Shown: piece by piece, positions 1 through 64,000 of the stretch | How the letters are laid out: each line of letters begins with the position of its first letter | How positions within the stretch are numbered: the stretch's first letter is position 1 | Assembly: GCA_039980135.1 (NCBI GenBank) | Contig: JBDXCV010000013.1 | Coordinates: forward strand, 1-64,000 | Length of the DNA stretch: 64,000 nucleotides | Reading direction: 5' to 3' | Source of the DNA: Alphaproteobacteria bacterium | Lineage (GTDB): Bacteria > Pseudomonadota > Alphaproteobacteria > UBA6615 | Made by a program: the position numbers and the translations under genes | The notes under the pieces: model-generated | Told to the model about the DNA's origin: nothing | The model's input: only the letters and a program-made list of their open reading frames with translations | The model's database searches: none

Positions 1-1
1 G

Positions 2-2370
2 GTGTCGAGCGTTGACAACGGTGCGGGCTACATCGGTTCGTTTGCCACGGTCATCAGCGATCCGGCGACGGGTGACGGCACGGGTTCGATCGACTGGACC
101 TTTACCGTCAACGATAGCCTCGTTGATCACCTCGCAGTCGGCGAGACGATCGTTCAATCCTACGACGTGACCGTCGATGACGGGAATGGCGGGACGGATA
201 CCGAGACGGTGACCATCACCATCACGGGCACCAATGACGCCCCGATCATCGGCGCCGGCGACACGTCCGGTGCTGTGACCGAGTTGCCGGATGGCGACGC
301 GGGCGAGAACACCGCGGACCTGACCGACACGGGATCGCTGGCCTTTACGGATGTGGACCTGACGGACAGCCACACAGTTTCCAGTGTCGACAATGGCGCG
401 GGTTATCTCGGCACGTTCGGAGCGGTCATCAACGGCGGCGACATCGACTGGACCTTCACGGTTAACGACAGCCTGCTGGACGGCCTAGCCGCCGGCGAGA
501 CCGTTGTTCAAAGCTATGACGTGACCGTCGATGACGGAAACGGCGGCACGGACACCGAGACGGTGACGATCACCATCACGGGTACGAATGAAGCCCCGGT
601 CATTACCGGCGGTGATTCGACCGGCGGTGTGACGGAGATCGTGGATCTCGCATCGGGCGAGAATATCGATGACCTGACGGACAGTGGTTCGCTGACCTTC
701 ACCGATGAAGACATCGCGGACACGCACACGGTGTCCAGCGTCGACAACGGTATCGGCTACATCGGCAGCTTCGGTGCTGTCGTTGGTGCTGGCTCGGTCG
801 ACTGGACCTTCACGGTCAACGACAGCCTGGTGGATTACCTCGCGGTTGGCGAGACCATTGTGCAGAGCTACGACGTGACCGTCGATGACGGTAACGGCGG
901 CACGGACACGGAAACTGTCACCATCACCATCACGGGCACCAACGACGCCCCGGTTATCACCGGCGGCGACACCACGGGTGGCGTCACCGAGATCGCGGAT
1001 GGCGCGACCGGTGAGAACACCGACAACCTGACGGACTCTGGTTCGCTGGCCTTCACGGATGTAGACCTGATCGACACTCATACGGTGAGCGACGTCGATA
1101 ATGGCGCAGGTTACATCGGCAGCTTCGATACGGTCATCAATGGCAGCGACGTCGACTGGACCTTCACGGTCAACGACAGCCTGCTGGACGGCCTGGCGGC
1201 CGGCGAGACGATCGTTCAGTCCTACGACGTGACCGTTGATGACGGTAACGGCGGGACGGACACCGAAACGGTGACCATTACCATCACGGGCACGAACGAC
1301 GCGCCGGTGATCGGTGCCGGCGATACAACCGGTTCGGTTACCGAGCTTCCCGACGGCGATGCCGGTGAGAACACGGCCGACCTGACCGATACGGGCACGC
1401 TGCCGTTCACGGATGTGGACATCACCGACACCCACACGGTCTCCAGCGTTGAAAATGGTGCTGGCTACCTCGGTTCCTTCGCCGCGGTGATCAACGGTTC
1501 GGACATCGACTGGACCTTCACGGTCAACGACAGCGTGCTGGACGGCCTGGCGGCCGGCGAGCAGTTGGTTCAGTCCTACGACGTGACCGTCGACGACGGC
1601 AACGGCGGGACGGACACCGAGACGGTGACCATCACCATCACGGGCACGAATGAAGCCCCGGTCATTACCGGTGGCGATGCCACGGGTGATGTGACCGAGA
1701 TTGCCGACGGCGCCCCGGGCGAGAATGTCGATGATCTGACGGACTCGGGCTCCCTGAGCTTCTCCGACGGCGACGTGAGCGACACCCACACGGCTTCCAG
1801 CGTTGCCAACGGCATCGGCTATGTTGGCGCATTCAACGCGGTGATCAACGGCGGCAACATTGACTGGGATTTCTCGGTCAATGACAGCTTGGTAGACCAT
1901 CTCGGCGATGGCGAGACCATCGTCCAGAGCTACGACGTGACCGTCGACGACGGTAACGGCGGCACGGACACCGAGACGGTGACCATCACCATCACGGGCA
2001 CGAACGACGCGCCGGTGATCACCGGCGGCGATACGACGGGTGACGTGACCGAATTGCCGGACGGCGATGCGGGCGAGAACACCGATGATCTGACCGACAG
2101 CGGCACCCTGAATTTCGCGGATGTCGACCTGACGGACAGCCACACGGTGAGCCAGTCGGCGAACGGCGTGGGTTACCTCGGAACTTTTGCTGCGGTTCTC
2201 GGTGCGGGCAACACCATCGACTGGGACTTCTCGGTCAATGACAGCCTTCTCGACAGCCTCGGCGCCGGCGACACGCTGGTCCAGTCCTACGACGTGACCG
2301 TCGACGACGGCAACGGCGGTACGGACACAGAGACGGTGACGATCACCATCCAGGGCACGAATGACGGCCC
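2..2370 (+). repeat. Tandem VCBS coding repeats, 354-base period
   Basis: The segment encoding DVTVDDGNGGTDTETVTIT recurs seven times, with the GAC of its first codon at 164, 518, 872, 1226, 1580, 1934 and 2291. Spacing is exactly 354 bases five times and then 357. Each unit therefore encodes 118 residues, the last 119. The repeats are highly similar in DNA as well as protein, which points to recent homogenisation or expansion. They continue off the left edge. Confidence 0.95.
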
Positions 2371-5011
2371 GGTCGCGAACGGAGATAGCTTCGGCGGCAT
2401 CGAGGACATTCCGGTGATCGGCAATGTTCTCGGCAACGACACCGATGTTGATGCCTCTGACATTCTGAACGTCGTCGAGCCGGTGATCATCTCCGCAAAT
2501 GGCGGAACGGTGACCATGGCTCCGAACGGGGACTTCACTTACGTGCCGTTCGAGCACTTCTCGGGTGCGGACAGCTTCACCTACACGGTTTCCGACGGGA
2601 ACGGCGGGACGGACACGGCGACAGTTGACCTGCTGGTCGTCGCGGTCGCCGATCAACCGATCATCGTGGCACTGAATGCCGTCGGTGCGACGGACACGGC
2701 GGTTCCTGTGCCGTTGACCATCGATTTCCCGGATGAAGACGGGTCGGAAGTGCACACGATTACGCTTTCGGACGTTCCGGCGAACGCGACGTTCAACAAC
2801 GGTACCGACAACAATGACGGTACCTGGACCCTGACCAAGGCGGATCTCGTTGGCCTGACGATCAACGTGGCGCCTCCGGGACCGATCTTCGGTTCGACGT
2901 TCGACCTGTTCGATCTGACCACGGCCGGTGGCGGCGATGGATCGCTGGGCTTCGTGCTGGACGGTTCGACCGGCCAGGACAATAACGGCTTCGATGTGGC
3001 CACGGCGGGCGATGTGAACGGTGACGGCTTTGCCGACATCCTGACCAGCTCCGTTGGCGGCGATTCGTTCGGTCGGACCAACTCGGGCGAAGTCACCCTC
3101 TACTTCGGTGGCACGACCCATGCGGCGGAGACCATTATCAGCGCCACAACGCCGGCCCAGTCCTACACCTTCGCCGGCGCGAATGCCGGGGATCGGATGG
3201 GCACTTCGGTACGTTCGGCCGGTGATCTGAACAATGACGGCTATGACGACATCATCATCGGTTCGCCCCTGGCGAGCCCGGATGGAAACGTATCCGGCCG
3301 GTCCTATGTGGTGTTCGGTTCGGCGGGCAACGCCAACTTCGCGGCGATGGATGCGGACGACGGTACGGTCGATGGTCTTATCGATCTCGCCCAGTTGCAG
3401 GCGGCGGACGGCGGTGACGGCTCACGTGGCTTCATCCTGAACGGCTCGCCGGTCGCACCCGCGACGTCGAACGAATTCACCGGTTATTCCACGACCGGCG
3501 GTTTCGACTTCAACGGCGATGGCATCGACGACATGGCGATCGGCGCGACGGGCAACGACTTCGAGGATGGAGTGAACCCGGTGGCGCTGGATTATGGTGC
3601 TACTTATCTGGTGTTCGGCAAAACGACCGGATTTGCGGCCGAAATCGATGTGCAGGACTTCATGGACCCGTCCAACGGTGCGGCTTCGGCCGGTACGGGG
3701 GACGGTTCCGAGGGTGTCGTGATCCGCGGCTTCGGTGTCGGTGACGCCACAGGCCGCCAGATCTCGGGCATGCAGGACATGAACGGTGACGGCAAGGACG
3801 AGTTGCTGATCGGCGGCCGTCTTGCGGATCCGAATGGCGGCAGCTCCGGCCAGGCCTATATCGTGTACGGTACGGACACACTGGGAGCCGAGTTCTCCCT
3901 GGGTGATCTGGACGGGACCAACGGTTTCATCTTCAACGGCATGGCCTCCAATGACCGGATGGGCCGCTCGATCAACGAGGCTGGTGATATCAACGGTGAC
4001 GGTATCAACGACATCATCATCGGTTCCTACCGGGCCGACGGGATTAATGGAACCGACTCCGGCGAGGCCTATGTGATCTTCGGTGGCCAGACGAACCTGG
4101 CGGCGCTCGATGCGCTCGACGGTACGAGCGATGGCGTCATCGAGACCAGCGAGTTGGCCACGGTCAACGGCGGCGATGGGACCCTCGGGTTCATCATCTC
4201 GGGTGCCGAGGCACAGGATCGTGTGGGCCATGTTGTCCGCAATGCCGGTGACCTCAACGGAGACGGGTTCGACGATGTGCTGGTTGGCGCACCGAAGGCC
4301 AACCCGGATGGTCAGAATGACGAAGGCGGCGTCTACGTTGTGTTCGGCACGAATACCGGGTTCGCAGCAGAGATCGATATGGGTGACTTCGCCGCGGGCG
4401 ACGGCACGGTCGGTTTCGAAATCCAGGGCATTAACGGCGGTGACAATGCCGGCTGGTCTGCCGGTGCCGCGGGCGACGTCAACGGTGATGGCTTCGACGA
4501 CATCGTCATCGGCGCACATTATGCCGATCCGAACGGTGCGAGTTCGGGCGCCACATATGTCATCTTCGGCAAGCAGGACCTGTCGGGCGACGACTTCGTG
4601 ATCACCGTCGAGGCGACGGCGACCGAGACGTCCAACAGCGACACGGCCTCGTCGGGTACCGGCCTGTTCGTCGATGTCGACGGCTCGGACGAAGATACCA
4701 TCGAGGGTACGTCTTACGGCGATACGCTGAACGGTGGCGCAGGCAACGACACACTGACCGGCAACGGCGGGGACGATCTGTTCGTCTTCACCGACGGTAC
4801 GGGCGACGATGTCATCACCGACTTTACGGAAGGTGCGGGCAGCGAAGACGTGATCGACGTCTCCGACTTCGGGTTTACGGACTTCGCCGACCTGCTGACC
4901 GCGACCAATGACAGCGGTGCGGACACGGTTATCACCCTCGATGGGGATGACAGCCTGACCCTGATCGGTGTACAGGAGGCCAACCTCCACGAGGACGACT
5001 TCCTGATTTGA
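2..5011 (+). CDS. Giant VCBS/FG-GAP/RTX secreted protein, 3' part (5' end outside window)
   Basis: The frame is open from the first bases, so the 1669 residues seen are only the C-terminal part of a larger protein. Domains in order: tandem VCBS domains to about residue 790; one cadherin/Ig-like domain to about 880; seven FG-GAP/integrin-alpha-type repeats with DxNxDGxxD calcium loops near residues 1004, 1075, 1169, 1259, 1329, 1417 and 1492; a short RTX block (GGAGNDTLTGNGGDDLF, about 1578-1594); and an acidic C-terminus ending in DDFLI, typical of type I secretion substrates. The following genes encode the exporter ATPase and adaptor, so this is very probably their cargo. The likely role is a large extracellular calcium-stabilised adhesin or matrix protein. 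The domains are seen; the adhesin role is inferred. The next gene starts inside the stop codon (TTGA overlap). Confidence 0.93.
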   Translation: MSSVDNGAGYIGSFATVISDPATGDGTGSIDWTFTVNDSLVDHLAVGETIVQSYDVTVDDGNGGTDTETVTITITGTNDAPIIGAGDTSGAVTELPDGDAGENTADLTDTGSLAFTDVDLTDSHTVSSVDNGAGYLGTFGAVINGGDIDWTFTVNDSLLDGLAAGETVVQSYDVTVDDGNGGTDTETVTITITGTNEAPVITGGDSTGGVTEIVDLASGENIDDLTDSGSLTFTDEDIADTHTVSSVDNGIGYIGSFGAVVGAGSVDWTFTVNDSLVDYLAVGETIVQSYDVTVDDGNGGTDTETVTITITGTNDAPVITGGDTTGGVTEIADGATGENTDNLTDSGSLAFTDVDLIDTHTVSDVDNGAGYIGSFDTVINGSDVDWTFTVNDSLLDGLAAGETIVQSYDVTVDDGNGGTDTETVTITITGTNDAPVIGAGDTTGSVTELPDGDAGENTADLTDTGTLPFTDVDITDTHTVSSVENGAGYLGSFAAVINGSDIDWTFTVNDSVLDGLAAGEQLVQSYDVTVDDGNGGTDTETVTITITGTNEAPVITGGDATGDVTEIADGAPGENVDDLTDSGSLSFSDGDVSDTHTASSVANGIGYVGAFNAVINGGNIDWDFSVNDSLVDHLGDGETIVQSYDVTVDDGNGGTDTETVTITITGTNDAPVITGGDTTGDVTELPDGDAGENTDDLTDSGTLNFADVDLTDSHTVSQSANGVGYLGTFAAVLGAGNTIDWDFSVNDSLLDSLGAGDTLVQSYDVTVDDGNGGTDTETVTITIQGTNDGPVANGDSFGGIEDIPVIGNVLGNDTDVDASDILNVVEPVIISANGGTVTMAPNGDFTYVPFEHFSGADSFTYTVSDGNGGTDTATVDLLVVAVADQPIIVALNAVGATDTAVPVPLTIDFPDEDGSEVHTITLSDVPANATFNNGTDNNDGTWTLTKADLVGLTINVAPPGPIFGSTFDLFDLTTAGGGDGSLGFVLDGSTGQDNNGFDVATAGDVNGDGFADILTSSVGGDSFGRTNSGEVTLYFGGTTHAAETIISATTPAQSYTFAGANAGDRMGTSVRSAGDLNNDGYDDIIIGSPLASPDGNVSGRSYVVFGSAGNANFAAMDADDGTVDGLIDLAQLQAADGGDGSRGFILNGSPVAPATSNEFTGYSTTGGFDFNGDGIDDMAIGATGNDFEDGVNPVALDYGATYLVFGKTTGFAAEIDVQDFMDPSNGAASAGTGDGSEGVVIRGFGVGDATGRQISGMQDMNGDGKDELLIGGRLADPNGGSSGQAYIVYGTDTLGAEFSLGDLDGTNGFIFNGMASNDRMGRSINEAGDINGDGINDIIIGSYRADGINGTDSGEAYVIFGGQTNLAALDALDGTSDGVIETSELATVNGGDGTLGFIISGAEAQDRVGHVVRNAGDLNGDGFDDVLVGAPKANPDGQNDEGGVYVVFGTNTGFAAEIDMGDFAAGDGTVGFEIQGINGGDNAGWSAGAAGDVNGDGFDDIVIGAHYADPNGASSGATYVIFGKQDLSGDDFVITVEATATETSNSDTASSGTGLFVDVDGSDEDTIEGTSYGDTLNGGAGNDTLTGNGGDDLFVFTDGTGDDVITDFTEGAGSEDVIDVSDFGFTDFADLLTATNDSGADTVITLDGDDSLTLIGVQEANLHEDDFLI

Positions 5012-6063
5012 CGGACACCGCAGAGTCCGAGCGTAAACTCGAGATCAACGTATCGCGCCATTTCACGACCTGGATGGCGGAGAACGGAGTTTCGCTCGCG
5101 TTCACCACGTACCAGGCCGGCAAGCTCTTTTTCCTGGGGCGGCGCGAAGATGGTCGTATGACCATCTTCGAACGAACCTTCAATCGCTGCATGGGCCTTG
5201 CCGCTGCGGGTGAAACGCTCTGGATGAGTTCGCTCTACCAGGTCTGGCGTTTTGAGAATGCGCTGGAGCCGGGCCAACTCCACAATGATCACGACCGGCT
5301 TTACGTGCCCCAGGTCGGCTACACGACGGGCGATATCGACACCCACGACATGGGTATCCGCACCGATGGCAGCATCGTCTTCGCCAATACGAAATTCTCC
5401 TGTCTGGCGACAACCGACGCGACCCGCAGTTTCCGGCCGGTCTGGGTGCCTGATTTCATTACCCGCCTGGCACCGGAAGACCGTTGTCACCTGAACGGCC
5501 TGGCGATGCGGGATGGCGCGCCGGCCTATGTCAGCGCCGTCTCAACCAGCGACGTGGCCGACGGCTGGCGCGACAAGCGTACCGATGGCGGCGTTATCAT
5601 TGATGTCACCAACAACGAGATCGTGGCGGACGGGCTGTCGATGCCTCATTCACCGCGTTGGCACAACGACAAGCTCTGGATGCTGAATGCCGGCACCGGT
5701 GAGCTCGGCTTCATCAACTCGGATAGCGGGTCATTCGAGCCCATCGCGTTTTGCCCTGGTTTCCTGCGCGGGCTGGCCTTTGCCGGCAAATTTGCGATCG
5801 TTGGTCTGTCGCTGCCTCGCGAAGCGGGGACTTTTCAGGGCCTGCCGCTCGACGACAAACTCGGGAAAGCGGGGGCAGAGGCCCGCTGTGGCCTGCTTGT
5901 GATCGACACGGAAACCGGAGATACGCTGCATTGGCTGCGAATCGAGGGTATCGTCGAAGAGTTATACGACGTTGTCTCGCTTCCAGGAGTAGTGCGCCCC
6001 ATGGCGATCGGGTTCCAGTCCGACGAAATCAACCGCATTGTCACCATTGGCGATGATGGGTAA
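5008..6063 (+). CDS. TIGR03032 family protein (uncharacterised, probable beta-propeller)
   Basis: A 351-residue protein beginning at a TTG that overlaps the stop of the secreted protein (TTGA). A later ATG at 5092 would drop the conserved N-terminal segment. The early sequence (WMAENGVSLAFTTYQAGKLF) and a later LNGLAMRDG-type segment followed by MPHSPRWHNDKLWMLNAGTG match my recollection of the TIGR03032 conserved family, which has no established function. The spacing of aromatic and glycine-rich strands suggests a beta-propeller. There is no signal peptide and no membrane segment, so it is probably cytoplasmic. It sits between the giant substrate and its exporter ATPase, which suggests a role in handling or modifying that substrate; this is inference from position. 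Confidence 0.8.
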   Translation: MTDTAESERKLEINVSRHFTTWMAENGVSLAFTTYQAGKLFFLGRREDGRMTIFERTFNRCMGLAAAGETLWMSSLYQVWRFENALEPGQLHNDHDRLYVPQVGYTTGDIDTHDMGIRTDGSIVFANTKFSCLATTDATRSFRPVWVPDFITRLAPEDRCHLNGLAMRDGAPAYVSAVSTSDVADGWRDKRTDGGVIIDVTNNEIVADGLSMPHSPRWHNDKLWMLNAGTGELGFINSDSGSFEPIAFCPGFLRGLAFAGKFAIVGLSLPREAGTFQGLPLDDKLGKAGAEARCGLLVIDTETGDTLHWLRIEGIVEELYDVVSLPGVVRPMAIGFQSDEINRIVTIGDDG

Positions 6064-7837
6064 CGCGCCATCCGGCGCCGGCAATCCGCCGGTCACTGAC
6101 CTGTTTGCGGACGCGATCTCGACGATCAAGCGCGGTTTTACACCCGTTATTGTTTTCAGCTTCTTCATCAACATGCTGATGCTGACCGTGCCGCTTTACA
6201 TGCTGCAGGTCTTCGATCGGGTGCTCGGTAGCGGCAATATCGACACGCTGGTCGTCCTCACGACCATCGCGATCGTCAGTCTGCTGACATTGGCGGCCCT
6301 GGAGGGGGTGCGCACCTATGTGATGATCGGCCTGTCCAGCTGGATGAGCGGCAAGTTGGGCGGCACGATCCTCGGCAGCAGCGTCACAAGCGCCCTGAAC
6401 CACACCAATGACCCGTCGGTTCGTGGCCTGCGCGATCTCGAGACCGTGCGGACCTTCCTGACCGGGCCCGGGGTGTTCGCCATACTCGATGCCCCATGGG
6501 TGCCGATTTTCCTGGCCGTCATATTCTTCGTGCATCCGAGCCTGGGCTGGATCGCCTCGATCGGCGCGGTCATTTTGTTCGGCCTTGCGCTCGCGAACGA
6601 GATGTACACCCGCGATCCGCTGGCGCAGGCAAGCGGCCAGTCCCAACGTGCGACGCATCAGGCTGAAACCGCGGTTCGCAATGCCGACATGATCGCGGCG
6701 ATGGGCGTGTTGCCAAACCTGATCAGCCGCTGGAACCGCGACAATGGCCGGATGATCGCGTTGCAGGCGCTCGCCAGCCGGCGCGGCGGCATGATCACGG
6801 CAATCGCCAAATTCATGCGTTTTGTCATTCAGCTCGGCGTGCTGGGCACAGGTGCGTTCCTCGCAGTCCAGCAGGAAATCACGCCAGGCGCGATGATCGC
6901 ATCCTCGATCATTATGGGACGCGCGCTGGCGCCGGTCGAACAGGCAATCGGGGCCTGGAAGGGTATGGTCGCCGCCCGCGGTTCCTATGCGCGCCTGAAG
7001 GAGCTGATCGGAATCAGCAGCGAACGCGACAGCATCGAGCTGCCGCCACCACAGGGCCGACTGACGGTCGATAGCGTGGTGCTCGGCGTGCCGGGGCGCA
7101 CGGAGCCGATCATCAACGGTGTGAGCTTCTCTCTGGACCCGGGTGAAGCACTTGGCCTGATCGGGCCGTCGGCGGCCGGGAAGACCACGCTGGCGCGGCT
7201 GCTGGTCGGCAGTTGGGCCCCCACGTCAGGCCATGTCCGTCTCGACGGGGTGGAAATGACCAGCTGGAACGACGTCGACCGCCTGACTTACATGGGTTAC
7301 CTGCCGCAGGATGTGGAATTGCTGGGCGGTACGGTGAAGGAGAATATCGCCCGCATGGGTGAATCCGAGGACGCACATGTGATTGCCGCGGCCAAGCTGG
7401 CCGATGTCCACGAGATGATACTTTCACTGCCCGACGGCTACGAGACCCAGATCGGCGAGGCAGGCGGCATTCTCTCCGGCGGACAACGCCAGCGTATCGC
7501 CCTGGCGCGCGCGTTGTTCGGTGCGCCGATGCTTCTGGTCCTGGACGAGCCCAATGCAAGCCTCGACCGTGTCGGTGAGCAGGCATTGCTCGATACGATC
7601 GATGAGATGCGCCGGCGCGGCGTGACGATTGTGGTCATCGCGCACCGACCGAGCATGCTGGAGCATGTCGACAAGATTCTGGTGCTGCGGGACGGCAAGA
7701 CCGAAATCTATGGTTCGCGAGACGAGGTCATGGCCAAGCTGACCGGGCGTCCGGAACCGGCGACGGTCACACCGGAACAGGTCACCGGTCAAACCCAGGC
7801 GATCAGCGGTGAACAACCGCCGGCGAGTGAGGCATGA
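6053..7837 (+). CDS. Type I secretion system permease/ATPase (PrtD-type)
   Basis: A 594-residue inner-membrane ABC exporter half-transporter. The N-terminal half holds the hydrophobic transmembrane domain (about residues 25-300). The C-terminal nucleotide-binding domain has a Walker A motif (GPSAAGKTTL), a signature motif (LSGGQRQRIALARAL), a Walker B motif (LLVLDEP) and a switch histidine (VIAHRP). There is no C39-peptidase domain, as in the PrtD/HasD-type exporters of RTX proteins. The start is placed at the ATG at 6053; the frame extends to a TTG at 6038. Either start overlaps the end of the preceding gene. The stop overlaps the HlyD-type start by four bases. It should use ATP to export the giant upstream protein together with the adaptor and a TolC-like channel encoded elsewhere. 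Confidence 0.95.
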   Translation: MMGNAPSGAGNPPVTDLFADAISTIKRGFTPVIVFSFFINMLMLTVPLYMLQVFDRVLGSGNIDTLVVLTTIAIVSLLTLAALEGVRTYVMIGLSSWMSGKLGGTILGSSVTSALNHTNDPSVRGLRDLETVRTFLTGPGVFAILDAPWVPIFLAVIFFVHPSLGWIASIGAVILFGLALANEMYTRDPLAQASGQSQRATHQAETAVRNADMIAAMGVLPNLISRWNRDNGRMIALQALASRRGGMITAIAKFMRFVIQLGVLGTGAFLAVQQEITPGAMIASSIIMGRALAPVEQAIGAWKGMVAARGSYARLKELIGISSERDSIELPPPQGRLTVDSVVLGVPGRTEPIINGVSFSLDPGEALGLIGPSAAGKTTLARLLVGSWAPTSGHVRLDGVEMTSWNDVDRLTYMGYLPQDVELLGGTVKENIARMGESEDAHVIAAAKLADVHEMILSLPDGYETQIGEAGGILSGGQRQRIALARALFGAPMLLVLDEPNASLDRVGEQALLDTIDEMRRRGVTIVVIAHRPSMLEHVDKILVLRDGKTEIYGSRDEVMAKLTGRPEPATVTPEQVTGQTQAISGEQPPASEA

Positions 7838-9252
7838 GCGACGCATCGCAAAGGCGAGAGCCGGGCGGGGAGAGCATGCAGGTTGCGCCACAGCAGGGCG
7901 CGCAGGCGCTCGCGCAGCTGGACCTGACGGCAGGTGGCACGCCGCCGCCCCCGCCGGGCGGGGGCGGCGAACAGTTGGGAACCCGCACACCGATCCTGAT
8001 AGGTTCGGTGATCATTCTGATTTTCTTCGGTTTTTTCGGTTTCTGGGCTTTCTTAGCACCTCTCGACAGTGCGGCCATCGCCATCGGCACGGTCGGGGTC
8101 GAGGGAAATCGCCGGACGATCCAGCATCTCGAGGGCGGGATCGTGAAGGAGATCGTGGTCCGCAATGGCGACAAGGTCAAAGCGGGGCAGGTGCTGATCC
8201 GGCTCGACGAGACCCAACCGCGGGCCCAACTGCAGTTGATCACGGGGCAGCGCAATGCCGCGCTCGCCCTGGCAGCGCGCCTGCGGGCCGAACGCGACGG
8301 CAGCGAGACCGTCACGTTTCCCGAAATTCTGACGTCTCAGGGGAACGACCCGAGCGTACAGGAAACGATGCAGGGCCAGATCGGCATTTTCGAGGCCCGG
8401 CGCAACTCGATCGAGGGCCAGCGGCGAATTCTCAGGCAGCGTATCGGCCAGTTCCGCGAGGAAATCGAGGGTTTGCGCGCCCAGATCAGATCGGCCGATG
8501 AACAGCTGGTGTTGATCAACGGCGAAGTCGCCGACCTGCAGACGCTCTTCGACAAGGGCCTGACGCCGAAATCCCGACTGCTGTCTTTGCAGCGGCGGGC
8601 AGCCGAGATCGAGGGCGAACGCGGGCAGAACCGCGCGGCCATCGCACGGGCACGCCAGAGCATCGGCGAGTCTGAAATTCGCATCGTTGAACTGCGCACC
8701 GAACAGGTGAACGAGGTTGTTGCCGAGCTTCGCGAAGTCGAGAGCCAGCTGCTCGATCTGGCGGAACGTTTCCGTGCTGCGGACGACGTGCTGGACCGGG
8801 TCGAAATCGTCAGCCCGATCGACGGCTTTGCCGTTGATTTGCAGGTATTTACGAGCGGTGGTGTCATCCGGCCCGGCGACCGTCTGCTCGACGTGGTGCC
8901 CGATAGCGAGAAACTCGTGATCGAGGCCAGAGTGACCCCGACGGACATCGATATCGTGCGCGCGGGGCTCGATGCCCAAGTGCGCCTGTCGGCATTCAAC
9001 CAGCGCGTGACGCCGACGGTGGATGGCACGGTCACCTGGGTATCGGCGGACCGCCTGACGGATTCGAATTCGGGCGAGGAATATTACACCGCGCGGATCG
9101 ACCTGAAGGACCAGAATGATCCGCGCCTGAATGGCCTGACGCTGCAGCCGGGCATGCCGGCCGAAGTATTGATCCGCACCGGCGAACGCACCTTGATCCA
9201 GTATCTGGTGAGCCCGGTCGAGCAGTCGATTTCCCGCTCGCTGCGGGAATAA
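7834..9252 (+). CDS. HlyD/PrtE-type type I secretion adaptor (membrane fusion protein)
   Basis: A 472-residue periplasmic adaptor starting at an ATG that overlaps the ATPase stop (ATGA), so the two are translationally coupled. It has a cytoplasmic N-terminus with a Pro/Gly run (PPPPPGGGG near residue 35), one transmembrane segment at about 50-70, a biotinyl-lipoyl-like segment (HLEGGIVKEIVVRNGDKVKA), a long coiled-coil rich in Arg, Glu and Gln (about 145-330), and a C-terminal beta-barrel domain. It should bridge the exporter ATPase to an outer-membrane TolC-like protein, which is not in this window. The convergent TRAP permease ends only seven bases downstream. Confidence 0.95.
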   Translation: MSDASQRREPGGESMQVAPQQGAQALAQLDLTAGGTPPPPPGGGGEQLGTRTPILIGSVIILIFFGFFGFWAFLAPLDSAAIAIGTVGVEGNRRTIQHLEGGIVKEIVVRNGDKVKAGQVLIRLDETQPRAQLQLITGQRNAALALAARLRAERDGSETVTFPEILTSQGNDPSVQETMQGQIGIFEARRNSIEGQRRILRQRIGQFREEIEGLRAQIRSADEQLVLINGEVADLQTLFDKGLTPKSRLLSLQRRAAEIEGERGQNRAAIARARQSIGESEIRIVELRTEQVNEVVAELREVESQLLDLAERFRAADDVLDRVEIVSPIDGFAVDLQVFTSGGVIRPGDRLLDVVPDSEKLVIEARVTPTDIDIVRAGLDAQVRLSAFNQRVTPTVDGTVTWVSADRLTDSNSGEEYYTARIDLKDQNDPRLNGLTLQPGMPAEVLIRTGERTLIQYLVSPVEQSISRSLRE

Positions 9253-9259
9253 CGCGCGC

Positions 9260-11452
9260 CTAGATTGCGTCGACGATCTCGGTCTCGCGCCGCCGCCGTG
9301 ACGTGAACACGACAACACCCGCGACCAGCACCGCGCCGACGACATTCAACGGCAGATTCAACGGGATGAAGCAAAGCGCGCCGCCGGCGATCAGCACCGG
9401 ATAGAGCCAGAGCGGCAAAGGCCCTTCGGAATAGCGCTGGATCATCGCGGTCAGTGAATAGATCCCGAACAGGGCGAAGCCGCCGATCTGGATGCTTTCC
9501 CAGAAACCTGCGCCGATCAGTGGCGTGAAGGCGAACAACAGCACGATGATGTAGAGCCCCTTGGCGATTTTCCAGGCCTCGACACCCGTTGCCATGGGGG
9601 GCGACTTCGCGATTCCGGCGGCGGTGAAGGCAGCGAGGCAGACGGGCGGCGTCACGTTTGAATCCTGGCTCAGCCAGAACACGATCAGATGCGCGGTCAA
9701 CAGAAACACCGTCAGCGTTTCGGCGTCGATCAGGGCAGGACGGATGACCAATGCGAGTTCGAAGGGCATGCCGCTGACGAGCTCCTTTGCGGCCTCGAGA
9801 CTCATCCCTTGGGTAACATTCGCTACATGTGGTGAATCGATCAGCGCGAACATGGCCGCCTGGGCCGGGTCGGAGATGCCGTTGACCAGCATGTCCACGA
9901 GGATTCCGTCGGCCAGAAGGCCGGCGAGCGCCGGCGCCGACAGGATTGACAGCACGATGTAGGCAGCGGTCACCGGCAGCCCCATGCCCAGAACCAGGGA
10001 CACGATTGCGATCAGGATGACCGCGATCAGGACCGATCCCTGGGACCATTGGGCGATCATCAGCGCGAAGCCGTTGCCGAGACCCGAAGTGGTTACGGCG
10101 TTGTTGATCAGCCCGACCGTGACCAGCAGCACGGCGGTCATGATCGAGGTCTTGATACCGAGGACGAGCGCCCGGGAGATTCTGCGCGGGCCCATGCGGT
10201 TGGGCGTGATCCAGCTGACGACGATGAGCGTGCCGATCGCGAAACAGGCCGCGAAGCTGGGCGTTCGCCCGCTCACCAGCATGTAGGTCATAATGCCGAG
10301 CGGGAGCACGAAATTGAGCGCGCCACCCCAGAGTTTCGGCCAATCGACGGCGGCGATCTGCTCGGTGCCGATCCGGTGCTTCATGGATTCGACGCGGACC
10401 ATGAAGCCGACGGACATGAAATACAGGATGGCGGGAATGATCGAAACAATCACGATGGTGCTGTAGGCGATGCCCGTGAACGACACCATGACGAAGGCGC
10501 CCGCGCCCATGATCGGCGGCATCATCTGGCCGCCCGTCGAAGCGGAAGCCTCGACCCCGGCGGCGAACTTGGCGCGAAAACCGTTCGCCTTCATCAGCGG
10601 GATCGTGATGATCCCCGTAGACGCGGTGTTGGCGACGGCCGATCCGGAGATGGTGCCGGTGAGTGCCGACGAAATGATCGCAACGAAGGCCGCGCCGCCG
10701 CGAAAACGTCCGGCGATGATCTTGGACAGCTCGATGACGAAGTCCGATGCGCCCGAAACGACCAGAAAGGCGCCGAAAATCATGAAAAGGGTAATGTTGG
10801 CCGACGAGATGGTCGCGATGATCCCGAGCATTCCCTCATCATTGTACAGCGAGCGGAACAGTACGTCGCTCAAGGGCAGGCTGGCGGCGCGGAATACGCC
10901 GGGCAGGACCTCTCCGAGGAACAGGATGTAACTCAGCGAGACGATCACCAGCACGGGGATGATCCAGCCGGTCATCCGGCGGGTCAATTCGATGGCCGCG
11001 ACGATCATGATGATCCCTGCCGCCCAATCGATCGGTGTGAACTGCCATGGCAGGCCGGTTTCTGCCAGAGTGCGCGTATAGAGGCCCGTTTCGGCCCCCG
11101 CGATCCACGCCGCGGAGGCGGCGACCAGAATACCGAGGACGAGGTCCAGACCGATCGACCATGGTTTCTCGGCATGGCGTTTGAATGTTGCCGAGGTGAC
11201 GAAACCGAGAAACCCGAACCCACCATAATGGATGGCGTTCTGCCAAAGGCCGGGCTCGTTCCAGAACAGATTTGTGCCGACATGCCAGAGACCGAATGCA
11301 CAAATGGCGAGCAGGGTGATCCAGTAGCGGCCGAGATGTGCCAGGGAATAGTCGAGATCGACGACACCATCGCGAAATCCCCGGACCGGTTCTTCCGGCT
11401 CGATCTCGATGGCAGCGGCATCAACCATGCCTGGCAAGGGTGTCTGGCTCAT
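9260..11452 (-). CDS. TRAP transporter fused permease (DctQM fusion, TAXI-associated)
   Basis: A 730-residue, very hydrophobic inner-membrane protein with about 16-18 membrane segments, joining the small (Q) and large (M) TRAP permease subunits in one chain. Segments such as GGQMMPPIMGAGAFVM and GMGLPVTAAYIVLSILSAPA are hallmarks of the TIGR02123 fused permeases. It should drive ion-gradient-powered uptake of an organic acid delivered by the TAXI binding protein encoded upstream. The substrate cannot be predicted. A terminator-like hairpin lies between the two genes, so the permease probably receives only read-through transcription. Confidence 0.93.
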   Translation of the reverse strand: MSQTPLPGMVDAAAIEIEPEEPVRGFRDGVVDLDYSLAHLGRYWITLLAICAFGLWHVGTNLFWNEPGLWQNAIHYGGFGFLGFVTSATFKRHAEKPWSIGLDLVLGILVAASAAWIAGAETGLYTRTLAETGLPWQFTPIDWAAGIIMIVAAIELTRRMTGWIIPVLVIVSLSYILFLGEVLPGVFRAASLPLSDVLFRSLYNDEGMLGIIATISSANITLFMIFGAFLVVSGASDFVIELSKIIAGRFRGGAAFVAIISSALTGTISGSAVANTASTGIITIPLMKANGFRAKFAAGVEASASTGGQMMPPIMGAGAFVMVSFTGIAYSTIVIVSIIPAILYFMSVGFMVRVESMKHRIGTEQIAAVDWPKLWGGALNFVLPLGIMTYMLVSGRTPSFAACFAIGTLIVVSWITPNRMGPRRISRALVLGIKTSIMTAVLLVTVGLINNAVTTSGLGNGFALMIAQWSQGSVLIAVILIAIVSLVLGMGLPVTAAYIVLSILSAPALAGLLADGILVDMLVNGISDPAQAAMFALIDSPHVANVTQGMSLEAAKELVSGMPFELALVIRPALIDAETLTVFLLTAHLIVFWLSQDSNVTPPVCLAAFTAAGIAKSPPMATGVEAWKIAKGLYIIVLLFAFTPLIGAGFWESIQIGGFALFGIYSLTAMIQRYSEGPLPLWLYPVLIAGGALCFIPLNLPLNVVGAVLVAGVVVFTSRRRRETEIVDAI

Positions 11453-11487
11453 GGCAATTTTCCCGGCAGATAGTTCGCGGTGATACG

Positions 11488-11518
11488 AAAAAAGGGTGGC
11501 CGCGACCTGCGACCACCC
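11488..11518 (-). terminator. Intrinsic terminator between TRAP binding-protein and permease genes
   Basis: Read on the minus strand, GGGTGG (11518-11513) pairs with CCACCC (11499-11494). An inner three-pair stem is separated from it by one mismatch, the loop is about five bases, and six T residues follow (11493-11488). It lies 28 bases after the binding-protein stop and 36 bases before the permease start, where partial termination would make more binding protein than permease. Confidence 0.7.
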
Positions 11519-11545
11519 TCCATTTCGGTCCTGAGCGGGCGTCCG

Positions 11546-12559
11546 CTACTTCGCCATCAGGTGGGCCGGGATATCGACCCCGACCTCTTTGTAGTAACGC
11601 GCCGCACCCGGGTGGAGCGGCACGGGAAGACCGGCCGTCGCTGCCTTGACGTCCATGGCCTTGGTGGCCGGGTGGATCGCCTGCAGGAACGGCAGGTTTT
11701 CATAGATGGCCTTGGTCAGCAGGTAGACATGCTCTTCGGGCACATCGGCGTTGACCGCCAGGAAGTTCGGCTGCGCGATCGTCTGCACGTCCTTGTCCTG
11801 GCCCGGATAGGTGCCGGCCTTGATGGTGTAGGGGACCCAGAGATTGCGTCCGCTATCCATCTTCTTGGCCTCGTCCGGCGTCACGCTGAGCAGCGTGAAC
11901 TTGCCCTGGTTGGAGGCAAGCAGCTTGGTGATCGCGCCGGTCGGCGGACCCGCCGGGGCGCCGATGCCTGCGACCTGGCCGTTGGCCAGCGCGTCAGCCG
12001 ACGGACCATAGCCGCCATGCATCAGCTTGAAGTCTTTCTCCATGTCGAGGCCGAGACCCGCAAGCAGCACACGGTTCGAGCCGATGGTGCCGGAGTTCTG
12101 GCGGCCAAAACCCATGGTCATGCCCTTGAGGGGGATGATGTCGGCTACCGTACCGGATTTCACATACTTGTTGTCGAGGACGAACTGCTCGACATTCTGC
12201 CAGAGCATCGAGACCGAACGCATGTTCTCCTGCGGTGCGGTCACGGGACCGGTGCCGGTTGCCGCGTAGGAGCCGAACAGGCCCTGGACGATGGCGAACT
12301 GGGCGGTGTTGGCGCCGAGCGCCTGCACGTTCGCACCCGAACCGGCGGAGTTGACCGCGGTGAGGCTGAATTTCTGCTTCGGCAGGAGCTTGACCTTCGA
12401 CAGGGTCGCGATGGCCGTGCCGACCGGATGATAGGTGCCGCCCGTGGAGGCGGTGTTGAGGATGTAATCCTTGTTCTGAGCGAGTGCCGGTGTGGCAGCC
12501 AGAACACCGACGGCGGTCACGCCGACGGCCAGAGACTTGAGCATGCGAATAGGTTTCAT
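11546..12559 (-). CDS. TAXI-family TRAP transporter solute-binding protein
   Basis: A 337-residue periplasmic binding protein. The N-terminus (MKPIRMLKSLAV... ending ATPALAQN) is a clear Sec signal peptide cleaved near residue 28. The mature start (DYILNTASTGGTYHPVGTAI) has the TAXI-type glycine-threonine-rich ligand loop, and VQGLFGSYAATGTG and PAGPPTGAI are further family-like segments. It captures a small organic ligand for the fused permease encoded downstream. The ligand is unknown. The order binding protein then permease, with a terminator between, is typical for differential expression. Confidence 0.92.
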   Translation of the reverse strand: MKPIRMLKSLAVGVTAVGVLAATPALAQNKDYILNTASTGGTYHPVGTAIATLSKVKLLPKQKFSLTAVNSAGSGANVQALGANTAQFAIVQGLFGSYAATGTGPVTAPQENMRSVSMLWQNVEQFVLDNKYVKSGTVADIIPLKGMTMGFGRQNSGTIGSNRVLLAGLGLDMEKDFKLMHGGYGPSADALANGQVAGIGAPAGPPTGAITKLLASNQGKFTLLSVTPDEAKKMDSGRNLWVPYTIKAGTYPGQDKDVQTIAQPNFLAVNADVPEEHVYLLTKAIYENLPFLQAIHPATKAMDVKAATAGLPVPLHPGAARYYKEVGVDIPAHLMAK

Positions 12560-12644
12560 TGAACCCTCCCGTTTAAACCAGTTGAACTATTTGATATTGT
12601 TGATACTTGGCCTATCCATAACGAATTCCGCCGCGGAAGTCCGT

Positions 12645-12671
12645 CATGCTTTATGTCTATATTTTAGCATG
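12645..12671. promoter_or_regulatory. Inverted repeat upstream of the TRAP binding-protein gene (possible operator)
   Basis: CATGCT (12645-12650) and AGCATG (12666-12671) form a perfect six-base inverted repeat around a 15-base AT-rich spacer, about 85 bases upstream of the binding-protein start. The 230-base gap from 12560 to 12789 holds nothing else I recognise. An operator is only one possibility. Confidence 0.3.
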
Positions 12672-12789
12672 CCTGAATGCCCAAACCCGAGCCTTTCGCG
12701 CTGGATGAGCCGCAAACCGGTAGAGTCTGGGCCGATTGGGACCGTTTTCACTTGACGGGTCGGTGGGTAAAGGCAGAGAAAACCGGGGT

Positions 12790-12866
12790 CGGGGCGTAGC
12801 TCAGCCTGGTAGAGCACCTGCTTTGGGAGCAGGGGGTCGCGTGTTCGAATCTCGTCGCCCCGACCA
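12790..12866 (+). tRNA. tRNA-Pro (anticodon TGG)
   Basis: A 77-base cloverleaf with acceptor stem CGGGGCG/CGCCCCG, D-arm with GTAGCTCAGCCTGGTAGAGC, anticodon stem CCTGC/GCAGG around loop TTTGGGA (anticodon TGG), and a T-loop TTCGAAT. The 3' CCA is encoded. The T-stem (GCGTG/CTCGT) has one T-T mismatch, at 12842 and 12852, and a terminal G-T pair. It lies 24 bases before the NDUFS4-like gene. Confidence 0.95.
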
Positions 12867-12890
12867 ACATTCGAGGGAAATATTTGCATC

Positions 12891-13196
12891 ATGAAGGCAC
12901 GAATCTTTCAGCCCACGAAGACCGCCATGCAGTCCGGCCGCGCGAAGACCCAGAACTGGGTGCTCGAGTTCGAGCCGACGCGCCGCCAGCAGCTCGATCC
13001 GCTAATGGGCTGGCCCGGTGCGGGCGACACCATGCAGCAGGTCCGCATGAACTTCGAAAGCCGCGCCGACGCGGAAGCTCATGCCACGCGCCACGGGCTC
13101 GATTATGTGGTGCAGGAACCCAAGGAAAGACAAATCAAGCCAAAGGCTTACGCGGACAACTTCGCGGTCGGACGCAGGATTCCCTGGAGCCACTAA
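12891..13196 (+). CDS. NADH-ubiquinone oxidoreductase accessory subunit, NDUFS4-like
   Basis: A 101-residue protein of the ETC complex I conserved-region family (homologue of the mitochondrial 18 kDa/NDUFS4 subunit). Diagnostic segments are KTAMQSGRAKTQNWVLEFEP, MGWPGAGDTMQQVRMNF and the C-terminal YADNFAVGRRIPWSH. It is expected at the peripheral arm of complex I, near the FMN/Fe-S module, where it stabilises assembly. Among bacteria this subunit is characteristic of alphaproteobacteria. It is free-standing between two tRNA genes, away from any nuo operon in the window. Confidence 0.93.
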   Translation: MKARIFQPTKTAMQSGRAKTQNWVLEFEPTRRQQLDPLMGWPGAGDTMQQVRMNFESRADAEAHATRHGLDYVVQEPKERQIKPKAYADNFAVGRRIPWSH

Positions 13197-13293
13197 CCCC
13201 GCCCGTTGGAACGGTCATGTGCGATTCGTGAAATTGAGGTTTCGCGATTACGGTGAATCCGGCGATGGTTAGACCATTCTGAAGCACAGCGCG

Positions 13294-13370
13294 GCGCCCG
13301 TAGCTCAGCTGGATAGAGCATCGGCCTTCTAAGCCGAATGTCGCAGGTTCGAATCCTGCCGGGCGCGCCA
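13294..13370 (+). tRNA. tRNA-Arg (anticodon TCT)
   Basis: A 77-base cloverleaf with acceptor stem GCGCCCG/CGGGCGC, D-arm TAGCTCAGCTGGATAGAGCA, anticodon stem CGGCC/GGCCG-like around loop CTTCTAA (anticodon TCT), T-arm GCAGGTTCGAATCCTGC and an encoded CCA. No duplicated 3' end or integrase is visible downstream, so it does not look like an occupied attachment site. Confidence 0.96.
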
Positions 13371-13520
13371 TTGCTTCGTTCCACGCGGCAGTCGGGCAGT
13401 TAGTCGGCTATGGAGGCAATCGTGATCTCCACGCTGGCCCGCGTCCCGGGGCATGGTTTATACCGGCCGGTGACGATAAACGCCGGGCACCGTTTTCACC
13501 CAAGACTCCAGTTTCATCAG

Positions 13521-14786
13521 ATGCGCCAACCCAAAATTCTCACGACGATCCAGACCTACAACTGGTCGCTGTTTGTCGCGGATCTGTTGGCCGGTGCCAC
13601 CGTCGCTATGGTGGCCTTGCCGCTCAGTCTGGCCATCGCCATTGCGTCGGGTGCCGACCCGGCAAAGGGGCTGGTGACGGCAATTGTTGCAGGTTTCCTG
13701 ATCTCGCTGCTCGGCGGAAGCCGGGTGCAGATCGGGGGGCCGACAGGCGCATTCATCGTCGTCGTTTTCGGTGTAATTGCGGAGCATGGATATGACGGTC
13801 TGGTCCTGGCCACGTTCATGGCCGGGTTCATCCTGCTGGTCGCGGGATATTTCCGGGCGGGCAATCTGATTGCATATGTCCCGGAAGCCGTGGTGAATGG
13901 CTTCACCATCGGCATCGGCGTGATCATCGCGACGAGCCAGTTGAAGGACTTTCTCGGGCTCGGGGTCGAGAATGTCCCCGCCGCGTTTCTGGAGAAACTG
14001 CCGGCGCTATGGGATGCGCGGGAAACCTTCAGTTTGCCGGCATTCGGCATCGCGATCGTGACATTGGTCCTGATCGTCGTCCTGCGCCGGGTGGCGCCAC
14101 GATTTCCCGGCCTGATCGTGGCCGTCGGGATTGGTTCCGCGCTGGTTTTACTGATGCCGTCCGCTGTGGACACCCTCGGCTCGCGCTTTGGCGACCTGCC
14201 CAGCCAGTTGCCGTGGCCGGAGCTGCCGGACATTTCGCCGTCGCGACTGGTGGAGCTTCTGCCTTCGGCGTTCGTCATTGCGTTTCTGGCCGGGGTTGAA
14301 TCTCTCCTGTCGGCCATGGTCGCGGACAAGATGATCGAGGGTCAGCATCGGCCCAATGCGGAACTGACGGCCCAGGGTGCTGCGAACATAGCCTCGGCGC
14401 TCTTCATGGGGCTGCCGGCCACCGGGGCCATCGCGCGCACGGCGACAAACATCAAGGCGGGCGGCAAGACACCCGTGGCGGGCATTATCCATGCCGCCGT
14501 CATTCTGCTGGTGATGCTGCTGGCCGCACCTCTGGCCGGATACCTGGCCATGCCGGCGCTGGCGGCGCTGCTCATCCTCACGGCCTGGCATATGACGGAG
14601 CCACACAAATGGCGCACCTATGCGCGCGGGCGAACGAGCGATTTGCTGCTGCTGTTGCTCACACTTGTACTGACGGTGCTGGTCGATCTGACCGTTGCCA
14701 TCGGTGTCGGGGTGTCCGTCGGGCTGGCGCTACGTTTAAGCCGCCGGCGATGGATCAAGAGCGATTGGACACCGCCGGAGCGGTGA
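13521..14786 (+). CDS. SulP family inorganic anion transporter without STAS domain
   Basis: A 421-residue membrane protein from the ATG at 13521. The frame is open further upstream, but the typical N-terminus (TYNWSLFVADLLAGATVAMVALPLS) follows this Met. The transmembrane core shows the SulP segments GADPAKGLVTAIVAGF, LLGGSRVQIGGPTGAF and GLPATGAIARTATNIKAGG. The protein stops after the last membrane helix (...RRRWIKSDWTPPER), so the usual cytoplasmic STAS regulatory domain is missing. Substrates of the family include sulfate and bicarbonate; which one applies is not visible. The 150-base gap between tRNA-Arg and this gene holds nothing I recognise. Confidence 0.9.
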   Translation: MRQPKILTTIQTYNWSLFVADLLAGATVAMVALPLSLAIAIASGADPAKGLVTAIVAGFLISLLGGSRVQIGGPTGAFIVVVFGVIAEHGYDGLVLATFMAGFILLVAGYFRAGNLIAYVPEAVVNGFTIGIGVIIATSQLKDFLGLGVENVPAAFLEKLPALWDARETFSLPAFGIAIVTLVLIVVLRRVAPRFPGLIVAVGIGSALVLLMPSAVDTLGSRFGDLPSQLPWPELPDISPSRLVELLPSAFVIAFLAGVESLLSAMVADKMIEGQHRPNAELTAQGAANIASALFMGLPATGAIARTATNIKAGGKTPVAGIIHAAVILLVMLLAAPLAGYLAMPALAALLILTAWHMTEPHKWRTYARGRTSDLLLLLLTLVLTVLVDLTVAIGVGVSVGLALRLSRRRWIKSDWTPPER

Positions 14787-14871
14787 TGCGTGGACGGTCG
14801 GAGCAGCCGGATTTATGTAGGCTGTTCGCATGTTTGCTCCGTTCAACCGAATGGAAGAGAGGAATCCCCGG

Positions 14872-15768
14872 ATGTATTCAGGCCCTATCATCGACAGCCA
14901 CCATCATCTCTGGCACTGGCAGAAATACCCGTGGCTGGCCGCGCCGATGACCCCCAAGATGTACAAAGTCGACTACAGCGACCTGCGGCAGGACTATATG
15001 GTCGAGGACATGCTGGAAGATTTCGGCGAAAACAATGTCGTCAAATCGGTGCATGTGCAGGCCAATTACGATCCGGCCAAACCCGTCGAGGAGACGGCCT
15101 GGCTGCAGTCGGAGGCCAACCGAACGGGCTTTCCCCACGCCATCGTCGGCCACGCCATCATGACCGACCCGAATATCGAGGAAGTGCTGGCGGGGCATGC
15201 CGAATACGCCAACACCCGCGGCGTGCGTCATCAGCTCCATTTCTGGGAAGGCGATCCGCTGCGCTGCCGCACCGATCGGCCCGACCTGTGCCTGACCGAT
15301 GCATTCCAGAGTTCGATAGCGCTGCTCAAGAACCACGGCATGACCTTCGAACTTCAGGGCTTCTCTCACCAATTCGTGCATTTCGCCGAACTGGTGCGAA
15401 ATCACCCGGAGACAAACTTCTGTCTGGTGCATGGCGGGATGCTGACGTCCGACGACGACGCGACCGTCAATGCGTGGAAGGAAGGGCTGGAGTATCTCGT
15501 GCCCATGTCAAATGTCTGGATCAAATGTTCGGGCCTGAACTTCTTCACCGCCAAATGCGATGTCGACCATATGCGGATCATGCTGGATCACGTGCTTGAT
15601 CGTTTCGGGGCGGATCGCTGCTTCTACGGCAGCAACTTCCCGCTGGAGAAGTTGTGGGCGAAGTACGACGATCTGGTGGGCGCCTGTAAGCAGATCCTGG
15701 CGCCGCGAAGCGAGGCCGAGCAACGCGCCTTCTTCCACGACACGGCGGCGGGTTTCTTCCGGATATAG
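14872..15768 (+). CDS. Amidohydrolase family protein (COG3618-like)
   Basis: A 298-residue TIM-barrel metal-dependent hydrolase. The N-terminus IIDSHHHLWHW carries the metal-binding HxH. Later FCLVHGGM and FYGSNFPLEKLW match the metal/catalytic segments of the 2-pyrone-4,6-dicarboxylate lactonase and L-rhamnono-lactonase-like group. The ATG at 14872 is preferred over one at 14830 because AGAGGA lies about eight bases before it. It probably opens a lactone or similar cyclic ester. It stands alone between the SulP gene and the convergent CoA operon. Substrate unknown. Confidence 0.85.
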   Translation: MYSGPIIDSHHHLWHWQKYPWLAAPMTPKMYKVDYSDLRQDYMVEDMLEDFGENNVVKSVHVQANYDPAKPVEETAWLQSEANRTGFPHAIVGHAIMTDPNIEEVLAGHAEYANTRGVRHQLHFWEGDPLRCRTDRPDLCLTDAFQSSIALLKNHGMTFELQGFSHQFVHFAELVRNHPETNFCLVHGGMLTSDDDATVNAWKEGLEYLVPMSNVWIKCSGLNFFTAKCDVDHMRIMLDHVLDRFGADRCFYGSNFPLEKLWAKYDDLVGACKQILAPRSEAEQRAFFHDTAAGFFRI

Positions 15769-15785
15769 GCCATCTTCTTTTCACC

Positions 15786-15857
15786 GTCATGCGCGGACTT
15801 GATCCGCGTATCTCTGGCATCGTCGGGAAAGATACCCGGGTCAAGCCCGGGTATGAC
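15786..15857. repeat. Dispersed GTCATGC-type palindromic repeat (copy 1)
   Basis: A 72-base intergenic element bounded by GTCATGCGCGGACTTGATC and ...CCGGGTATGAC. It is made of two adjacent imperfect hairpins and lies between convergent genes. It is related to the copies at 53536 and 56767 and is more diverged than they are. Confidence 0.85.
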
Positions 15858-15870
15858 GGTTGCGGTTCGG

Positions 15871-16629
15871 CTAACCCATCCACGCGCCGCCGTTCACGTC
15901 GAGCACCGCGCCTGTCGTAAAGGCCGCGCCCGGTGTGCAGAAATACCAGATGGCGTGCGCCAGTTCCTCCGGTGTGCCGAGGCGGCCGGCCGGGGTCGCC
16001 TTGCCACGCGCTTCAAGAACCTCCGCCGGGTGGCGCTCGACCCGCGGGGTCCGCACCAGTCCCGGCGCGATCGCGTTCACGGTGATGCCATGGGGCGTGA
16101 GTTCCGTCGCCAGGCGGCGGGTCAGGCCGATGATCCCGGCTTCGGTCGTGGCGTACTCAATGGCACCGCCACGCGCCGTGCGACCCGCGAGCGAGGAGAT
16201 GTTGACGATCCGGCCATACTTGTTGGCCTTCATGGCCGGCGCCAGTTCCCGGGTGATCAGAAATTTTGCGATCACGTTCCAGTCGAAACTGTGATGCATC
16301 GCATCCAGGGTGATTTCCTCGAGCGGCGGGACGTTGATGAACCCGCCCGCCGTGTTCACGAGGATATCCGCGCGGCCCCACGTGTCGAGGATTGTCTTGG
16401 CGGCGGCCTTGACCTCGCCCTCGTCGGCGCATTCGGCCTTGACGAACATGGCCTCGCCGCCGGCATGGGTGATTCGCTTGACGACGGCATGGCCTTTCTC
16501 GCGGGTGCGGCCGATCACGGCGACTTTCGCCCCCTCGGCGCCGAACCGCACGGCGGCGGCTTCGCCCATGCCTGCGGTGCCGCCGGTGACGACGGCGACC
16601 TGGCCGGTGATGTCTGTCAGTTCGTTCAT
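15871..16629 (-). CDS. SDR family oxidoreductase with Lys-to-Glu change in YxxxK
   Basis: A 252-residue Rossmann-fold protein. The start at 16629 (MNELTDITGQVAVVTGGTAG) is preferred over a longer frame. The cofactor motif TGGTAGMGE and the NTAG segment are normal, and SSLAGRTA supplies the catalytic Ser. The YxxxK motif reads YATTE (codons TAC GCC ACG ACC GAA), so the catalytic Lys is replaced by Glu. It is the last gene of the CoA operon, 19 bases after the CoA-transferase B gene. If active it would reduce or oxidise a 3-hydroxy/3-keto acyl intermediate. The missing Lys makes classical SDR chemistry doubtful. Confidence 0.88.
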   Translation of the reverse strand: MNELTDITGQVAVVTGGTAGMGEAAAVRFGAEGAKVAVIGRTREKGHAVVKRITHAGGEAMFVKAECADEGEVKAAAKTILDTWGRADILVNTAGGFINVPPLEEITLDAMHHSFDWNVIAKFLITRELAPAMKANKYGRIVNISSLAGRTARGGAIEYATTEAGIIGLTRRLATELTPHGITVNAIAPGLVRTPRVERHPAEVLEARGKATPAGRLGTPEELAHAIWYFCTPGAAFTTGAVLDVNGGAWMG

Positions 16630-16648
16630 GTGACTGCCCCCGTCCGCG

Positions 16649-17326
16649 CTAGGCGGCGATCGCGATGGTACCAACGGAATTCATGATCAGCGGCGCGTCG
16701 GTCACGGCCTGGACCTCGGCGGCGGTGAGCCCCGGTGCGACCTCGTCGAGCACCAGGCCCGCGTCGGTCACGGAAATCACCGCCATATCCGTGAATATCC
16801 GCGTCACTACGCTGCCGGCTGTGAGGGGATAGGTTCGCTCGGCGACGATCTTCGCCGCGCCGTCGCGCGCCGTGTGGGTCATCATGGCGAACACCCGCTT
16901 GGAACCCGCCGCGATGTCCATGGCACCGCCGACGCTGCCCGAGGTCTGGTTGGGCAGGCGCCAGTTGCAGAGATCGCCGTTCGCGGCCACCTGAAACGCG
17001 CCGAGAACCGCGCAATCGAGCCGCCCGCCGCGGGCAATCGCAAAACTATCGGCATGGTGTGTGAAGGCGCCGCCGGGGACCATGGTCACCAACTCCTTGC
17101 CGGCGCTGATCAGGTCCTGGTCCGCTTCGCCCTCGGCAGGGGGCGGCCCCATGCCGATCAGGCCGTTCTCGGAATGGAACATCACGTCGCGATCGCCGGG
17201 AATGAAAGCGGGGATCATGGTCGGCATGCCGATGCCGAGATTGACCAGCCAGCCGTCTTCCATGTCCTGGGCCGCGCGGGCGGCGATTTGTAGTCGGGTC
17301 AGCAGGTTTGTCTGTTCGTCGCTCAT
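16649..17326 (-). CDS. 3-oxoacid CoA-transferase, subunit B
   Basis: A 225-residue CoA-transferase subunit B. The segment FHSENGLIGMGPPPAEGEAD contains the Glu that forms the acyl/CoA-thioester intermediate, followed by ADQDLISAGKELVTMVPGGA as in succinyl-CoA:3-ketoacid and 3-oxoadipate transferases. Its ATG overlaps the stop of subunit A by four bases, consistent with the usual A2B2 enzyme. It should activate a 3-keto acid by transferring CoA from a donor such as succinyl-CoA. The exact acid is not determined. Confidence 0.93.
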   Translation of the reverse strand: MSDEQTNLLTRLQIAARAAQDMEDGWLVNLGIGMPTMIPAFIPGDRDVMFHSENGLIGMGPPPAEGEADQDLISAGKELVTMVPGGAFTHHADSFAIARGGRLDCAVLGAFQVAANGDLCNWRLPNQTSGSVGGAMDIAAGSKRVFAMMTHTARDGAAKIVAERTYPLTAGSVVTRIFTDMAVISVTDAGLVLDEVAPGLTAAEVQAVTDAPLIMNSVGTIAIAA

Positions 17327-18018
17327 GATGCGTTCCGCTCCTTGCCGATCTCGTACCAGCCGGTGACATAGTAGGTATCCACGAAAACCCCGGGTGTCAC
17401 GATGACCTCCGGGTCGAGATCGTCGATTTCGACATCTTCCTGGACTTCGACGATGGTGTGGGCGGCGGCCATGGCCATGATCGGGTTAAAGTTCCGGCCG
17501 GTCTTGCGGTAGATCAGGTTGCCGCGTGGATCGACCCTGTAGGCCTTGATCAACGCGAAATCGCCAACCAGCGGCTTTTCCAGCACGTAATCCTTGCCGT
17601 CGACATTCATGGTTTGCTTGCCGTCGGCCAGGTCGGTGCCGACGCCGGTCGGGGTCAGGAATCCGCCGAGACCGGCACCCGCCGTGCGCATGCGTTCGGC
17701 CAAAGTGCCCTGGGGTACGATCTCGAGTTCGATCTTGCCGGCGTCGTATAGTTCCTTGAAAACAAAGGACTCCTTGGCCCAGGGGAAGCTGCAGATCAGC
17801 TTTGCCACACAGCCTTCCTCGAACAACCGCGCGATGCCGCTGTGGCCGGTGCCGGCGTTGTTGGTGACGATGGTGAGGTCGCGGCGATTGAGGTCGCAGA
17901 CCCCGTCGATCAGGATTTCGGGCACGCCCGGTTGACCGAAGCCGCCGATGAGCAGGGTCGCGCCGTCGGGTACCCGGCTGACCGCATCTTCGAGGGTTTC
18001 GGCTTTCTTGTTTTTCAT
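17323..18018 (-). CDS. 3-oxoacid CoA-transferase, subunit A
   Basis: A 231-residue CoA-transferase subunit A. Family segments are DGATLLIGGFGQPGVPEILI, TIVTNNAGTGHSGIARL and GVGTDLADGKQ. It pairs with the overlapping downstream subunit B gene and begins eight bases after the DUF35 gene ends. The family includes ScoA/AtoD/PcaI types, and no feature distinguishes them here. Clustering with a thiolase-like protein suggests degradation of a branched or cyclic keto acid. Confidence 0.93.
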   Translation of the reverse strand: MKNKKAETLEDAVSRVPDGATLLIGGFGQPGVPEILIDGVCDLNRRDLTIVTNNAGTGHSGIARLFEEGCVAKLICSFPWAKESFVFKELYDAGKIELEIVPQGTLAERMRTAGAGLGGFLTPTGVGTDLADGKQTMNVDGKDYVLEKPLVGDFALIKAYRVDPRGNLIYRKTGRNFNPIMAMAAAHTIVEVQEDVEIDDLDPEVIVTPGVFVDTYYVTGWYEIGKERNAS

Positions 18019-18026
18019 GGTTCCGA

Positions 18027-18416
18027 CTAGGCAGGAGTGAAATACGGAGCAGGGCGACCGTCGGGGCCTTCCCGGAAGGTTACGGTGACCCGGTCACCCA
18101 CGGCAACATTTGCATCTCCGGCGAGCCCGCCCATCATCCGGAAACCTTCGTCCAGATCGACGAGCAGGACGGTGTAGGGCGCGTTATCTGCGAAGGCCGG
18201 CGGGGCGCGATGCACGGTCGTGCAGGCATAAATGCTACCCGCACCCTTGGACACTGCCCAGGCCGGGTCGGGTGCGCCGCATGCCGGGCAGATGGCGCGA
18301 GGATAAAAGATCGACGCCTCGCACGCCCCGCATTTGCGATAGCGGAGCTCACCTTCGGCGGCGCCTGCCCAATAGGGATCGCCGTCTGGATCGATGGGTT
18401 GGGTCTCGTTGGCCAT
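18027..18416 (-). CDS. Zn-ribbon/OB-fold DUF35 protein
   Basis: A 129-residue protein beginning at MANETQPIDPDG (18416); a longer frame would run into the upstream gene. The N-terminal rubredoxin-like zinc ribbon has CGACEASIFYPRAICPACG (four Cys), followed by an OB-fold (VHRAPPAFADNAPYTVLLVD). DUF35 proteins act as partners of thiolase-like and acyl-CoA enzymes. In steroid side-chain degradation the DUF35 partner is required for Ltp2-type retro-aldolase activity. It starts four bases after the thiolase-like gene, so the two products probably form a complex. Confidence 0.92.
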   Translation of the reverse strand: MANETQPIDPDGDPYWAGAAEGELRYRKCGACEASIFYPRAICPACGAPDPAWAVSKGAGSIYACTTVHRAPPAFADNAPYTVLLVDLDEGFRMMGGLAGDANVAVGDRVTVTFREGPDGRPAPYFTPA

Positions 18417-18420
18417 ATCG

Positions 18421-19566
18421 CTACTCCACACCCAGAATACAGGTCGAGTTCGAAGACAGGACACCGCCCGTACCGCTGATCAATGCGATCACCGCGTCGG
18501 CGACCTGGCGTGCGTCGCATTCGCCACGCAGTTGGCGGACGGCCTCGATAATCAGGAAGATGCCGTATTGCCCCGGATGGCAGTAGGAAAGCCCGCCGCC
18601 GTTGGTGTTCAGCGGAAATTCGCCGCCGGGGCCAGTCCGGCCGTTCGCCAGGAACGCGCCACCTTCGCCCGGCTTGCAGAAGCCCAGGGATTCAAGCGTC
18701 AGCAGCACCGTAATGGTGAAGCTGTCGTAGATCTCGGTGACGTCAATCTGGTCATGGGTCACGCCGGCCATGGCGAAGGCGCGTTTGCCCGATTTCGCCG
18801 CCGGGGTGACCGTGAGGTCCGGCATTTCCGAAATCTGCGCGTGGGACAGGGATTCACCCTGGCCGAGCAGCCAGACCGGCGGTTTGTCGAGAGTTCTGGC
18901 GACGTCGGGGCTAACTACCACCACCGCACCGCCGCCGTCGGTAAACAGGCAGCAATCCAGGCGGTGCAGGGGGCTGGCGATCATCCCGGAATCCAGCACC
19001 TCGTCACGGGTCAGAGGATCGCGCCGGTAGGCCTTGGGATTAAGACCGGCCCAGGCACGGGTGGAGACGGCGAGATCGGCGAGCTGTTCGGATGTCGTGC
19101 CGTACTCGGCGAAGTGCCGCGAGGCTGCCAGCGCGTAGGCACCAACCGGTGTCGGCAGGCCGTAGGGGGCCTCATACTGGTATCCGAGGTCGTTGCGGAT
19201 CTGGAAGATGTACTTGTCCTGTTTGGAGCGCTGGGTGCTGCCGTAGAGGATCACCGCGACCTTGCAGAGCCCCGCCTGGATCGCCGCGGCGGCATGGCCC
19301 AGGTGAAACTCGAAAGAGGCGCCGCCGACCGAGGTGCTGTCGGCATAGCTGGGTTGTACGCCCAAATACTCCGCGATCTGGAGCTGGGGCAGGCGGCCCC
19401 ACGCGCCCGAGACCAGAATCCCGTCCACATCGGACTTTTCCAGCCCGGCGTCGGCCAGCGCCGCGGCGAAGGCCTCGGCCTGCAGCGTGAGAACGGTGGA
19501 ATCCGGGACGACGCCGAGGCGGGATTCCGCAACCCCGGCGATGGCGCAGGCTTTCTTCAGGCTCAA
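18421..19566 (-). CDS. Thiolase-fold protein lacking the usual nucleophilic Cys (SCP-x/Ltp2-like)
   Basis: A 381-residue thiolase-superfamily protein of the SCP-x/lipid-transfer group. Around residues 77-84, where active thiolases have the acyl-accepting Cys, the sequence is STSVGGAS with no Cys. The C-terminal half keeps GGGLSYCHPGQYG (the His of the GHP-type motif) and a Cys near the end (STCILGV). It heads the operon with DUF35, CoA-transferase and SDR genes. Without the nucleophilic Cys it is unlikely to be a normal thiolase. By analogy with Ltp2 it may be a retro-aldolase acting with the DUF35 protein; that role is inference. Confidence 0.88.
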   Translation of the reverse strand: MSLKKACAIAGVAESRLGVVPDSTVLTLQAEAFAAALADAGLEKSDVDGILVSGAWGRLPQLQIAEYLGVQPSYADSTSVGGASFEFHLGHAAAAIQAGLCKVAVILYGSTQRSKQDKYIFQIRNDLGYQYEAPYGLPTPVGAYALAASRHFAEYGTTSEQLADLAVSTRAWAGLNPKAYRRDPLTRDEVLDSGMIASPLHRLDCCLFTDGGGAVVVVSPDVARTLDKPPVWLLGQGESLSHAQISEMPDLTVTPAAKSGKRAFAMAGVTHDQIDVTEIYDSFTITVLLTLESLGFCKPGEGGAFLANGRTGPGGEFPLNTNGGGLSYCHPGQYGIFLIIEAVRQLRGECDARQVADAVIALISGTGGVLSSNSTCILGVE

Positions 19567-19707
19567 ATCAAATCCCCCATCGCCGCAGCATATGTTTATT
19601 GGTTTTTATGCGTATGCGCTTTGCGACGAATTATGTCCAAGTGCCCGCAGGAGTCCATGCTGATGGGCGCATGGCGAGCACCCGATGGGGTGTGTGGGTG
19701 AGTGGTA

Positions 19708-20778
19708 TTAGGCGCCGGCCAGCTTCTGGATGAGCTGTTCTGCGAGCCAGTCGGTGTAAATCTCGGCCCCGGTCCGCAAGACATGCCCGGGATCGTGCCA
19801 GTGCTCTTCGGTCAGTTGTTCCGGCAGGTTTGAATCCGAATATTCGATGCATCGGATGGCGGGCGTTCGTTCGCAAATGGCGGCTTGATGGGCGCGCCGG
19901 AAGGCGTCGAGGATCGGCGGCGTGAAATACAACGCGTGCTTGATGCCGAGTTTCGGGAGAGCTGCGGCCTGTCGTTCGCGCCAGCGCAGGGTCGCGTCAA
20001 GGACATCGGCCTTGGCCACGAGCACCGGGAAATCCTTGCGGGATATGCTTGGGACTTTTTCCGCATCGAATCCGCGGCTCGGCGTATCGAATGGTTGATA
20101 AGCGTTTCGCACCCGAAGGGAATCACGGTGTTTGGCGTGGCCGGCGAACCCGATATTGAATATCCGGTAGAAAACGTGGCGGGCATAGGTTTGTAAATCG
20201 TGGATCTTGTGGCGCGCGGGGCGGTTCGACTCCATCAAATGTTCGAAGGCCAGCCAGGCATGATCACCATTCATGAAGCGAATCCCGCTGGCCTTGTTTT
20301 CCTTGTTTGCACCGAACTCAATCTTGGCTTCTGTCGAAACCTCAAACAGGACGGCAATCGGGATGCGGTCGGTCTCTCGAAGATATTCCTTGAGGAACGC
20401 ATCATGTTCGAACGCGAAGAAGCCGCCGGCCGCGATAAACCGCACATCGTAGGGGAAGCCGGCCTTTTCCAGTGCCGCTTCGAGCCGATCATCATCGATG
20501 GCGTTGGCCGAGCGACTCGAACCGATAATCAGGACGTCGAGCCGTTTCTCCGATGGGTTCCGTCGGAGTTCCGCCGTAACTTCGTCAACATGTGTGGCGC
20601 GCACGAGGCCCAGTCCCCAGGCTGTCACGTCCGTGAGGCCTACAAAGACAATGAACCCGACGACGCTCCCCGCCAGGAGCTGAAAGGATTGCGCCTTTGT
20701 CGGTAGCCGCGTGCGCAATACCTGAATCGCCACAAGAGTGATGGCGCCGAACAGCAGAATGATCTCTATATTGTTCAC
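19708..20778 (-). CDS. SGNH-like membrane-anchored protein paired with MBOAT
   Basis: A 356-residue protein with two N-terminal hydrophobic segments (about residues 1-20 and 30-55) and a periplasmic domain. IIGSSRSANAI carries the SGNH-type GxSxS nucleophile region, and HWHDPGHVLRTGAEIY near the C-terminus fits the DxxH catalytic pair. It is divergently transcribed from an MBOAT gene 71 bases away. Such MBOAT-SGNH pairs acylate extracellular polysaccharides or other surface polymers (AlgI with AlgX/AlgJ, DltB with DltD). The acceptor here is unknown. The family assignment rests on motifs only. Confidence 0.72.
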   Translation of the reverse strand: MNNIEIILLFGAITLVAIQVLRTRLPTKAQSFQLLAGSVVGFIVFVGLTDVTAWGLGLVRATHVDEVTAELRRNPSEKRLDVLIIGSSRSANAIDDDRLEAALEKAGFPYDVRFIAAGGFFAFEHDAFLKEYLRETDRIPIAVLFEVSTEAKIEFGANKENKASGIRFMNGDHAWLAFEHLMESNRPARHKIHDLQTYARHVFYRIFNIGFAGHAKHRDSLRVRNAYQPFDTPSRGFDAEKVPSISRKDFPVLVAKADVLDATLRWRERQAAALPKLGIKHALYFTPPILDAFRRAHQAAICERTPAIRCIEYSDSNLPEQLTEEHWHDPGHVLRTGAEIYTDWLAEQLIQKLAGA

Positions 20779-20849
20779 GAACTGAATCTCTTTGCGGGTG
20801 TGCCTTTAGTCTACCCGATTACACCAATGGATGGATTACGGCGCTCGCG

Positions 20850-22271
20850 ATGCTGTTTACCGATGCCAGATTCGCCGTTTTCTTCATATTCTGTTTTGCA
20901 GTCTATTGGCTGTTAGGCCGGACGGACCATCGCCACCATTTCCTGCTGGTGATGAGTTATCTGTTCTATGCCGCGTGGGATTATCGGTTCCTGACGCTGA
21001 TTATCTATGCGACGGCCGTTGCCTATGTCGCAGCCAAGCTTCTCGCAAAGTCCGAGGGCGCTCAAAGACGACGCAAGATTCTGTTGATAGCCGTCGGTCT
21101 CGAGCTCGCAAGCCTGTTCTTCTTCAAGTATTTCGGGTTCGTATTTGAGAGCCTGTCGGCGGTTATAGGGGTTCTGTTTGAAGGCCCGGATTTGCCGATC
21201 CCGGACATTCTGCTGCCGGTGGGGATCAGCTTCTTCACATTCCAGGCGATCAGCTACATCGTCGATGTCGGGCGCGGCGACACGCGTATGTCGTCCAACC
21301 CGCTCGATGTCGCGCTCTACATTGCATTCTTCCCGCAACTGGTCGCGGGCCCGATCGTCCGGTCCACGGACTTCATGCCTCAGCTTGCCGAAACCAAAAC
21401 CCTGAATTGGGACGGTTTCATTCATGGTGCGGCGGTCTTCCTGCTGGGCTTTTGCTACAAGGCCGCAATCGCCGACAATCTGGCGCTCGTGGTGGACCCG
21501 GTCTATGCGGACCCGGCGGAATGGTCACGGCTTTCGCTTTGGGTCGCGGCATTGGCTTTCCACAGCCAGATCTACTTCGATTTTGCAGGCTATTCCTGGA
21601 TGGCGATCGGGGTGGCGCTGATGCTGGGGTTCGAGCTACCACGCAACTTCAACTATCCCTACATCGCCCGGAATATCCGCGACTTCTGGCAGCGCTGGCA
21701 TATTTCGCTCTCCACATGGCTGCGCGATTATCTCTATATCCCCCTCGGTGGGAGCCGGCGTGGCGCATGGCGCTTCGTGTATGCCGCCATGGTCACCATG
21801 ATCCTCGGCGGCATCTGGCACGGTGCCTCGTGGAATTTCGTCCTGTGGGGTGTCCTCCACGGGGTCGCAATCGTGGGCTTTCGTTTCCGGAAACACATCC
21901 CTCTGCTGAGCGGAATAGCGTGGGGCTCGCCTGTTACGCGTCTGGTTCTTGGGCTCGCGATCACGCAGTTATGGGTGTTCTTTCTCTGGATCCCGTTCCG
22001 CGCCGATACATTGGCGGATACGACCTTCTTCGTTTCCAAGATGTTCGGATTTGGCATATCGGACGGCGAGCGTGGCTATCCGGTCTGGATGCTCGTCGTG
22101 GTCCTGCTGCCGGTGCTGGTCGACACGATGGCCGGCGCGAAGGTCGAAAGGCTGCGCAAGTTGCAGCCGGGGGCACCCTTCGTCTACGGCATGATCGCGG
22201 GTGCGGCGTTTGCCTTGATGCTCGTGTTACTGCCGCTTGATAGTTCGCCGTTCATCTACTTTCGGTTCTAG
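20850..22271 (+). CDS. MBOAT family O-acyltransferase (AlgI-like), copy 1
   Basis: A 473-residue multi-pass membrane protein starting MLFTDARFAVFF. Family hallmarks are LPVGISFFTFQAISYIVDV, FFPQLVAGPIVR, FWQRWHISLSTWLRDYLYIP and GGIWHGASWNFVLWGVLHG; the last holds the catalytic His. It is expected to move an acyl group, usually acetyl, from the cytoplasm to a surface polymer with an SGNH partner. Partners are the divergent SGNH-like gene on its left and possibly the one on its right, with which it is convergent. Confidence 0.93.
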   Translation: MLFTDARFAVFFIFCFAVYWLLGRTDHRHHFLLVMSYLFYAAWDYRFLTLIIYATAVAYVAAKLLAKSEGAQRRRKILLIAVGLELASLFFFKYFGFVFESLSAVIGVLFEGPDLPIPDILLPVGISFFTFQAISYIVDVGRGDTRMSSNPLDVALYIAFFPQLVAGPIVRSTDFMPQLAETKTLNWDGFIHGAAVFLLGFCYKAAIADNLALVVDPVYADPAEWSRLSLWVAALAFHSQIYFDFAGYSWMAIGVALMLGFELPRNFNYPYIARNIRDFWQRWHISLSTWLRDYLYIPLGGSRRGAWRFVYAAMVTMILGGIWHGASWNFVLWGVLHGVAIVGFRFRKHIPLLSGIAWGSPVTRLVLGLAITQLWVFFLWIPFRADTLADTTFFVSKMFGFGISDGERGYPVWMLVVVLLPVLVDTMAGAKVERLRKLQPGAPFVYGMIAGAAFALMLVLLPLDSSPFIYFRF

Positions 22272-22296
22272 GTATTTCCGTTCGGCACGGTGGTGC

Positions 22297-23256
22297 CTAA
22301 TTGCCGAGAACCAGTTCCTTCACCACATGCGCGGTGAATCGCTTGGACCCCAGATGGTTGAGGTGCGACGCATCGTAGAAGTCCTCATCCGTCCAGGTGT
22401 CATCGAACGCGTAGGATTTGTAGGTAACGCCGACCCGGGCCGCGATGGCGGCCATCGTGTCGTCGAATTCGCGGATGGCACGCGCGTCGGGGGCGTCCGA
22501 GGATTTCGCCGATTCCATGTAGGTGGCCGCGTACGGGCCATGGACCACAATCAGGCGCCCGACACGGTCGCGCAGTTCGGCAAGTGACTGCTCGACCACA
22601 TCTTTTCGCGGCCCATCAATGCGCCAGTTGGTGTACCAGCGGCCGTCCAGCCTCGGGACCGCCCGGTTGAACTTCCGTTCGACGGCCTTGTAGCGGTCCT
22701 CGGTTATGGGCTCGCCGCTCAAGTCGCGCAGCTTGTGTGGCCGTGGCCGACCGGCAGCCTGCAGGCGTATCTGGTCGGCGACATAGTCGAACAGCATCGA
22801 AGGGTTGTCGGGTAAAAACTCGATCAGAAGCCGAACCGGGTTTGTCTCGGCCATCATCGCGTATGTGTAATACCCCCCTTGTTTGAGGCCGTTGTTCAGC
22901 ATGAATGGGGACATGCTGATAATCACAGTGGCGTCGGCAAAATGGTCGGGGTAGGCGAGGACGGTCTGTAGCACTTCGGGCGGATCGCCCGCACCGACAC
23001 CTATATTACTGGCCTTGCCGACGGGCCAGCCGAGAATTTTCTCGGCCGTCGCCGGGTCGAACCCGCGCTCACTTCGGCTGTCGCCGGCGAAAATGAGTTC
23101 CGGATTATGTGCCAGACGGCCCGAGCGTTTGCCCGCATTCGGGTCGAAGAAGGCGTCTCCCAATATGCTCAGCAGCAGCACCATCACCGGAAGAAACGCG
23201 ACCAGCGGAAGCAGGACGTAAAGGGCCACCCATCGTTGGAAGATCGTAAGGCGCAT
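22297..23256 (-). CDS. SGNH-like membrane-anchored protein paired with MBOAT, copy 2
   Basis: A 319-residue protein with one N-terminal membrane anchor (about residues 10-35) and an extracytoplasmic domain. LIFAGDSRSERGFDP is the GDSxS block, and the C-terminal DASHLNHLGSKRFTAH supplies DxxH. Its ATG directly abuts the stop of the upstream MBOAT gene, with no spacing, so the two are translationally coupled. It is a distant functional analogue of the protein at 19708-20778, with little obvious sequence similarity outside the motifs. It probably completes acyl transfer to an unknown surface polymer. Confidence 0.78.
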   Translation of the reverse strand: MRLTIFQRWVALYVLLPLVAFLPVMVLLLSILGDAFFDPNAGKRSGRLAHNPELIFAGDSRSERGFDPATAEKILGWPVGKASNIGVGAGDPPEVLQTVLAYPDHFADATVIISMSPFMLNNGLKQGGYYTYAMMAETNPVRLLIEFLPDNPSMLFDYVADQIRLQAAGRPRPHKLRDLSGEPITEDRYKAVERKFNRAVPRLDGRWYTNWRIDGPRKDVVEQSLAELRDRVGRLIVVHGPYAATYMESAKSSDAPDARAIREFDDTMAAIAARVGVTYKSYAFDDTWTDEDFYDASHLNHLGSKRFTAHVVKELVLGN

Positions 23257-24735
23257 CTAGAACTCGAAGTAGAGAAATTCAGTGGGTTCGGCGATCGCGA
23301 AAATCCCCAGTACCAGCGTGGCGACAAATGCCAAGCCCCACACTAGACTGGGCCGCCACCGCAGCGCGAGAAGCGCGGGTCCCGTTGCGTATCGATTGAA
23401 GTTTAGCGCGGGTCGGTATTTCGACATCAATTCTTGCGTGTTCGGCAGACCCAGCGCGATGACGGCGGCCACCCCCAGATAACCGGCCTGTTCCCAGCCG
23501 AAGGTAAGTCCGTCCGTCGCGAGCGATGTGGCGGTGTCGACAGCGATCATCGCCGTGACAATCGTAAATGCGCCATCGGTGGTATCGGCGCGGAAAAACA
23601 CCCAGGCGAAGATCACCGCCAGGAAGCTCAAAGCCCAGCAGGCAAGTCGGCCATATGCCGTCTCCACCGACCGACCGCCACGCAGTTTCCGCCACGCGTG
23701 ATTGACGATGAGAAAAATGCCGTGCAGGCCGCCCCAAAGAATGAATCCCCAGCCCGCCCCGTGCCAGAGACCGCCGAGCAACATCGTGATGAGCAGGTTG
23801 ATGTAGCGTCGCGCCGGCCCACGCCGATTCCCGCCGAGCGGAAAATAGAGATAGTCCCGCAGAAATCGCGACAGGGTTATGTGCCAGGTCCGCCAGAATT
23901 CGATGATGCTGGTGGCTTTGTAGGGAGACGCGAAATTCAGGGGCAGGCGGACGCCGAACAAGCGGGCAAGTCCGATGGCCATGTCCGAATAACCGGAAAA
24001 ATCGAAATAGAGCTGAAAAGTGAATGACAACGCGCCGGCCCATGCGGCGAGGAAGGAGATCGGCGCACCCGCATCCGCTGCGGCGAAAACGGGGCCCCCG
24101 AAGGAGCCCAGAGGGTCCGCGATAAGCACCTTCTTGCTCAGCCCGATCACAAAGATCGTGGCCCCGATGGCAATGTTCGCCGCGCGCGGTCCGGCCAGCC
24201 GCTTGAGTTGGCCCAGCATTTCGCTGTGGTGCACGATGGGGCCGGCGATCAGCTGCGGGAAAAAGGCAACGAACAGCGCATATTCAATGAACCGGTGAGG
24301 CTGGACCTGGCCGCGGCGGCTGTCCACGAGATAGGCGATCTGCTGAAACGTGAAAAACGAGATCGCGATCGGCAGTACGATCCGGGTCCATTCAAACGCC
24401 GATCCCGTGACCTGCGAGACGTTCTCCAGAAAGAAATTTGCGTATTTGAAATAGGCGATGGTGGCGAGGTTGCCGGCGATTCCAAGGAGCAGCAGTCGGC
24501 CGCCGACGCGGGTCGATCCGGCGGCGCGGATGCGCTGCGCCAGGACATAGTTGATGACGATCGATCCGATCAAAAGGATCAGGAAATTCGCGTTCCAATG
24601 GGCATAGAAGACGAAGGATGACAGCAGCAGCCACACCAGCAACGCATCGCGCCGCGCAATTCGCGACAGCAACACTGCGCCAGCCAGCACAATCGGCAGG
24701 AACACAAAGATGAATAGGTAGGAGTTGAACAGCAT
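23257..24735 (-). CDS. MBOAT family O-acyltransferase (AlgI-like), copy 2
   Basis: A 492-residue multi-pass membrane protein starting MLFNSYLFIFVFLPIVLAG, the canonical AlgI-like N-terminus. It contains LPIAISFFTFQQIAYLVDS, FFPQLIAGPIVHHSEM, FWRTWHITLSRFLRDYLYFP and GGLWHGAGWGFILWGGLHG with the catalytic His. It forms a two-gene unit with the adjoining SGNH-like gene. With the first MBOAT it gives two complete acyltransferase modules within 5 kb. The 155-base gap upstream should hold divergent promoters for this gene and the GST-like gene, though no clear boxes were identified. Confidence 0.94.
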   Translation of the reverse strand: MLFNSYLFIFVFLPIVLAGAVLLSRIARRDALLVWLLLSSFVFYAHWNANFLILLIGSIVINYVLAQRIRAAGSTRVGGRLLLLGIAGNLATIAYFKYANFFLENVSQVTGSAFEWTRIVLPIAISFFTFQQIAYLVDSRRGQVQPHRFIEYALFVAFFPQLIAGPIVHHSEMLGQLKRLAGPRAANIAIGATIFVIGLSKKVLIADPLGSFGGPVFAAADAGAPISFLAAWAGALSFTFQLYFDFSGYSDMAIGLARLFGVRLPLNFASPYKATSIIEFWRTWHITLSRFLRDYLYFPLGGNRRGPARRYINLLITMLLGGLWHGAGWGFILWGGLHGIFLIVNHAWRKLRGGRSVETAYGRLACWALSFLAVIFAWVFFRADTTDGAFTIVTAMIAVDTATSLATDGLTFGWEQAGYLGVAAVIALGLPNTQELMSKYRPALNFNRYATGPALLALRWRPSLVWGLAFVATLVLGIFAIAEPTEFLYFEF

Positions 24736-24890
24736 CGTTTTGTGTCTACCGCGTGTGCCGGTGTATCGTCATCGTCAATCACCCGCACCTTGCGGAGTAC
24801 ACCCGATTCCAGCGGATGAAATGCCATCATGGCTTGCTGTTCAGGGATTTTCACCTAGTTTACAGAAATACAGATAAAGGGAATTGCACA

Positions 24891-25859
24891 ATGGCGATGC
24901 TGGTCGACGGTCAATGGGTTGAAGAGAACGAAACCAAAAACAAGACCGACAAGAGCGGCGCCTTCAAACGCACCGATTCCTCGTTCCGCAACTGGGTAAC
25001 CGCCGACGGTGCGCCGGGACCGAGCGGCGAGGGCGGCTACGTACCGGAACGCGGTCGCTACCATCTCTACATTGCGATGAACTGTCCCTGGGCGCATCGC
25101 ACCCTTCTGACGCGTACGTTCAAGGGCCTGGAAGACGTCATCACCCTCGACAAGACCGTCCCGCGCCGAAATGACCAGGGCTGGTACTTCGACGACGACC
25201 ATGTCGATAACGTGCTCGGCATGTCGGCGCTGCATCAGGTCTATACGGCATCCGACCCGCAGGCCACGACCCGTGTCACGGTCCCGGTGTTGTGGGATCG
25301 GGAGAGCGAAAGCATCGTCAGCAATGAATCCGCTGAAATCATCCGGATGTTCAATGGTGCATTCGATGCATTCTCGAACAATGAACGCGACCTGTATCCC
25401 GACGCGTTGGCCGACCAGATCGAAGAATGGAACGAGCTGATTTATCAGACGATCAACAATGGCGTATATCGCGCCGGTTTTTCGATCGCCCAGGATGCCT
25501 ACGAGGGCGCGGTTCGCGATGTTTTCGCGACCATGGACAAGCTCGATGCCCATTTGGCCCATAACCGTTACCTGTGCGGAGATCAGTTTACGGAGGCCGA
25601 TGTCCGTCTGTTCCCGACGATGATCCGGTTCGACGTTGCCTATTACGGTGCGTTCAAGTGCAATTTGCGGCGCCTGATCGACTATCCGAACCTCTGGGCC
25701 TACACGCGCGAGATCTACCAGATGCCGGGGATCGCCGACACGGTCGACCTCGACGTCTACAAACGCGGTTATTACTCGAAGAGCCCGCAGCGCAACCCGA
25801 GCGGCGTCGTTCCGCTGGGCCCGGCAATCGACCCGTGCGTGCCGCACGGGCGGGGGTAG
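24891..25859 (+). CDS. Glutathionyl-hydroquinone reductase-like GST (Xi class, YqjG/ECM4-like)
   Basis: A 322-residue protein from the ATG at 24891, with AAAGGG about eight bases upstream. Near residue 63 the motif NCPWAHR carries the catalytic Cys of Xi-class enzymes, which use Cys in place of Ser/Tyr. SAEIIRMFN is the thioredoxin-fold glutathione-contact segment, and the C-terminal helical domain includes CGDQFTEADVRLFPTMIRFD. The family uses glutathione to reduce glutathionyl-hydroquinones in the cytoplasm, protecting against quinones. It is a single gene followed 48 bases later by an antiporter gene. Confidence 0.9.
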   Translation: MAMLVDGQWVEENETKNKTDKSGAFKRTDSSFRNWVTADGAPGPSGEGGYVPERGRYHLYIAMNCPWAHRTLLTRTFKGLEDVITLDKTVPRRNDQGWYFDDDHVDNVLGMSALHQVYTASDPQATTRVTVPVLWDRESESIVSNESAEIIRMFNGAFDAFSNNERDLYPDALADQIEEWNELIYQTINNGVYRAGFSIAQDAYEGAVRDVFATMDKLDAHLAHNRYLCGDQFTEADVRLFPTMIRFDVAYYGAFKCNLRRLIDYPNLWAYTREIYQMPGIADTVDLDVYKRGYYSKSPQRNPSGVVPLGPAIDPCVPHGRG

Positions 25860-25907
25860 AGTCGCGCCGGCGCCGTCAATCATGCGCGGCAATGGAGCGT
25901 TGCTGGG

Positions 25908-27161
25908 GTGAACGGATCCATCGAGAATTTACCGCTGTTGATCCTTTTGATCGGCGCGACCGTGGTCGCGGCGATGATTCTGCGTGGTGTTTGCCGCCGG
26001 ATCGGTGTGCCGGCGCTGGTCGCCTATATGCTGCTCGGCGTGGCGGTCCGGTTCCTGGATGTGAATGGCGATCTGCTGTCTGGCGAGGTGATCGCCGTCT
26101 ACGAATTTCTTGGGGGCATCGGAGTCGTCACGTTGTTGTTTCGCGTGGGTCTGGAAGCGGATGCGCGCGACATGCTGCAGCAGTTTCGCCGGGCCGCCTG
26201 GGTCTGGATCGGGAATGTCGCCGCCAGCGGGCTGGCGGGGTTTGCCACGGCCTACTATCTGCTCGGGATTCCGCTAATTCCCAGTCTTTTTGCCGGCGTC
26301 GCCCTTACGGCCACCAGCCTCGGTATTTGCCTGGGTGTCTGGCGTGAGGCCGGACGCCTGCACACACCGTCGGGCGCATTGCTGACAGATGTCGCCGAGC
26401 TGGATGACGTCTCCGGTGTTGTCCTGATGATCCTGTTGATCTCGATCGCGCCGATCCTTTTTTTGGGGAACGGCGACGTCGTTGGTGCACTAGGTCAGGC
26501 GGGGTTCGGTGTGCTGGTCAAGATCGCCGGTTTCGCGGCGGTCTGTATCATTTTCGCCTACTATCTGGAGCGGCCGCTTACCGCCTTTTTCGAGCGCCTC
26601 GAGCCAAGCCCGAGCCCGATGCTCCCGATTGCGGGTATGGTGCTTGTCATTGCTGCCGTGGCGGGGTGGCTCGGGTTTTCGTTGGCCGTCGGGGCGCTGT
26701 TTGCCGGGCTGATCTTCAGCCGCGAGAAGGCCGCGCCACAGGTCGATGAGGCCTTCTCGCCGCTCTATGATTTCTTCTCGCCCTTCTTCTTCGTAAGCAT
26801 CGGCCTCTTGTTCGAGCCCGGCCTTTTGATCGCCGGGCTGGCAATCGGCGCGCCGCTCCTCGTGGCGGGGGTCTTCGGCAAGGTTGCGGGAACCGTCATA
26901 CCGGCGCTGTCGATGACGAGCCTGATGGGCGGGCTCATTCTCGGGGTGAGCATGGTGCCGCGCGCAGAAATCGCGTTGGTTATCGCCTTCGAAGGACGCC
27001 GATTGGGAGACTGGGCGATGCCGCCCGAATTGTTTGCGGGGATAGTGTTGGTCAGCCTGACGACATCGCTGGTCACGCCGATCGTCGTTGCCCGTCTGCT
27101 GTCGGGCTGGACGCCCCGCTTGAAGGGGGAATCCGCGCCCGGGGAGCCGCCGACTCCCTAG
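25908..27161 (+). CDS. Cation:proton antiporter (CPA2 family)
   Basis: A 417-residue inner-membrane protein beginning at a GTG (MNGSIENLPLLILLIG), with about 12 hydrophobic segments. Features of the CPA2 exchanger domain include GVVTLLFRVGLEADARDM, ALTATSLGICLGVWR, LTDVAELDDVSGVVLMI with its acidic pair, and SPFFFVSIGLLFEPG. No RCK/TrkA domain follows, so it is a short exchanger. It should swap Na+ or K+ for H+. The cation cannot be told from sequence. Confidence 0.88.
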   Translation: MNGSIENLPLLILLIGATVVAAMILRGVCRRIGVPALVAYMLLGVAVRFLDVNGDLLSGEVIAVYEFLGGIGVVTLLFRVGLEADARDMLQQFRRAAWVWIGNVAASGLAGFATAYYLLGIPLIPSLFAGVALTATSLGICLGVWREAGRLHTPSGALLTDVAELDDVSGVVLMILLISIAPILFLGNGDVVGALGQAGFGVLVKIAGFAAVCIIFAYYLERPLTAFFERLEPSPSPMLPIAGMVLVIAAVAGWLGFSLAVGALFAGLIFSREKAAPQVDEAFSPLYDFFSPFFFVSIGLLFEPGLLIAGLAIGAPLLVAGVFGKVAGTVIPALSMTSLMGGLILGVSMVPRAEIALVIAFEGRRLGDWAMPPELFAGIVLVSLTTSLVTPIVVARLLSGWTPRLKGESAPGEPPTP

Positions 27162-27167
27162 ACGGGT

Positions 27168-30071
27168 CTAACCGATCGCACCGCAGGCATGCGTGATGCC
27201 CGTGCTGATATTCTGGATCAGCGCATAGGACTCGCGCAGCGGCTTGAAGATCGTGATGTGCTCGTCGATATAGCCTTCGCGGCTAAGCTGCGCGTAGGAG
27301 GATGGTTCCCCGTAGTCCTCTGCCGGTCGCTGCGTTGTGGGAATCGGAAAGGCGCGTTCGAGAATGACAAGCGCGTCCGGAATTCCGAGTTGCAGCAATT
27401 CGGCAACGATATCGTCGATCGTGACATTCGGTTCCCGGCTGAACCGCGGTACGCGGGTAACAAGACGGAACATGTGACCGATCAACGCCACGCGGATGGC
27501 GTGCAACAGATCCAGTGTCGCGTCGGAGTCCGGGGTTGTCGTGTTCGCCGCCCTGTCGCCCAGACCGAGTTCATCGAAGGCCGTCCGGCGCGCAATGCTG
27601 TCTTGCAGGAAAAGGCGGAGCATCCGGTTCAGCCGTTCGTGGCGCCGGTTGCGCTGGAGTGTCCCCGCCAGACTTTCCATCGGTTCGCGAAGGCTCGGGT
27701 CGCCGCTGGCCTGCGCGCGCAACAGCCATGCCACGGGGTCGAAGAGGCCGACATAGGCACGGAAGGCGTCGAGCGAACCATAGCTGTCGGCCCGGTGGGC
27801 GAGGTCCACGAGGCTCCGCAGACGAGATGACTGCTCGTAAACTGCGTGAAACCGTTCCGGATCGATATTGATCGCGCCCCCGAGGCCGCCGACGGAATTT
27901 GCGAGATAGCCGAGCTGCTGCAGGATTCCATTGTTGGGGATGGCCCGGATCTGCGAGGGATGTGCGGAATCGGCGGGCCGCTGGCCTTCATGGGCGCGTT
28001 TCGTCGGGCGGGATCCGGAGGTGGGGAGCAGATTGGTCGCGAAGGTGCCGAGGAGAGCGGCGTAGTCCGGATCCTCGACCAAACGGTCGTGGAAATTCTT
28101 CACCGCGAGGAAAAACTCGAGCGAAAAGTCTGTATCCGCATAGAAACGGTCTTCGGTCGCTTTTGCTGGCCCTCCGGTATCGAACCGCTGTTCAACCAGG
28201 CGGCTGAGTGTCGCGAAGGCGATATCCGGATTTACGAAGAAGACATATCCATCGCCGCCCTGAAAACTGAGTTCCTGCTTGGAGTTGAGGCCGGCGTTGG
28301 CGAAAACGGACCGGCTGAATGGGGTGTCGACATAGTCGAGGCGGTCGGCGAACGAGGCCGGGTGGGCGCCGCGACCGACGGACTCGCCATGGGTGTCGAA
28401 GATGACGACCTCGATATCCGTTAATCCGGCATGGGCGAGCGCGTCCGCGAGCTTGATGCGGAACCTTTCGATGGCCAGCGAGGCCGCGATCTGCCCCATG
28501 AAGCGGCCTGCGTCGGAGAATCCGGTCTGTACGCACAGGCGTTTTCGAGACTGGATATAGGTCCGATAATGTTTGTTCTCGACGAGCTCGGCGATCATGT
28601 CGTGACCGTGTTCGAGCGCGTGAGGTGTTTCAAACAGGGGGGAGATGTCGAGCCTGTCTTCGATGCCAAACAGGCGCGCGAAGTACAGCGCCGTAAGGAC
28701 TTCGAACGGTGATTCACATTCGGCGATGAGCAACCGGATGGGGGTCTCGGAATCGATATGCTTGAGGATCTGCGAGGCGATCATGAACAGTCGCCGCGCC
28801 GACGCGGATTCCGAAACGACATCGCCGAAGTTGCTGGTGACGGGCGTTGTATCGGCGATCAGTTCGTTAAGTGCGCGCATGTGTGAGCGCCGCGTGGCCG
28901 AGACATTCGGTGAATGTTCGAGACCCACATCCCGCCGGATCGCGTTGACCAGCTGGGATGCGTTCAGGCGGAGATGTACGTGTGCGGCGCCGAGACCGCT
29001 GGTGGCAACGAGCGCGCGCAGAATGGCGACCGAACCGGACAATGCGTCGGGTGCGATGACCACGGCGCGGTCGAGGGGTGTGAGTAGAGATACCGCGCTC
29101 GTCTGGCGTGTTTCGCTCCGCGACGCGATATGGCGGTTGAAGCGCTGGACCGCGTCGCCGTCCATTGCATCCGCGTTGAGGATATCCAGATCGGCGATGA
29201 TCAGATCGTGCAGTCCGCCAAGGCGTGCTGCCACCAGTTCGATCTGGGCGCGGAATTCGTCACCCGGATCGGCGGAATTCGAGATTTCGTGATTGATGGC
29301 GTTGGTCCGGTCGATCAGGAAATCCACCTGGTCGAGCTCGCTTCGAAGACGCGCGGACATGGTATCGGACCACCCGATGTCGGCGCGACCATCGAGGTCA
29401 TAGCCTACCCAACTGGCGAGGGTCGCGATCTCGGGCACGAGTTCGCGCCATTCGTCGGGATAGGCTGTGCGGGCCACGTCGAGAATAATGGCGTGAATCC
29501 GGCCGCGGGCGTGACGGGCGTTCGCGATCGCTCGCGCGGCGAAATCTTCTTCGAGGCGCAAGTCGATGGGTTCGGGCGGGCCGAACAATCCGCCGTCGGA
29601 CAGTTGCTGGACCGTGTGCTCTTGCGTGTCCCGGTTGCCGGCGAGATCGGCCAGCGCGGACATGGCCTCGCGCGACATGGAAAATGTCGGATGTGCGGTA
29701 AAGACGATGCCGAACGTGGCGCGCTCGACACGTTTTCTGAATTCGTCGAACGGGACGGTGCGACCCTCACGATCCCGGACCATCGCCTCGAACAGGGTGT
29801 GCAGGCGCGAAGTGTTTTCTTCCGGCTGTATCTCGCCGAGATAGTCACCCAGGCGATCGGCGCGAATTTGAAACGCATCGCGGGTCAGGCTATCGATCGC
29901 GGCTCCGATTTCCGAGAGCGTGATGTCGCCGCGGTCCAGCATCCGGGTGATTTCGTCGGAGATTGTCTGAACATGGTTTGCGAGAGGCTCGTCCTTTGCC
30001 GCGTGACGGTACGCTCCATAGAGGATGGAGAGTTGGGCGGAGAGATCCTGTGTCGAATGGCCGTCGTTCAT
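27168..30071 (-). CDS. Phosphoenolpyruvate carboxylase-like protein with altered catalytic motifs
   Basis: A 967-residue protein whose ATG overlaps the stop of the cystathionine lyase gene by four bases. The length and overall layout fit PEP carboxylase. FTAHPTF keeps the catalytic His (residue 127), but other signatures differ. GGDRDGN reads GYDLDGR (223-229). The GYSDSxKDxG loop reads GFSDAGRFMG (517-526), with Lys replaced by Arg. FHGRGGSIGRGG reads FDTHGESVGRGA (558-569), losing the first Arg and keeping the second. The C-terminal RNTG is absent (the protein ends CGAIG). It may have lost or changed carboxylation activity; it could be a scaffold, a regulator or an enzyme of different specificity. 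Confidence 0.82.
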   Translation of the reverse strand: MNDGHSTQDLSAQLSILYGAYRHAAKDEPLANHVQTISDEITRMLDRGDITLSEIGAAIDSLTRDAFQIRADRLGDYLGEIQPEENTSRLHTLFEAMVRDREGRTVPFDEFRKRVERATFGIVFTAHPTFSMSREAMSALADLAGNRDTQEHTVQQLSDGGLFGPPEPIDLRLEEDFAARAIANARHARGRIHAIILDVARTAYPDEWRELVPEIATLASWVGYDLDGRADIGWSDTMSARLRSELDQVDFLIDRTNAINHEISNSADPGDEFRAQIELVAARLGGLHDLIIADLDILNADAMDGDAVQRFNRHIASRSETRQTSAVSLLTPLDRAVVIAPDALSGSVAILRALVATSGLGAAHVHLRLNASQLVNAIRRDVGLEHSPNVSATRRSHMRALNELIADTTPVTSNFGDVVSESASARRLFMIASQILKHIDSETPIRLLIAECESPFEVLTALYFARLFGIEDRLDISPLFETPHALEHGHDMIAELVENKHYRTYIQSRKRLCVQTGFSDAGRFMGQIAASLAIERFRIKLADALAHAGLTDIEVVIFDTHGESVGRGAHPASFADRLDYVDTPFSRSVFANAGLNSKQELSFQGGDGYVFFVNPDIAFATLSRLVEQRFDTGGPAKATEDRFYADTDFSLEFFLAVKNFHDRLVEDPDYAALLGTFATNLLPTSGSRPTKRAHEGQRPADSAHPSQIRAIPNNGILQQLGYLANSVGGLGGAINIDPERFHAVYEQSSRLRSLVDLAHRADSYGSLDAFRAYVGLFDPVAWLLRAQASGDPSLREPMESLAGTLQRNRRHERLNRMLRLFLQDSIARRTAFDELGLGDRAANTTTPDSDATLDLLHAIRVALIGHMFRLVTRVPRFSREPNVTIDDIVAELLQLGIPDALVILERAFPIPTTQRPAEDYGEPSSYAQLSREGYIDEHITIFKPLRESYALIQNISTGITHACGAIG

Positions 30072-31246
30072 CCGGCGGCCGCCGCCAGACGGTCGAGGCC
30101 GGCTTCCAGATCCGCAATCAGATCGTCGGGGTGTTCGAGGCCCACATGCAGCCGGAGCAAGGTCCCGGTCGATTCCCATTCGGTTGCAGTCCGGATCGGT
30201 TTCGAGGGGAGGATCAGTGACTCATAGCCACCCCAACTGGCGCCCATCGCGAAGAGTTCCATGCCGTCGAGCATGGCCGCCAGTGCCGCATCGTCGTGAT
30301 GCTTGTCGAGGGTCAGGCCGAACAGGCCACATGCGCCCTCGAAATCCCGCTTCCAGAGTTCGTGGCCAGGGTCGTCGGGCAGGGCCGGGAACAGCACGCG
30401 GGTAACTTCCGGACGCGTTTGGAGCCAGTTGGCAACCTTGAGTGCACTCTCTTCATGCTGGCGCAGGCGCACCGCCATGGTGCGCAGGCCGCGCAGCCCG
30501 AGATAGCAATCGTCCGGCGCGGCGTGCTGACCCCAGTAGCGGAAGTTCATCAAGATTTTTTCGTAATGTTCCGCCGTCGTGACGATGATGCCGAGCATCG
30601 CGTCGGAATGGCCGACGATGTATTTGGTCGCGGCATGCACGGAGACATCGACGCCTTTCTCGAACGAGCGGAAGTTCAGCGGGGTGCCCCAGGTGTTGTC
30701 GTTGATGACGACCGCACCGCGTGCATGGGCGGCGGCGGAAATCGCCGGAATATCCTGGACCTCGAATGTCTGGGAGCCGGGGGCTTCGGTCAGCACGACC
30801 TTGGTGTTGTCCTGCAACAGGTCGGCGATGCCGGCACCGATGAGTGGATCGTAGTAGGTGGTCTCGACGCCAAATTTCGCCAGGATGTTGTTGCAAAAAT
30901 TGCGGGTCGGGAAATACGCGCTGTCCGAGACAAGTACATGATCGCCCGCTTCGACAAATGCGGAGATCGCCGTGGTGATGGACGCGAGCCCGGAAGACAC
31001 GGCAATCGCATGATCGCCACCCTCGACAAGTGCCACGGCCTGCTCGAGCGACTTCTGGGTCGGTGTGCCCATGCGCCCATAGGTGATGTGCTTGGTGAAA
31101 TCGCGCGCACGCCACTCGGCCAGGGTCGGGCTGGTTACCGTGGAGGCGTGATAGACCGGCGGATTGACGATCCCGTAATTGTTCTCCGGGTCGCGCCCGC
31201 CGCTGGCAAGCAGCGTCTCCAGGTGAACATTGTCCTTCTTGGTCAT
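30068..31246 (-). CDS. metC: Cystathionine beta-lyase / trans-sulfuration PLP enzyme
   Basis: A 392-residue fold-type I PLP enzyme of the Cys/Met metabolism family. Characteristic blocks are YHASTVTSPT, YGRMGTPTQKSLEQAVA and AVSSGLASITTAI; the PLP Lys is in HAATKYIVGHSDAM. The length and the GRMGTPT block favour cystathionine beta-lyase, which releases homocysteine, pyruvate and ammonia, though related lyases cannot be excluded. The start overlaps the sulfurtransferase stop by four bases and its stop overlaps the PEP-carboxylase-like start by four, so all three are translationally coupled. Confidence 0.9.
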   Translation of the reverse strand: MTKKDNVHLETLLASGGRDPENNYGIVNPPVYHASTVTSPTLAEWRARDFTKHITYGRMGTPTQKSLEQAVALVEGGDHAIAVSSGLASITTAISAFVEAGDHVLVSDSAYFPTRNFCNNILAKFGVETTYYDPLIGAGIADLLQDNTKVVLTEAPGSQTFEVQDIPAISAAAHARGAVVINDNTWGTPLNFRSFEKGVDVSVHAATKYIVGHSDAMLGIIVTTAEHYEKILMNFRYWGQHAAPDDCYLGLRGLRTMAVRLRQHEESALKVANWLQTRPEVTRVLFPALPDDPGHELWKRDFEGACGLFGLTLDKHHDDAALAAMLDGMELFAMGASWGGYESLILPSKPIRTATEWESTGTLLRLHVGLEHPDDLIADLEAGLDRLAAAAG

Positions 31247-32106
31247 GCGGAGCCCTTTTCCTTTACGGTGTCTTCATTGCTGCCCCATTCGGTCCAGGAC
31301 CCGTCGTAGAGGGCCCAATTATCCCGGCCGATCAGATGCATGCCGAGGCCCAGGATGCAGGCGGTGACGCCGGACCCGCAGGTCGTCGCCACGGTGCGAG
31401 AGCCATCGACGCCAGCCCGGTCGAACGCGGCGCGCAGTGTGTCGGCATCGCGGAAGGTGCCGGCTTCAGCGTCGATAATTTCGGCGTAGGGCAGGTTGGT
31501 CGAACCCGGGATGTGGCCGGGTTCGACACCGGGCCGCGCCTCGGGCTGGCTTCCGTCGAACCGATTGGCGGCGCGGGCATCCAGCACGAGGTCTGTTTTG
31601 CTGTTGAGATTGGCTTGAATTTGTTCGATCGAGCGAAGGTTCGTTGCATCCAGTTCCGCATTGAAGCTGGCGGTGGCAAATGTCGGAATATCCGTCGTGA
31701 CGGGGCGCCCATCGGCCTGCCAATTGCGGAATCCACCGGCCATCACGGCGACGTTCTCATGTCCGAAGACCCGGAACATCCACCACACACGCGGCGCACT
31801 AAACAGCCCGTCGGCATCGTAGATGATCACCCGCGTATCATTGGAAATGCCCATGGCTCCGACAGCCGCCGCAAAGTCCGCCGCGCTCGGAAACATATGA
31901 GGGGAAGGAGTCGGGTTGGGGTCGCATATCGTATCGATGTCGAAATGGAGGGTGCCCGGGATGTGCGCCTCGCGATACTCGGCCTTGCCGTCGCGGCCTG
32001 TCGCGGCGAGGTGATAGGAGCCGTCGAGAATTCGCACATTCGGGTCATCCATATGATCGGCGACCCAGGCCGTGTCGACCAATGAATCTGCATTTACATA
32101 TGTCAT
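31243..32106 (-). CDS. sseA: Thiosulfate / 3-mercaptopyruvate sulfurtransferase
   Basis: A 287-residue tandem-rhodanese protein. The inactive first domain covers about residues 1-140. The second carries the active-site loop CGSGVTA, matching the mercaptopyruvate type CG[ST]GVT. Other segments are LVLDARAANRFDG, GHIPGSTNLPYAEI and the C-terminal LYDGSWTEWG. It transfers sulfur from 3-mercaptopyruvate or thiosulfate to thiol acceptors. It lies between the AlaX-like gene (25-base gap) and metC (four-base overlap) in the sulfur amino acid operon. Confidence 0.93.
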   Translation of the reverse strand: MTYVNADSLVDTAWVADHMDDPNVRILDGSYHLAATGRDGKAEYREAHIPGTLHFDIDTICDPNPTPSPHMFPSAADFAAAVGAMGISNDTRVIIYDADGLFSAPRVWWMFRVFGHENVAVMAGGFRNWQADGRPVTTDIPTFATASFNAELDATNLRSIEQIQANLNSKTDLVLDARAANRFDGSQPEARPGVEPGHIPGSTNLPYAEIIDAEAGTFRDADTLRAAFDRAGVDGSRTVATTCGSGVTACILGLGMHLIGRDNWALYDGSWTEWGSNEDTVKEKGSA

Positions 32107-32131
32107 AAGAAACTCTCCTTATGTCGCTCTG

Positions 32132-32884
32132 TTACGAGTCATTCAGTGCGATCGCAACGCGCCGGTTCTGGCGACCCTTGCTTTCGATTTTGGTGACCGT
32201 GACGGCACCGATCTCGGACGTGTTCGCGACATGGGTGCCACCGCAGGGTTGCAGGTCCTGGCCCGCAATACGGATCAATCGGACCCGACCCGCGCCGGTC
32301 GGTGGCTTGACGCTCATGGTCTTTACCAGATCGGGCTGGGCGGCGAGTTCATCGTCGCTGATCCAGTCCTGCTCAACGCCATGGTTGCCGGCGATCAGTT
32401 CATTCAGTTTTGCGGTAATTTCGGCCTTGTCGAGATTGCTCTCCGGAATTGCGAAATCGAGCCGGCCCTTGCCGTCATTCACCTGTCCGCCTGTGACCGG
32501 GTATTCGATGACGGCCGACAGCAGGTGCAGGCAAGTGTGCACCCGCATCATGCGATGACGCCGTTCCCAATCAATTTTCGCCGAGACGTGGGTACCCGGT
32601 TCCGGCGAGACCTGTCCTTCTGCGGGAACATGCACGATCGCATCCGGGCCGCCGTCCTCGTCGCGGCCTTTCACCGTGGTCGCAATTTTGACGCTCGCAC
32701 CATTGGCAAGTTTCAAAACCCCGGAATCTCCAGGCTGGCCGCCGCCGGTCGGATAGAACACCGTTCTGTCGAGAATAATGCCGCCCAAATCATTCACGGC
32801 GACAATGGTGGCCTCGCATTCTTTGGTGTAGGCGTCGTCACGGAAGACCGTGCCCGTCGCGGTGGTGCTCACTTGTCCAGCCAT
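32132..32884 (-). CDS. Alanyl-tRNA editing protein, AlaX-like
   Basis: A 250-residue free-standing relative of the AlaRS editing domain. FYPTGGGQPGDSG is the AlaX N-terminal signature, HTCLH provides the HxxxH zinc ligands, and CGGTHV provides the Cys and His ligands. It should hydrolyse mischarged Ser- or Gly-tRNA-Ala. The ATG at 32884 and a GTG at 32872 are both possible starts; the GTG overlaps the cysK stop (GTGA), which fits the tight coupling of this operon and gives 246 residues. Linking tRNA proofreading to a cysteine synthase operon is unusual. Confidence 0.88.
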   Translation of the reverse strand: MAGQVSTTATGTVFRDDAYTKECEATIVAVNDLGGIILDRTVFYPTGGGQPGDSGVLKLANGASVKIATTVKGRDEDGGPDAIVHVPAEGQVSPEPGTHVSAKIDWERRHRMMRVHTCLHLLSAVIEYPVTGGQVNDGKGRLDFAIPESNLDKAEITAKLNELIAGNHGVEQDWISDDELAAQPDLVKTMSVKPPTGAGRVRLIRIAGQDLQPCGGTHVANTSEIGAVTVTKIESKGRQNRRVAIALNDS

Positions 32885-33873
32885 TCCGGGAACGGCAGAC
32901 CCTTTTCCTTGAGAAACGCCACGTTGAAGATTTTCGAAGCATAGCGATGGGCACCGTCGCACAGGATGGTGACAATGGTATGGCCGGGTCCGAGTTCCTT
33001 GGCCAGGCGGATCGCACCGGCGACATTGATGCCGCTCGAGGTGCCGACGCTAAGCCCTTCCTCGCGGATCAGGTTGTACATGACCGGCAGCGCTTCCTCG
33101 TCGGGGACCTGGAACGGGAAATCGACCGGCGCGCCTTCGAGATTGGCGGTAATCCGGCCCTGACCGATACCCTCGGTAATCGATGAACCCTCGGATTTCA
33201 GCTCACCATTTGCATAGAAGTTGTAGATCGCGGCCCCCATCGGGTCGGCAAGGCCGATCTTGACGTCTGCATTGCGGCTTTTCAGGTACATCCCGACGCC
33301 GGCAAGGGTGCCGCCGGTCCCCACCGCGCAGATGAAGCCGTCGAGCTTGCCTTCGGTCTGGTCCCAGATTTCGGGGCCCGTGGTGTCGAAATGGCCCTGT
33401 CGGTTCGCGACATTGTCGAACTGGTTGGCCCAGATCGCGCCGTTTTCTTCCTTGGCGGCGAGCTCGTCGGCCAGGCGTCCCGACTGCTTGATGTAGTTGT
33501 TGGGATCCTTGTACGGGACGGCAGGCACCTCGATGAGCTCGGCGCCGGCCTGGCGAAGCGCATCCTTCTTTTCCTGGGTCTGGGTCTCGGGAATGACGAT
33601 CACTGTCCGGTAGCCGCGGGCGTTGGCGACATGTGCCAGCCCGATGCCGGTGTTGCCGGCCGTTCCTTCGACGATAACACCGCCCGGTTTCAGCAGACCC
33701 TTTGCCTCGGCATCCTTCACAATCGCGAGCGCGGCGCGGTCCTTGACGGAGCCAGCGGGGTTCAGAAATTCGGCCTTTCCCAGGATGGTGCAGCCGGTCT
33801 CTTCCGAGGCCCGACGCAACTTGATCAGCGGCGTATTGCCGACCGCTTCTATGAAACCGTCGCGAACGTTCAT
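32869..33873 (-). CDS. cysK: Cysteine synthase A (O-acetylserine sulfhydrylase)
   Basis: A 334-residue fold-type II PLP enzyme. The N-terminus IEAVGNTPLIKLRRASE is diagnostic, and the PLP Lys is in NPAGSVKDRAA. Phosphate-binding GTAGNTGIG and substrate loop GTGGTLAGVG follow, and the C-terminal SSGINVAGAI is also typical. It makes cysteine from O-acetylserine and sulfide in the cytoplasm. The start at 33873 (MNVRDGFIEAVG) is chosen because residues upstream do not resemble the family. It is the first gene of a five-gene minus-strand operon. No riboswitch or clear regulator site was seen in the 215-base gap upstream. Confidence 0.94.
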   Translation of the reverse strand: MNVRDGFIEAVGNTPLIKLRRASEETGCTILGKAEFLNPAGSVKDRAALAIVKDAEAKGLLKPGGVIVEGTAGNTGIGLAHVANARGYRTVIVIPETQTQEKKDALRQAGAELIEVPAVPYKDPNNYIKQSGRLADELAAKEENGAIWANQFDNVANRQGHFDTTGPEIWDQTEGKLDGFICAVGTGGTLAGVGMYLKSRNADVKIGLADPMGAAIYNFYANGELKSEGSSITEGIGQGRITANLEGAPVDFPFQVPDEEALPVMYNLIREEGLSVGTSSGINVAGAIRLAKELGPGHTIVTILCDGAHRYASKIFNVAFLKEKGLPFPEWLDK

Positions 33874-34088
33874 TTCACTGCCTTTTGTGTGTGATTCCAG
33901 GGAAAGTACGCTTGGCGGGAATGTAGCTGCCGGCCCTTGACCCTGCAAGCGCCCGGGCGAGAGATTGGCCGGATGTCCGACCAACATGCGGGCTTGATTG
34001 TTGGCGCGTGCGGGCGAATAACAGGGTGGGTTCAGGCGCCGGGATCGTCCCGGCGTGGTGCGGCCGCAGATTGTCGTTGGGGGATGAG

Positions 34089-34886
34089 ATGGAGCTGGGA
34101 CTTTCGGGTAAACGTGCGCTGGTGTCGGGCTCGACCCTGGGGATCGGCCGGGCCATTGCGGAATCGCTGGCAAAGGAAGGCGCGTCGGTGATTGTCAACG
34201 GCCGCGATGCGGGCCGTGTCGAGGCGGCAGTGGCCGAGATTTCCCGCCTCGGGTCGGCGGCGGGTTTCGCGGCCGATCTTTCGACGGCAAAGGGCGCGCA
34301 GGACCTCGCGACGTTTGCGACCGAGGGCGGCGCGATCGACATTTTGGTGAACAATGCGGGCATGTTCACCGTCAACGAGTTCTTCGATATCGAGGACGCC
34401 GACTGGCAGGCAATGTTCGACCTCAATGTGATGAGCGCTGTTCGTCTGTCGCGGGCGCTGATGCCCGCGATGCTGGAGCGCGGTTGGGGGCGGGTGTTGT
34501 TCATCGGGTCGGACCAGAGCTCGAAACCCAACCCGTCGATGGCCCATTATGCGATGACCAAGACCGCGCTCGTGTCTATTGCCCGCAGCCTGGCGGAGCG
34601 CACACGGGAGACCGGGGTCACGGTCAATACACTGCAGGTTGCCCCGACATGGACAGACGGTGTGGAGGCCTTCATGCAGCAGATGGCCGAGATCGAGGAC
34701 ACGACACCTGAAGAAATGAGCAAGGGTTATTTCGCCGAGGGGGAGGGGCAAACATCGCTACTCCAGCGCTGGGCGCGCCCGGAAGAGATTGCCGCCGTTG
34801 CGACGTTCCTGTGTTCACCTCAGGCGTCTGCCATCAACGGCAGTGCGCCCCGCGCCGACGGCGGGATGGTGCGTTCGCTTTTCTAG
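34089..34886 (+). CDS. SDR family oxidoreductase
   Basis: A 265-residue Rossmann-fold protein starting MELGLSGKRALVSG. The cofactor motif GSTLGIGRA, the NNAG segment (VNNAGMF), the catalytic Ser region (FIGSDQSSK) and an intact YAMTK are present, so it should be a working NAD(P)-dependent dehydrogenase or reductase. The C-terminus SAINGSAPRADGGMVRSLF is typical for 3-oxoacyl-ACP-reductase-like SDRs. It is divergent from cysK, with no partner to indicate the substrate. Confidence 0.9.
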   Translation: MELGLSGKRALVSGSTLGIGRAIAESLAKEGASVIVNGRDAGRVEAAVAEISRLGSAAGFAADLSTAKGAQDLATFATEGGAIDILVNNAGMFTVNEFFDIEDADWQAMFDLNVMSAVRLSRALMPAMLERGWGRVLFIGSDQSSKPNPSMAHYAMTKTALVSIARSLAERTRETGVTVNTLQVAPTWTDGVEAFMQQMAEIEDTTPEEMSKGYFAEGEGQTSLLQRWARPEEIAAVATFLCSPQASAINGSAPRADGGMVRSLF

Positions 34887-34894
34887 GGGCCAGA

Positions 34895-36235
34895 TTACGA
34901 ATTCTGGTCGTCTGCGGTGTCTGCACCCTCGATCAGGGATTTTGCATCCGGTGACACCGAGCGGAGATGCAGGTCGCGCTGCGGGAAGGGAATCTCGATC
35001 CCGTGCTCGTGAAACAGGTCCCAGACCCGGAGCAAGACCACGCTCTTGATATTTGATACGCCGGCTTCCGGGTCGCGAATCCAGAAACGTATTTCCAGAT
35101 CGACGGAACTGTCCCCGAAGCCTTTCAGGAGGCATTTGGGCTCGGGATCGCCGACGATACGTTCCTGGTCTTTCGTCGCTTCGACACAAAGCTCGATCGC
35201 CTTGTGAACATCCGAGCCATACGCCACGCCGATGGGCACCCGCAGGCGGACGCGCTTGCCGCTGAATGACCAGTTTTCGACACGCGTGACGATCAGCTCT
35301 TCGTTCGGGATCAGGTGTTCGATCCCGTCGCGCGTGACGACCGAGACGTAACGCGCACCCAGGGACTGGATCCAGCCGTAGGTGCCCGCGACGCCGATCG
35401 TATCGCCCGGTTTGATGGAGCGGTCCATCAGCAAAATGATTCCACTGATGAAGTTGCTCACGATCTTCTGCAGGCCGAAGCCGATTCCAACGCCGAGCGC
35501 GCCGCCGAATACCGCCAATGCCGTGAGGTCGATCCCGACGCTGTTGACGGCAATGAAAATCGCGAAGATGACCAAGAGGATCTTTGCGAGTTTCGTGAAC
35601 AGCACCTGCATCGACGGCGTGACGTTTGGCAGTTTCTTGATCCGGCGCTCGAGCAGGTTGGCGGCCAGATTTGCCAGCCACAACAGCATGACGAGGTAGA
35701 ACAGGCCTTCGATCACACCGAGTGCGCTGATCCGGATCTTGCCGATGCTCAGAGAGATGCCGTCGAGCAGGTCGAGGGCGGGCTGGAGAAGGCCCAGGAT
35801 GTTGAGCGCGGCGATCACCCACACCACAATTGCAATGAACCGCGCCCAGACTTCTTCGCGAACGAACTGGGTGATTAGCCGGATCACGATCCATGCGTTT
35901 ACAAGACTGACTACGACCGACATCAGCTTGTCGCGGAATTCGAGCTGGTCCGCCACAGCGACCGCAAGCCAGAGAAGAACCACCCAGATAATGGGCGTTA
36001 CCAGCGGCAGGAGTGTCCGCCAGATCAACGAAATCTTGGCGTCGAAACGGCTTTTCTCGATCTGCGGTTCGAGCCAGGTGCGGAAGGGAATCGCGATGAT
36101 CCGCGCGGCAAGAAGCGTGACCGCAATCGCGCCGAGTTCCCAGATTGCGGCGAAGGTCAAAATCTCGGCCTCGATCCACATCCGTGCATCGGCGAGCAGT
36201 GACTTCAGAGTTTCGGGGTTTAGCAGCCGGTTCAT
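34895..36235 (-). CDS. Mechanosensitive ion channel, MscS family
   Basis: A 446-residue membrane protein with about five or six hydrophobic segments before the MscS core. The pore-lining TM3 and following loop are seen in GGALGVGIGFGLQKIVSNF, then FISGIILLMDRSIKPGDTI, which begins the cytoplasmic beta domain. FGDSSVDLEIRFWIRDP is the C-terminal alpha/beta part. It releases solutes upon hypo-osmotic shock. The nearby ZntB-like gene is transcribed the same way 26 bases upstream. Confidence 0.92.
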   Translation of the reverse strand: MNRLLNPETLKSLLADARMWIEAEILTFAAIWELGAIAVTLLAARIIAIPFRTWLEPQIEKSRFDAKISLIWRTLLPLVTPIIWVVLLWLAVAVADQLEFRDKLMSVVVSLVNAWIVIRLITQFVREEVWARFIAIVVWVIAALNILGLLQPALDLLDGISLSIGKIRISALGVIEGLFYLVMLLWLANLAANLLERRIKKLPNVTPSMQVLFTKLAKILLVIFAIFIAVNSVGIDLTALAVFGGALGVGIGFGLQKIVSNFISGIILLMDRSIKPGDTIGVAGTYGWIQSLGARYVSVVTRDGIEHLIPNEELIVTRVENWSFSGKRVRLRVPIGVAYGSDVHKAIELCVEATKDQERIVGDPEPKCLLKGFGDSSVDLEIRFWIRDPEAGVSNIKSVVLLRVWDLFHEHGIEIPFPQRDLHLRSVSPDAKSLIEGADTADDQNS

Positions 36236-36261
36236 TTTCTATCGGTCACTGAAGCAGGGGT

Positions 36262-37269
36262 TCATATCCATTTGAGCTTGCGCAACAGGACATATTCAAA
36301 CACACCGAGCACGAGGATGGCAGCGGCGACGATCCAGAAGGCAGCCGGGCTTTCGACCCCGGGCAACCCACCGACATTGATACCGAGCAGTCCGGTCAGA
36401 AGGCTGGGGGGCAAGAGAATGGCGGCGACGACCGTCAGCACATACATCGTACGGTTCATCCGTTCCGACATCTGGTAGTTAAACTCATCCTGTACCGCAG
36501 CCGCGCGCTCGCGTGCGGCTTCCAGGTCTTCGACATACCGCGTCGTCCGGTCGGCAATCTCGCGCAGGAATGCGCGGTTGAGATCGGTGAGCCAGGTGAG
36601 CTTTTCAGCCTGGAGGCGTGACATGGCGTCGCGTTGGGGCGCCAGATAGCGACGCAGGCCAATCGCGCTCCGGCGGGTGCGGACGAGGCGTGCGCGCAGC
36701 CCCTGCGACGCATCTTCCTGAACGGTTTCCTCGATCTCGTCGAGAGTGTCGTCGATCTCCGAGATGACCGGGCCCATTCGATCGATCAGACGATCGGTTA
36801 ATCGCACCAGAAACTCGCCCTGGTCGGCAGGGCCGTCGCCACGCGCGATCATCTCGCGAATGTCGTTCACCGCCATCAGTCGAACATGGCGCAAGGTGAC
36901 AATTCGATCAGGTTCGATCCAGCAACGCACCGCCACCATATCCTCGGGGTCGGCGTCGGGATTGAGGTTTACCCCGCGGAGGATAACGAGGAGCCTGTCC
37001 TGTTCCACCAGGACACGCGGGCGGGCGTCTTCGGACAGAAGCGGTCGTTTGATGGCACTGGGAATGCCGCTGTGATTCTCGATCCACGTTGATGTGCCAG
37101 GATCCTTGCGGTCGAGATGGACCCAGAGCAACCCGTCTTCGGGTTTCCATGCGCGCACGCCGGTCCAGTCGAGCGGCGACCCGCCGCCCTCGCCATCCAG
37201 CAGGAAGGCGCAAATCAGGCCATCGACCTCACCCACGATATCGTCACTCTGTTCCACATCTGATTGCAT
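36262..37269 (-). CDS. Zinc transporter ZntB-like (CorA family)
   Basis: A 335-residue CorA-superfamily protein with a long cytoplasmic N-terminal domain rich in charged helices and two C-terminal membrane helices. The loop between them reads GINVGG, matching ZntB rather than the GMN of Mg-transporting CorA. It was described as a Zn2+ efflux system and later as a proton-driven Zn2+ importer, so direction is left open. It is probably co-transcribed with the MscS-type gene. Confidence 0.88.
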   Translation of the reverse strand: MQSDVEQSDDIVGEVDGLICAFLLDGEGGGSPLDWTGVRAWKPEDGLLWVHLDRKDPGTSTWIENHSGIPSAIKRPLLSEDARPRVLVEQDRLLVILRGVNLNPDADPEDMVAVRCWIEPDRIVTLRHVRLMAVNDIREMIARGDGPADQGEFLVRLTDRLIDRMGPVISEIDDTLDEIEETVQEDASQGLRARLVRTRRSAIGLRRYLAPQRDAMSRLQAEKLTWLTDLNRAFLREIADRTTRYVEDLEAARERAAAVQDEFNYQMSERMNRTMYVLTVVAAILLPPSLLTGLLGINVGGLPGVESPAAFWIVAAAILVLGVFEYVLLRKLKWI

Positions 37270-37377
37270 GTGGTGAGTCTAGTCCAATGGCAGGTAGGTG
37301 CAAGGAATCGTCTGGCGATACCGAGGGACATGGTATGGCGCTTTTCAGTCGGCGGTTGCCGCCGCGCCGGCACCAGA

Positions 37378-38721
37378 CTATGTGGTGCCGGTCCAGCGAT
37401 CGATGACCACGCTGGCCGCCATGTCTCCCGCGACATTCACGACCGTCCGGCACATATCCAGCAGACGATCAACGCCGAGAATTATCGCGATGCCCGCAGC
37501 GGGGATTCCGACGCTTGTGAGGATCGAGGCGAGAATGACGATGCCCACGCCGGGGGTGCCGGGTGAACCGATGGCGGCACCGGTCGCCATGACCACAATC
37601 AGAACCATGCCCGCGATACCGATTTCAACACCGAAAACCTGAGCAAGAAAAAGTGCCGCGACGGCCTGATAAAGCGCGGTGCCCGCCATATTGATGGTCG
37701 TGCCAAGGGGAACGACGAAACGCGCGATACTTACGTCCACGCCCAGTTTTTCCTCCGTGGCCGTCAACGTCGCCGGCATGACGGCGGCAGAACTGGATGT
37801 CGAGAACGCCAACAGCAGAACGTCGCGCGTGGCGCGCAGAAACGCGATTGGCGATAGGCCTCCGAGAACCCGGACGGCCAGCAAGTAGGCCCGGAACAGG
37901 ACAAAAAGCCCCGCCACCACCGCGATGACATACATCCCGGTGCCGATGAGAGCCGAGAGGCCGATGCGGGCGCTCAGTTGTGCGAGAAGACCAAAGACCG
38001 CAAGAGGTGCGAACCGAAGCACGAAGCCGACGATAACCATGCAGGCGGCCTGGACAGACGCGAGAAGCTCGAGCAGGGGTCGACGTTGGTCGGCGCCGGT
38101 CATGACGACGGCGACCCCGAGGATCATGGCGGCAATCACGATCTGCAGCATGTTGCCGCTGGTGAAGGTCGTCAGCGGGTCGGTGGGGAACAGGCCGGTA
38201 ATAAGGTTCGGTATCTCCGACATGCCGGGCGCACCTGCGGGGCTCGCCACCGGTGCTGCGGTTGCTCCGTCCGGGCCGAGTGCGGCGTCGAGAACCGAGC
38301 GCTCGATAAAGCTGCCGGGCCTGAGCAGAAGTGCGCTGCCGATTCCGATCACGACGGCAACGATCGTCGAGATGACGAAGAACAGGCTGGTCTTCAGGCC
38401 GAGTGCGCCGAGACCCTGTGTGCCTTGACCGGCCGCGATCCCGCGGATGACCGAGGCGACAACGAGCGGGACGACCACGAACTGTATGGCGAGGAGGAAT
38501 AGTTTTCCGGGCAGCGCCACCCAGGCGCCAATCACGTCGGCAATATCGGGGGCGATGAGCCCCGATGTCGGGCCGATCAGAATGCCGAACCCGACGCCGG
38601 CTGCCATGGCGATCAGGACCTGGAGCCAGAGGCGTTGGCGCACCAGAGGCAACAGCCGGTTGGCGAGATATGGGAGCGAGCGCGGCAATGCGACGGATTG
38701 GTGCCATTCATCTCTGTTCAT
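37378..38721 (-). CDS. Dicarboxylate/amino acid:cation symporter (DAACS family)
   Basis: A 447-residue inner-membrane symporter of the GltP/DctA type, starting MNRDEWHQSVALPRSL (38721). It has about eight membrane segments plus hairpins. Family features are FSTSSSAAVMPATL (serine-rich re-entrant hairpin 1), GTTINMAGTALYQAV (TM7 NMxGT-like cation site) and GSPGTPGVGIVILASILTS (hairpin 2 region). It takes up dicarboxylates or acidic/neutral amino acids with Na+ or H+. The substrate is not determined and it is not obviously part of an operon. Confidence 0.92.
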   Translation of the reverse strand: MNRDEWHQSVALPRSLPYLANRLLPLVRQRLWLQVLIAMAAGVGFGILIGPTSGLIAPDIADVIGAWVALPGKLFLLAIQFVVVPLVVASVIRGIAAGQGTQGLGALGLKTSLFFVISTIVAVVIGIGSALLLRPGSFIERSVLDAALGPDGATAAPVASPAGAPGMSEIPNLITGLFPTDPLTTFTSGNMLQIVIAAMILGVAVVMTGADQRRPLLELLASVQAACMVIVGFVLRFAPLAVFGLLAQLSARIGLSALIGTGMYVIAVVAGLFVLFRAYLLAVRVLGGLSPIAFLRATRDVLLLAFSTSSSAAVMPATLTATEEKLGVDVSIARFVVPLGTTINMAGTALYQAVAALFLAQVFGVEIGIAGMVLIVVMATGAAIGSPGTPGVGIVILASILTSVGIPAAGIAIILGVDRLLDMCRTVVNVAGDMAASVVIDRWTGTT

Positions 38722-38824
38722 GGTTATGTGTCCGCCTGGTTCAACTGGTATCACAAGGGCACAATCGTACCCGTGCGGCACAAGAAGTCGTTTGATGTGA
38801 CGCAATCCCGTGGAGCACCGAAAA

Positions 38825-40045
38825 ATGAATACGGAAAAATTCGAATTTCCCGGCCATTCAGGCGAGATGCTGGCCGCCCGAGTAGACGCGCCGGACCAGC
38901 CCCCCCGCGCCTATGCGCTGTTTGCCCATTGTTTCACATGCACCAAGGATATCTATGCGGCCTCACGGATCGCCCGCGCGCTGACCGAAACAGGTATTGC
39001 GGTCGTCCGGTTCGACTTTACCGGCCTCGGCCATTCCGAAGGCGAGTTCGCAAATACTAATTTTTCCTCCAATGTTGAGGACCTTGTGGCGGCGGCAGAT
39101 CATATGCGCGACGTGCTGTCCGCACCGGACCTAATCATCGGGCACAGCCTGGGCGGGGCGGCAGTTCTCGCGGCGGCCGGAAAGATCGATGAGGTGAAGG
39201 CCGTGGTGACCATCGGTGCGCCTTCGGAACCCGCGCATCTGACACACATGTTTCAGGATTCGGCGGACGAGATCGAAACGGTCGGCGAGGCAAAAATGCT
39301 GTTGGCAGGCCGTGAGTTCACCATCAAGAAGCAGTTCCTCGACGATATCCGGGGGCAGTCCCTGACGGAATGTCTGGCAAATCTGGGCCGCGCCCTGCTG
39401 GTCATGCACAGCCCGGTCGATAACACCGTCGGGATCGAGAATGCCGCGGCGATCTTTGGGGCGGCGAAGCACCCGAAGAGTTTTGTCTCCCTGGATGACG
39501 CCGATCACCTGGTGTCGAGGAAAGCCGATGCGGAATATGCCGCGACCGTGCTGGCGAGCTGGGCCAGCCGCTACCTTCCCGCATACAAGGAATCCGATGA
39601 CGCAGGGCCGTCTGCGAATGAAGGCGAACTCGTGGTCGCGGAGACCGGAGAAAACCCGTTCGCCCAGGCGATCAGCGCCGGTGTGCACAGTCTGCGCGCG
39701 GACGAGCCGCTGAAAATCGGCGGCGGGAACACCGGGCCCACGCCCTATGACTTGCTGCTGGCGGGGCTTGGTGCGTGCACGTCGATGACGATCCGGATGT
39801 ATGCCGACCGTAAGAAATGGCCGCTTGAGCGCGCTGTCGTGCGTCTCAAGCACGACAAGATCCATGCCGACGATTGCGCCGCGTGTGAAACCACGGAGGG
39901 GCGCGTCGACAGGATTGAAAGAATTGTCGAACTCACAGGCGATCTCGGCGATGAACAACGCGCGCGATTGTTGGAGATCGCCGACAAATGCCCGGTTCAC
40001 CGGACGCTTGAGAGTGAGGTAAAAGTGGAGACCCGGCTTGCGTAG
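38825..40045 (+). CDS. Bifunctional alpha/beta hydrolase - OsmC fusion
   Basis: A 406-residue fusion starting at the ATG at 38825. Residues 1-255 are an alpha/beta-hydrolase with nucleophile elbow GHSLGGAAVL and a C-terminal His (DADHLV). Residues 275-406 are an OsmC/Ohr-like domain with two reactive Cys positions, LGACTSMT and KCPVHRTL. This combination is a known fused family. The OsmC part would reduce organic peroxides and the hydrolase part acts on an unknown ester or acyl substrate. It stands alone, convergent with the CopD-like gene. Confidence 0.92.
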   Translation: MNTEKFEFPGHSGEMLAARVDAPDQPPRAYALFAHCFTCTKDIYAASRIARALTETGIAVVRFDFTGLGHSEGEFANTNFSSNVEDLVAAADHMRDVLSAPDLIIGHSLGGAAVLAAAGKIDEVKAVVTIGAPSEPAHLTHMFQDSADEIETVGEAKMLLAGREFTIKKQFLDDIRGQSLTECLANLGRALLVMHSPVDNTVGIENAAAIFGAAKHPKSFVSLDDADHLVSRKADAEYAATVLASWASRYLPAYKESDDAGPSANEGELVVAETGENPFAQAISAGVHSLRADEPLKIGGGNTGPTPYDLLLAGLGACTSMTIRMYADRKKWPLERAVVRLKHDKIHADDCAACETTEGRVDRIERIVELTGDLGDEQRARLLEIADKCPVHRTLESEVKVETRLA

Positions 40046-40059
40046 TCAGGGGTCGATAT

Positions 40060-40521
40060 TCACGTCCACCAGCGCCCGCCGGCGCCCATCACCACGACGA
40101 TCAGGCCGAGCGGCAGGTTCACGGCGATGATCTTGCGAATGCGGTCCAGGTCCTTGCCGGCCTGCGGCCAGTTCTCATCGTCCACCGCCTCGCGAAAATC
40201 GGCCCAGGCGCCCCAATAAAGCCAGGCGAAGAGCAGGAACATGATCCAGGCAACACCCTGCATGATGTGTACGTGGGAGCCGGCGAAGGCGAAGCCGCCC
40301 TGGACCGTGAACAATACCCAGTACCCCGAGGCGAACAGCGCGATGATCGACAGCCAGACCCAGGGAAAGAACCTTCCAAATACTGTGTACATCAGCTGGA
40401 GTCGTTCGGCCGGCTGGGCGAGCGCGACCAGAGCCGGGCGCAGGCAGACATAGATCACAAACATGCCGCCGACCCAGATGACGGCGGCGAGGATGTGAAT
40501 GGACAGAGCGAGCGTTGTCAT
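40060..40521 (-). CDS. CopD/DUF2269-like integral membrane protein
   Basis: A 153-residue protein with four hydrophobic segments (about 5-25, 48-70, 82-105 and 130-150). Its N-terminus LALSIHILAAVIWVGGMFVI resembles CopD and related small membrane proteins, with a conserved His in TM1 and another in SHVHIMQG. These His residues could bind haem or copper. Function is unknown. It is divergent from the Anbu operon, 78 bases away. Confidence 0.8.
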   Translation of the reverse strand: MTTLALSIHILAAVIWVGGMFVIYVCLRPALVALAQPAERLQLMYTVFGRFFPWVWLSIIALFASGYWVLFTVQGGFAFAGSHVHIMQGVAWIMFLLFAWLYWGAWADFREAVDDENWPQAGKDLDRIRKIIAVNLPLGLIVVVMGAGGRWWT

Positions 40522-40599
40522 GGTGACCTCACAAATAATGCTTCATCGTCACGGGTTTCCCTTTCACTGGATACCGCGCGTCGCTACCCTGTTGTCAGA

Positions 40600-42063
40600 A
40601 TGGTCAACGCGCGAACAAGAAAACCCGTGACACCACTTGGTCCGCTCGATGCGTATGACCAGGGCGATTACTTTTGCGAGATGTTCGGTCGAAATGGGTT
40701 GTCGCACACCCGACGAATTCGTGAACACCTCGCCTCGATGGACAGCGCGACTCTTCGCCGCCGCTCCAAGGATGCCGAGCGCGAACTGTTCAATCTCGGC
40801 ATCACCTTCACCGTCTATACCGACCGGGACGCGATCGATCGAATCCTGCCTTTCGACGTTATCCCGCGGGTGCTGTCGAATAAGGACTGGGAGACGATCG
40901 AAAGCGGTGTGAAGCAGCGTGTCGCCGCGCTGAACCTGTTCCTGCACGATATCTACCATGACGGAAAGATATTCAAGGACGGCATCATTCCCGAGGAACT
41001 TGTTCGTGGGAACAAGAACTATCGCCCCGAGATGGAAGGTGTCTCGCCGCCGCAGGGCACCTATGTGCATATTTGTGGAACGGACCTGGTGCGCGACGAG
41101 AAGGGCAAGTTCCGGGTGCTCGAGGACAATGCGCGTACCCCGTCTGGTGTGTCCTATGTGATCGAGAATCGCCACTTGATGATGCGCGCGTTTCCGGATC
41201 TCGCCGATGGCGTCCCGATCATGGATGTGGACGATTACGGGCGCCGCCTGATGCGCGCCCTCTCGGCTGTGGCGCCGAAGGGCGTGTCGGATCCGAATGT
41301 GGTAATTCTGTCGCCCGGCGTATTCAACTCGGCCTATTTCGAGCATGTATTTCTGGCACGCGAGATGGGCGGCCCCCTTGTGGAGGGGCGGGATCTGCTT
41401 GTCGAAAACGACAAGGTCTATATGCGGACAACGCGGGGCAACGAGCCGGTACATGTTATTTATCGCCGGATTGACGATGAGTTTCTCGACCCGCAGGCGT
41501 TCAATCCCGACAGCATGCTGGGCGTGCCGGGCCTGTTCGAGGCCTATCGGAAGGGCAATGTCACCCTGGCGAACGCGGTGGGTACCGGCGTGGCGGACGA
41601 CAAGGCCGTCTATGCCTATATGCCGCGCATTATCCGCTACTATCTCGACGAAGACGCGATCATTCAGAACGTCCCGACGAACATCTGCCGCGAGGCGGAC
41701 GGGCTGGCGCAGACCCTCGATAATCTCGATCAACTCGTCACCAAGCCGGTCGGTGAATCGGGTGGTTACGGGGTCGTGATCGGGCCGCGCGCGAGCAAGC
41801 GCGAACTCTCCCAGTTGCGCGCGAAGCTTGTTGCCGACCCGAATAATTTCATCAGTCAGCCGCTGGTCAGCCTGTCGGTGTCACCGACCCTGATCGGCCG
41901 AAATGTCGAGCCGCGTCATGTGGACCTGCGCCCGTTTGCGCTGACGGGTGATAGTACATGGGTACTGCCGGGCGGCCTAACGCGGGTGGCCATGAAACGC
42001 GGTTCGCTGATCGTAAACTCGTCGCAGGGCGGCGGATCGAAGGATACCTGGGTCCTTGGCTAG
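40600..42063 (+). CDS. Circularly permuted ATP-grasp protein (COG2308), Anbu operon
   Basis: A 487-residue protein of the circularly permuted type 2 ATP-grasp family. Segments include ERELFNLGITFTVYTD, FLHDIYHDGKIFKDGIIP, VLEDNARTPSGVSYVIENR and KPVGESGGYGVVIGP, which carry the nucleotide-binding residues. Members are predicted peptide or amide ligases. The start is set at the ATG at 40600. The stop overlaps the next gene by eight bases. This gene, alpha-E, transglutaminase and Anbu form a widely conserved proteobacterial operon of predicted peptide synthesis and processing functions. Confidence 0.93.
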   Translation: MVNARTRKPVTPLGPLDAYDQGDYFCEMFGRNGLSHTRRIREHLASMDSATLRRRSKDAERELFNLGITFTVYTDRDAIDRILPFDVIPRVLSNKDWETIESGVKQRVAALNLFLHDIYHDGKIFKDGIIPEELVRGNKNYRPEMEGVSPPQGTYVHICGTDLVRDEKGKFRVLEDNARTPSGVSYVIENRHLMMRAFPDLADGVPIMDVDDYGRRLMRALSAVAPKGVSDPNVVILSPGVFNSAYFEHVFLAREMGGPLVEGRDLLVENDKVYMRTTRGNEPVHVIYRRIDDEFLDPQAFNPDSMLGVPGLFEAYRKGNVTLANAVGTGVADDKAVYAYMPRIIRYYLDEDAIIQNVPTNICREADGLAQTLDNLDQLVTKPVGESGGYGVVIGPRASKRELSQLRAKLVADPNNFISQPLVSLSVSPTLIGRNVEPRHVDLRPFALTGDSTWVLPGGLTRVAMKRGSLIVNSSQGGGSKDTWVLG

Positions 42064-42997
42064 TCTCGTCGCACGCTTCGGCTGGAATGTTTTCTGGATG
42101 GGCCGCTATGTCGAGCGGGCAGAGGCGCTCGCGCGGATTCTCGACATCAACGAAACCTATGCGCGCGATAAGCCGGAAGGCCCCGATTGGCTCCGGGTGC
42201 TGGATCTCTACGCGGACACGAAACGTTTCACCGAGAGCAACGAGGTGGCGGACGCGGCGTCGGTATCCAATTTTTATATGCTCGATCGCAACAATCCGAC
42301 GTCGATTGCGTCCTCCGTCGCCTCGGCGCGCGAGAATGCGCGTTCGGTGCGCCATCTGATCAGCACCGAGATGTGGACCCATCTCAATATGTTCCACAAT
42401 CAGATCGGGGGCCTGACTCAACGCGACATCCGGCTGAACAATCTTTCGCGGGTTTGCGCCGATATCAGGCTCGATTGCCAGAGCTTCGAAGGGATTGCCG
42501 AGGGAACGTTCTTCCGTGGCGAGGCCTGGTGTTTCTATCAGATGGGCAAGTATCTCGAACGCGCCGATCAGACCACCCGCATCCTCGATATGGGTTATGA
42601 CCGAATCACCGACATTGAAGCCGACGGGCGCGATTCGATTCACTGGAGCGTGCTGTTGCGTTCGGTCGCGGGTTATCACGCCTTTCGCAGTCTTTATCCC
42701 GCCGGCTCCAGTGCGCGCGATATTGCCGGGTTCCTTCTCTATGATCAGGAATTCCCGCGGGCCGTAGCTCTCTGTGTCGAGCGGGTGACCGCCCGGCTCC
42801 ACGAGCTTGAAGATCGTCATGACCATCTTCGTCATGCGCGGGTCGAAGAGGCGCGGCGTTCTCTTGCCTTCACGCTCGAAACCGGCCTTGGCCAGCGCGT
42901 CACACCCAAACGATTGCACAAGTTCATCGACGATCTGCAGATCGCGCTCGGTGACGTTTCGGCCGAAATTGGCAACGCCTATCTGTTGTCGACTTAG
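42056..42997 (+). CDS. Alpha-E domain protein (COG2307/DUF403), Anbu operon
   Basis: A 313-residue, almost all-helical protein starting at a TTG inside the end of the ATP-grasp gene. The alpha-E N-terminal signature FGWNVFWMGRYVERAEALAR is clear, and WCFYQMGKYLERADQTTRIL and SVAGYHAFRSLYPA are further conserved segments. Biochemical function is unknown. It is a constant partner of the ATP-grasp protein and is sometimes fused with it. The frame immediately upstream offers no better start. Confidence 0.92.
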   Translation: MASLVARFGWNVFWMGRYVERAEALARILDINETYARDKPEGPDWLRVLDLYADTKRFTESNEVADAASVSNFYMLDRNNPTSIASSVASARENARSVRHLISTEMWTHLNMFHNQIGGLTQRDIRLNNLSRVCADIRLDCQSFEGIAEGTFFRGEAWCFYQMGKYLERADQTTRILDMGYDRITDIEADGRDSIHWSVLLRSVAGYHAFRSLYPAGSSARDIAGFLLYDQEFPRAVALCVERVTARLHELEDRHDHLRHARVEEARRSLAFTLETGLGQRVTPKRLHKFIDDLQIALGDVSAEIGNAYLLST

Positions 42998-43035
42998 TTT
43001 CGGTTCTGCGCAGCTGAACGAAAACTGAGGCGTTC

Positions 43036-43950
43036 ATGAATTTTGGCGAAGTCCTCCAGGAGATCGCGGCTGAGGCGCCTCTGCTGGTTGGGCAGGGCAG
43101 GGTTGCAAGCTACATCCCCGCGCTGGCGGAGATATCGCCGCAGAAATTCGGCATGGCAGTCCACACAGTTGACGGGGTCAGGTTTTCCGTCGGTGATGCG
43201 ACCGAGGCATTCTCGATCCAGAGCATATCCAAGGTGTTCTCGCTGATGCTGGCGATGCGGATCGTCGGCGATGATCTGTGGACGCGGGTCGGCCGTGAAC
43301 CGTCCGGCAACGCCTTCAATTCCCTTGTGCAGCTTGAATATGAACAAGGAATTCCGCGAAATCCGTTCATCAATGCCGGCGCCCTGGTGGTTATCGACGC
43401 GCTTGTGACGAAACTGCATGAGGCAAAGAACTGCTTTCTGGAATTCGCGCGGGGCCTTGCGGACGATCCGGATATTGCCTTCGATGAGGCCGTCGCGCAT
43501 TCCGAGGACACCCACGGCCATGTGAACAAGGCGCTGGTCAATTTTCTGAAGGCGTATGGCAACATCCACAACGATATCCATTTCGTTCTGGATGCCTATT
43601 TTCATCATTGTGCTCTGGCGATGAGCTGCACCCAGTTGGCGCATGCGTTTCTGCCGCTCGCCAACAACGGTATGTCCCAGAGTGCTGAAGATTCAGTGCT
43701 GACGGCGCGCCAGGCGCGCCAGGTGAACTCACTGATGCTGACCTGCGGGTTGTACGACGCGGTTGGAAAATTCGCGTATCGTGTTGGCCTGCCTGCAAAA
43801 AGCGGTGTCGGGGGCGGCATTGTCGCCGTGGTTCCGGGTGAGATGACCATTGCCGTGTGGGCGCCGGAACTGGATGAGACCGGAAACTCGGTGATGGGGA
43901 CCCGTGCGCTGGAGCTATTTGCGCAGATCACCCAGAGGTCGATTTTTTAA
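43036..43950 (+). CDS. glsA: Glutaminase
   Basis: A 304-residue serine-dependent beta-lactamase-fold glutaminase. The catalytic SxxK is in FSIQSISKVFSL, followed by GREPSGNAFNSLVQLE, PRNPFINAGALV and GGIVAVVPGEMTIAVWAPEL, all hallmark blocks. It hydrolyses glutamine to glutamate and ammonia in the cytoplasm. It sits 38 bases after the alpha-E gene and 73 bases before the transglutaminase gene, on the same strand. It therefore appears inserted into the Anbu operon and probably shares its transcript. Confidence 0.95.
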   Translation: MNFGEVLQEIAAEAPLLVGQGRVASYIPALAEISPQKFGMAVHTVDGVRFSVGDATEAFSIQSISKVFSLMLAMRIVGDDLWTRVGREPSGNAFNSLVQLEYEQGIPRNPFINAGALVVIDALVTKLHEAKNCFLEFARGLADDPDIAFDEAVAHSEDTHGHVNKALVNFLKAYGNIHNDIHFVLDAYFHHCALAMSCTQLAHAFLPLANNGMSQSAEDSVLTARQARQVNSLMLTCGLYDAVGKFAYRVGLPAKSGVGGGIVAVVPGEMTIAVWAPELDETGNSVMGTRALELFAQITQRSIF

Positions 43951-44023
43951 GTCTTTGGTGAGTCGTGGGTCTATACAACCATCAGCCCAATAATTGGGCA
44001 CTTGGCGCGGGGGACTTACACAA

Positions 44024-44923
44024 GTGCAACGACTTACGGTCAATCACGTAACGACCTACCGTTATCTACGCCCGGTGAAGTTTCACGACCATCGAATGAT
44101 GTTCAGGCCGCGCGACAGTCATGATTTGCGACTGTTCGATGCCTCCCTGACCATTGCACCGGCGGCCGATATTCGCTGGTATCACGATGTCTTCGGCAAT
44201 TCGGTTGCCGTGGCGGCGTTTACGGAGATGGCGGATACCCTGCATTTCGAGAGCCAGATCGTGCTCGACCGCTATCCGCTCGAAACGCCGGAATTCCCGA
44301 TCGAGGACTATGCCCGCCAGATTCCATTCAGTTACCCCGCGAGCGAAGTGCCGGATCTTGGGCGCACGATCGAACGCCATTATCCCGATCCCGAACGCCG
44401 GGTGACCGAATGGACTCGACGTTTCCTGGGGAATGGGACCGGCGGCATTGATACGGAAGATTTTCTGATTTCGGTGACGCGGGCGATCCAGAGCGAATTC
44501 GGCTACGAGGCGCGCTATGAACCGGGTGTGCAGACCCCTGTCGAGACGCTGGAGCGCGGGTCCGGGACCTGCCGTGACTATGCGTTGTTCATGATGGAAG
44601 CGGTGCGCAGCGTTGGTCTGGCGGCGCGTTTCGTCAGCGGTTATCTCTACGATCCGAGTATCGATGGCGGAACCGGCGAGGTGACCGGCGCCGGCGCGAC
44701 CCATGCCTGGGTGCAGGTTTACCTGCCGGGCGCGGGGTGGGTGGAGTTCGATCCGACCAACGGGTCGTATGGCGGCCACAATCTCGTGCCGATTGCCTTC
44801 GCCCGGGAACCGCAGCAGGCGATCCCCGTGTCGGGATCATTCGATGGGGCTTCCGAGGATTTTCTGAGCATGTATGTGGACGTGCAGGTGCACGCGCTTC
44901 AGGTTTTCGATCAGACGGCCTGA
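44024..44923 (+). CDS. Transglutaminase-like protease-fold protein, Anbu operon
   Basis: A 299-residue protein with a bacterial transglutaminase N-terminal beta domain (VNHVTTYRYLRPVKFHDHRM) and a core with the full Cys-His-Asp triad: GSGTCRDYALFMMEAV, then THAWVQVYLPGAGWVEFDPTNG. The GTG at 44024 is the chosen start; the frame is open to 43994. Proteins of this group are predicted peptidases or amidases working with the ATP-grasp and alpha-E proteins. It lies 74 bases upstream of the Anbu gene. Confidence 0.92.
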   Translation: MQRLTVNHVTTYRYLRPVKFHDHRMMFRPRDSHDLRLFDASLTIAPAADIRWYHDVFGNSVAVAAFTEMADTLHFESQIVLDRYPLETPEFPIEDYARQIPFSYPASEVPDLGRTIERHYPDPERRVTEWTRRFLGNGTGGIDTEDFLISVTRAIQSEFGYEARYEPGVQTPVETLERGSGTCRDYALFMMEAVRSVGLAARFVSGYLYDPSIDGGTGEVTGAGATHAWVQVYLPGAGWVEFDPTNGSYGGHNLVPIAFAREPQQAIPVSGSFDGASEDFLSMYVDVQVHALQVFDQTA

Positions 44924-44997
44924 TCCGCGACAATTTTCGCTTGCCGCCGAAGACGGACTGACCCAAATTTTCCGACCATGAATTTCAGGATATCGAC

Positions 44998-45747
44998 ATG
45001 ACGTATTGCGTTGGGCTTCGCCTGCAGGATGGTCTGGTCATGCTGTCGGACACGCGCACCAATGCGGGCGTGGACAACATCTCGACCTTCAAGAAGATGC
45101 ACCTGTTCGCGTCCCCGGGAGAGCGGGTAATCGTGATTATGACGGCCGGTAACCTGGCCATTGCCCAGTCTGTCATTAACCTGCTCGAAGAGGGAATCGA
45201 GGACGAGAAGACGGGCAACGTCGAGACCCTGTTGAATGTGCCGACGATGTTTCAGGCAGCCCAACTCGTCGGGACGGCGGTGCGTCAGGCCTATGAGGTG
45301 GATCACGAGGCGCTCGAGGCGCAGGACGTGAAGTTCGATGTGTCCCTGTTGCTGGGCGGCCAGATCGCGGATCGGAGTTTGCGGCTTTTTCAGATCTATA
45401 GCGCGGGGAACTTCGTCGAGGCGACCGAAGACACGGCGTTCCTGCAGATCGGGGAGCACAAATACGGCAAGCCGATCCTCGACCGCGCCGCGACCTATGA
45501 TACCGGCCTGTCCGATGCGGCGAAACTGGGTCTGATCTCGATGGATTCCACCCTGCGCAGTAACCTGACCGTCGGCATGCCGGTTGACCTGTTGATCTAT
45601 CGCAAGGATTCGCTCGAGGTAATGGTCGAGCGCCGGATCCATGAGGACGACGCGTATTTTCAGACGATCCGCAGCGGTTGGTCGACGGCATTGCGCGACG
45701 CCTATCAGACATTGCCGCCGCCGCCCTGGACCAACGGCCAGGGTTGA
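44998..45747 (+). CDS. Anbu proteasome-like peptidase
   Basis: A 249-residue Ntn-hydrolase of the proteasome-beta superfamily (COG3484). After Met removal the protein starts with Thr1 (MTYCVGLRLQDG). Asp17 (LSDTRTNAG) and Lys32 (STFKKMHLF) complete the expected catalytic set. Anbu assembles into open helical or ring-like oligomers in studied species. Its substrate is unknown. It is the last gene of the ATP-grasp, alpha-E, glutaminase, transglutaminase, Anbu set and is convergent with dnaE2. Confidence 0.95.
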   Translation: MTYCVGLRLQDGLVMLSDTRTNAGVDNISTFKKMHLFASPGERVIVIMTAGNLAIAQSVINLLEEGIEDEKTGNVETLLNVPTMFQAAQLVGTAVRQAYEVDHEALEAQDVKFDVSLLLGGQIADRSLRLFQIYSAGNFVEATEDTAFLQIGEHKYGKPILDRAATYDTGLSDAAKLGLISMDSTLRSNLTVGMPVDLLIYRKDSLEVMVERRIHEDDAYFQTIRSGWSTALRDAYQTLPPPPWTNGQG

Positions 45748-45770
45748 CCCGTCTTCGTCGCGGTTTCCGT

Positions 45771-48700
45771 TTAGTGAAAATTCCGCGACTTGATCGCGAT
45801 ATGGGTATTGCGCGGGTGGCGCCATAGCGAGGGTTTGGCGAGTTTGCGACCGCTCTCCTGTGCCTGACGTGGATCCGGCCGGGTGCCGTACTTGATCTCG
45901 TCGGCGCGGGCCCACGCATTGTCGAATTCCCGCGGCTCGCTTGTGCTGCCGTCGCCGAGCGCGTCGAGCCGGTCCGACAGGTCGGTGATGTCTTCGGCAA
46001 TCAGATGGGTGACGATGCCCTCGCGCTGCAGTTTGCCCCGGATCTTCACCAGCCGTGACGACAGCACCACCTTGCGAAAACGCTCGAAAACGTCCGGCCA
46101 GACGATGACGTTGGCCACGCCGGTCTCGTCCTCCAGGGTCAGGAAGATCACGCCCTTGGCGGTGCCGGGCCGCTGGCGGACAAGAATGAGTCCGACCGTG
46201 GTCAGGCGCTGATTGTTGGGGCGTTCGCGCAGTTCGCGGGCCGGTACGGCGTGCATGGATGCCAGTTCGTCACGCAAAAGCCCCACCGGGTGGTGCTTCA
46301 GGGACATGCGGATCGATGCATAGTCATTGGCGACGACCTCGCCGGCGGTCTCGTCGGGCAGCGTGATCGATGGCTCGGGAATCGCGTCACGTGCCTCGGC
46401 TGCGGCGAACAGGGGCAGGGCGGCGGCGGTCTCGCGGCCGTTGTGTCCGAGCGCCCGGATCGCCCACAGGGCCGCGCGCCGCGCCAGCCCGAGCGAGTCA
46501 AACCCGCCGGCCTCGGCGAGTGCGACCAGCGCGGCCGTGTTGATGTTGGTGCGGCGCCAGACATCCTCGACCGAGACGTAGCCTTCATCCGGGCGCGCGT
46601 CCGCCACTGCCTCGGCGGCCTCGCGGTTAAGGGATTTGATCTGCCGGTAACCGAGGCGGAGCGCGTGGCTGTCTGACTCAGGGCTAACTGGCCCCTCTCC
46701 CGTGGGGAGAGGGGTTTGGGGTGAGGGTGGCGACTGTTCCGGTGGCCGCTCGGCGGCATCGTAAACTCTCACCCGGCTCGCATTGCTCGCCACCCTCTCC
46801 CTCAGGGATAGGGTTTCTTCTGTCGGCTCCAGCCGGTTGTCCCACAGGGAATGGTTCACGTCGGGGCCGCGCACCTCGACGCCATGCTCGCGCGCGTCGC
46901 GCACGATCTGGGCGGGGGCGTAGAAGCCCATGGGCTGGCTGTTGAGCAGGGCGGCGGCGAAGACATCCGGGTAGTGGCATTTGAGCCAGGACGAGATGTA
47001 GACCAGCAGCGCGAAGGACGCCGCGTGGCTCTCGGGGAAGCCATACTCGCCGAAGCCCTCGATCTGGCGGAAGCAACGCTCGGCGAAGTCGCGGTCATAG
47101 CCCCGTTCGGCCATGCCATCGACCATCTTGGCGTGGAAGGTATGGATGGTGCCGGTCTTGCGGAAGGTCGCCATGGCGCGCCGCAGCTGGTCGGCCTCGC
47201 CGGGGGTGAACCCGGCGGCGGTGATGGCGATCTGCATTGCCTGTTCCTGAAACAAGGGAACACCAAGCGTCTTGCCGAGAACGTCTTCAAGTTCCTTGGA
47301 GGGGAATTCGACCGTCTCCAGCCCGTCGCGGCGGCGGATATAGGGATGCACCATGTCGCCCTGGATCGGGCCGGGGCGGATGATCGCCACCTCGATCACC
47401 AGATCGTAGAAGTTGCGCGGCTTCATGCGCGGCAGGAAGGCCATCTGGGCCCGGCTCTCGACCTGGAACACGCCGAGGGAATCCGCTTGACCCAGCATGT
47501 CGTAGACCGCCGGGTCCTCGGGCGGGACGTCCGCCAGCTCGAGCGGACGGTCATAGTGGTCGGCGAGCAGGGTGAAGGCCTTGCGGATGCAGGTCAGCAT
47601 CCCGAGCGCCAGCACGTCGATCTTGAGGATGCCCAGTGCGTCGAGATCGTCCTTGTCCCATTCGATGACCGTGCGGTCGTCCATCGCCGCGTTCTCGATG
47701 GGCACCAGCGCGTCCAGCCGCTCGCGGGTGATGACGAACCCGCCGACATGCTGGGACAGGTGCCGTGGAAAGCCGATCAGCTCGCGGGTCAGGCGCAGCG
47801 CCATGCTCAGCCGGTTGTCGGCCGGGTCCAGCCCCAGCGAACGCACCACCTCGTCAGGCACGCCCTCGTTTGACCAGCCCCAGACATGGCCCGACAGGGC
47901 GGCGACCGTGTCCTCGGTCAGCCCCAGCGCCTTGCCGACCTCACGCAGGGCCGAGCGCGAACGGTAGCTGATCACCGTGGCGGCCAGCCCGGCGCGGTGA
48001 CGGCCATATTTGGCGTAGATATACTGGATTACCTCTTCGCGGCGCTCATGCTCGAAATCGACATCGATATCGGGCGGCTCGTTGCGCTCGGCGGAGATGA
48101 ACCGCTCGAACAGCAGGTCCAGCCGGTCCGGGTCGACCGCGGTGATGCCGAGGCAGAAGCACACGGCAGAATTCGCTGCCGATCCGCGGCCCTGGCACAA
48201 AATCTCCTGTGAGCGGGCAAACCGGACGATATCGTGCACCGTCAGGAAGTAGGCGGCGTAGCGCAGCTCGGCGATCAGGGTGAGCTCATGCTCAAGCTGG
48301 GCGCGGACTTTCGTGGAAATGCCGTTGGGATAGCGATCTGCGGCACCGCGCCAGGTCAGCCGCGCCAGTTCGGCATCCGGCGTGCGTCCGGCGGCGACCG
48401 GCTCGGCAGGGTATTCGTAGCGCAACTCATCGAGGGAAAAGCGGCATTTCGCGGCGATCTCGCCCGTCCGTGCGATGGCATCGGGATAATCGCGGAACAG
48501 GCGGGCTATCTCGGTAGCGGGTTTCAGGTGGCGCTCGGCGTTGACCGCCAGGCGGCGGCCCGCATTGTCGATGGTGCAATGTTCGCGGATGCAGGTGACG
48601 ACGTCGGCGAGCGCGCGCCGTTCGACGGCGTGATAACGCACATCGTTGGTGGCCACGAGGGGTGTGGCGCAGGCGTGCGCGATGGCGGCCAGCCGGGCGA

Positions 48701-49232
48701 GCCGCCTTGTGTCGTCACCCCGATAAAGATGGCTGGCGGCGAGATAAGTTTCTGATTCAAGTTCGCCCGATAGACGATTCAAAAAGCTGGAAAAAACCTC
48801 TGTAGCGGATTCCGTCAGATCGTCGGGCGGGAGCGCGATCAGAATCTGCCCCGCGCCGCATATGAACACCCCGTCAGGGTTGGTCAGGTCGGCGATCGTC
48901 AGGTGGCACTGGGCCTTTTCGGCCCGGCGTTTGCCCAGGGTCAGAAGCTGCGAAAGGCGGCTGTAAGCCGCCTTGTCCGTCGGCAGGCAGAGCAGGGACG
49001 GGCTCGCGTCCATGAAATCCAGCCGGGTGCCGACGATTGCCCGAATTCGGGCCTGTTTGGCTCCCAGGTGCCCGCGCACCACGCCGGCCAGCGTGTTGCG
49101 GTCGGTGATGGCAACCGCAGGATGCCCCAGTTCGGCGGCCCGCGCGGCGAGTTCTTCCGGGTGGGCCGCCCCCTCCAGGAACGAAAAATTGCTCGTCACC
49201 TGAAGTTCGACATAGGTGGGAACGTCGGTCAC
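45771..49232 (-). CDS. dnaE2: Error-prone DNA polymerase DnaE2 (ImuC) with repeat-derived insertion
   Basis: A 1153-residue C-family polymerase. The PHP domain is at the N-terminus (FSFLEGAAHPEELAARAAEL), the polymerase Asp pair in PPDIDVDFEHERREEV, and IIRPGPIQGDMVHPYIRRR is a hallmark. A C-terminal OB-fold covers about residues 1010-1090. Between NRLEP and RLGYRQIKSL (about residues 804-847) there is an extra segment containing SPQTPLPTGEG, the translation of an intergenic-type repeat; the frame stays open. It performs lesion bypass with ImuA and ImuB. The imuAB promoter is SOS-controlled. Between imuB and dnaE2 lies a strong palindrome. Confidence 0.95.
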   Translation of the reverse strand: MTDVPTYVELQVTSNFSFLEGAAHPEELAARAAELGHPAVAITDRNTLAGVVRGHLGAKQARIRAIVGTRLDFMDASPSLLCLPTDKAAYSRLSQLLTLGKRRAEKAQCHLTIADLTNPDGVFICGAGQILIALPPDDLTESATEVFSSFLNRLSGELESETYLAASHLYRGDDTRRLARLAAIAHACATPLVATNDVRYHAVERRALADVVTCIREHCTIDNAGRRLAVNAERHLKPATEIARLFRDYPDAIARTGEIAAKCRFSLDELRYEYPAEPVAAGRTPDAELARLTWRGAADRYPNGISTKVRAQLEHELTLIAELRYAAYFLTVHDIVRFARSQEILCQGRGSAANSAVCFCLGITAVDPDRLDLLFERFISAERNEPPDIDVDFEHERREEVIQYIYAKYGRHRAGLAATVISYRSRSALREVGKALGLTEDTVAALSGHVWGWSNEGVPDEVVRSLGLDPADNRLSMALRLTRELIGFPRHLSQHVGGFVITRERLDALVPIENAAMDDRTVIEWDKDDLDALGILKIDVLALGMLTCIRKAFTLLADHYDRPLELADVPPEDPAVYDMLGQADSLGVFQVESRAQMAFLPRMKPRNFYDLVIEVAIIRPGPIQGDMVHPYIRRRDGLETVEFPSKELEDVLGKTLGVPLFQEQAMQIAITAAGFTPGEADQLRRAMATFRKTGTIHTFHAKMVDGMAERGYDRDFAERCFRQIEGFGEYGFPESHAASFALLVYISSWLKCHYPDVFAAALLNSQPMGFYAPAQIVRDAREHGVEVRGPDVNHSLWDNRLEPTEETLSLRERVASNASRVRVYDAAERPPEQSPPSPQTPLPTGEGPVSPESDSHALRLGYRQIKSLNREAAEAVADARPDEGYVSVEDVWRRTNINTAALVALAEAGGFDSLGLARRAALWAIRALGHNGRETAAALPLFAAAEARDAIPEPSITLPDETAGEVVANDYASIRMSLKHHPVGLLRDELASMHAVPARELRERPNNQRLTTVGLILVRQRPGTAKGVIFLTLEDETGVANVIVWPDVFERFRKVVLSSRLVKIRGKLQREGIVTHLIAEDITDLSDRLDALGDGSTSEPREFDNAWARADEIKYGTRPDPRQAQESGRKLAKPSLWRHPRNTHIAIKSRNFH
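46690..46822. repeat. Repeat-derived segment inside dnaE2
   Basis: The + strand reads CCCCTCTCCCGTGGGGAGAG (46692-46711), followed by GGGTTTGGGGTGAGGGTGGC, and at the far end GCCACCCTCTCCCTCAGGGA. This is the hallmark of a dispersed intergenic palindromic repeat known from many proteobacteria. Here it lies in frame within the polymerase gene and is translated. The outer boundaries are approximate. Confidence 0.75.
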
Positions 49233-49244
49233 TGGTTTGATTTC

Positions 49245-49312
49245 CGGGCGGGTTTAAAACCCGCCCCTACAGGCCCGTGATTCTGTGTAGGGGCGGGTCT
49301 GCGACCCGCCCG
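49245..49312. repeat. Palindromic repeat between imuB and dnaE2
   Basis: CGGGCGGGTTTAAAACCCGC begins at 49245. GGGGCGGGTCTGCGACCCGC closes the element near 49312. Both halves are themselves palindromic, and the inner CCCCTACA and TGTAGGGG pair across the centre. It fills most of the 100-base gap between the imuB stop and the dnaE2 start. On the transcript it would form a very stable structure just before the dnaE2 start. A fragment of a similar repeat (GGGCGGGTTTGAAGTCCGC) lies at about 55750. Confidence 0.85.
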
Positions 49313-49332
49313 CATGGAAGTGACAGGTTTTC

Positions 49333-51006
49333 TCATCCGAACAGCCCGTGCAGGAACCAGCGGGGCGGTGTGTCGGCAGAAATCCGGTCATACAGCCCCT
49401 CGCGATAGAGCCAGAAACGGCGGCCGTCCGTGTCCTCGACCCGGTAATAGTCGCGGGTGTCCCGGTCGAGGACGTTTGTGTTGCCGCCTGTTTCGGGTTG
49501 GCGCCACCATTCGGGCTCGATCCGCTCCGGTCCTTCGGCGCGGGTGATCCGGTGGGTGTGCCCGCGCCAGCGAAACAGGACCGGCGGGTCGTCGGGCACG
49601 GGGGCCATGGCCTCGACCTCTTCGGGGCGGGCCAAAAGGCGCGGCGGCCGGGGCTGGGGTGTTTGCCAATTGCCATCCGCGGCGGCGGACGGCGAAGTCA
49701 ATGCGGACGCACCTTCCTGCACCCGCTCGGGCAGATGGGTCTCGCGGGCCCGGAAGCGCATCACATTGTCGGGCCCGAGACGCCCGGCGAGCCTGTCCAC
49801 CAGGCGTTCCAGGGCGGCGGGGTCGCTGTCGCGGCCGCCGACCAACCGGGTTTGGGCGGCGCGCAGCGGCTCGGTGACCACCGCAGCGAGGGTGAGGGTC
49901 TCGACCATGGCCTCGGCGGCTGCGCTGAGCGGGTCGGGGGCGGACGTCGGCGGTTCGGGCAGGCGTTCAAGCTGTTCGCCCAGGAGACGCATCAGGTGAT
50001 CGGGGTCGTGGCTCGCCCGGCTGGTGCCGGCCATGATCGTGTCGACCCGCCCGCCGACCCGGTAGAGGCACAGCTCCAGCCGGCGCGCGCCGCGCTCGGC
50101 CCGGGCGAGGCGATTACACAGCGCCTCGAGCAGGTTGCGGGCGGCAGCCGCGATATGTTCCTCGCGGCCCAGCGCCTCGGCAAACGCGGTGCGCAGCCGC
50201 CAGACCGGGGCGGGTGCGCGGGGGGAAATGGGTTCATCGACCCGCCCCAGGGCCTGATCCAGACGGCGGGCGGGCAATTCCCCGAACCGGCGCGCGAGCC
50301 CGGCACGTGGGAGTGCTGCCAGATCACCCACATTGCGCAGCCCGAGGCGCTCCAGCCCGTCGAGGATGTCCGATGGCAGGCGGAGTGCGGCGTTGGGGAA
50401 GGGCGCGAGCCGGGCGGCATGTCCGCCTTCGGGAAAGATCACGCAGCGCGCCTTGCCGGGTTTACCGAAACGCGCCGCGGCCCAGGCGGCCCCCACCGTA
50501 TCGGCGAGGCCGGCGCGCGCGGTGTAGCCGATGGTGGCCAGGCGTTTCGTCATATCCTCGAGCATCGCGGCCTCGCCGCCGAATAGATGCGCGCAGCCGG
50601 ACACATCCAGCCAGATACCCGCCGCGCCGCCGGTCTCCAGCCCGGAAGGCGCGGTCCAGGGCGTGTAGCGGGTGCACCAGGCGGCGATCCGCTCGAGGGT
50701 CGCGCTGTCGCCGTCTGGGTCTGCGTCATGGACGGCGACATCGGGCAGCAGCGCACGGGCGTCGGCGAGGGTCTGGCCCGGAGACAGCCCGGCCTTCTGG
50801 GCTGCCAGGGTCACCGCGCTGAGACGAATGGCACCCCCCTCGGGCATCGTCATCACCAATACAGGCTCCGAAACCGGATCAGGCCGTGCGGCGTTGCGCG
50901 ACTGGCCTTGCATCTGCTGTTTCAGGCTGCGCTGGCAGCGATCGGTCGCGAAGCGGGGGAACCAGAGCGAAACCACCCGACGTTTGGGGTTTATCCTGTC
51001 CGTCAT
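49333..51006 (-). CDS. imuB: ImuB, Y-family polymerase-like mutasome subunit
   Basis: A 557-residue protein. The N-terminus RRVVSLWFPRFATDRCQRS is the ImuB signature, so the start at 51006 (MTDRINPKR) is chosen even though it lies 128 bases inside imuA. Later GIWLDVSGCAHLFGGEAAML and RLERLGLRNVGDLAALPRAG (helix-hairpin-helix) follow. ImuB resembles Y-family polymerases but lacks the full catalytic acidic set and acts as the hub linking DnaE2, ImuA and the beta clamp. It is co-transcribed with imuA from an SOS promoter. Confidence 0.93.
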   Translation of the reverse strand: MTDRINPKRRVVSLWFPRFATDRCQRSLKQQMQGQSRNAARPDPVSEPVLVMTMPEGGAIRLSAVTLAAQKAGLSPGQTLADARALLPDVAVHDADPDGDSATLERIAAWCTRYTPWTAPSGLETGGAAGIWLDVSGCAHLFGGEAAMLEDMTKRLATIGYTARAGLADTVGAAWAAARFGKPGKARCVIFPEGGHAARLAPFPNAALRLPSDILDGLERLGLRNVGDLAALPRAGLARRFGELPARRLDQALGRVDEPISPRAPAPVWRLRTAFAEALGREEHIAAAARNLLEALCNRLARAERGARRLELCLYRVGGRVDTIMAGTSRASHDPDHLMRLLGEQLERLPEPPTSAPDPLSAAAEAMVETLTLAAVVTEPLRAAQTRLVGGRDSDPAALERLVDRLAGRLGPDNVMRFRARETHLPERVQEGASALTSPSAAADGNWQTPQPRPPRLLARPEEVEAMAPVPDDPPVLFRWRGHTHRITRAEGPERIEPEWWRQPETGGNTNVLDRDTRDYYRVEDTDGRRFWLYREGLYDRISADTPPRWFLHGLFG

Positions 51007-51745
51007 CTCTCCATTCCAGTTGCCAGCTTCGGGGTCGTCCGCCCCGGGCGCGCAGCAGGTCCGCCTGCCAGCGCACAGCCCCGGGCAGGTTTGAATATTC
51101 AGGCGGGCCACCCGGTAACGCGGCGATCCGCCAGCGACTGACGCTGGCGGTCGGGGGCAGGGCTGCAAGGTCACGACGCAGCAGCAGGCCCATCCCGCCA
51201 CCGGTTTCGGCGGCGAGCTGCAGGCGGCGGCTGGCGGTGAGGTCCATCGCCTCGATTTCCGCGCAGACCAGTCCGACCGTCGGCGCGCGCAGCGCTTCCT
51301 CCATGGCCCAGAGCGCCGTCGCGGCGAAATCACCGCCGGGCGGTACCCGCACCGCAATGAGGTCAGACGGGTCGAGGCCGAACCCGGCGAGCCCCGGCGC
51401 GTAGAGGCTCTCTCGCGGGCCGGTGCGAGGCGCGATCCAGACGATTGGCCGCGCGCGGGTATGCTGGGCCTTGCCGGCGAGCGCGGCGGCGAAGGCCGTG
51501 ACCGCACCGTTCAGCGCGCCGCCGATCTTGGTGGTGCTGTTGGAGGTGGGCGGGTCGCCGTCGAGGAGTTCATGGACCGCCCCCGCCGCAAGCCCGCCCC
51601 AGGGCAGATGATCGTCGATCTCGGAGACTCCCAGGGGCAGGCAGTCGTCCGGGCATTCATCATCATGCGGACTCCCGCTGCCGCCGCGCTCGATGGCGGC
51701 GATGCGGCTGCGCAGCCGCTGGAGGAGTTGGGGATCCGCCGGCAC
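50879..51745 (-). CDS. imuA: ImuA, RecA-like mutasome subunit
   Basis: A 288-residue RecA/SulA-like protein. Segments are GVSEIDDHLPWGGLAAGAVHELL, here only partly RecA-like, PIVWIAPRTGPRESLYAPGL and LVCAEIEAMDLTASRRLQLA. The GTG at 51745 is preferred to a TTG at 51769. The TTG is only about four bases from the LexA box, whereas GGAG lies some ten bases before the GTG. The last 128 bases overlap imuB in another frame. Its role is to support lesion bypass with ImuB and DnaE2. Confidence 0.9.
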   Translation of the reverse strand: MPADPQLLQRLRSRIAAIERGGSGSPHDDECPDDCLPLGVSEIDDHLPWGGLAAGAVHELLDGDPPTSNSTTKIGGALNGAVTAFAAALAGKAQHTRARPIVWIAPRTGPRESLYAPGLAGFGLDPSDLIAVRVPPGGDFAATALWAMEEALRAPTVGLVCAEIEAMDLTASRRLQLAAETGGGMGLLLRRDLAALPPTASVSRWRIAALPGGPPEYSNLPGAVRWQADLLRARGGRPRSWQLEWRDDGQDKPQTSGGFALVPPLRDRSLPAQPETADARPVAQRRTA

Positions 51746-51772
51746 CGTTGCTGTGCTCCGTTCTCGCAAAAC

Positions 51773-51812
51773 GTTCTTATTTTGTTCTAATTTTCGAGGG
51801 CGGGAGAGTCAA
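51773..51812 (-). promoter_or_regulatory. SOS promoter of imuA-imuB with LexA box
   Basis: On the + strand GTTC (51773-51776), seven bases, then GTTC (51784-51787) is a perfect alphaproteobacterial LexA box. Read on the minus strand, TTGACT (51812-51807), a 17-base spacer and TAGAAC (51789-51784) form a near-consensus sigma-70 promoter whose -10 overlaps the box, so LexA binding would block RNA polymerase. Confidence 0.9.
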
Positions 51813-51868
51813 AGCGGAGTGCAGGCGTGCACTGAGTCTTTTCAAATGTGCCTAATCCCCACGATTGC

Positions 51869-52597
51869 CTACGTTTCCGGCTGAGTGGCTATATCCCAAG
51901 CATATTGTTCAAACACTGGGTCAGGAATCGCTAAGACAGTCTCATGGGTCAGTATTTGTCGAACTATCGATATCGAGGCTTGAATGGATATCGCAACATG
52001 TCCCCAACCAGCGCAATGGACGGCTTCCCCGTCAACAAATTCGAATTCCACGTCGTTGACCGTAATTGTTGAGGAAGTGCCGTGATGAATACCGTTTGCA
52101 TGCCTTGAGTTTCGAAGAATTGCTGGCAGATAGATGAGTGATTGGCAATCAGCCGGGTTCTCTAAATCGAGGTGCTCAATCAGCGTTTTTGTCGTGTTCC
52201 AGAATCCTCGAACCTCATCAAGGTTTAGCTCTGTACGTATTCTTCGGAGCATGTTTTCGACCTGAAACTGAAACTCAGTCAGTACAGCGTGGCGCTCATA
52301 TTTTTCAATTATGTCGGCTGCATCTTGTGCAGAGCCGCCGGTAAAACCGGTAAGGTTCAAAAAATCGACTGCCGACATACGGTTTTCTTCGCCAGTACAA
52401 AGAATATTCAAAATCAGCCCCGACTTAATGAGAGCCACTTTAATATTCGAAAGCCCGACGCCTCTTGCATCTTCATTAGAGACCCCAATCTCGTCCTTTA
52501 GATTTTGAACTTCTTGGCCTAATGCGGCCAAAAACTCGGCACAATGTCGATAGGAGTTAGGCATCTGCGTCATGGTGTCCTGCTCGGTTATCTCCAT
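51869..52597 (-). CDS. Hypothetical protein, low-GC gene
   Basis: A 242-residue soluble protein with no signal peptide or membrane segment. The N-terminal half is helical (EFLAALGQEVQNLKDEIGVS, then NMLRRIRTELNLDEVRGFWN). The C-terminal part is mixed and includes NGIHHGTSSTITVNDVEFEF and DGEAVHCAGWGHVAISIQAS. I do not recognise a family. Base composition is visibly lower in GC than its neighbours and codon use is more relaxed, consistent with recent acquisition. A Met at residue 9 (52573) is an alternative start. It lies upstream of the imuA promoter on the same strand and ends about 60 bases before it. Confidence 0.75.
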   Translation of the reverse strand: MEITEQDTMTQMPNSYRHCAEFLAALGQEVQNLKDEIGVSNEDARGVGLSNIKVALIKSGLILNILCTGEENRMSAVDFLNLTGFTGGSAQDAADIIEKYERHAVLTEFQFQVENMLRRIRTELNLDEVRGFWNTTKTLIEHLDLENPADCQSLIYLPAILRNSRHANGIHHGTSSTITVNDVEFEFVDGEAVHCAGWGHVAISIQASISIVRQILTHETVLAIPDPVFEQYAWDIATQPET

Positions 52598-52696
52598 TTT
52601 CTTAACTTGGCAAATGAGCGAGTCAACCTAACGGTGCAAGGAGCCCCCACACAAACGTGACTGTGGAGGGTGCGGTGCGCCGCGCATTATGGGGTG

Positions 52697-53524
52697 ATGA
52701 GCAGACTTCAAAGATATGCCGGCGCGATGCTGACGGTCGCCTTGCTGCTGGCCGGCGAGGCGGTACACGCGCAAGCGTTCGAATGGGTGCGCATCGGCGA
52801 CGCCGACGGATTTGGTTTCACCAACACAGCCGCACTTGGCCGCCCCATTCAGGGGGTCGGGCCCGGACCCGCCGACACCAACGCCAACGGAATCCTGGAG
52901 CCGGACGAGTTCCTGCCCGACCTGAACCGGGACGGCGGGGTCTGGTACCGGGGCGAGGATAATTTCGACAACCGTTCGGACGCCGAACGCGCCGACGCGG
53001 GCCATGCCTGCCGGGGTTGCCTCGCCATCGGCAACAAGACCCGGGGTTCCAACTGGACGGATTTATCCCTGTCACCCACGGCCCCGGCAGACGACTGGCC
53101 GGATCTGAACGGCCCGGACATCCCCAACAGCGCCGCGTTCGTGTTCGACTTCACGGTGCATGCCGAGGCCATCGTCCAGGGCACGCAGATGTTCTTCAAT
53201 CTGGTGTTCGGCGACTACGACATCGACCCGGCGGTGGTGTTCGTGCGGTTCAGGAACGCGCCGCCTCGCGTGTTGCGTATTCCCAACCAGCGAATCCGCA
53301 ACGTCGATGGGCTGATTCAGGCGCGCACGACGCGGCTGCCCTTCGACGACGTCTTTACCCGCGATGCCGACGACAACTGGCACGGTTTCCTGACGGTGGT
53401 CTTTGACGCGCCGATCGATCCGTTCACGGCCTTCGATTATGTGGAGCTGAGCCTGGATGCCGGTTTTTCGGCGCAGCTGAATGCGCCCCAAACAGGTCCG
53501 ATCCGCCAGACCGATAACGGATAA
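52697..53524 (+). CDS. Secreted protein with EF-hand-like loop, function unknown
   Basis: A 275-residue protein from the ATG at 52697, preceded by GGGG. MSRLQRYAGAMLTVALLLAG followed by EAVHAQA is a clear Sec signal peptide cleaved near residue 26. DTNANGILEPDEF (about residues 58-70) matches an EF-hand/dockerin-type calcium loop, followed by DLNRDGG. A CRGC pair lies near residue 103. The rest is rich in beta strands (FVFDFTVHAEAIVQGTQMFF). No family is recognised. It should be periplasmic or extracellular and calcium-binding. Confidence 0.82.
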   Translation: MSRLQRYAGAMLTVALLLAGEAVHAQAFEWVRIGDADGFGFTNTAALGRPIQGVGPGPADTNANGILEPDEFLPDLNRDGGVWYRGEDNFDNRSDAERADAGHACRGCLAIGNKTRGSNWTDLSLSPTAPADDWPDLNGPDIPNSAAFVFDFTVHAEAIVQGTQMFFNLVFGDYDIDPAVVFVRFRNAPPRVLRIPNQRIRNVDGLIQARTTRLPFDDVFTRDADDNWHGFLTVVFDAPIDPFTAFDYVELSLDAGFSAQLNAPQTGPIRQTDNG

Positions 53525-53535
53525 ACCCCAAAAGC

Positions 53536-53610
53536 GTCATGCCCGGACTTGATCCGGGCATCCATGTTCGGGACAGTGCATGAGATGCGCGGGTCGAGCC
53601 CGCGCATGAC
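53536..53610. repeat. Dispersed GTCATGC-type palindromic repeat (copy 2)
   Basis: GTCATGCCCGGACTTGATCC begins at 53536 and GAGCCCGCGCATGAC ends at 53610. The element has two hairpins. It lies between the secreted-protein gene and the MetE-like gene on the same strand, so it could act as a transcript stabiliser or terminator. Confidence 0.9.
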
Positions 53611-53631
53611 GATGACAATTCGGGGGAAACC

Positions 53632-54810
53632 ATGTTCGTCGCCACCAAGGACAAGGTGCTGCAGACCACCACCACGGGGGCGCTGCCGCGCCCTTCCTGG
53701 TACACCGAAAACCTGCGCGGGGCGCCGCTGTCGACGGGGTTTGCCCATCGCGCGTATCGCGAACAGCATCTCGATTGCCTGGCCTGCCACACCGCGGCCC
53801 AGAACCGGGCGGGGATCGACATTCTCGTCGATGGCGACACGCGGCTGGACGACGACGTGGCCGGGCGCAGCTGGGTCAGCTACGCCTATGAGCGCATCGA
53901 GGGTTTCGGGCCGCCGGGGGTGGCCGTGCAGCCCTATGCCGCGATGGCCGACAAGGGGCCGGGGGATCTGATCTGGGAGGTCATCGAAACACGGCTCACA
54001 CCCCATGTGACCGGGCCCGTCGGCAAGACCGACCTGCAGCTCGACCGGGCCTACAAGGCCATGGCGGGGATGACCGACAAGCCGGTGAAGATCGGCTCGA
54101 TCTCGGCCCAGGTGATCAGCCATATGTGCATCAACGATCATTATGCCGACACCCGTGATCTGCTGATGGCGCTGTCGGATGCGTTCAATGCCGAGTATCA
54201 CGCGCTGGCCGACGCGGGTGCGCCGCTGCTGCAGGTTGAGGAGCCCTCGATCCATCAGTCGATGCAGGTGCCGGGGCAAGAGGTTTCGGCCGAGCAGTAT
54301 GTGGAAGCCTTCAACCGCGAGGTCGCGGGTCTGCGCGACAAGACCGAAGTCTGGTGCCACACCTGCTGGGGCTCACCCGCCGCTCAGAAGATGTTCGCCG
54401 AACACGCCTCCTACGAACACGCGCTGCCGTATCTCGACCAGCTCGACGTGGATGTGATCACCGTGGAAGGGGCCACCAACAACGGCATGGACCTGGAGCA
54501 TTTCGGCAAGCTGATCTCGAAGGACAAGAAGATCGCGCTGGGTGTGATCAGCCACCGCACCCTGCAGGTCGAACGGCCCGAAGACGTCGCCGACCTGATC
54601 CGCCGCGCGCTCAAGCATATCGAGCCGGAGCGGCTGATCCTGTCGAGCGATTGCGGCTTCGGACGGGGGGCGGCGAGCCGGATGCACGCCTTCTACAAGA
54701 TGGTCTCGCTTGTGCGCGGCGCCAACATGGTGCGCAAGGAGCTGGGCCTCGATGAGGTCTATGTGCCCGCGACCGACCCGCAGATTTCCATGGTGCCACT
54801 GGCGAATTGA
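53632..54810 (+). CDS. MetE C-terminal-like cobalamin-independent methyltransferase
   Basis: A 392-residue UROD/MetE-superfamily TIM barrel. It corresponds to the catalytic C-terminal domain of cobalamin-independent methionine synthase, without the N-terminal domain. TTTTGALPRPSWY opens it. The zinc ligands are apparently His and Cys of WCHTCWG and Cys of SSDCGFGRG, and LQVEEPSIHQS contains acidic substrate residues. It may methylate homocysteine or another thiol, or use another methyl donor. It is a single gene flanked by repeats and a low-GC gene. Confidence 0.88.
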   Translation: MFVATKDKVLQTTTTGALPRPSWYTENLRGAPLSTGFAHRAYREQHLDCLACHTAAQNRAGIDILVDGDTRLDDDVAGRSWVSYAYERIEGFGPPGVAVQPYAAMADKGPGDLIWEVIETRLTPHVTGPVGKTDLQLDRAYKAMAGMTDKPVKIGSISAQVISHMCINDHYADTRDLLMALSDAFNAEYHALADAGAPLLQVEEPSIHQSMQVPGQEVSAEQYVEAFNREVAGLRDKTEVWCHTCWGSPAAQKMFAEHASYEHALPYLDQLDVDVITVEGATNNGMDLEHFGKLISKDKKIALGVISHRTLQVERPEDVADLIRRALKHIEPERLILSSDCGFGRGAASRMHAFYKMVSLVRGANMVRKELGLDEVYVPATDPQISMVPLAN

Positions 54811-54893
54811 ACGAGATCGTCGCCTTCCGTTCGCCTACTGCTTGGGGACACAGTTCTCCGGGTTGGGACCCCGATCGTTCTCGGAACCCCTCT

Positions 54894-55586
54894 TTACTCG
54901 ATTGCTGAGACAGCCGAGACCACCCGGTTCGCGAGAGAACCGTATTTCGCGCCATTTAAATCAGCGCAGTTGATCCCGCTGCTATTTGTTGCGAATGCTG
55001 CCATCAGCCATCCGGGAGAGGCGAAATACTGAACTCTCTCCGCTAATGTTACTTGGTTTGGTCGAAGAGAATAGAACGAGTGCAGTTTTCGAATGTTTAT
55101 CCCAGCAAAGAAATCAGAACTCTCCTCAAAATTTATTGCAAGATGAGGAAATTCGGGCTGAGAGATCGGCCGTGTTGCTATGCAAAGGTCGTTGTCCTCA
55201 AACGATTCGATAATTTTGATTTCGGTAGCCCACGCATTCCCACTTTTGGTCCATTGGTCGTACAGATCGCATGAACCGGCTGGGGTACTCAGCCGTTCGA
55301 CGACCGTAAATTGGTACAATCCGGCCTTATCATCCAAATAGAATGACATGATTATTCCAACATCAACCTCAAGCGCTCGATATCCTTCGGCAAACTGCGA
55401 CAAACAGAAGGGGCGACATCGTTCGCCATACAGATATCGCCGTTCGAGTTCGACGGACTGAAATACTGTGTCGCCGGCATCAATCGAGCAAAATCGCCAT
55501 AGCGCCGCATAAACAGGGCCTTCAGACAACAGCCAAAGAGCCGGCAAAAACCCAAGAGCAGAAAGTATAAAAGCGAACTTTTTCAC
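54894..55586 (-). CDS. Hypothetical exported protein, low-GC gene
   Basis: A 230-residue protein beginning at a GTG (MKKFAFILSALGFLPALWLL), with a Sec-type signal peptide ending near VYAA at residue 28. The mature part has five or six Cys (RFCSIDAG, ERCRPFCLS, GSCDLYD, DLCIATR, INCADLNG), suggesting disulfides in the periplasm. I do not recognise the family. GC content is clearly lower than the neighbours. The start overlaps the stop of a 38-codon open frame (TAGTG). It may have arrived by transfer together with that small frame. Confidence 0.72.
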   Translation of the reverse strand: MKKFAFILSALGFLPALWLLSEGPVYAALWRFCSIDAGDTVFQSVELERRYLYGERCRPFCLSQFAEGYRALEVDVGIIMSFYLDDKAGLYQFTVVERLSTPAGSCDLYDQWTKSGNAWATEIKIIESFEDNDLCIATRPISQPEFPHLAINFEESSDFFAGINIRKLHSFYSLRPNQVTLAERVQYFASPGWLMAAFATNSSGINCADLNGAKYGSLANRVVSAVSAIE

Positions 55587-55702
55587 TATCGACCTGTGGC
55601 AGCCAAAAAATCGAATTCACCTAACATTTCGATCATATCTTCTTTCGTGTCGAACGTTGCGACTAGTTCGATGGGCACGACATCGTCACGCGACACATGC
55701 AC
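55586..55702 (-). CDS. Candidate 38-residue mini-ORF coupled to the exported protein gene
   Basis: Reading from a GTG at 55702, the predicted product starts MHVSRDDVVPIELVATF and ends GEFDFLAATGR. The stop TAG shares its last G with the GTG start of the next gene. AGG lies a few bases before the start but spacing is short. The acidic, amphipathic composition looks protein-like. It could be a leader peptide, a small partner or the tail of a decayed larger gene; an in-frame stop 48 bases upstream of the GTG limits it. The rest of the gap to 55846 holds only a partial palindromic repeat near 55750. Confidence 0.35.
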   Translation of the reverse strand: MHVSRDDVVPIELVATFDTKEDMIEMLGEFDFLAATGR

Positions 55703-55846
55703 TTGCCTACATGAAGGGTGCTGTGTCGGACCGCGTGTGATCTAGGGAGCGGGCGGGTTTGAAGTCCGCGGGAGATAATACGTAAGATGGGGCGTCGTTA
55801 TCGCGAACGGTTGAGCGGCGGCACAGGGCAACGTAGGCTTCTGGCT

Positions 55847-56758
55847 ATGGCTAATGTCTATGCAAAGAGCCCGGGTACCCGGCCCGAGGGTAATGTGGGC
55901 ACCAAGCGCGAGCGGGTGCGCGAACGGCGCAACTATCGCCACATCGAGGTGCGGCCCTATGCCCCCAATCTGGGCGCGGAAGTACGCGGGATCGATCTGG
56001 CCGACGGCCTGACCGAAGACCAGTTCGCGGAGGTGTTCCAGGCCCATCTCGACCATCAGGTGCTGTTCTTCAAGGAACAGTCGCCGATCGCGCCCGAGAC
56101 CCAGATTGCCATCGGCGAAATGTTCGGGGAGCTCCACTACCACCCCGGGAACCCGGGCAAGGATGGCTTCCCCGCGATCATGGAAATCCATGCCCATGCG
56201 GGTTCGAAGACGGCCAACGGGGAGTACTGGCATTCCGACGTGTCGTGCGACGCCGAACCGCCGCTGGGCACAATGCTGCAGCTCCACATCCTGCCCGAGA
56301 GCGGTGGCGACACCATGTTCGCCGACAGCTATGCGGCGTGGGAGATGTTGTCGGATCCGCTGAAGGCCATGCTCGACGGGATGTGCGCGACCCATGCGGG
56401 GGAACATATCTATCGCGGGCGTTACGCGGATTTCGGCGTAGACGACACGGGCAAGGTCTATCCCTCGGCGGTCCATCCGATCGCGCGCACTCATCCGGGG
56501 ACGGGGCGCAAGGCACTCTATGTCAATCGAGGCTTCACCACGGGGATCGTCGGGCTGGAACCGGACGAGAGCGAGGCAGTGCTCGATTTCCTGCTCGATC
56601 ATGTCGAGAAGATCGACTTCCAGATCCGCTATCGCTGGGATGTGAACGACCTGGCCTTCTGGGACAATCGCTGCGTGATGCACCGGGCGCTGTGGGACTA
56701 TTGGCCCGCCGAGCGCAAGGGCCACCGGGTGACGATCAAGGGCGACCGCCCGGTCTAA
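55847..56758 (+). CDS. TauD/TfdA family Fe(II)/2-oxoglutarate dioxygenase
   Basis: A 303-residue non-heme iron dioxygenase. The start ATG at 55847 is preferred to 55787 because the extra residues are arginine-rich and unlike the family. GAEVRGIDLADGLTEDQF is the TauD N-terminal signature. EYWHSDVSCD has the iron-binding HxD, NRCVMHRALWDYW the distal His, and KGHRVTIKGDRPV the 2-oxoglutarate-binding Arg. Substrates of the family include taurine and aryloxyacetates; the actual one is not predictable here. Confidence 0.92.
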   Translation: MANVYAKSPGTRPEGNVGTKRERVRERRNYRHIEVRPYAPNLGAEVRGIDLADGLTEDQFAEVFQAHLDHQVLFFKEQSPIAPETQIAIGEMFGELHYHPGNPGKDGFPAIMEIHAHAGSKTANGEYWHSDVSCDAEPPLGTMLQLHILPESGGDTMFADSYAAWEMLSDPLKAMLDGMCATHAGEHIYRGRYADFGVDDTGKVYPSAVHPIARTHPGTGRKALYVNRGFTTGIVGLEPDESEAVLDFLLDHVEKIDFQIRYRWDVNDLAFWDNRCVMHRALWDYWPAERKGHRVTIKGDRPV

Positions 56759-56766
56759 GTCTCCTC

Positions 56767-56851
56767 GTCATGCCCGGACTTGATCCGGGCATCCATCTTT
56801 CGGATCCGATGATTGTGTGCCGGAGATGCCCGGATCAAGTCCGGGCATGAC
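56767..56851. repeat. Dispersed GTCATGC-type palindromic repeat (copy 3)
   Basis: GTCATGCCCGGACTTGATCC begins at 56767 and GATCAAGTCCGGGCATGAC closes at 56851, so the two ends are near-perfect inverted copies around a 30-base centre. It lies between two convergent genes and may serve as a bidirectional terminator. Confidence 0.92.
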
Positions 56852-56859
56852 GGAATACT

Positions 56860-57603
56860 CTAGGTCAGGTTCCGCCCGTACAGCGCGAACAGCCGTTCCC
56901 AATGGCGTTCGGCGGCGGGCTTGTCGTAGATGGGCCGTTGGGGGAACGCGAAGCCGTGATGTGCGCCGGGGTGAATCTCGATCTCGCCGCGCGTGCCCGC
57001 TGCGTCGAACAGTTCCTGCAGCTCCGCGACCATCGGCAGGGGTGCGAGATCGTCGATCTCCGCGCAGGAGATGTAGGCCTCGCCCTTGATCTTCGCGAGG
57101 TTGAGATGCGGGCTTTCCTCGGCATCGCTGACGATCCAGGTGCCGTAGAAAGAGGCGGCGGCCGCAATCCGGTCCGGGTAACGCGCGGCGGCGGCCAGCG
57201 CATACGGCCCGGCCATGCAGTAGCCGTGCACGCCGACGCTGCCCGGGCGCGCCATCCCGGGATGGGCGTCGAGGAAGGCGAACATCGCCGCGACGTCGTC
57301 CATCACCGGCGGGATGGTCATCTTGGTGCGGATCGCACGCATGCGGGTCCAGTCGGCGCTTTCCTTGACCAGCACATCGGGGCCGAACTTGGTGTCGCGG
57401 CCGGCGCGGTAATAGAGATTGGGCAGCAGCACGCAATAGCCGCTGGTCGCCAGGCGGCGTGCCATGTCGTGTAGTTCTTCGCGGATGCCCGGCGCATCCA
57501 TCAGGAACAAAACCGGTGGGCAGGGATCACCGCGTTCGGGCCGGCAGATGAAGGTCTCCATCGCGCCGTCATCGGTGGCGATGTCGCGTGTTTCCTCGAT
57601 CAT
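56860..57603 (-). CDS. Dienelactone hydrolase family protein
   Basis: A 247-residue alpha/beta-hydrolase. VHGYCMAGPYALAAAARY carries a Cys nucleophile, as in true dienelactone hydrolases. Asp (EIDDLAPL) and His (PGAHHGFAFPQR) complete the triad. It hydrolyses cyclic lactones or ester substrates in the cytoplasm. It is convergent with the TauD-type gene and sits 26 bases downstream of the malonyl-CoA decarboxylase gene on the same strand, so the two may be co-transcribed. Confidence 0.92.
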   Translation of the reverse strand: MIEETRDIATDDGAMETFICRPERGDPCPPVLFLMDAPGIREELHDMARRLATSGYCVLLPNLYYRAGRDTKFGPDVLVKESADWTRMRAIRTKMTIPPVMDDVAAMFAFLDAHPGMARPGSVGVHGYCMAGPYALAAAARYPDRIAAAASFYGTWIVSDAEESPHLNLAKIKGEAYISCAEIDDLAPLPMVAELQELFDAAGTRGEIEIHPGAHHGFAFPQRPIYDKPAAERHWERLFALYGRNLT

Positions 57604-57629
57604 GTGTGTTTCCCCGTTATGCCTTGCGG

Positions 57630-59063
57630 CTAGAGCAGATTGCGAACGCCGCTGGACGCCGGAATCTCGCTGCCCGTGACATAGGCCTCGTGGTTCGTCT
57701 CGATCCGCGCCTTGTCGTAGAGATAGTTGACCATCGCGCCGGCGGATTGCTGCATGCCGCGCGACGAGACATCGGCCAGCCAGTTGATCCGCTCGACCAT
57801 GGCACCGTTGCTGAGATGGAAATGGGCGACGGAATCCAGGGCCGTGCCGGTGGATTCACGACGCTGGTAGAGCAGGTAGCCCGCCACCAGATGCATCAAA
57901 ATCGGCTTGAGAGCCTCGGCGATGTCCTCGTTCCGGTGCCAGCCGGTCTGGTCCAGCAGGTATGGCAGCACGCCGGCGCCCTCGGGCAGGTCACGCGCGA
58001 CCGCGTTGAGGGCGTCTTCCTGCTCATGATTGAGGAGTTCCGCGCCGTCATCCAGGCGTTTGTCGAGCCAGCGCCGGAATCCGGGAATGGGTGACAGGGT
58101 CGCGAACGTCTTGATATTCGGCAACTCGTGAGAGAGGTGATCGACCACCTGCTTGATCAGGAAATCCCCGAAGCTTACGCCCGACAGGCCGGGCTGGGCG
58201 TTCGAGATCGAGTAGAAGATCGCCGTATCGGCGTCTTGCGGGTCGGCGATCGGCTGGTTTTCGTCGAGCAGGGTCTGGACGCTGTCGGCGATGCCCTTGA
58301 CCAGGGCAACTTCAACGAAAATCAGCGGTTCGTCATGCATGGACGGATGGAAGAACGCATAGAAACGACGGTCGGATTCGAGCCGGTTCTTGAGATCGGT
58401 CCAGGACTGGATCTCGTGGACGGCCTCATACGCGATCAGCTTCTCGAGCAGGTCTGCCGGCGCGCCCCAGGTGATCCGTCGCAATTCCAGGAAGCCGGCG
58501 TCGAACCAGCCCGACAGGAGATACTTCAGTTCGGCGTCCAGGGGGGCGAGCTGCGGATGCTCACGCAGCAGGGCGCGCAGATCCGAACGCATATCCACCA
58601 AAAATTTAACACCGTATTCCAAACCATTGAATTGACGCAGTAATTTCATGCGCGGCGAAGACAGTTCGTCACGCAATTTCGCTAGCGCCAGCGCGTAGGA
58701 TTTCGGATCGTCTGCGGCATTGCGCACCGCATCCATGGCGTCGTTCAGACGCGAGGGCTCGATTCCGTACTCGTCCGTCAGGAGGGTCAGAAAGCGGAGG
58801 CGGCCGGCGTCGTTGAGTTCGAGATAGCAGTGGCCGAGGTCCGCGGCATTGCCGCGCGCTGATGCCTCCCCACCACGCCCTGACAGGCTGGCGTCGATCT
58901 GCTGTCGCAGTCGGGCGAGATCCTCATCGGGTAGATTGGGCTTCACGCTCAGGCCCGACCGCGCGGTCAGGCTGCTGGCGCTTTCGACGACGTCACGCAG
59001 GGCGCGGCGCAGAATGCCGCGGGTGCGGCCGAGAATTCCGGAGGAAACTATGGTATCGGACAT
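57630..59063 (-). CDS. Malonyl-CoA decarboxylase
   Basis: A 477-residue protein with an N-terminal helical domain and a C-terminal acyltransferase-like catalytic domain. Conserved segments are GAPADLLEKLIAYEAVHEI, AIFYSISNAQPGLSGVSFG with the catalytic Ser, and VAHFHLSNGAMVERINWLAD with the catalytic His. It converts malonyl-CoA to acetyl-CoA and CO2. The family occurs in alphaproteobacteria and animal mitochondria. It shares an apparent transcript with the downstream dienelactone-hydrolase-like gene. Confidence 0.95.
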   Translation of the reverse strand: MSDTIVSSGILGRTRGILRRALRDVVESASSLTARSGLSVKPNLPDEDLARLRQQIDASLSGRGGEASARGNAADLGHCYLELNDAGRLRFLTLLTDEYGIEPSRLNDAMDAVRNAADDPKSYALALAKLRDELSSPRMKLLRQFNGLEYGVKFLVDMRSDLRALLREHPQLAPLDAELKYLLSGWFDAGFLELRRITWGAPADLLEKLIAYEAVHEIQSWTDLKNRLESDRRFYAFFHPSMHDEPLIFVEVALVKGIADSVQTLLDENQPIADPQDADTAIFYSISNAQPGLSGVSFGDFLIKQVVDHLSHELPNIKTFATLSPIPGFRRWLDKRLDDGAELLNHEQEDALNAVARDLPEGAGVLPYLLDQTGWHRNEDIAEALKPILMHLVAGYLLYQRRESTGTALDSVAHFHLSNGAMVERINWLADVSSRGMQQSAGAMVNYLYDKARIETNHEAYVTGSEIPASSGVRNLL

Positions 59064-59213
59064 GATATTCAGAACTTGGCGCTCGGATGAAGGTTAAGCA
59101 AGCCGCGTGATACGAAAAATTTGTGACGCTGGCGTGATTTAGCGGAATGGCAGACCATATTCGAAACGGTCTATGGATGACCTTCGATAAAGGTCAAATT
59201 GGGAGAGATTATG

Positions 59214-59915
59214 ATGGCAGACAAGGAAGTAGCGCTGATCGTCGGCGCCGGCGAAGGATTGAGCGCGTCGCTCGCGCGGCTGTGCGCATCCCAGGGCATG
59301 GAGGTCGCGCTCGCGGCCCGAAATCCGGGAAAGCTCGACGATCTCTGCGCAGAGACCGGTGCGACGGCCTATGCATGCGACGTGATCGACGGTGCATCCG
59401 TGGACTCCCTGTTCGATGCTGTCGTGGCTGAAAAAGGTACTCCAAACCTCGTGGTCTACAACCCGAGTGCACGCGCGCGGGGACCGATCACGGAACTTGA
59501 TCGGGAAGAGGTGAAAAACGCCGTCCTGATCACCTGTTATGGCGGGTTCGTGGTGGGTCAGAAGGCCGCCGAACTCATGCTCGAGCGCGGTAGCGGCTCG
59601 ATCCTGTTTACGGGTGCCTCGGCCAGCGTGAAGGGCTATCCCAACTCCTCGTCCTTCGCCATCGGCAAGTTCGGCCTGCGCGGTCTGGCACAATCCATGG
59701 CCCGCGAGCTGCACCCCCAGAACATCCACATCGGCCATTTCGTGATCGACGGCGGGATCGTCAAGAAATCGGGCGATGACCGGGCTTCCGCGCGGGGCGA
59801 CGACGGTATGCTCGATCCCGACGCTATCGCGGAAAGCTATCTCCAGTTCCATCGCCAGCATCGCAGCACATGGGCCTGGGAGCTCGAGGTGCGGCCCTGG
59901 GTCGAGAAATTCTAG
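59214..59915 (+). CDS. SDR family protein with Phe in place of the catalytic Tyr
   Basis: A 233-residue Rossmann protein. The start at 59214 is chosen because GGGAGAG lies seven or eight bases before it; ATG at 59211 is nearly equivalent. The cofactor loop reads GAGEGLSASLARL. The segment normally YxxxK reads FAIGK in NSSSFAIGKFGLRGLAQS, so the catalytic Tyr is a Phe. Related SDRs with FAxxKFALRxLAQS share this, so it is likely a family trait. The reaction is unknown. A small membrane protein gene follows six bases later. Confidence 0.88.
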   Translation: MADKEVALIVGAGEGLSASLARLCASQGMEVALAARNPGKLDDLCAETGATAYACDVIDGASVDSLFDAVVAEKGTPNLVVYNPSARARGPITELDREEVKNAVLITCYGGFVVGQKAAELMLERGSGSILFTGASASVKGYPNSSSFAIGKFGLRGLAQSMARELHPQNIHIGHFVIDGGIVKKSGDDRASARGDDGMLDPDAIAESYLQFHRQHRSTWAWELEVRPWVEKF

Positions 59916-59920
59916 GGGAC

Positions 59921-60217
59921 ATGCCGATCATACTGCTGCGTGGTGCGCGGGCCGTCGTCATGGCCGGTTTCGTCGTCTGCGCAGCTGCGTTCGTGGGGCT
60001 GAGCATCTATGCGGCGCTTCAGTTCGGCCTCTGGTGGCCCGGTCTGGTTGGCCTGGAGGGGAGCACCCGCCTGATCCTGGCTGCCGTCACCATGCTGCCG
60101 TTTCTGCTGCTGTTTACCAGGCTCAACTGGTCGCGACCGCTCGGATGGCTGTCCCAGCGCTTCAATCGGGTGGTTGAGCCTATCGACCGGGCGATAGCGA
60201 AAAGAAGTACGTCCTAG
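59921..60217 (+). CDS. Small membrane protein of unknown function
   Basis: A 98-residue protein starting MPIILLRGARAVVMAGF, with AGGGGAC directly before the ATG. Two hydrophobic segments (about 12-38 and 48-70) are followed by a basic, amphipathic tail (LNWSRPLGWLSQRFN...). It begins six bases after the SDR stop and is probably co-transcribed with it. Its stop codon overlaps the stop of the convergent DM13 gene in a shared CTAG. No family is recognised. Confidence 0.75.
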   Translation: MPIILLRGARAVVMAGFVVCAAAFVGLSIYAALQFGLWWPGLVGLEGSTRLILAAVTMLPFLLLFTRLNWSRPLGWLSQRFNRVVEPIDRAIAKRSTS

Positions 60218-60642
60218 CGTTGCTTTAGTGTCGCGACAGCGAACGCGGTCTCGAAGGTCTCACACCAGACGACAACGCTGCCCCATTCGAAATCGTGTGC
60301 CTCGGGCGGAATGGGGTAAGTCTGCGATCCGGTGAGGCTCTTGAGTCTGCCGAGTGAGAAAAACGCCGCTGTTACGTCTTCCGGGAATAGAGGATCCGGC
60401 TCCTTGACCAGGTAGACGTGCAAATTGGGCCCGGGAACGACTTCCATCTCGTGCATGTGAAGGGCTGTCTGGATGTCCGGGTGAACGGGTTTTTGAATGA
60501 CACACCATCCAGAGCCGCGATGGATGGGGTCGCCGTCTCGGAACACACCGATTAACGTATTGGCGAATGCGTAGGCTGCCCCGGGACGTATTGCAGCTGC
60601 GAGCGAAACCGCAGGCAGCAACAAAAAAGCCCGCCGGCGCAT
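60214..60642 (-). CDS. DM13-domain exported protein
   Basis: A 142-residue protein. MRRRAFLLLPAVSLAAAIRP is an N-terminal export signal with a twin-Arg-like start, cleaved near residue 25. The rest is a DM13 domain: GVFRDGDPIHRGSGWCVI, GPNLHVYLVKE, LGRLKSLTGSQTYPIP and SVVVWCETFETAFAVATL. DM13 domains have been proposed to bind cofactors through a conserved Cys and act in redox reactions outside the cytoplasm. The ATG shares its A with the stop of the upstream reductase gene (TAATG), so the two are coupled. Confidence 0.85.
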   Translation of the reverse strand: MRRRAFLLLPAVSLAAAIRPGAAYAFANTLIGVFRDGDPIHRGSGWCVIQKPVHPDIQTALHMHEMEVVPGPNLHVYLVKEPDPLFPEDVTAAFFSLGRLKSLTGSQTYPIPPEAHDFEWGSVVVWCETFETAFAVATLKQR

Positions 60643-61640
60643 TATCCGTCCGCGTTCGGTGTGAGGACGACTTTGCCGTTGCGCCCGCCTTTCATGGCGT
60701 GGGAGACCGCGTCCTTGATCCGGTCGAGCGGATAGGTGGCCTCGATTTCCGCGTGCATGCGGCCTTCGGCGATATAGCCCGCCAATTCGTCATAGACGGC
60801 CTTGCGTTCGGGCAGGGTCGAGTATCTGCTCAGCCAAAGGGAGAGCCAGACCCCCTGTAGCTTGATTTCGCGGAAAATGATGTCGTCCGGCCAAAGCTGG
60901 CAGGGTTTCTTCGACAGCAGGCCGTAGTTGGCGATCGTGCCGCCGTCGGCGAGACAGTCGGCCAGATGCTGGGTCGAATCCCCCGCCACCGCGTCGATCG
61001 CCAATTTTATGGGCGCACTGCCGGTCGCGGCCTTGACCCGTTCGCCAAGGTCCGGTCCGTCGACGGCACAAACATCCCCCCCGGCGCGGGTAACGAAATG
61101 TTCAAGCCCCTCGCGGCGGACGACATTGACGGTCTTCAGCCCGTAAATCCCTGCGAGTTGCATAACATACTGGCCGACGGCGGAGTTGGCCGCGTTCTGG
61201 ATTACCCAGTCGCCGGCTTCAAGGTCGACGACAGTCTTGAGCAGCAGCCAGGACGTTGGCGGATTGGCCATCAGCATGGCCAGCTGGATCGGATCGCCAT
61301 GCGCCGGGAACGTCACCAGTATTTTCTCGGCCTTGATCACGACCTGTTGGCGCCAGGAGCCGGAGTAGGGCGGAATCATTACCCGGTCGCCGGGCTTCAC
61401 GTTGGTGACGTCCGCTCCGACCTCGCGAATGACGCCGGCACCTTCGGCCCCGGGAATGGCCGGCAACTCCGGCTGAATGCCGTACCCGCCCGACAATGTG
61501 AGCAAATGGGAGGGGTTGATGGCCGCCGCCTCGACATCGACCAGCGCCTCGTCAGCGCCGACGTCGGCCGTCTGCAGGTCGATGATTTCGACCACGTCGG
61601 GAGGATTACCGGTCTCGGTGAACTGGACCGCCTTCTTCAT
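60642..61640 (-). CDS. Medium-chain NAD(P)H-dependent reductase (MECR/quinone reductase-like)
   Basis: A 332-residue MDR-superfamily protein from the ATG at 61640; a GTG three codons upstream is also possible. The N-terminal catalytic domain (INPSHLLTLSGGYGIQPELP, PGAEGAGVIREVG) resembles the mitochondrial enoyl-thioester reductase MECR/ETR1 and lacks zinc ligands. NAANSAVGQYVMQLAGIYGL is the nucleotide-binding site. It reduces an enoyl or quinone substrate with NADPH. It is translationally coupled to the DM13 gene. Confidence 0.88.
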   Translation of the reverse strand: MKKAVQFTETGNPPDVVEIIDLQTADVGADEALVDVEAAAINPSHLLTLSGGYGIQPELPAIPGAEGAGVIREVGADVTNVKPGDRVMIPPYSGSWRQQVVIKAEKILVTFPAHGDPIQLAMLMANPPTSWLLLKTVVDLEAGDWVIQNAANSAVGQYVMQLAGIYGLKTVNVVRREGLEHFVTRAGGDVCAVDGPDLGERVKAATGSAPIKLAIDAVAGDSTQHLADCLADGGTIANYGLLSKKPCQLWPDDIIFREIKLQGVWLSLWLSRYSTLPERKAVYDELAGYIAEGRMHAEIEATYPLDRIKDAVSHAMKGGRNGKVVLTPNADG

Positions 61641-61761
61641 ATCACCCACACGAATTCTCCAAACGGGGCCTCGCCCTTCGACAGGCTCAAAACGTGGCCG
61701 AACAAGTGACCACCCGCATGCCGAGCGTGTCGAAACATGCGGAAGGAAATGTTTTACATGG

Positions 61762-62082
61762 TCAGGCGGCTGTCTTGATCTCGCCCGCCTCGTTGTCGAC
61801 GATCACGGGTGTCTCGAAGATCGTGATATCCGGATCGGCGCCGCTCAGATCGCGGATCGCCTGGCGCCACGGGCCGCCCTCGGCATAGACTTTCTCGGCC
61901 GCCTCACGGCTTTCCCATGTGTACACACCGCCGCGAATGCCGCGCGCGCCATCGTACAGGAAGTTCTTGCGGATCAGCCCAGGCATGCCCTCGAACTTGC
62001 CCGCCGCAGCCCTTATATGTGCGACGACCTCATCGCGGGAGGCACCTTTCGTCACCTTGAACTGCACGAGTGCCGTAATCAT
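61762..62082 (-). CDS. YdhR-like monooxygenase-fold protein, copy B
   Basis: A 106-residue ferredoxin-like (dimeric alpha-beta barrel) protein. It begins MITALVQFKVTKGASRDEV and contains GLIRKNFLYDG and GGVYTWESREAAEKVYAEGG, segments like those of YdhR-type putative monooxygenases. It is nearly identical in layout to the upstream copy A. Function is unknown; small proteins of this fold often oxidise or bind aromatic or hydrophobic molecules. Confidence 0.85.
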   Translation of the reverse strand: MITALVQFKVTKGASRDEVVAHIRAAAGKFEGMPGLIRKNFLYDGARGIRGGVYTWESREAAEKVYAEGGPWRQAIRDLSGADPDITIFETPVIVDNEAGEIKTAA

Positions 62083-62111
62083 CAGCGGCGTCTCCCGTCT
62101 TCCCGTCTTCG

Positions 62112-62432
62112 CTAGGCGGCCGTCTTGATCTCGCCGACCTCGTTGTCGACGATCACCGGGGTCTCGAAGATGGTGATGTCCGGATCGACGCCGTAGAGGT
62201 TACGAATCGCTTCGCGCCAGGGCCCGCCCTCGGCATAGACCTTTTCGGCGGCATCACGGCTTTCCCAAGTGTAGACACCGCCGCCGACGCCGCGGTCACC
62301 ATCGAAAACAAAATTCTTGCGGATCAGGCCCGCCATGCCCTCGAACTTGGGTGCCACATTCTTCATGTTGGTAAAAACTTCGTCGCGTGTGGTGCCGTCT
62401 TTCACTTTGAACTGGACAAGTGCCGTGATCAT
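62112..62432 (-). CDS. YdhR-like monooxygenase-fold protein, copy A
   Basis: A 106-residue paralogue of the next gene, same length and same ends (MITALVQFKV... to ...EIKTAA). Differences are scattered substitutions, for example GTTRDEVFTNMKN for GASRDEVVAHIRA. The tandem arrangement with a 350-base offset indicates a local duplication with both copies kept open and therefore probably functional. It is separated from copy B by 29 bases and is probably co-transcribed. Confidence 0.86.
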   Translation of the reverse strand: MITALVQFKVKDGTTRDEVFTNMKNVAPKFEGMAGLIRKNFVFDGDRGVGGGVYTWESRDAAEKVYAEGGPWREAIRNLYGVDPDITIFETPVIVDNEVGEIKTAA

Positions 62433-62525
62433 GGGTGTTGTCTCCTCTGGTTCTCGATAACCGTTTCAAGTCATTTTGCGGCAATCGCCGCGGGCGTACA
62501 AGCCGCGCCCATGCCCGGAGCTCAC

Positions 62526-63431
62526 ATGTTGACTGGACCGAAACCCGGGAAGCCAATTTGGCTGACCGGAAACCTGCAAGGCATGGGTTGGATGCTGTGC
62601 ACGGCCATCCTGATCGTGACCATGCACACGATGATCAGGCATCTGGCCGATGAAGGCATGCATCCGTTCGAGATCGGGTTTTTCCGGACGTTTTTCGGTG
62701 CCCCGGTTGTCGTGGTCCTGTTGTGGAAATACGGCTGGGGAATCCTGCGGACCGACCAGATCAAGGTGCACGGCATCCGCTCGGTCGGCCATGTGGTTGC
62801 GATGATGATGTTTTTCACCGGTCTGACCATGACGCCGTTGGCCACCGCTAACGCGCTGGCGTTTACAGCGCCGTTGTTTGCGGCGGTTCTTGCCGTGGTG
62901 ATTCTGGGCGAGGTGTTTCGCTGGCAGCGCTGGGCGGCGCTGATGCTCGGGTTCGCGGGTACGCTCGCGATCATCCGGCCGGGGTTTGTCGACGTCGATA
63001 CCGGCCCGATCATCATTCTGGCATCGTCGGGTATTTGGGGCACGATCCTGATTGTCATCAAGTCGCTCGGGAGGCGGGACGCGACCCCCACCATTGTCAC
63101 CTACATGGTGTTGTTCATGTCGCCGCTGGCGCTGATTCCCGCATTGTTCGTGTGGGAATGGCCGACCTGGGGGCAGTTGGGCATATTGCTGGTCATGGGC
63201 ACGATGGGCACCGTGGCACATCTGACCCTGACCCAGGCGTTGCGCGTAGGCGAGGCGGCGGTCGTAATGCCGATGGATTTCTTCAAACTTATCTGGGCCA
63301 CATTGCTGGGTTTCCTGTTCTTCAGTGAATTGCCGGACATATACACCTGGATCGGCGGCCTGATGATTTTCATCAGTGCGACCTATCTGGCACTGCGTGA
63401 GCGCGCCGAAACGAAACCCCGGGGAACTTGA
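62526..63431 (+). CDS. DMT superfamily (EamA) transporter
   Basis: A 301-residue membrane protein with ten hydrophobic segments in two EamA repeats. The start at 62526 is preferred to 62511 because GGAG lies six bases before it. Examples are LAFTAPLFAAVLAVVILGEV (end of the first repeat) and VVMPMDFFKLIWATLLGFLF with FSELPDIYTWIGGLMIFIS (second). Family members export metabolites, amino acids or lipids. Its stop overlaps the start of the polyketide synthase gene (TGATG), suggesting a link to the product of that enzyme. Confidence 0.92.
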   Translation: MLTGPKPGKPIWLTGNLQGMGWMLCTAILIVTMHTMIRHLADEGMHPFEIGFFRTFFGAPVVVVLLWKYGWGILRTDQIKVHGIRSVGHVVAMMMFFTGLTMTPLATANALAFTAPLFAAVLAVVILGEVFRWQRWAALMLGFAGTLAIIRPGFVDVDTGPIIILASSGIWGTILIVIKSLGRRDATPTIVTYMVLFMSPLALIPALFVWEWPTWGQLGILLVMGTMGTVAHLTLTQALRVGEAAVVMPMDFFKLIWATLLGFLFFSELPDIYTWIGGLMIFISATYLALRERAETKPRGT

Positions 63432-64000
63432 TGAATCAGCGCGCCCATATTTCCGCGGTCGCCACGGCCGTGCCTGCGCATGTGCTTGACCAGAACGAGG
63501 TTGTTGAACGGTCGCGCGAGATATTCGCGCCGGATGTTCCCGGTTTTGAACGTTTCACGGACGCCTATCGGAACGCCGCAATCGAAACGCGCCATTCCTG
63601 TGTTCCGATCGAATGGTATGGGCAGGAACATCCGTTCTCGGAACGCAACGATCTTTACATCGAGCACGCGATCGAGCTCCTGAGCCGGGTCAGCCGGGAT
63701 CTGTTCGCGCAGGCCGGAATAACCGCTGCCGATGTGGATGCGATCGTCGTCGCCTCGACGACCGGTGTCGCGACACCGAGCCTCGATGCGTTGTTGCTGG
63801 AGCGGTTGCCTTTTCGCCGTGACGTACAGCGCCTGCCGATATTCGGCCTCGGCTGTGCCGGCGGTGTCAGCGGGCTGGCCCGGGCTGCTCAGATGGCGAT
63901 GAGTCGACCCGACAGCTGCGTTCTGTACCTTGTCGTGGAGTTGTGCGGCCTGACCTTCCGGGTCAACGACACGTCGAAGAGCAATATCATCGCCACCGCA
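63431..64000 (+). CDS. Type III polyketide synthase (chalcone-synthase-like), 5' part
   Basis: The first 190 codons of a gene that runs past the right edge. MNQRAHISAVATAVPAHVLD opens the thiolase-like fold, VVASTTGVATPSLDALLLER is a family block, and FGLGCAGGVSGLARA contains the catalytic Cys. In bacteria such enzymes extend acyl-CoA with malonyl-CoA to make pyrones, resorcinols or phloroglucinols. The malonyl-CoA decarboxylase 4 kb away could influence its precursor but is not clearly linked. Confidence 0.92.
   Translation, partial: MNQRAHISAVATAVPAHVLDQNEVVERSREIFAPDVPGFERFTDAYRNAAIETRHSCVPIEWYGQEHPFSERNDLYIEHAIELLSRVSRDLFAQAGITAADVDAIVVASTTGVATPSLDALLLERLPFRRDVQRLPIFGLGCAGGVSGLARAAQMAMSRPDSCVLYLVVELCGLTFRVNDTSKSNIIATA

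Follow-up and report, generated by a model that had tools for sequence, protein, structure and literature searches.

The locus raises a simple question: does a thiolase-fold protein that lacks the nucleophilic cysteine, encoded directly beside a DUF35 protein, act as the acetyl-CoA acetyltransferase of its database label, or does it break carbon–carbon bonds in another way? The window is a stretch of 64,000 nucleotides from a 3.76 Mb draft genome, whose named near relatives are Alphaproteobacteria MAGs (several marine, some labelled Rhodospirillaceae). Sequence comparison makes a thiolase-fold, CoA-dependent retro-aldolase made up of two subunits the likely answer. The label acetyl-CoA acetyltransferase is, on this reading, probably wrong, and the pathway is probably one of small-acid degradation rather than of steroid breakdown.

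Five closely spaced ORFs run on the minus strand from 19566 to 15871 and encode the thiolase-fold protein, the DUF35 protein, the two CoA-transferase subunits and an SDR (Table 1). The Pfam and NCBIfam domain calls are Thiolase_C_1, ChsH2 zinc-ribbon and OB-fold, 3-oxoacid CoA-transferase A and B, and FabG-like SDR. A preliminary description had placed the DUF35 gene four bases downstream and a CoA-transferase and an SDR in the same operon, and the layout agrees: the span 18027–19566 consists of two minus-strand genes with exactly 4 bases from stop to start, and CoA-transferase A/B and the SDR lie downstream on the same strand. The DUF35 gene is 8 bases from that of CoA-transferase A, whose end is overlapped by 4 bases by the start of CoA-transferase B, and the SDR begins 13 bases after CoA-transferase B with the ATG at 16635 taken as its start. 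The zinc ligands of the DUF35 protein form a canonical CxxC-x10-CxxC pattern and both Pfam ChsH2 domains are matched, while the FHSENGLIG segment of CoA-transferase B aligns with solved 3-oxoacid CoA-transferases. The amidohydrolase at 14830–15765 was excluded from the operon because it lies on the opposite strand.

Table 1 Coordinates of the operon and of the active-site codons within the window
Feature	Position	Strand	Description
Thiolase-fold, Cys-less subunit	18421..19566	-	381 aa, TTG start; PRK06158 subfamily, Thiolase_C_1; predicted retro-aldolase
Gly82 codon	19321..19323	-	position of thiolase nucleophilic Cys
Tyr280 codon (Y-D-S-F)	18727..18729	-	aligned with TcLtp2 Tyr294 and CtSal Tyr302; predicted catalytic base
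Ser282 codon	18721..18723	-	third residue of YDxF; His in Ltp2, Cys in Sal
His330 codon	18577..18579	-	aligned with thiolase His, TcLtp2 Tyr344 and CtSal Gln352; predicted proton donor
DUF35 partner	18027..18416	-	ATG start; ChsH2-type zinc ribbon and OB fold, C4 zinc ligands
Class I CoA-transferase subunit A	17323..18018	-	3-oxoacid type, TIGR02429
Class I CoA-transferase subunit B	16649..17326	-	TIGR02428
SDR-fold protein, FabG-like	15871..16635	-	YATTE instead of catalytic YxxxK

The identity of the active-site residues provides the starting point. The Cys segment had been described as replaced and the C-terminal His motif as kept, and both observations stand. Gly82, in the segment DSTSVGGASFEF, aligns in phmmer alignments with the nucleophilic Cys of the Pyrococcus thiolase 7YVY and with Gly89 of CtSal, so that Gly occupies the position at which thiolases carry their Cys85, Cys88 or Cys89. 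The C-terminal motif NTNGGGLSYCHPG contains His330, which aligns with the GHP His of thiolases and preserves the catalytic His of that type. The Tyr of Y280-D-S-F, absent from the preliminary description, is the more telling residue: in the phmmer alignments it coincides with the Tyr of both TcLtp2 and CtSal. In the same alignments Ser282 falls on TcLtp2 His296 and CtSal Cys304, and His330 on TcLtp2 Tyr344 and CtSal Gln352. Residue numbers for the two aldolases come from counting along the chains as printed, which for the tagged CtSal chain required an offset of 24, and agree with PMC12329534, from which the catalytic roles of these residues are taken. Gly81, Gly82, Tyr280, Asp281, Phe283 and His330 are invariant in an alignment of 31 sequences with 42–97% identity. 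Cys329, next to His330, is replaced by Thr, Ala, Val, Asn and others in the subfamily.

Which residue would serve as the acid? In the subclade of the window protein the YDxF motif has Ser or Ala at its third position, and Asn in a single row, and this variation makes Ser282 an unlikely catalyst; position 330 is always His, and the invariance of His330 makes it the more likely proton donor. A point against the reading is that CtSal C304S is inactive (PMC12329534), so that an enzyme with Ser at the third position would have to use another acid. Every Gly/Tyr row of a 119-row table has either Cys at the third position or His or Tyr at 330, and the rows that lack His and Tyr at 330 (CtSal and three YDCF rows) all carry Cys at the third position; these rows are not independent of one another. 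The simplest reading of this pattern is that the proton donor is drawn from one of the two positions, here His330. The combination of YD[S/A/N]F with an invariant His at the position of Ltp2 Tyr344 suggests a Tyr-base/His-acid variant.

Nucleophile and motif vary together. Among 119 aligned relatives, four PDB chains included, Cys occurs with HDxF-type motifs (HDCF, HDAF, HDAM) in 16 and Gly with a Tyr-led motif in 102, mostly YDxF, with YDCY in CtSal and YENF in one row; the remaining row (HDAT) is gapped at the nucleophile and could not be scored. No crossover between the two sets was found among the scored rows, and the Gly/Tyr combination recurs in every one of 16 additional sequences, namely IpfD and relatives carried on plasmids. 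In a maximum-likelihood tree of 44 rows the Gly/Tyr and Cys/His sets separate with support of 100/100, and in a second tree with IpfD added the support is 100/99. TcLtp2, CtSal and IpfD all fall on the Gly/Tyr side together with the window protein, which sits in a clade with PRK06158 members and the solved protein 4U4E (22 rows, 100/99; in the second tree 20 rows, 100/100). The position of CtSal inside the Gly/Tyr clade is weakly resolved (81/77) and the branch of IpfD in the second tree is long. Taken broadly, the window protein carries the marks of a thiolase-fold retro-aldolase: Gly in place of the nucleophile, the Tyr of YDxF and a clade shared with characterized aldolases. Loss of Cys by itself does not imply the Tyr motif, since a different kind of Cys-less protein with a solved structure, ST0096 (4YZO), retains HD while carrying Ser where the Cys would be.

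The window protein scores 512 bits over residues 4–380 with the NCBIfam model PRK06158 (NF004811), above the curated cut-off of 421. Its AlphaFold model has a pLDDT of 87.6 and a pTM of 0.91, with the loop of His330 as the least confident part (pLDDT under 50 at 329–331). The closest folds are 9MYR (Z 52.1), 4U4E (51.4), 6OK1 (50.0), and 6ESQ and TbSLP (49.4); classical thiolases rank far lower, at Z of about 35. Since 6ESQ scores nearly as high, aldolases can be told apart from DUF35 thiolases with Cys by their residues but not by fold alone.

Conservation of the neighborhood points in the same direction. DUF35 adjoins the thiolase-fold gene in 50 of 50 loci, and dN/dS of the thiolase-fold gene between relatives is 0.02–0.08, a sign of strong purifying selection. 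Together with the invariance across the 31 sequences, these values argue that the active-site replacement is not due to chance. In the host family (15 loci) DUF35 and CoA-transferase A follow the thiolase-fold gene in all 15, CoA-transferase B comes next in all 13 whose contig reaches that far, and the SDR follows in 8 of 15. The relative in Nitratireductor aestuarii (69% identity) is preceded by a class I CoA-transferase pair, from which a regulator gene separates it. A class III CoA-transferase lies beside the pair in Acidovorax, Hydrogenophaga and Achromobacter, so that unrelated CoA-transferases recur. Of 13 annotated loci of plasmid-borne relatives (a stretch of about 12–15 kb each), all contain a CoA-activating enzyme, 11 have a hydratase of MaoC or ECH type and one has an annotated 3-hydroxyacyl-CoA dehydrogenase, among genes that are otherwise catabolic and uptake-type. 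This is suggestive of the setting expected if a beta-hydroxyacyl-CoA is cleaved directly; the count of one in 13 is itself only suggestive, as SDRs in several of these loci could act as 3-hydroxyacyl-CoA dehydrogenases. In the plasmid tables of Rhodococcus and Streptomyces we found no DUF35 directly beside the thiolase-fold gene, but a DUF2889 protein or an acyl-CoA dehydrogenase, and an adenylate-forming enzyme; the DUF35 pairing may thus not be universal. The PRK06158 family spreads over alpha- and betaproteobacteria, Rhodococcus, Streptomyces, Dehalococcoidia and haloarchaea.

The proposal is built on residue identities and their co-variation, the clade, the fold match and the conservation of the operon. 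From these we infer the reaction, the roles of Tyr280 and His330, the formation of a complex and a non-steroid substrate. The thiolase-fold and DUF35 subunits would probably assemble as an alpha-beta-beta-alpha heterotetramer, as do Sal-Shy(DUF35) and Ltp2-ChsH2(DUF35). The CoA-transferase would pass CoA from an acyl-CoA donor to a small beta-hydroxy acid. Tyr280 would then abstract the proton of the beta-hydroxyl group, with the beta-oxygen bound by the backbone amide of Gly82, and cleavage of the alpha–beta bond would release an aldehyde or ketone and the enolate of an acyl-CoA. His330, at the position where in thiolases a His activates the Cys, would protonate this enolate to give acetyl- or propionyl-CoA. 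The role assigned to Gly82 follows that proposed for the backbone amide of Gly89 in CtSal (PMC12329534).

A different Cys-independent reaction of a CoA ester, be it decarboxylation, retro-Claisen hydrolysis or a synthetic aldol or Claisen condensation, is unlikely. Cys-less thiolase-fold proteins can have weak activities, as in the slow decarboxylation of malonyl-CoA by TbSLP, and aldolases can run in either direction; however, CtSal does not decarboxylate malonyl-CoA (PMC12329534), the Tyr base is common to the characterized retro-aldolases and the neighboring genes are of catabolic and uptake type.

Could the protein be a true thiolase after all, as annotated, with Cys329 or Cys206 as nucleophile? 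The NCBIfam name of PRK06158 is indeed "acetyl-CoA acetyltransferase", His330 is kept, Cys206 is invariant in the 31-sequence alignment, and a CoA-transferase of 3-oxoacid type is the usual partner of a thiolase. Yet the nucleophilic Cys that the name implies is absent, all scored rows of the subfamily have Gly in its place, and HDxF has changed to YDxF alongside. The preliminary description had named an alternative Cys aligned in the active site as evidence against its reading, and neither candidate provides one: Cys329 is unconserved, and Cys206 lies outside the motif loops in an LDCC segment that the aldolase TcLtp2 shares. Rolfe et al. argue for CtSal that Gly at this position excludes thiolysis (PMC12329534). 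We therefore consider a thiolase quite improbable. The Gly/Tyr signature, the bracketing of the protein among characterized retro-aldolases in the trees, the fold ranking and the neighboring hydratases together favor a retro-aldolase, and the choice made in the preliminary description is well supported by inference.

Its analogy with steroid side-chain catabolism, in contrast, is not supported. The window protein is 34–37% identical to CtSal and TcLtp2, which are its best characterized fold matches, and has a DUF35 partner as they do. But the Ltp2 model PRK07855 gives 244.7 bits against a curated cut-off of 469, which the control TcLtp2 passes at 697 bits (CtSal passes none of the NCBIfam models listed). 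The YDHF motif and acid Tyr344 of Ltp2 are replaced by YDSF and His330, and the same residues and a C4 DUF35 partner stand where Sal, as defined from PMC12329534, has YDCY, Cys304, Gln352 and a C3H1 zinc-finger partner. A pass with PRK06158 and a failure with PRK07855 suggest a protein that would work like Ltp2 or Sal without membership in either. A genome search for KshA, a single marker and thus no proof that a steroid pathway is absent, gave a marginal match only (23–24 bits at a cut-off of 23.3), and no steroid genes were recognized around the locus or around its relatives. A steroid side-chain aldolase of Ltp2 or Sal type is accordingly very unlikely. Equally remote is a purely structural or regulatory role, in which a protein without catalysis persists for the sake of the complex: the loss of the thiolase nucleophile would fit, but Tyr280, Asp281, Phe283 and His330 are invariant in the 31 sequences under the low dN/dS given above.

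With a retro-aldolase as the preferred reading, the pathway around it is less complete than had been claimed. The preliminary description spoke of a complete, undefined catabolic route, which overstates the content of the operon: it reveals neither a substrate nor an evident hydratase, its CoA-transferase is conserved but of the ordinary 3-oxoacid type, and its SDR has YxxxE for YxxxK. Glu replaces the catalytic Lys of this SDR (YATTE, YSTTE or YSTNE) in the six relatives in which the motif was read, while our script did not pick up the pattern in two others; with this conservation, the SDR may not be a standard dehydrogenase. Several candidate pathway parts were set aside. A FrsA-like hydrolase and an LLM monooxygenase lie upstream in four other loci, but homologues of the LLM protein occur in the source genome outside the operon. 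Homologues of cystathionine beta-lyase, 3-mercaptopyruvate sulfurtransferase and cysteine synthase (30068–34173, minus strand) are conserved upstream of the operon in the host family; these CysK-MPST-MetC genes are ordinary amino-acid genes, and we drew no functional evidence from them for a sulfur-compound pathway. A TAXI-TRAP transporter, found at 9.2–12.5 kb in the window and beside the pair in Roseovarius, was missing from the stretches inspected around the operon in other genomes of the host family, for which reason we do not claim its linkage.

Other features of these regions deserve mention in their own right. A block of two MBOAT-type O-acyltransferase genes and two SGNH-like genes (19711–24735) separates the operon from MetC; together with a GST gene, it looks inserted, as MetC is directly upstream of the thiolase-fold gene in several relatives. 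At 2–9252, a 1669 aa ORF that starts at the edge of the window encodes a very long repeat protein; genes for an ABC transporter and a HlyD-like protein come next, and the set resembles a type I system that secretes a large surface protein. Two related loci (L066, 12143–13740; L068, 10149–11761) have two additional genes inserted after CoA-transferase B and ahead of the SDR, one for a second CoA-transferase A paralogue and one for a YHYH-domain protein. The thiolase-fold gene of one MAG (L074, 9717–10793) is broken across several frames by a frameshift, decay or an assembly error.

A wider proposal can be offered tentatively. PRK06158 might be a large, misannotated class of non-steroid CoA retro-aldolases with a third catalytic pair, a Tyr base and the inherited thiolase His as acid; in the host family the class I CoA-transferase might add a self-priming loop, in which acetyl-CoA from one cleavage donates CoA to the next hydroxy acid. 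If the retro-aldolase reading is true, the common label "acetyl-CoA acetyltransferase" beside an OB-fold protein is wrong for the PRK06158 family, and catabolic models built on it miss C–C cleavage steps. The range of thiolase-fold aldolases, so far steroids and ibuprofen, would then come to include candidate small-acid pathways. The residues also provide a simple rule for reading sequences: Gly pairs with Tyr and Cys with His, and the acid position adds a further mark.

Comparison with known systems places the pair. The solved protein closest to it, the putative thiolase 4U4E of Sphaerobacter thermophilus (56–58% identity), shares its subclade and the Gly, YDSF and THPG motifs. We found no function paper for 4U4E and no activity data for the PRK06158 subfamily in the open-licence PMC literature, and no DUF35 chain of the 4U4E entry among the DUF35 search matches. 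Thiolase-fold and DUF35 subunits also occur together in the archaeal acetoacetyl-CoA thiolase (6ESQ), in the benzoylsuccinyl-CoA thiolase BbsAB (7PXP) and in the acylase PhlABC (5M3K), but 6ESQ and PhlC keep the nucleophilic Cys (PMC6392133). A deoxyribonate cluster with a thiolase and a CoA-transferase was considered as well; DUF35 is absent from the text of that paper (PMC6365646). Retro-aldol evidence exists for CtSal, including its mutants, and for TcLtp2 (PMC12329534). Sal-Shy(DUF35), the bile acid aldolase of Comamonas testosteroni (9MYR), has the equivalents of Gly82 and Tyr280 and a DUF35 partner, but it uses Cys304 of YDCY as acid, with Gln352 at the place of His330, acts on a steroid, and has a C3H1 zinc finger and a MaoC domain fused to DUF35. 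Ltp2-ChsH2(DUF35), the steroid aldolase of Thermomonospora curvata (6OK1), shares Gly, Tyr, the LDCC segment and a C4 DUF35, and differs in its YDHF motif with Tyr344 as acid and in its NCBIfam subfamily. IpfDE of Rhizorhabdus wittichii MPO218, again a thiolase-fold and OB-fold pair, extends this chemistry beyond steroids: it is described as a retro-aldolase that splits the dihydrodiol of ibuprofen-CoA into 4-isobutylcatechol and propionyl-CoA, and ibuprofen does not support growth of an ipfD insertion mutant (PMC9195938). To locate IpfD on pIBU218 we combined its accession, given in PMC11347016, with that of the plasmid, given in PMC9195938; the plasmid carries a second, separate lipid-transfer-protein/OB-fold pair with Ltp2-type motifs (YDHF, Tyr; L210, 1539–3103), which adjoins a CaiB-type CoA-transferase and an enoyl-CoA hydratase. 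Like the window protein, IpfD has Gly at the nucleophile position and a Tyr-led motif (YDAF); it is distant, has Ala third in the motif and Tyr at the position of His330, and acts on an aromatic substrate. Set beside these enzymes, the window protein is an uncharacterized, widespread variant of a known enzyme type.
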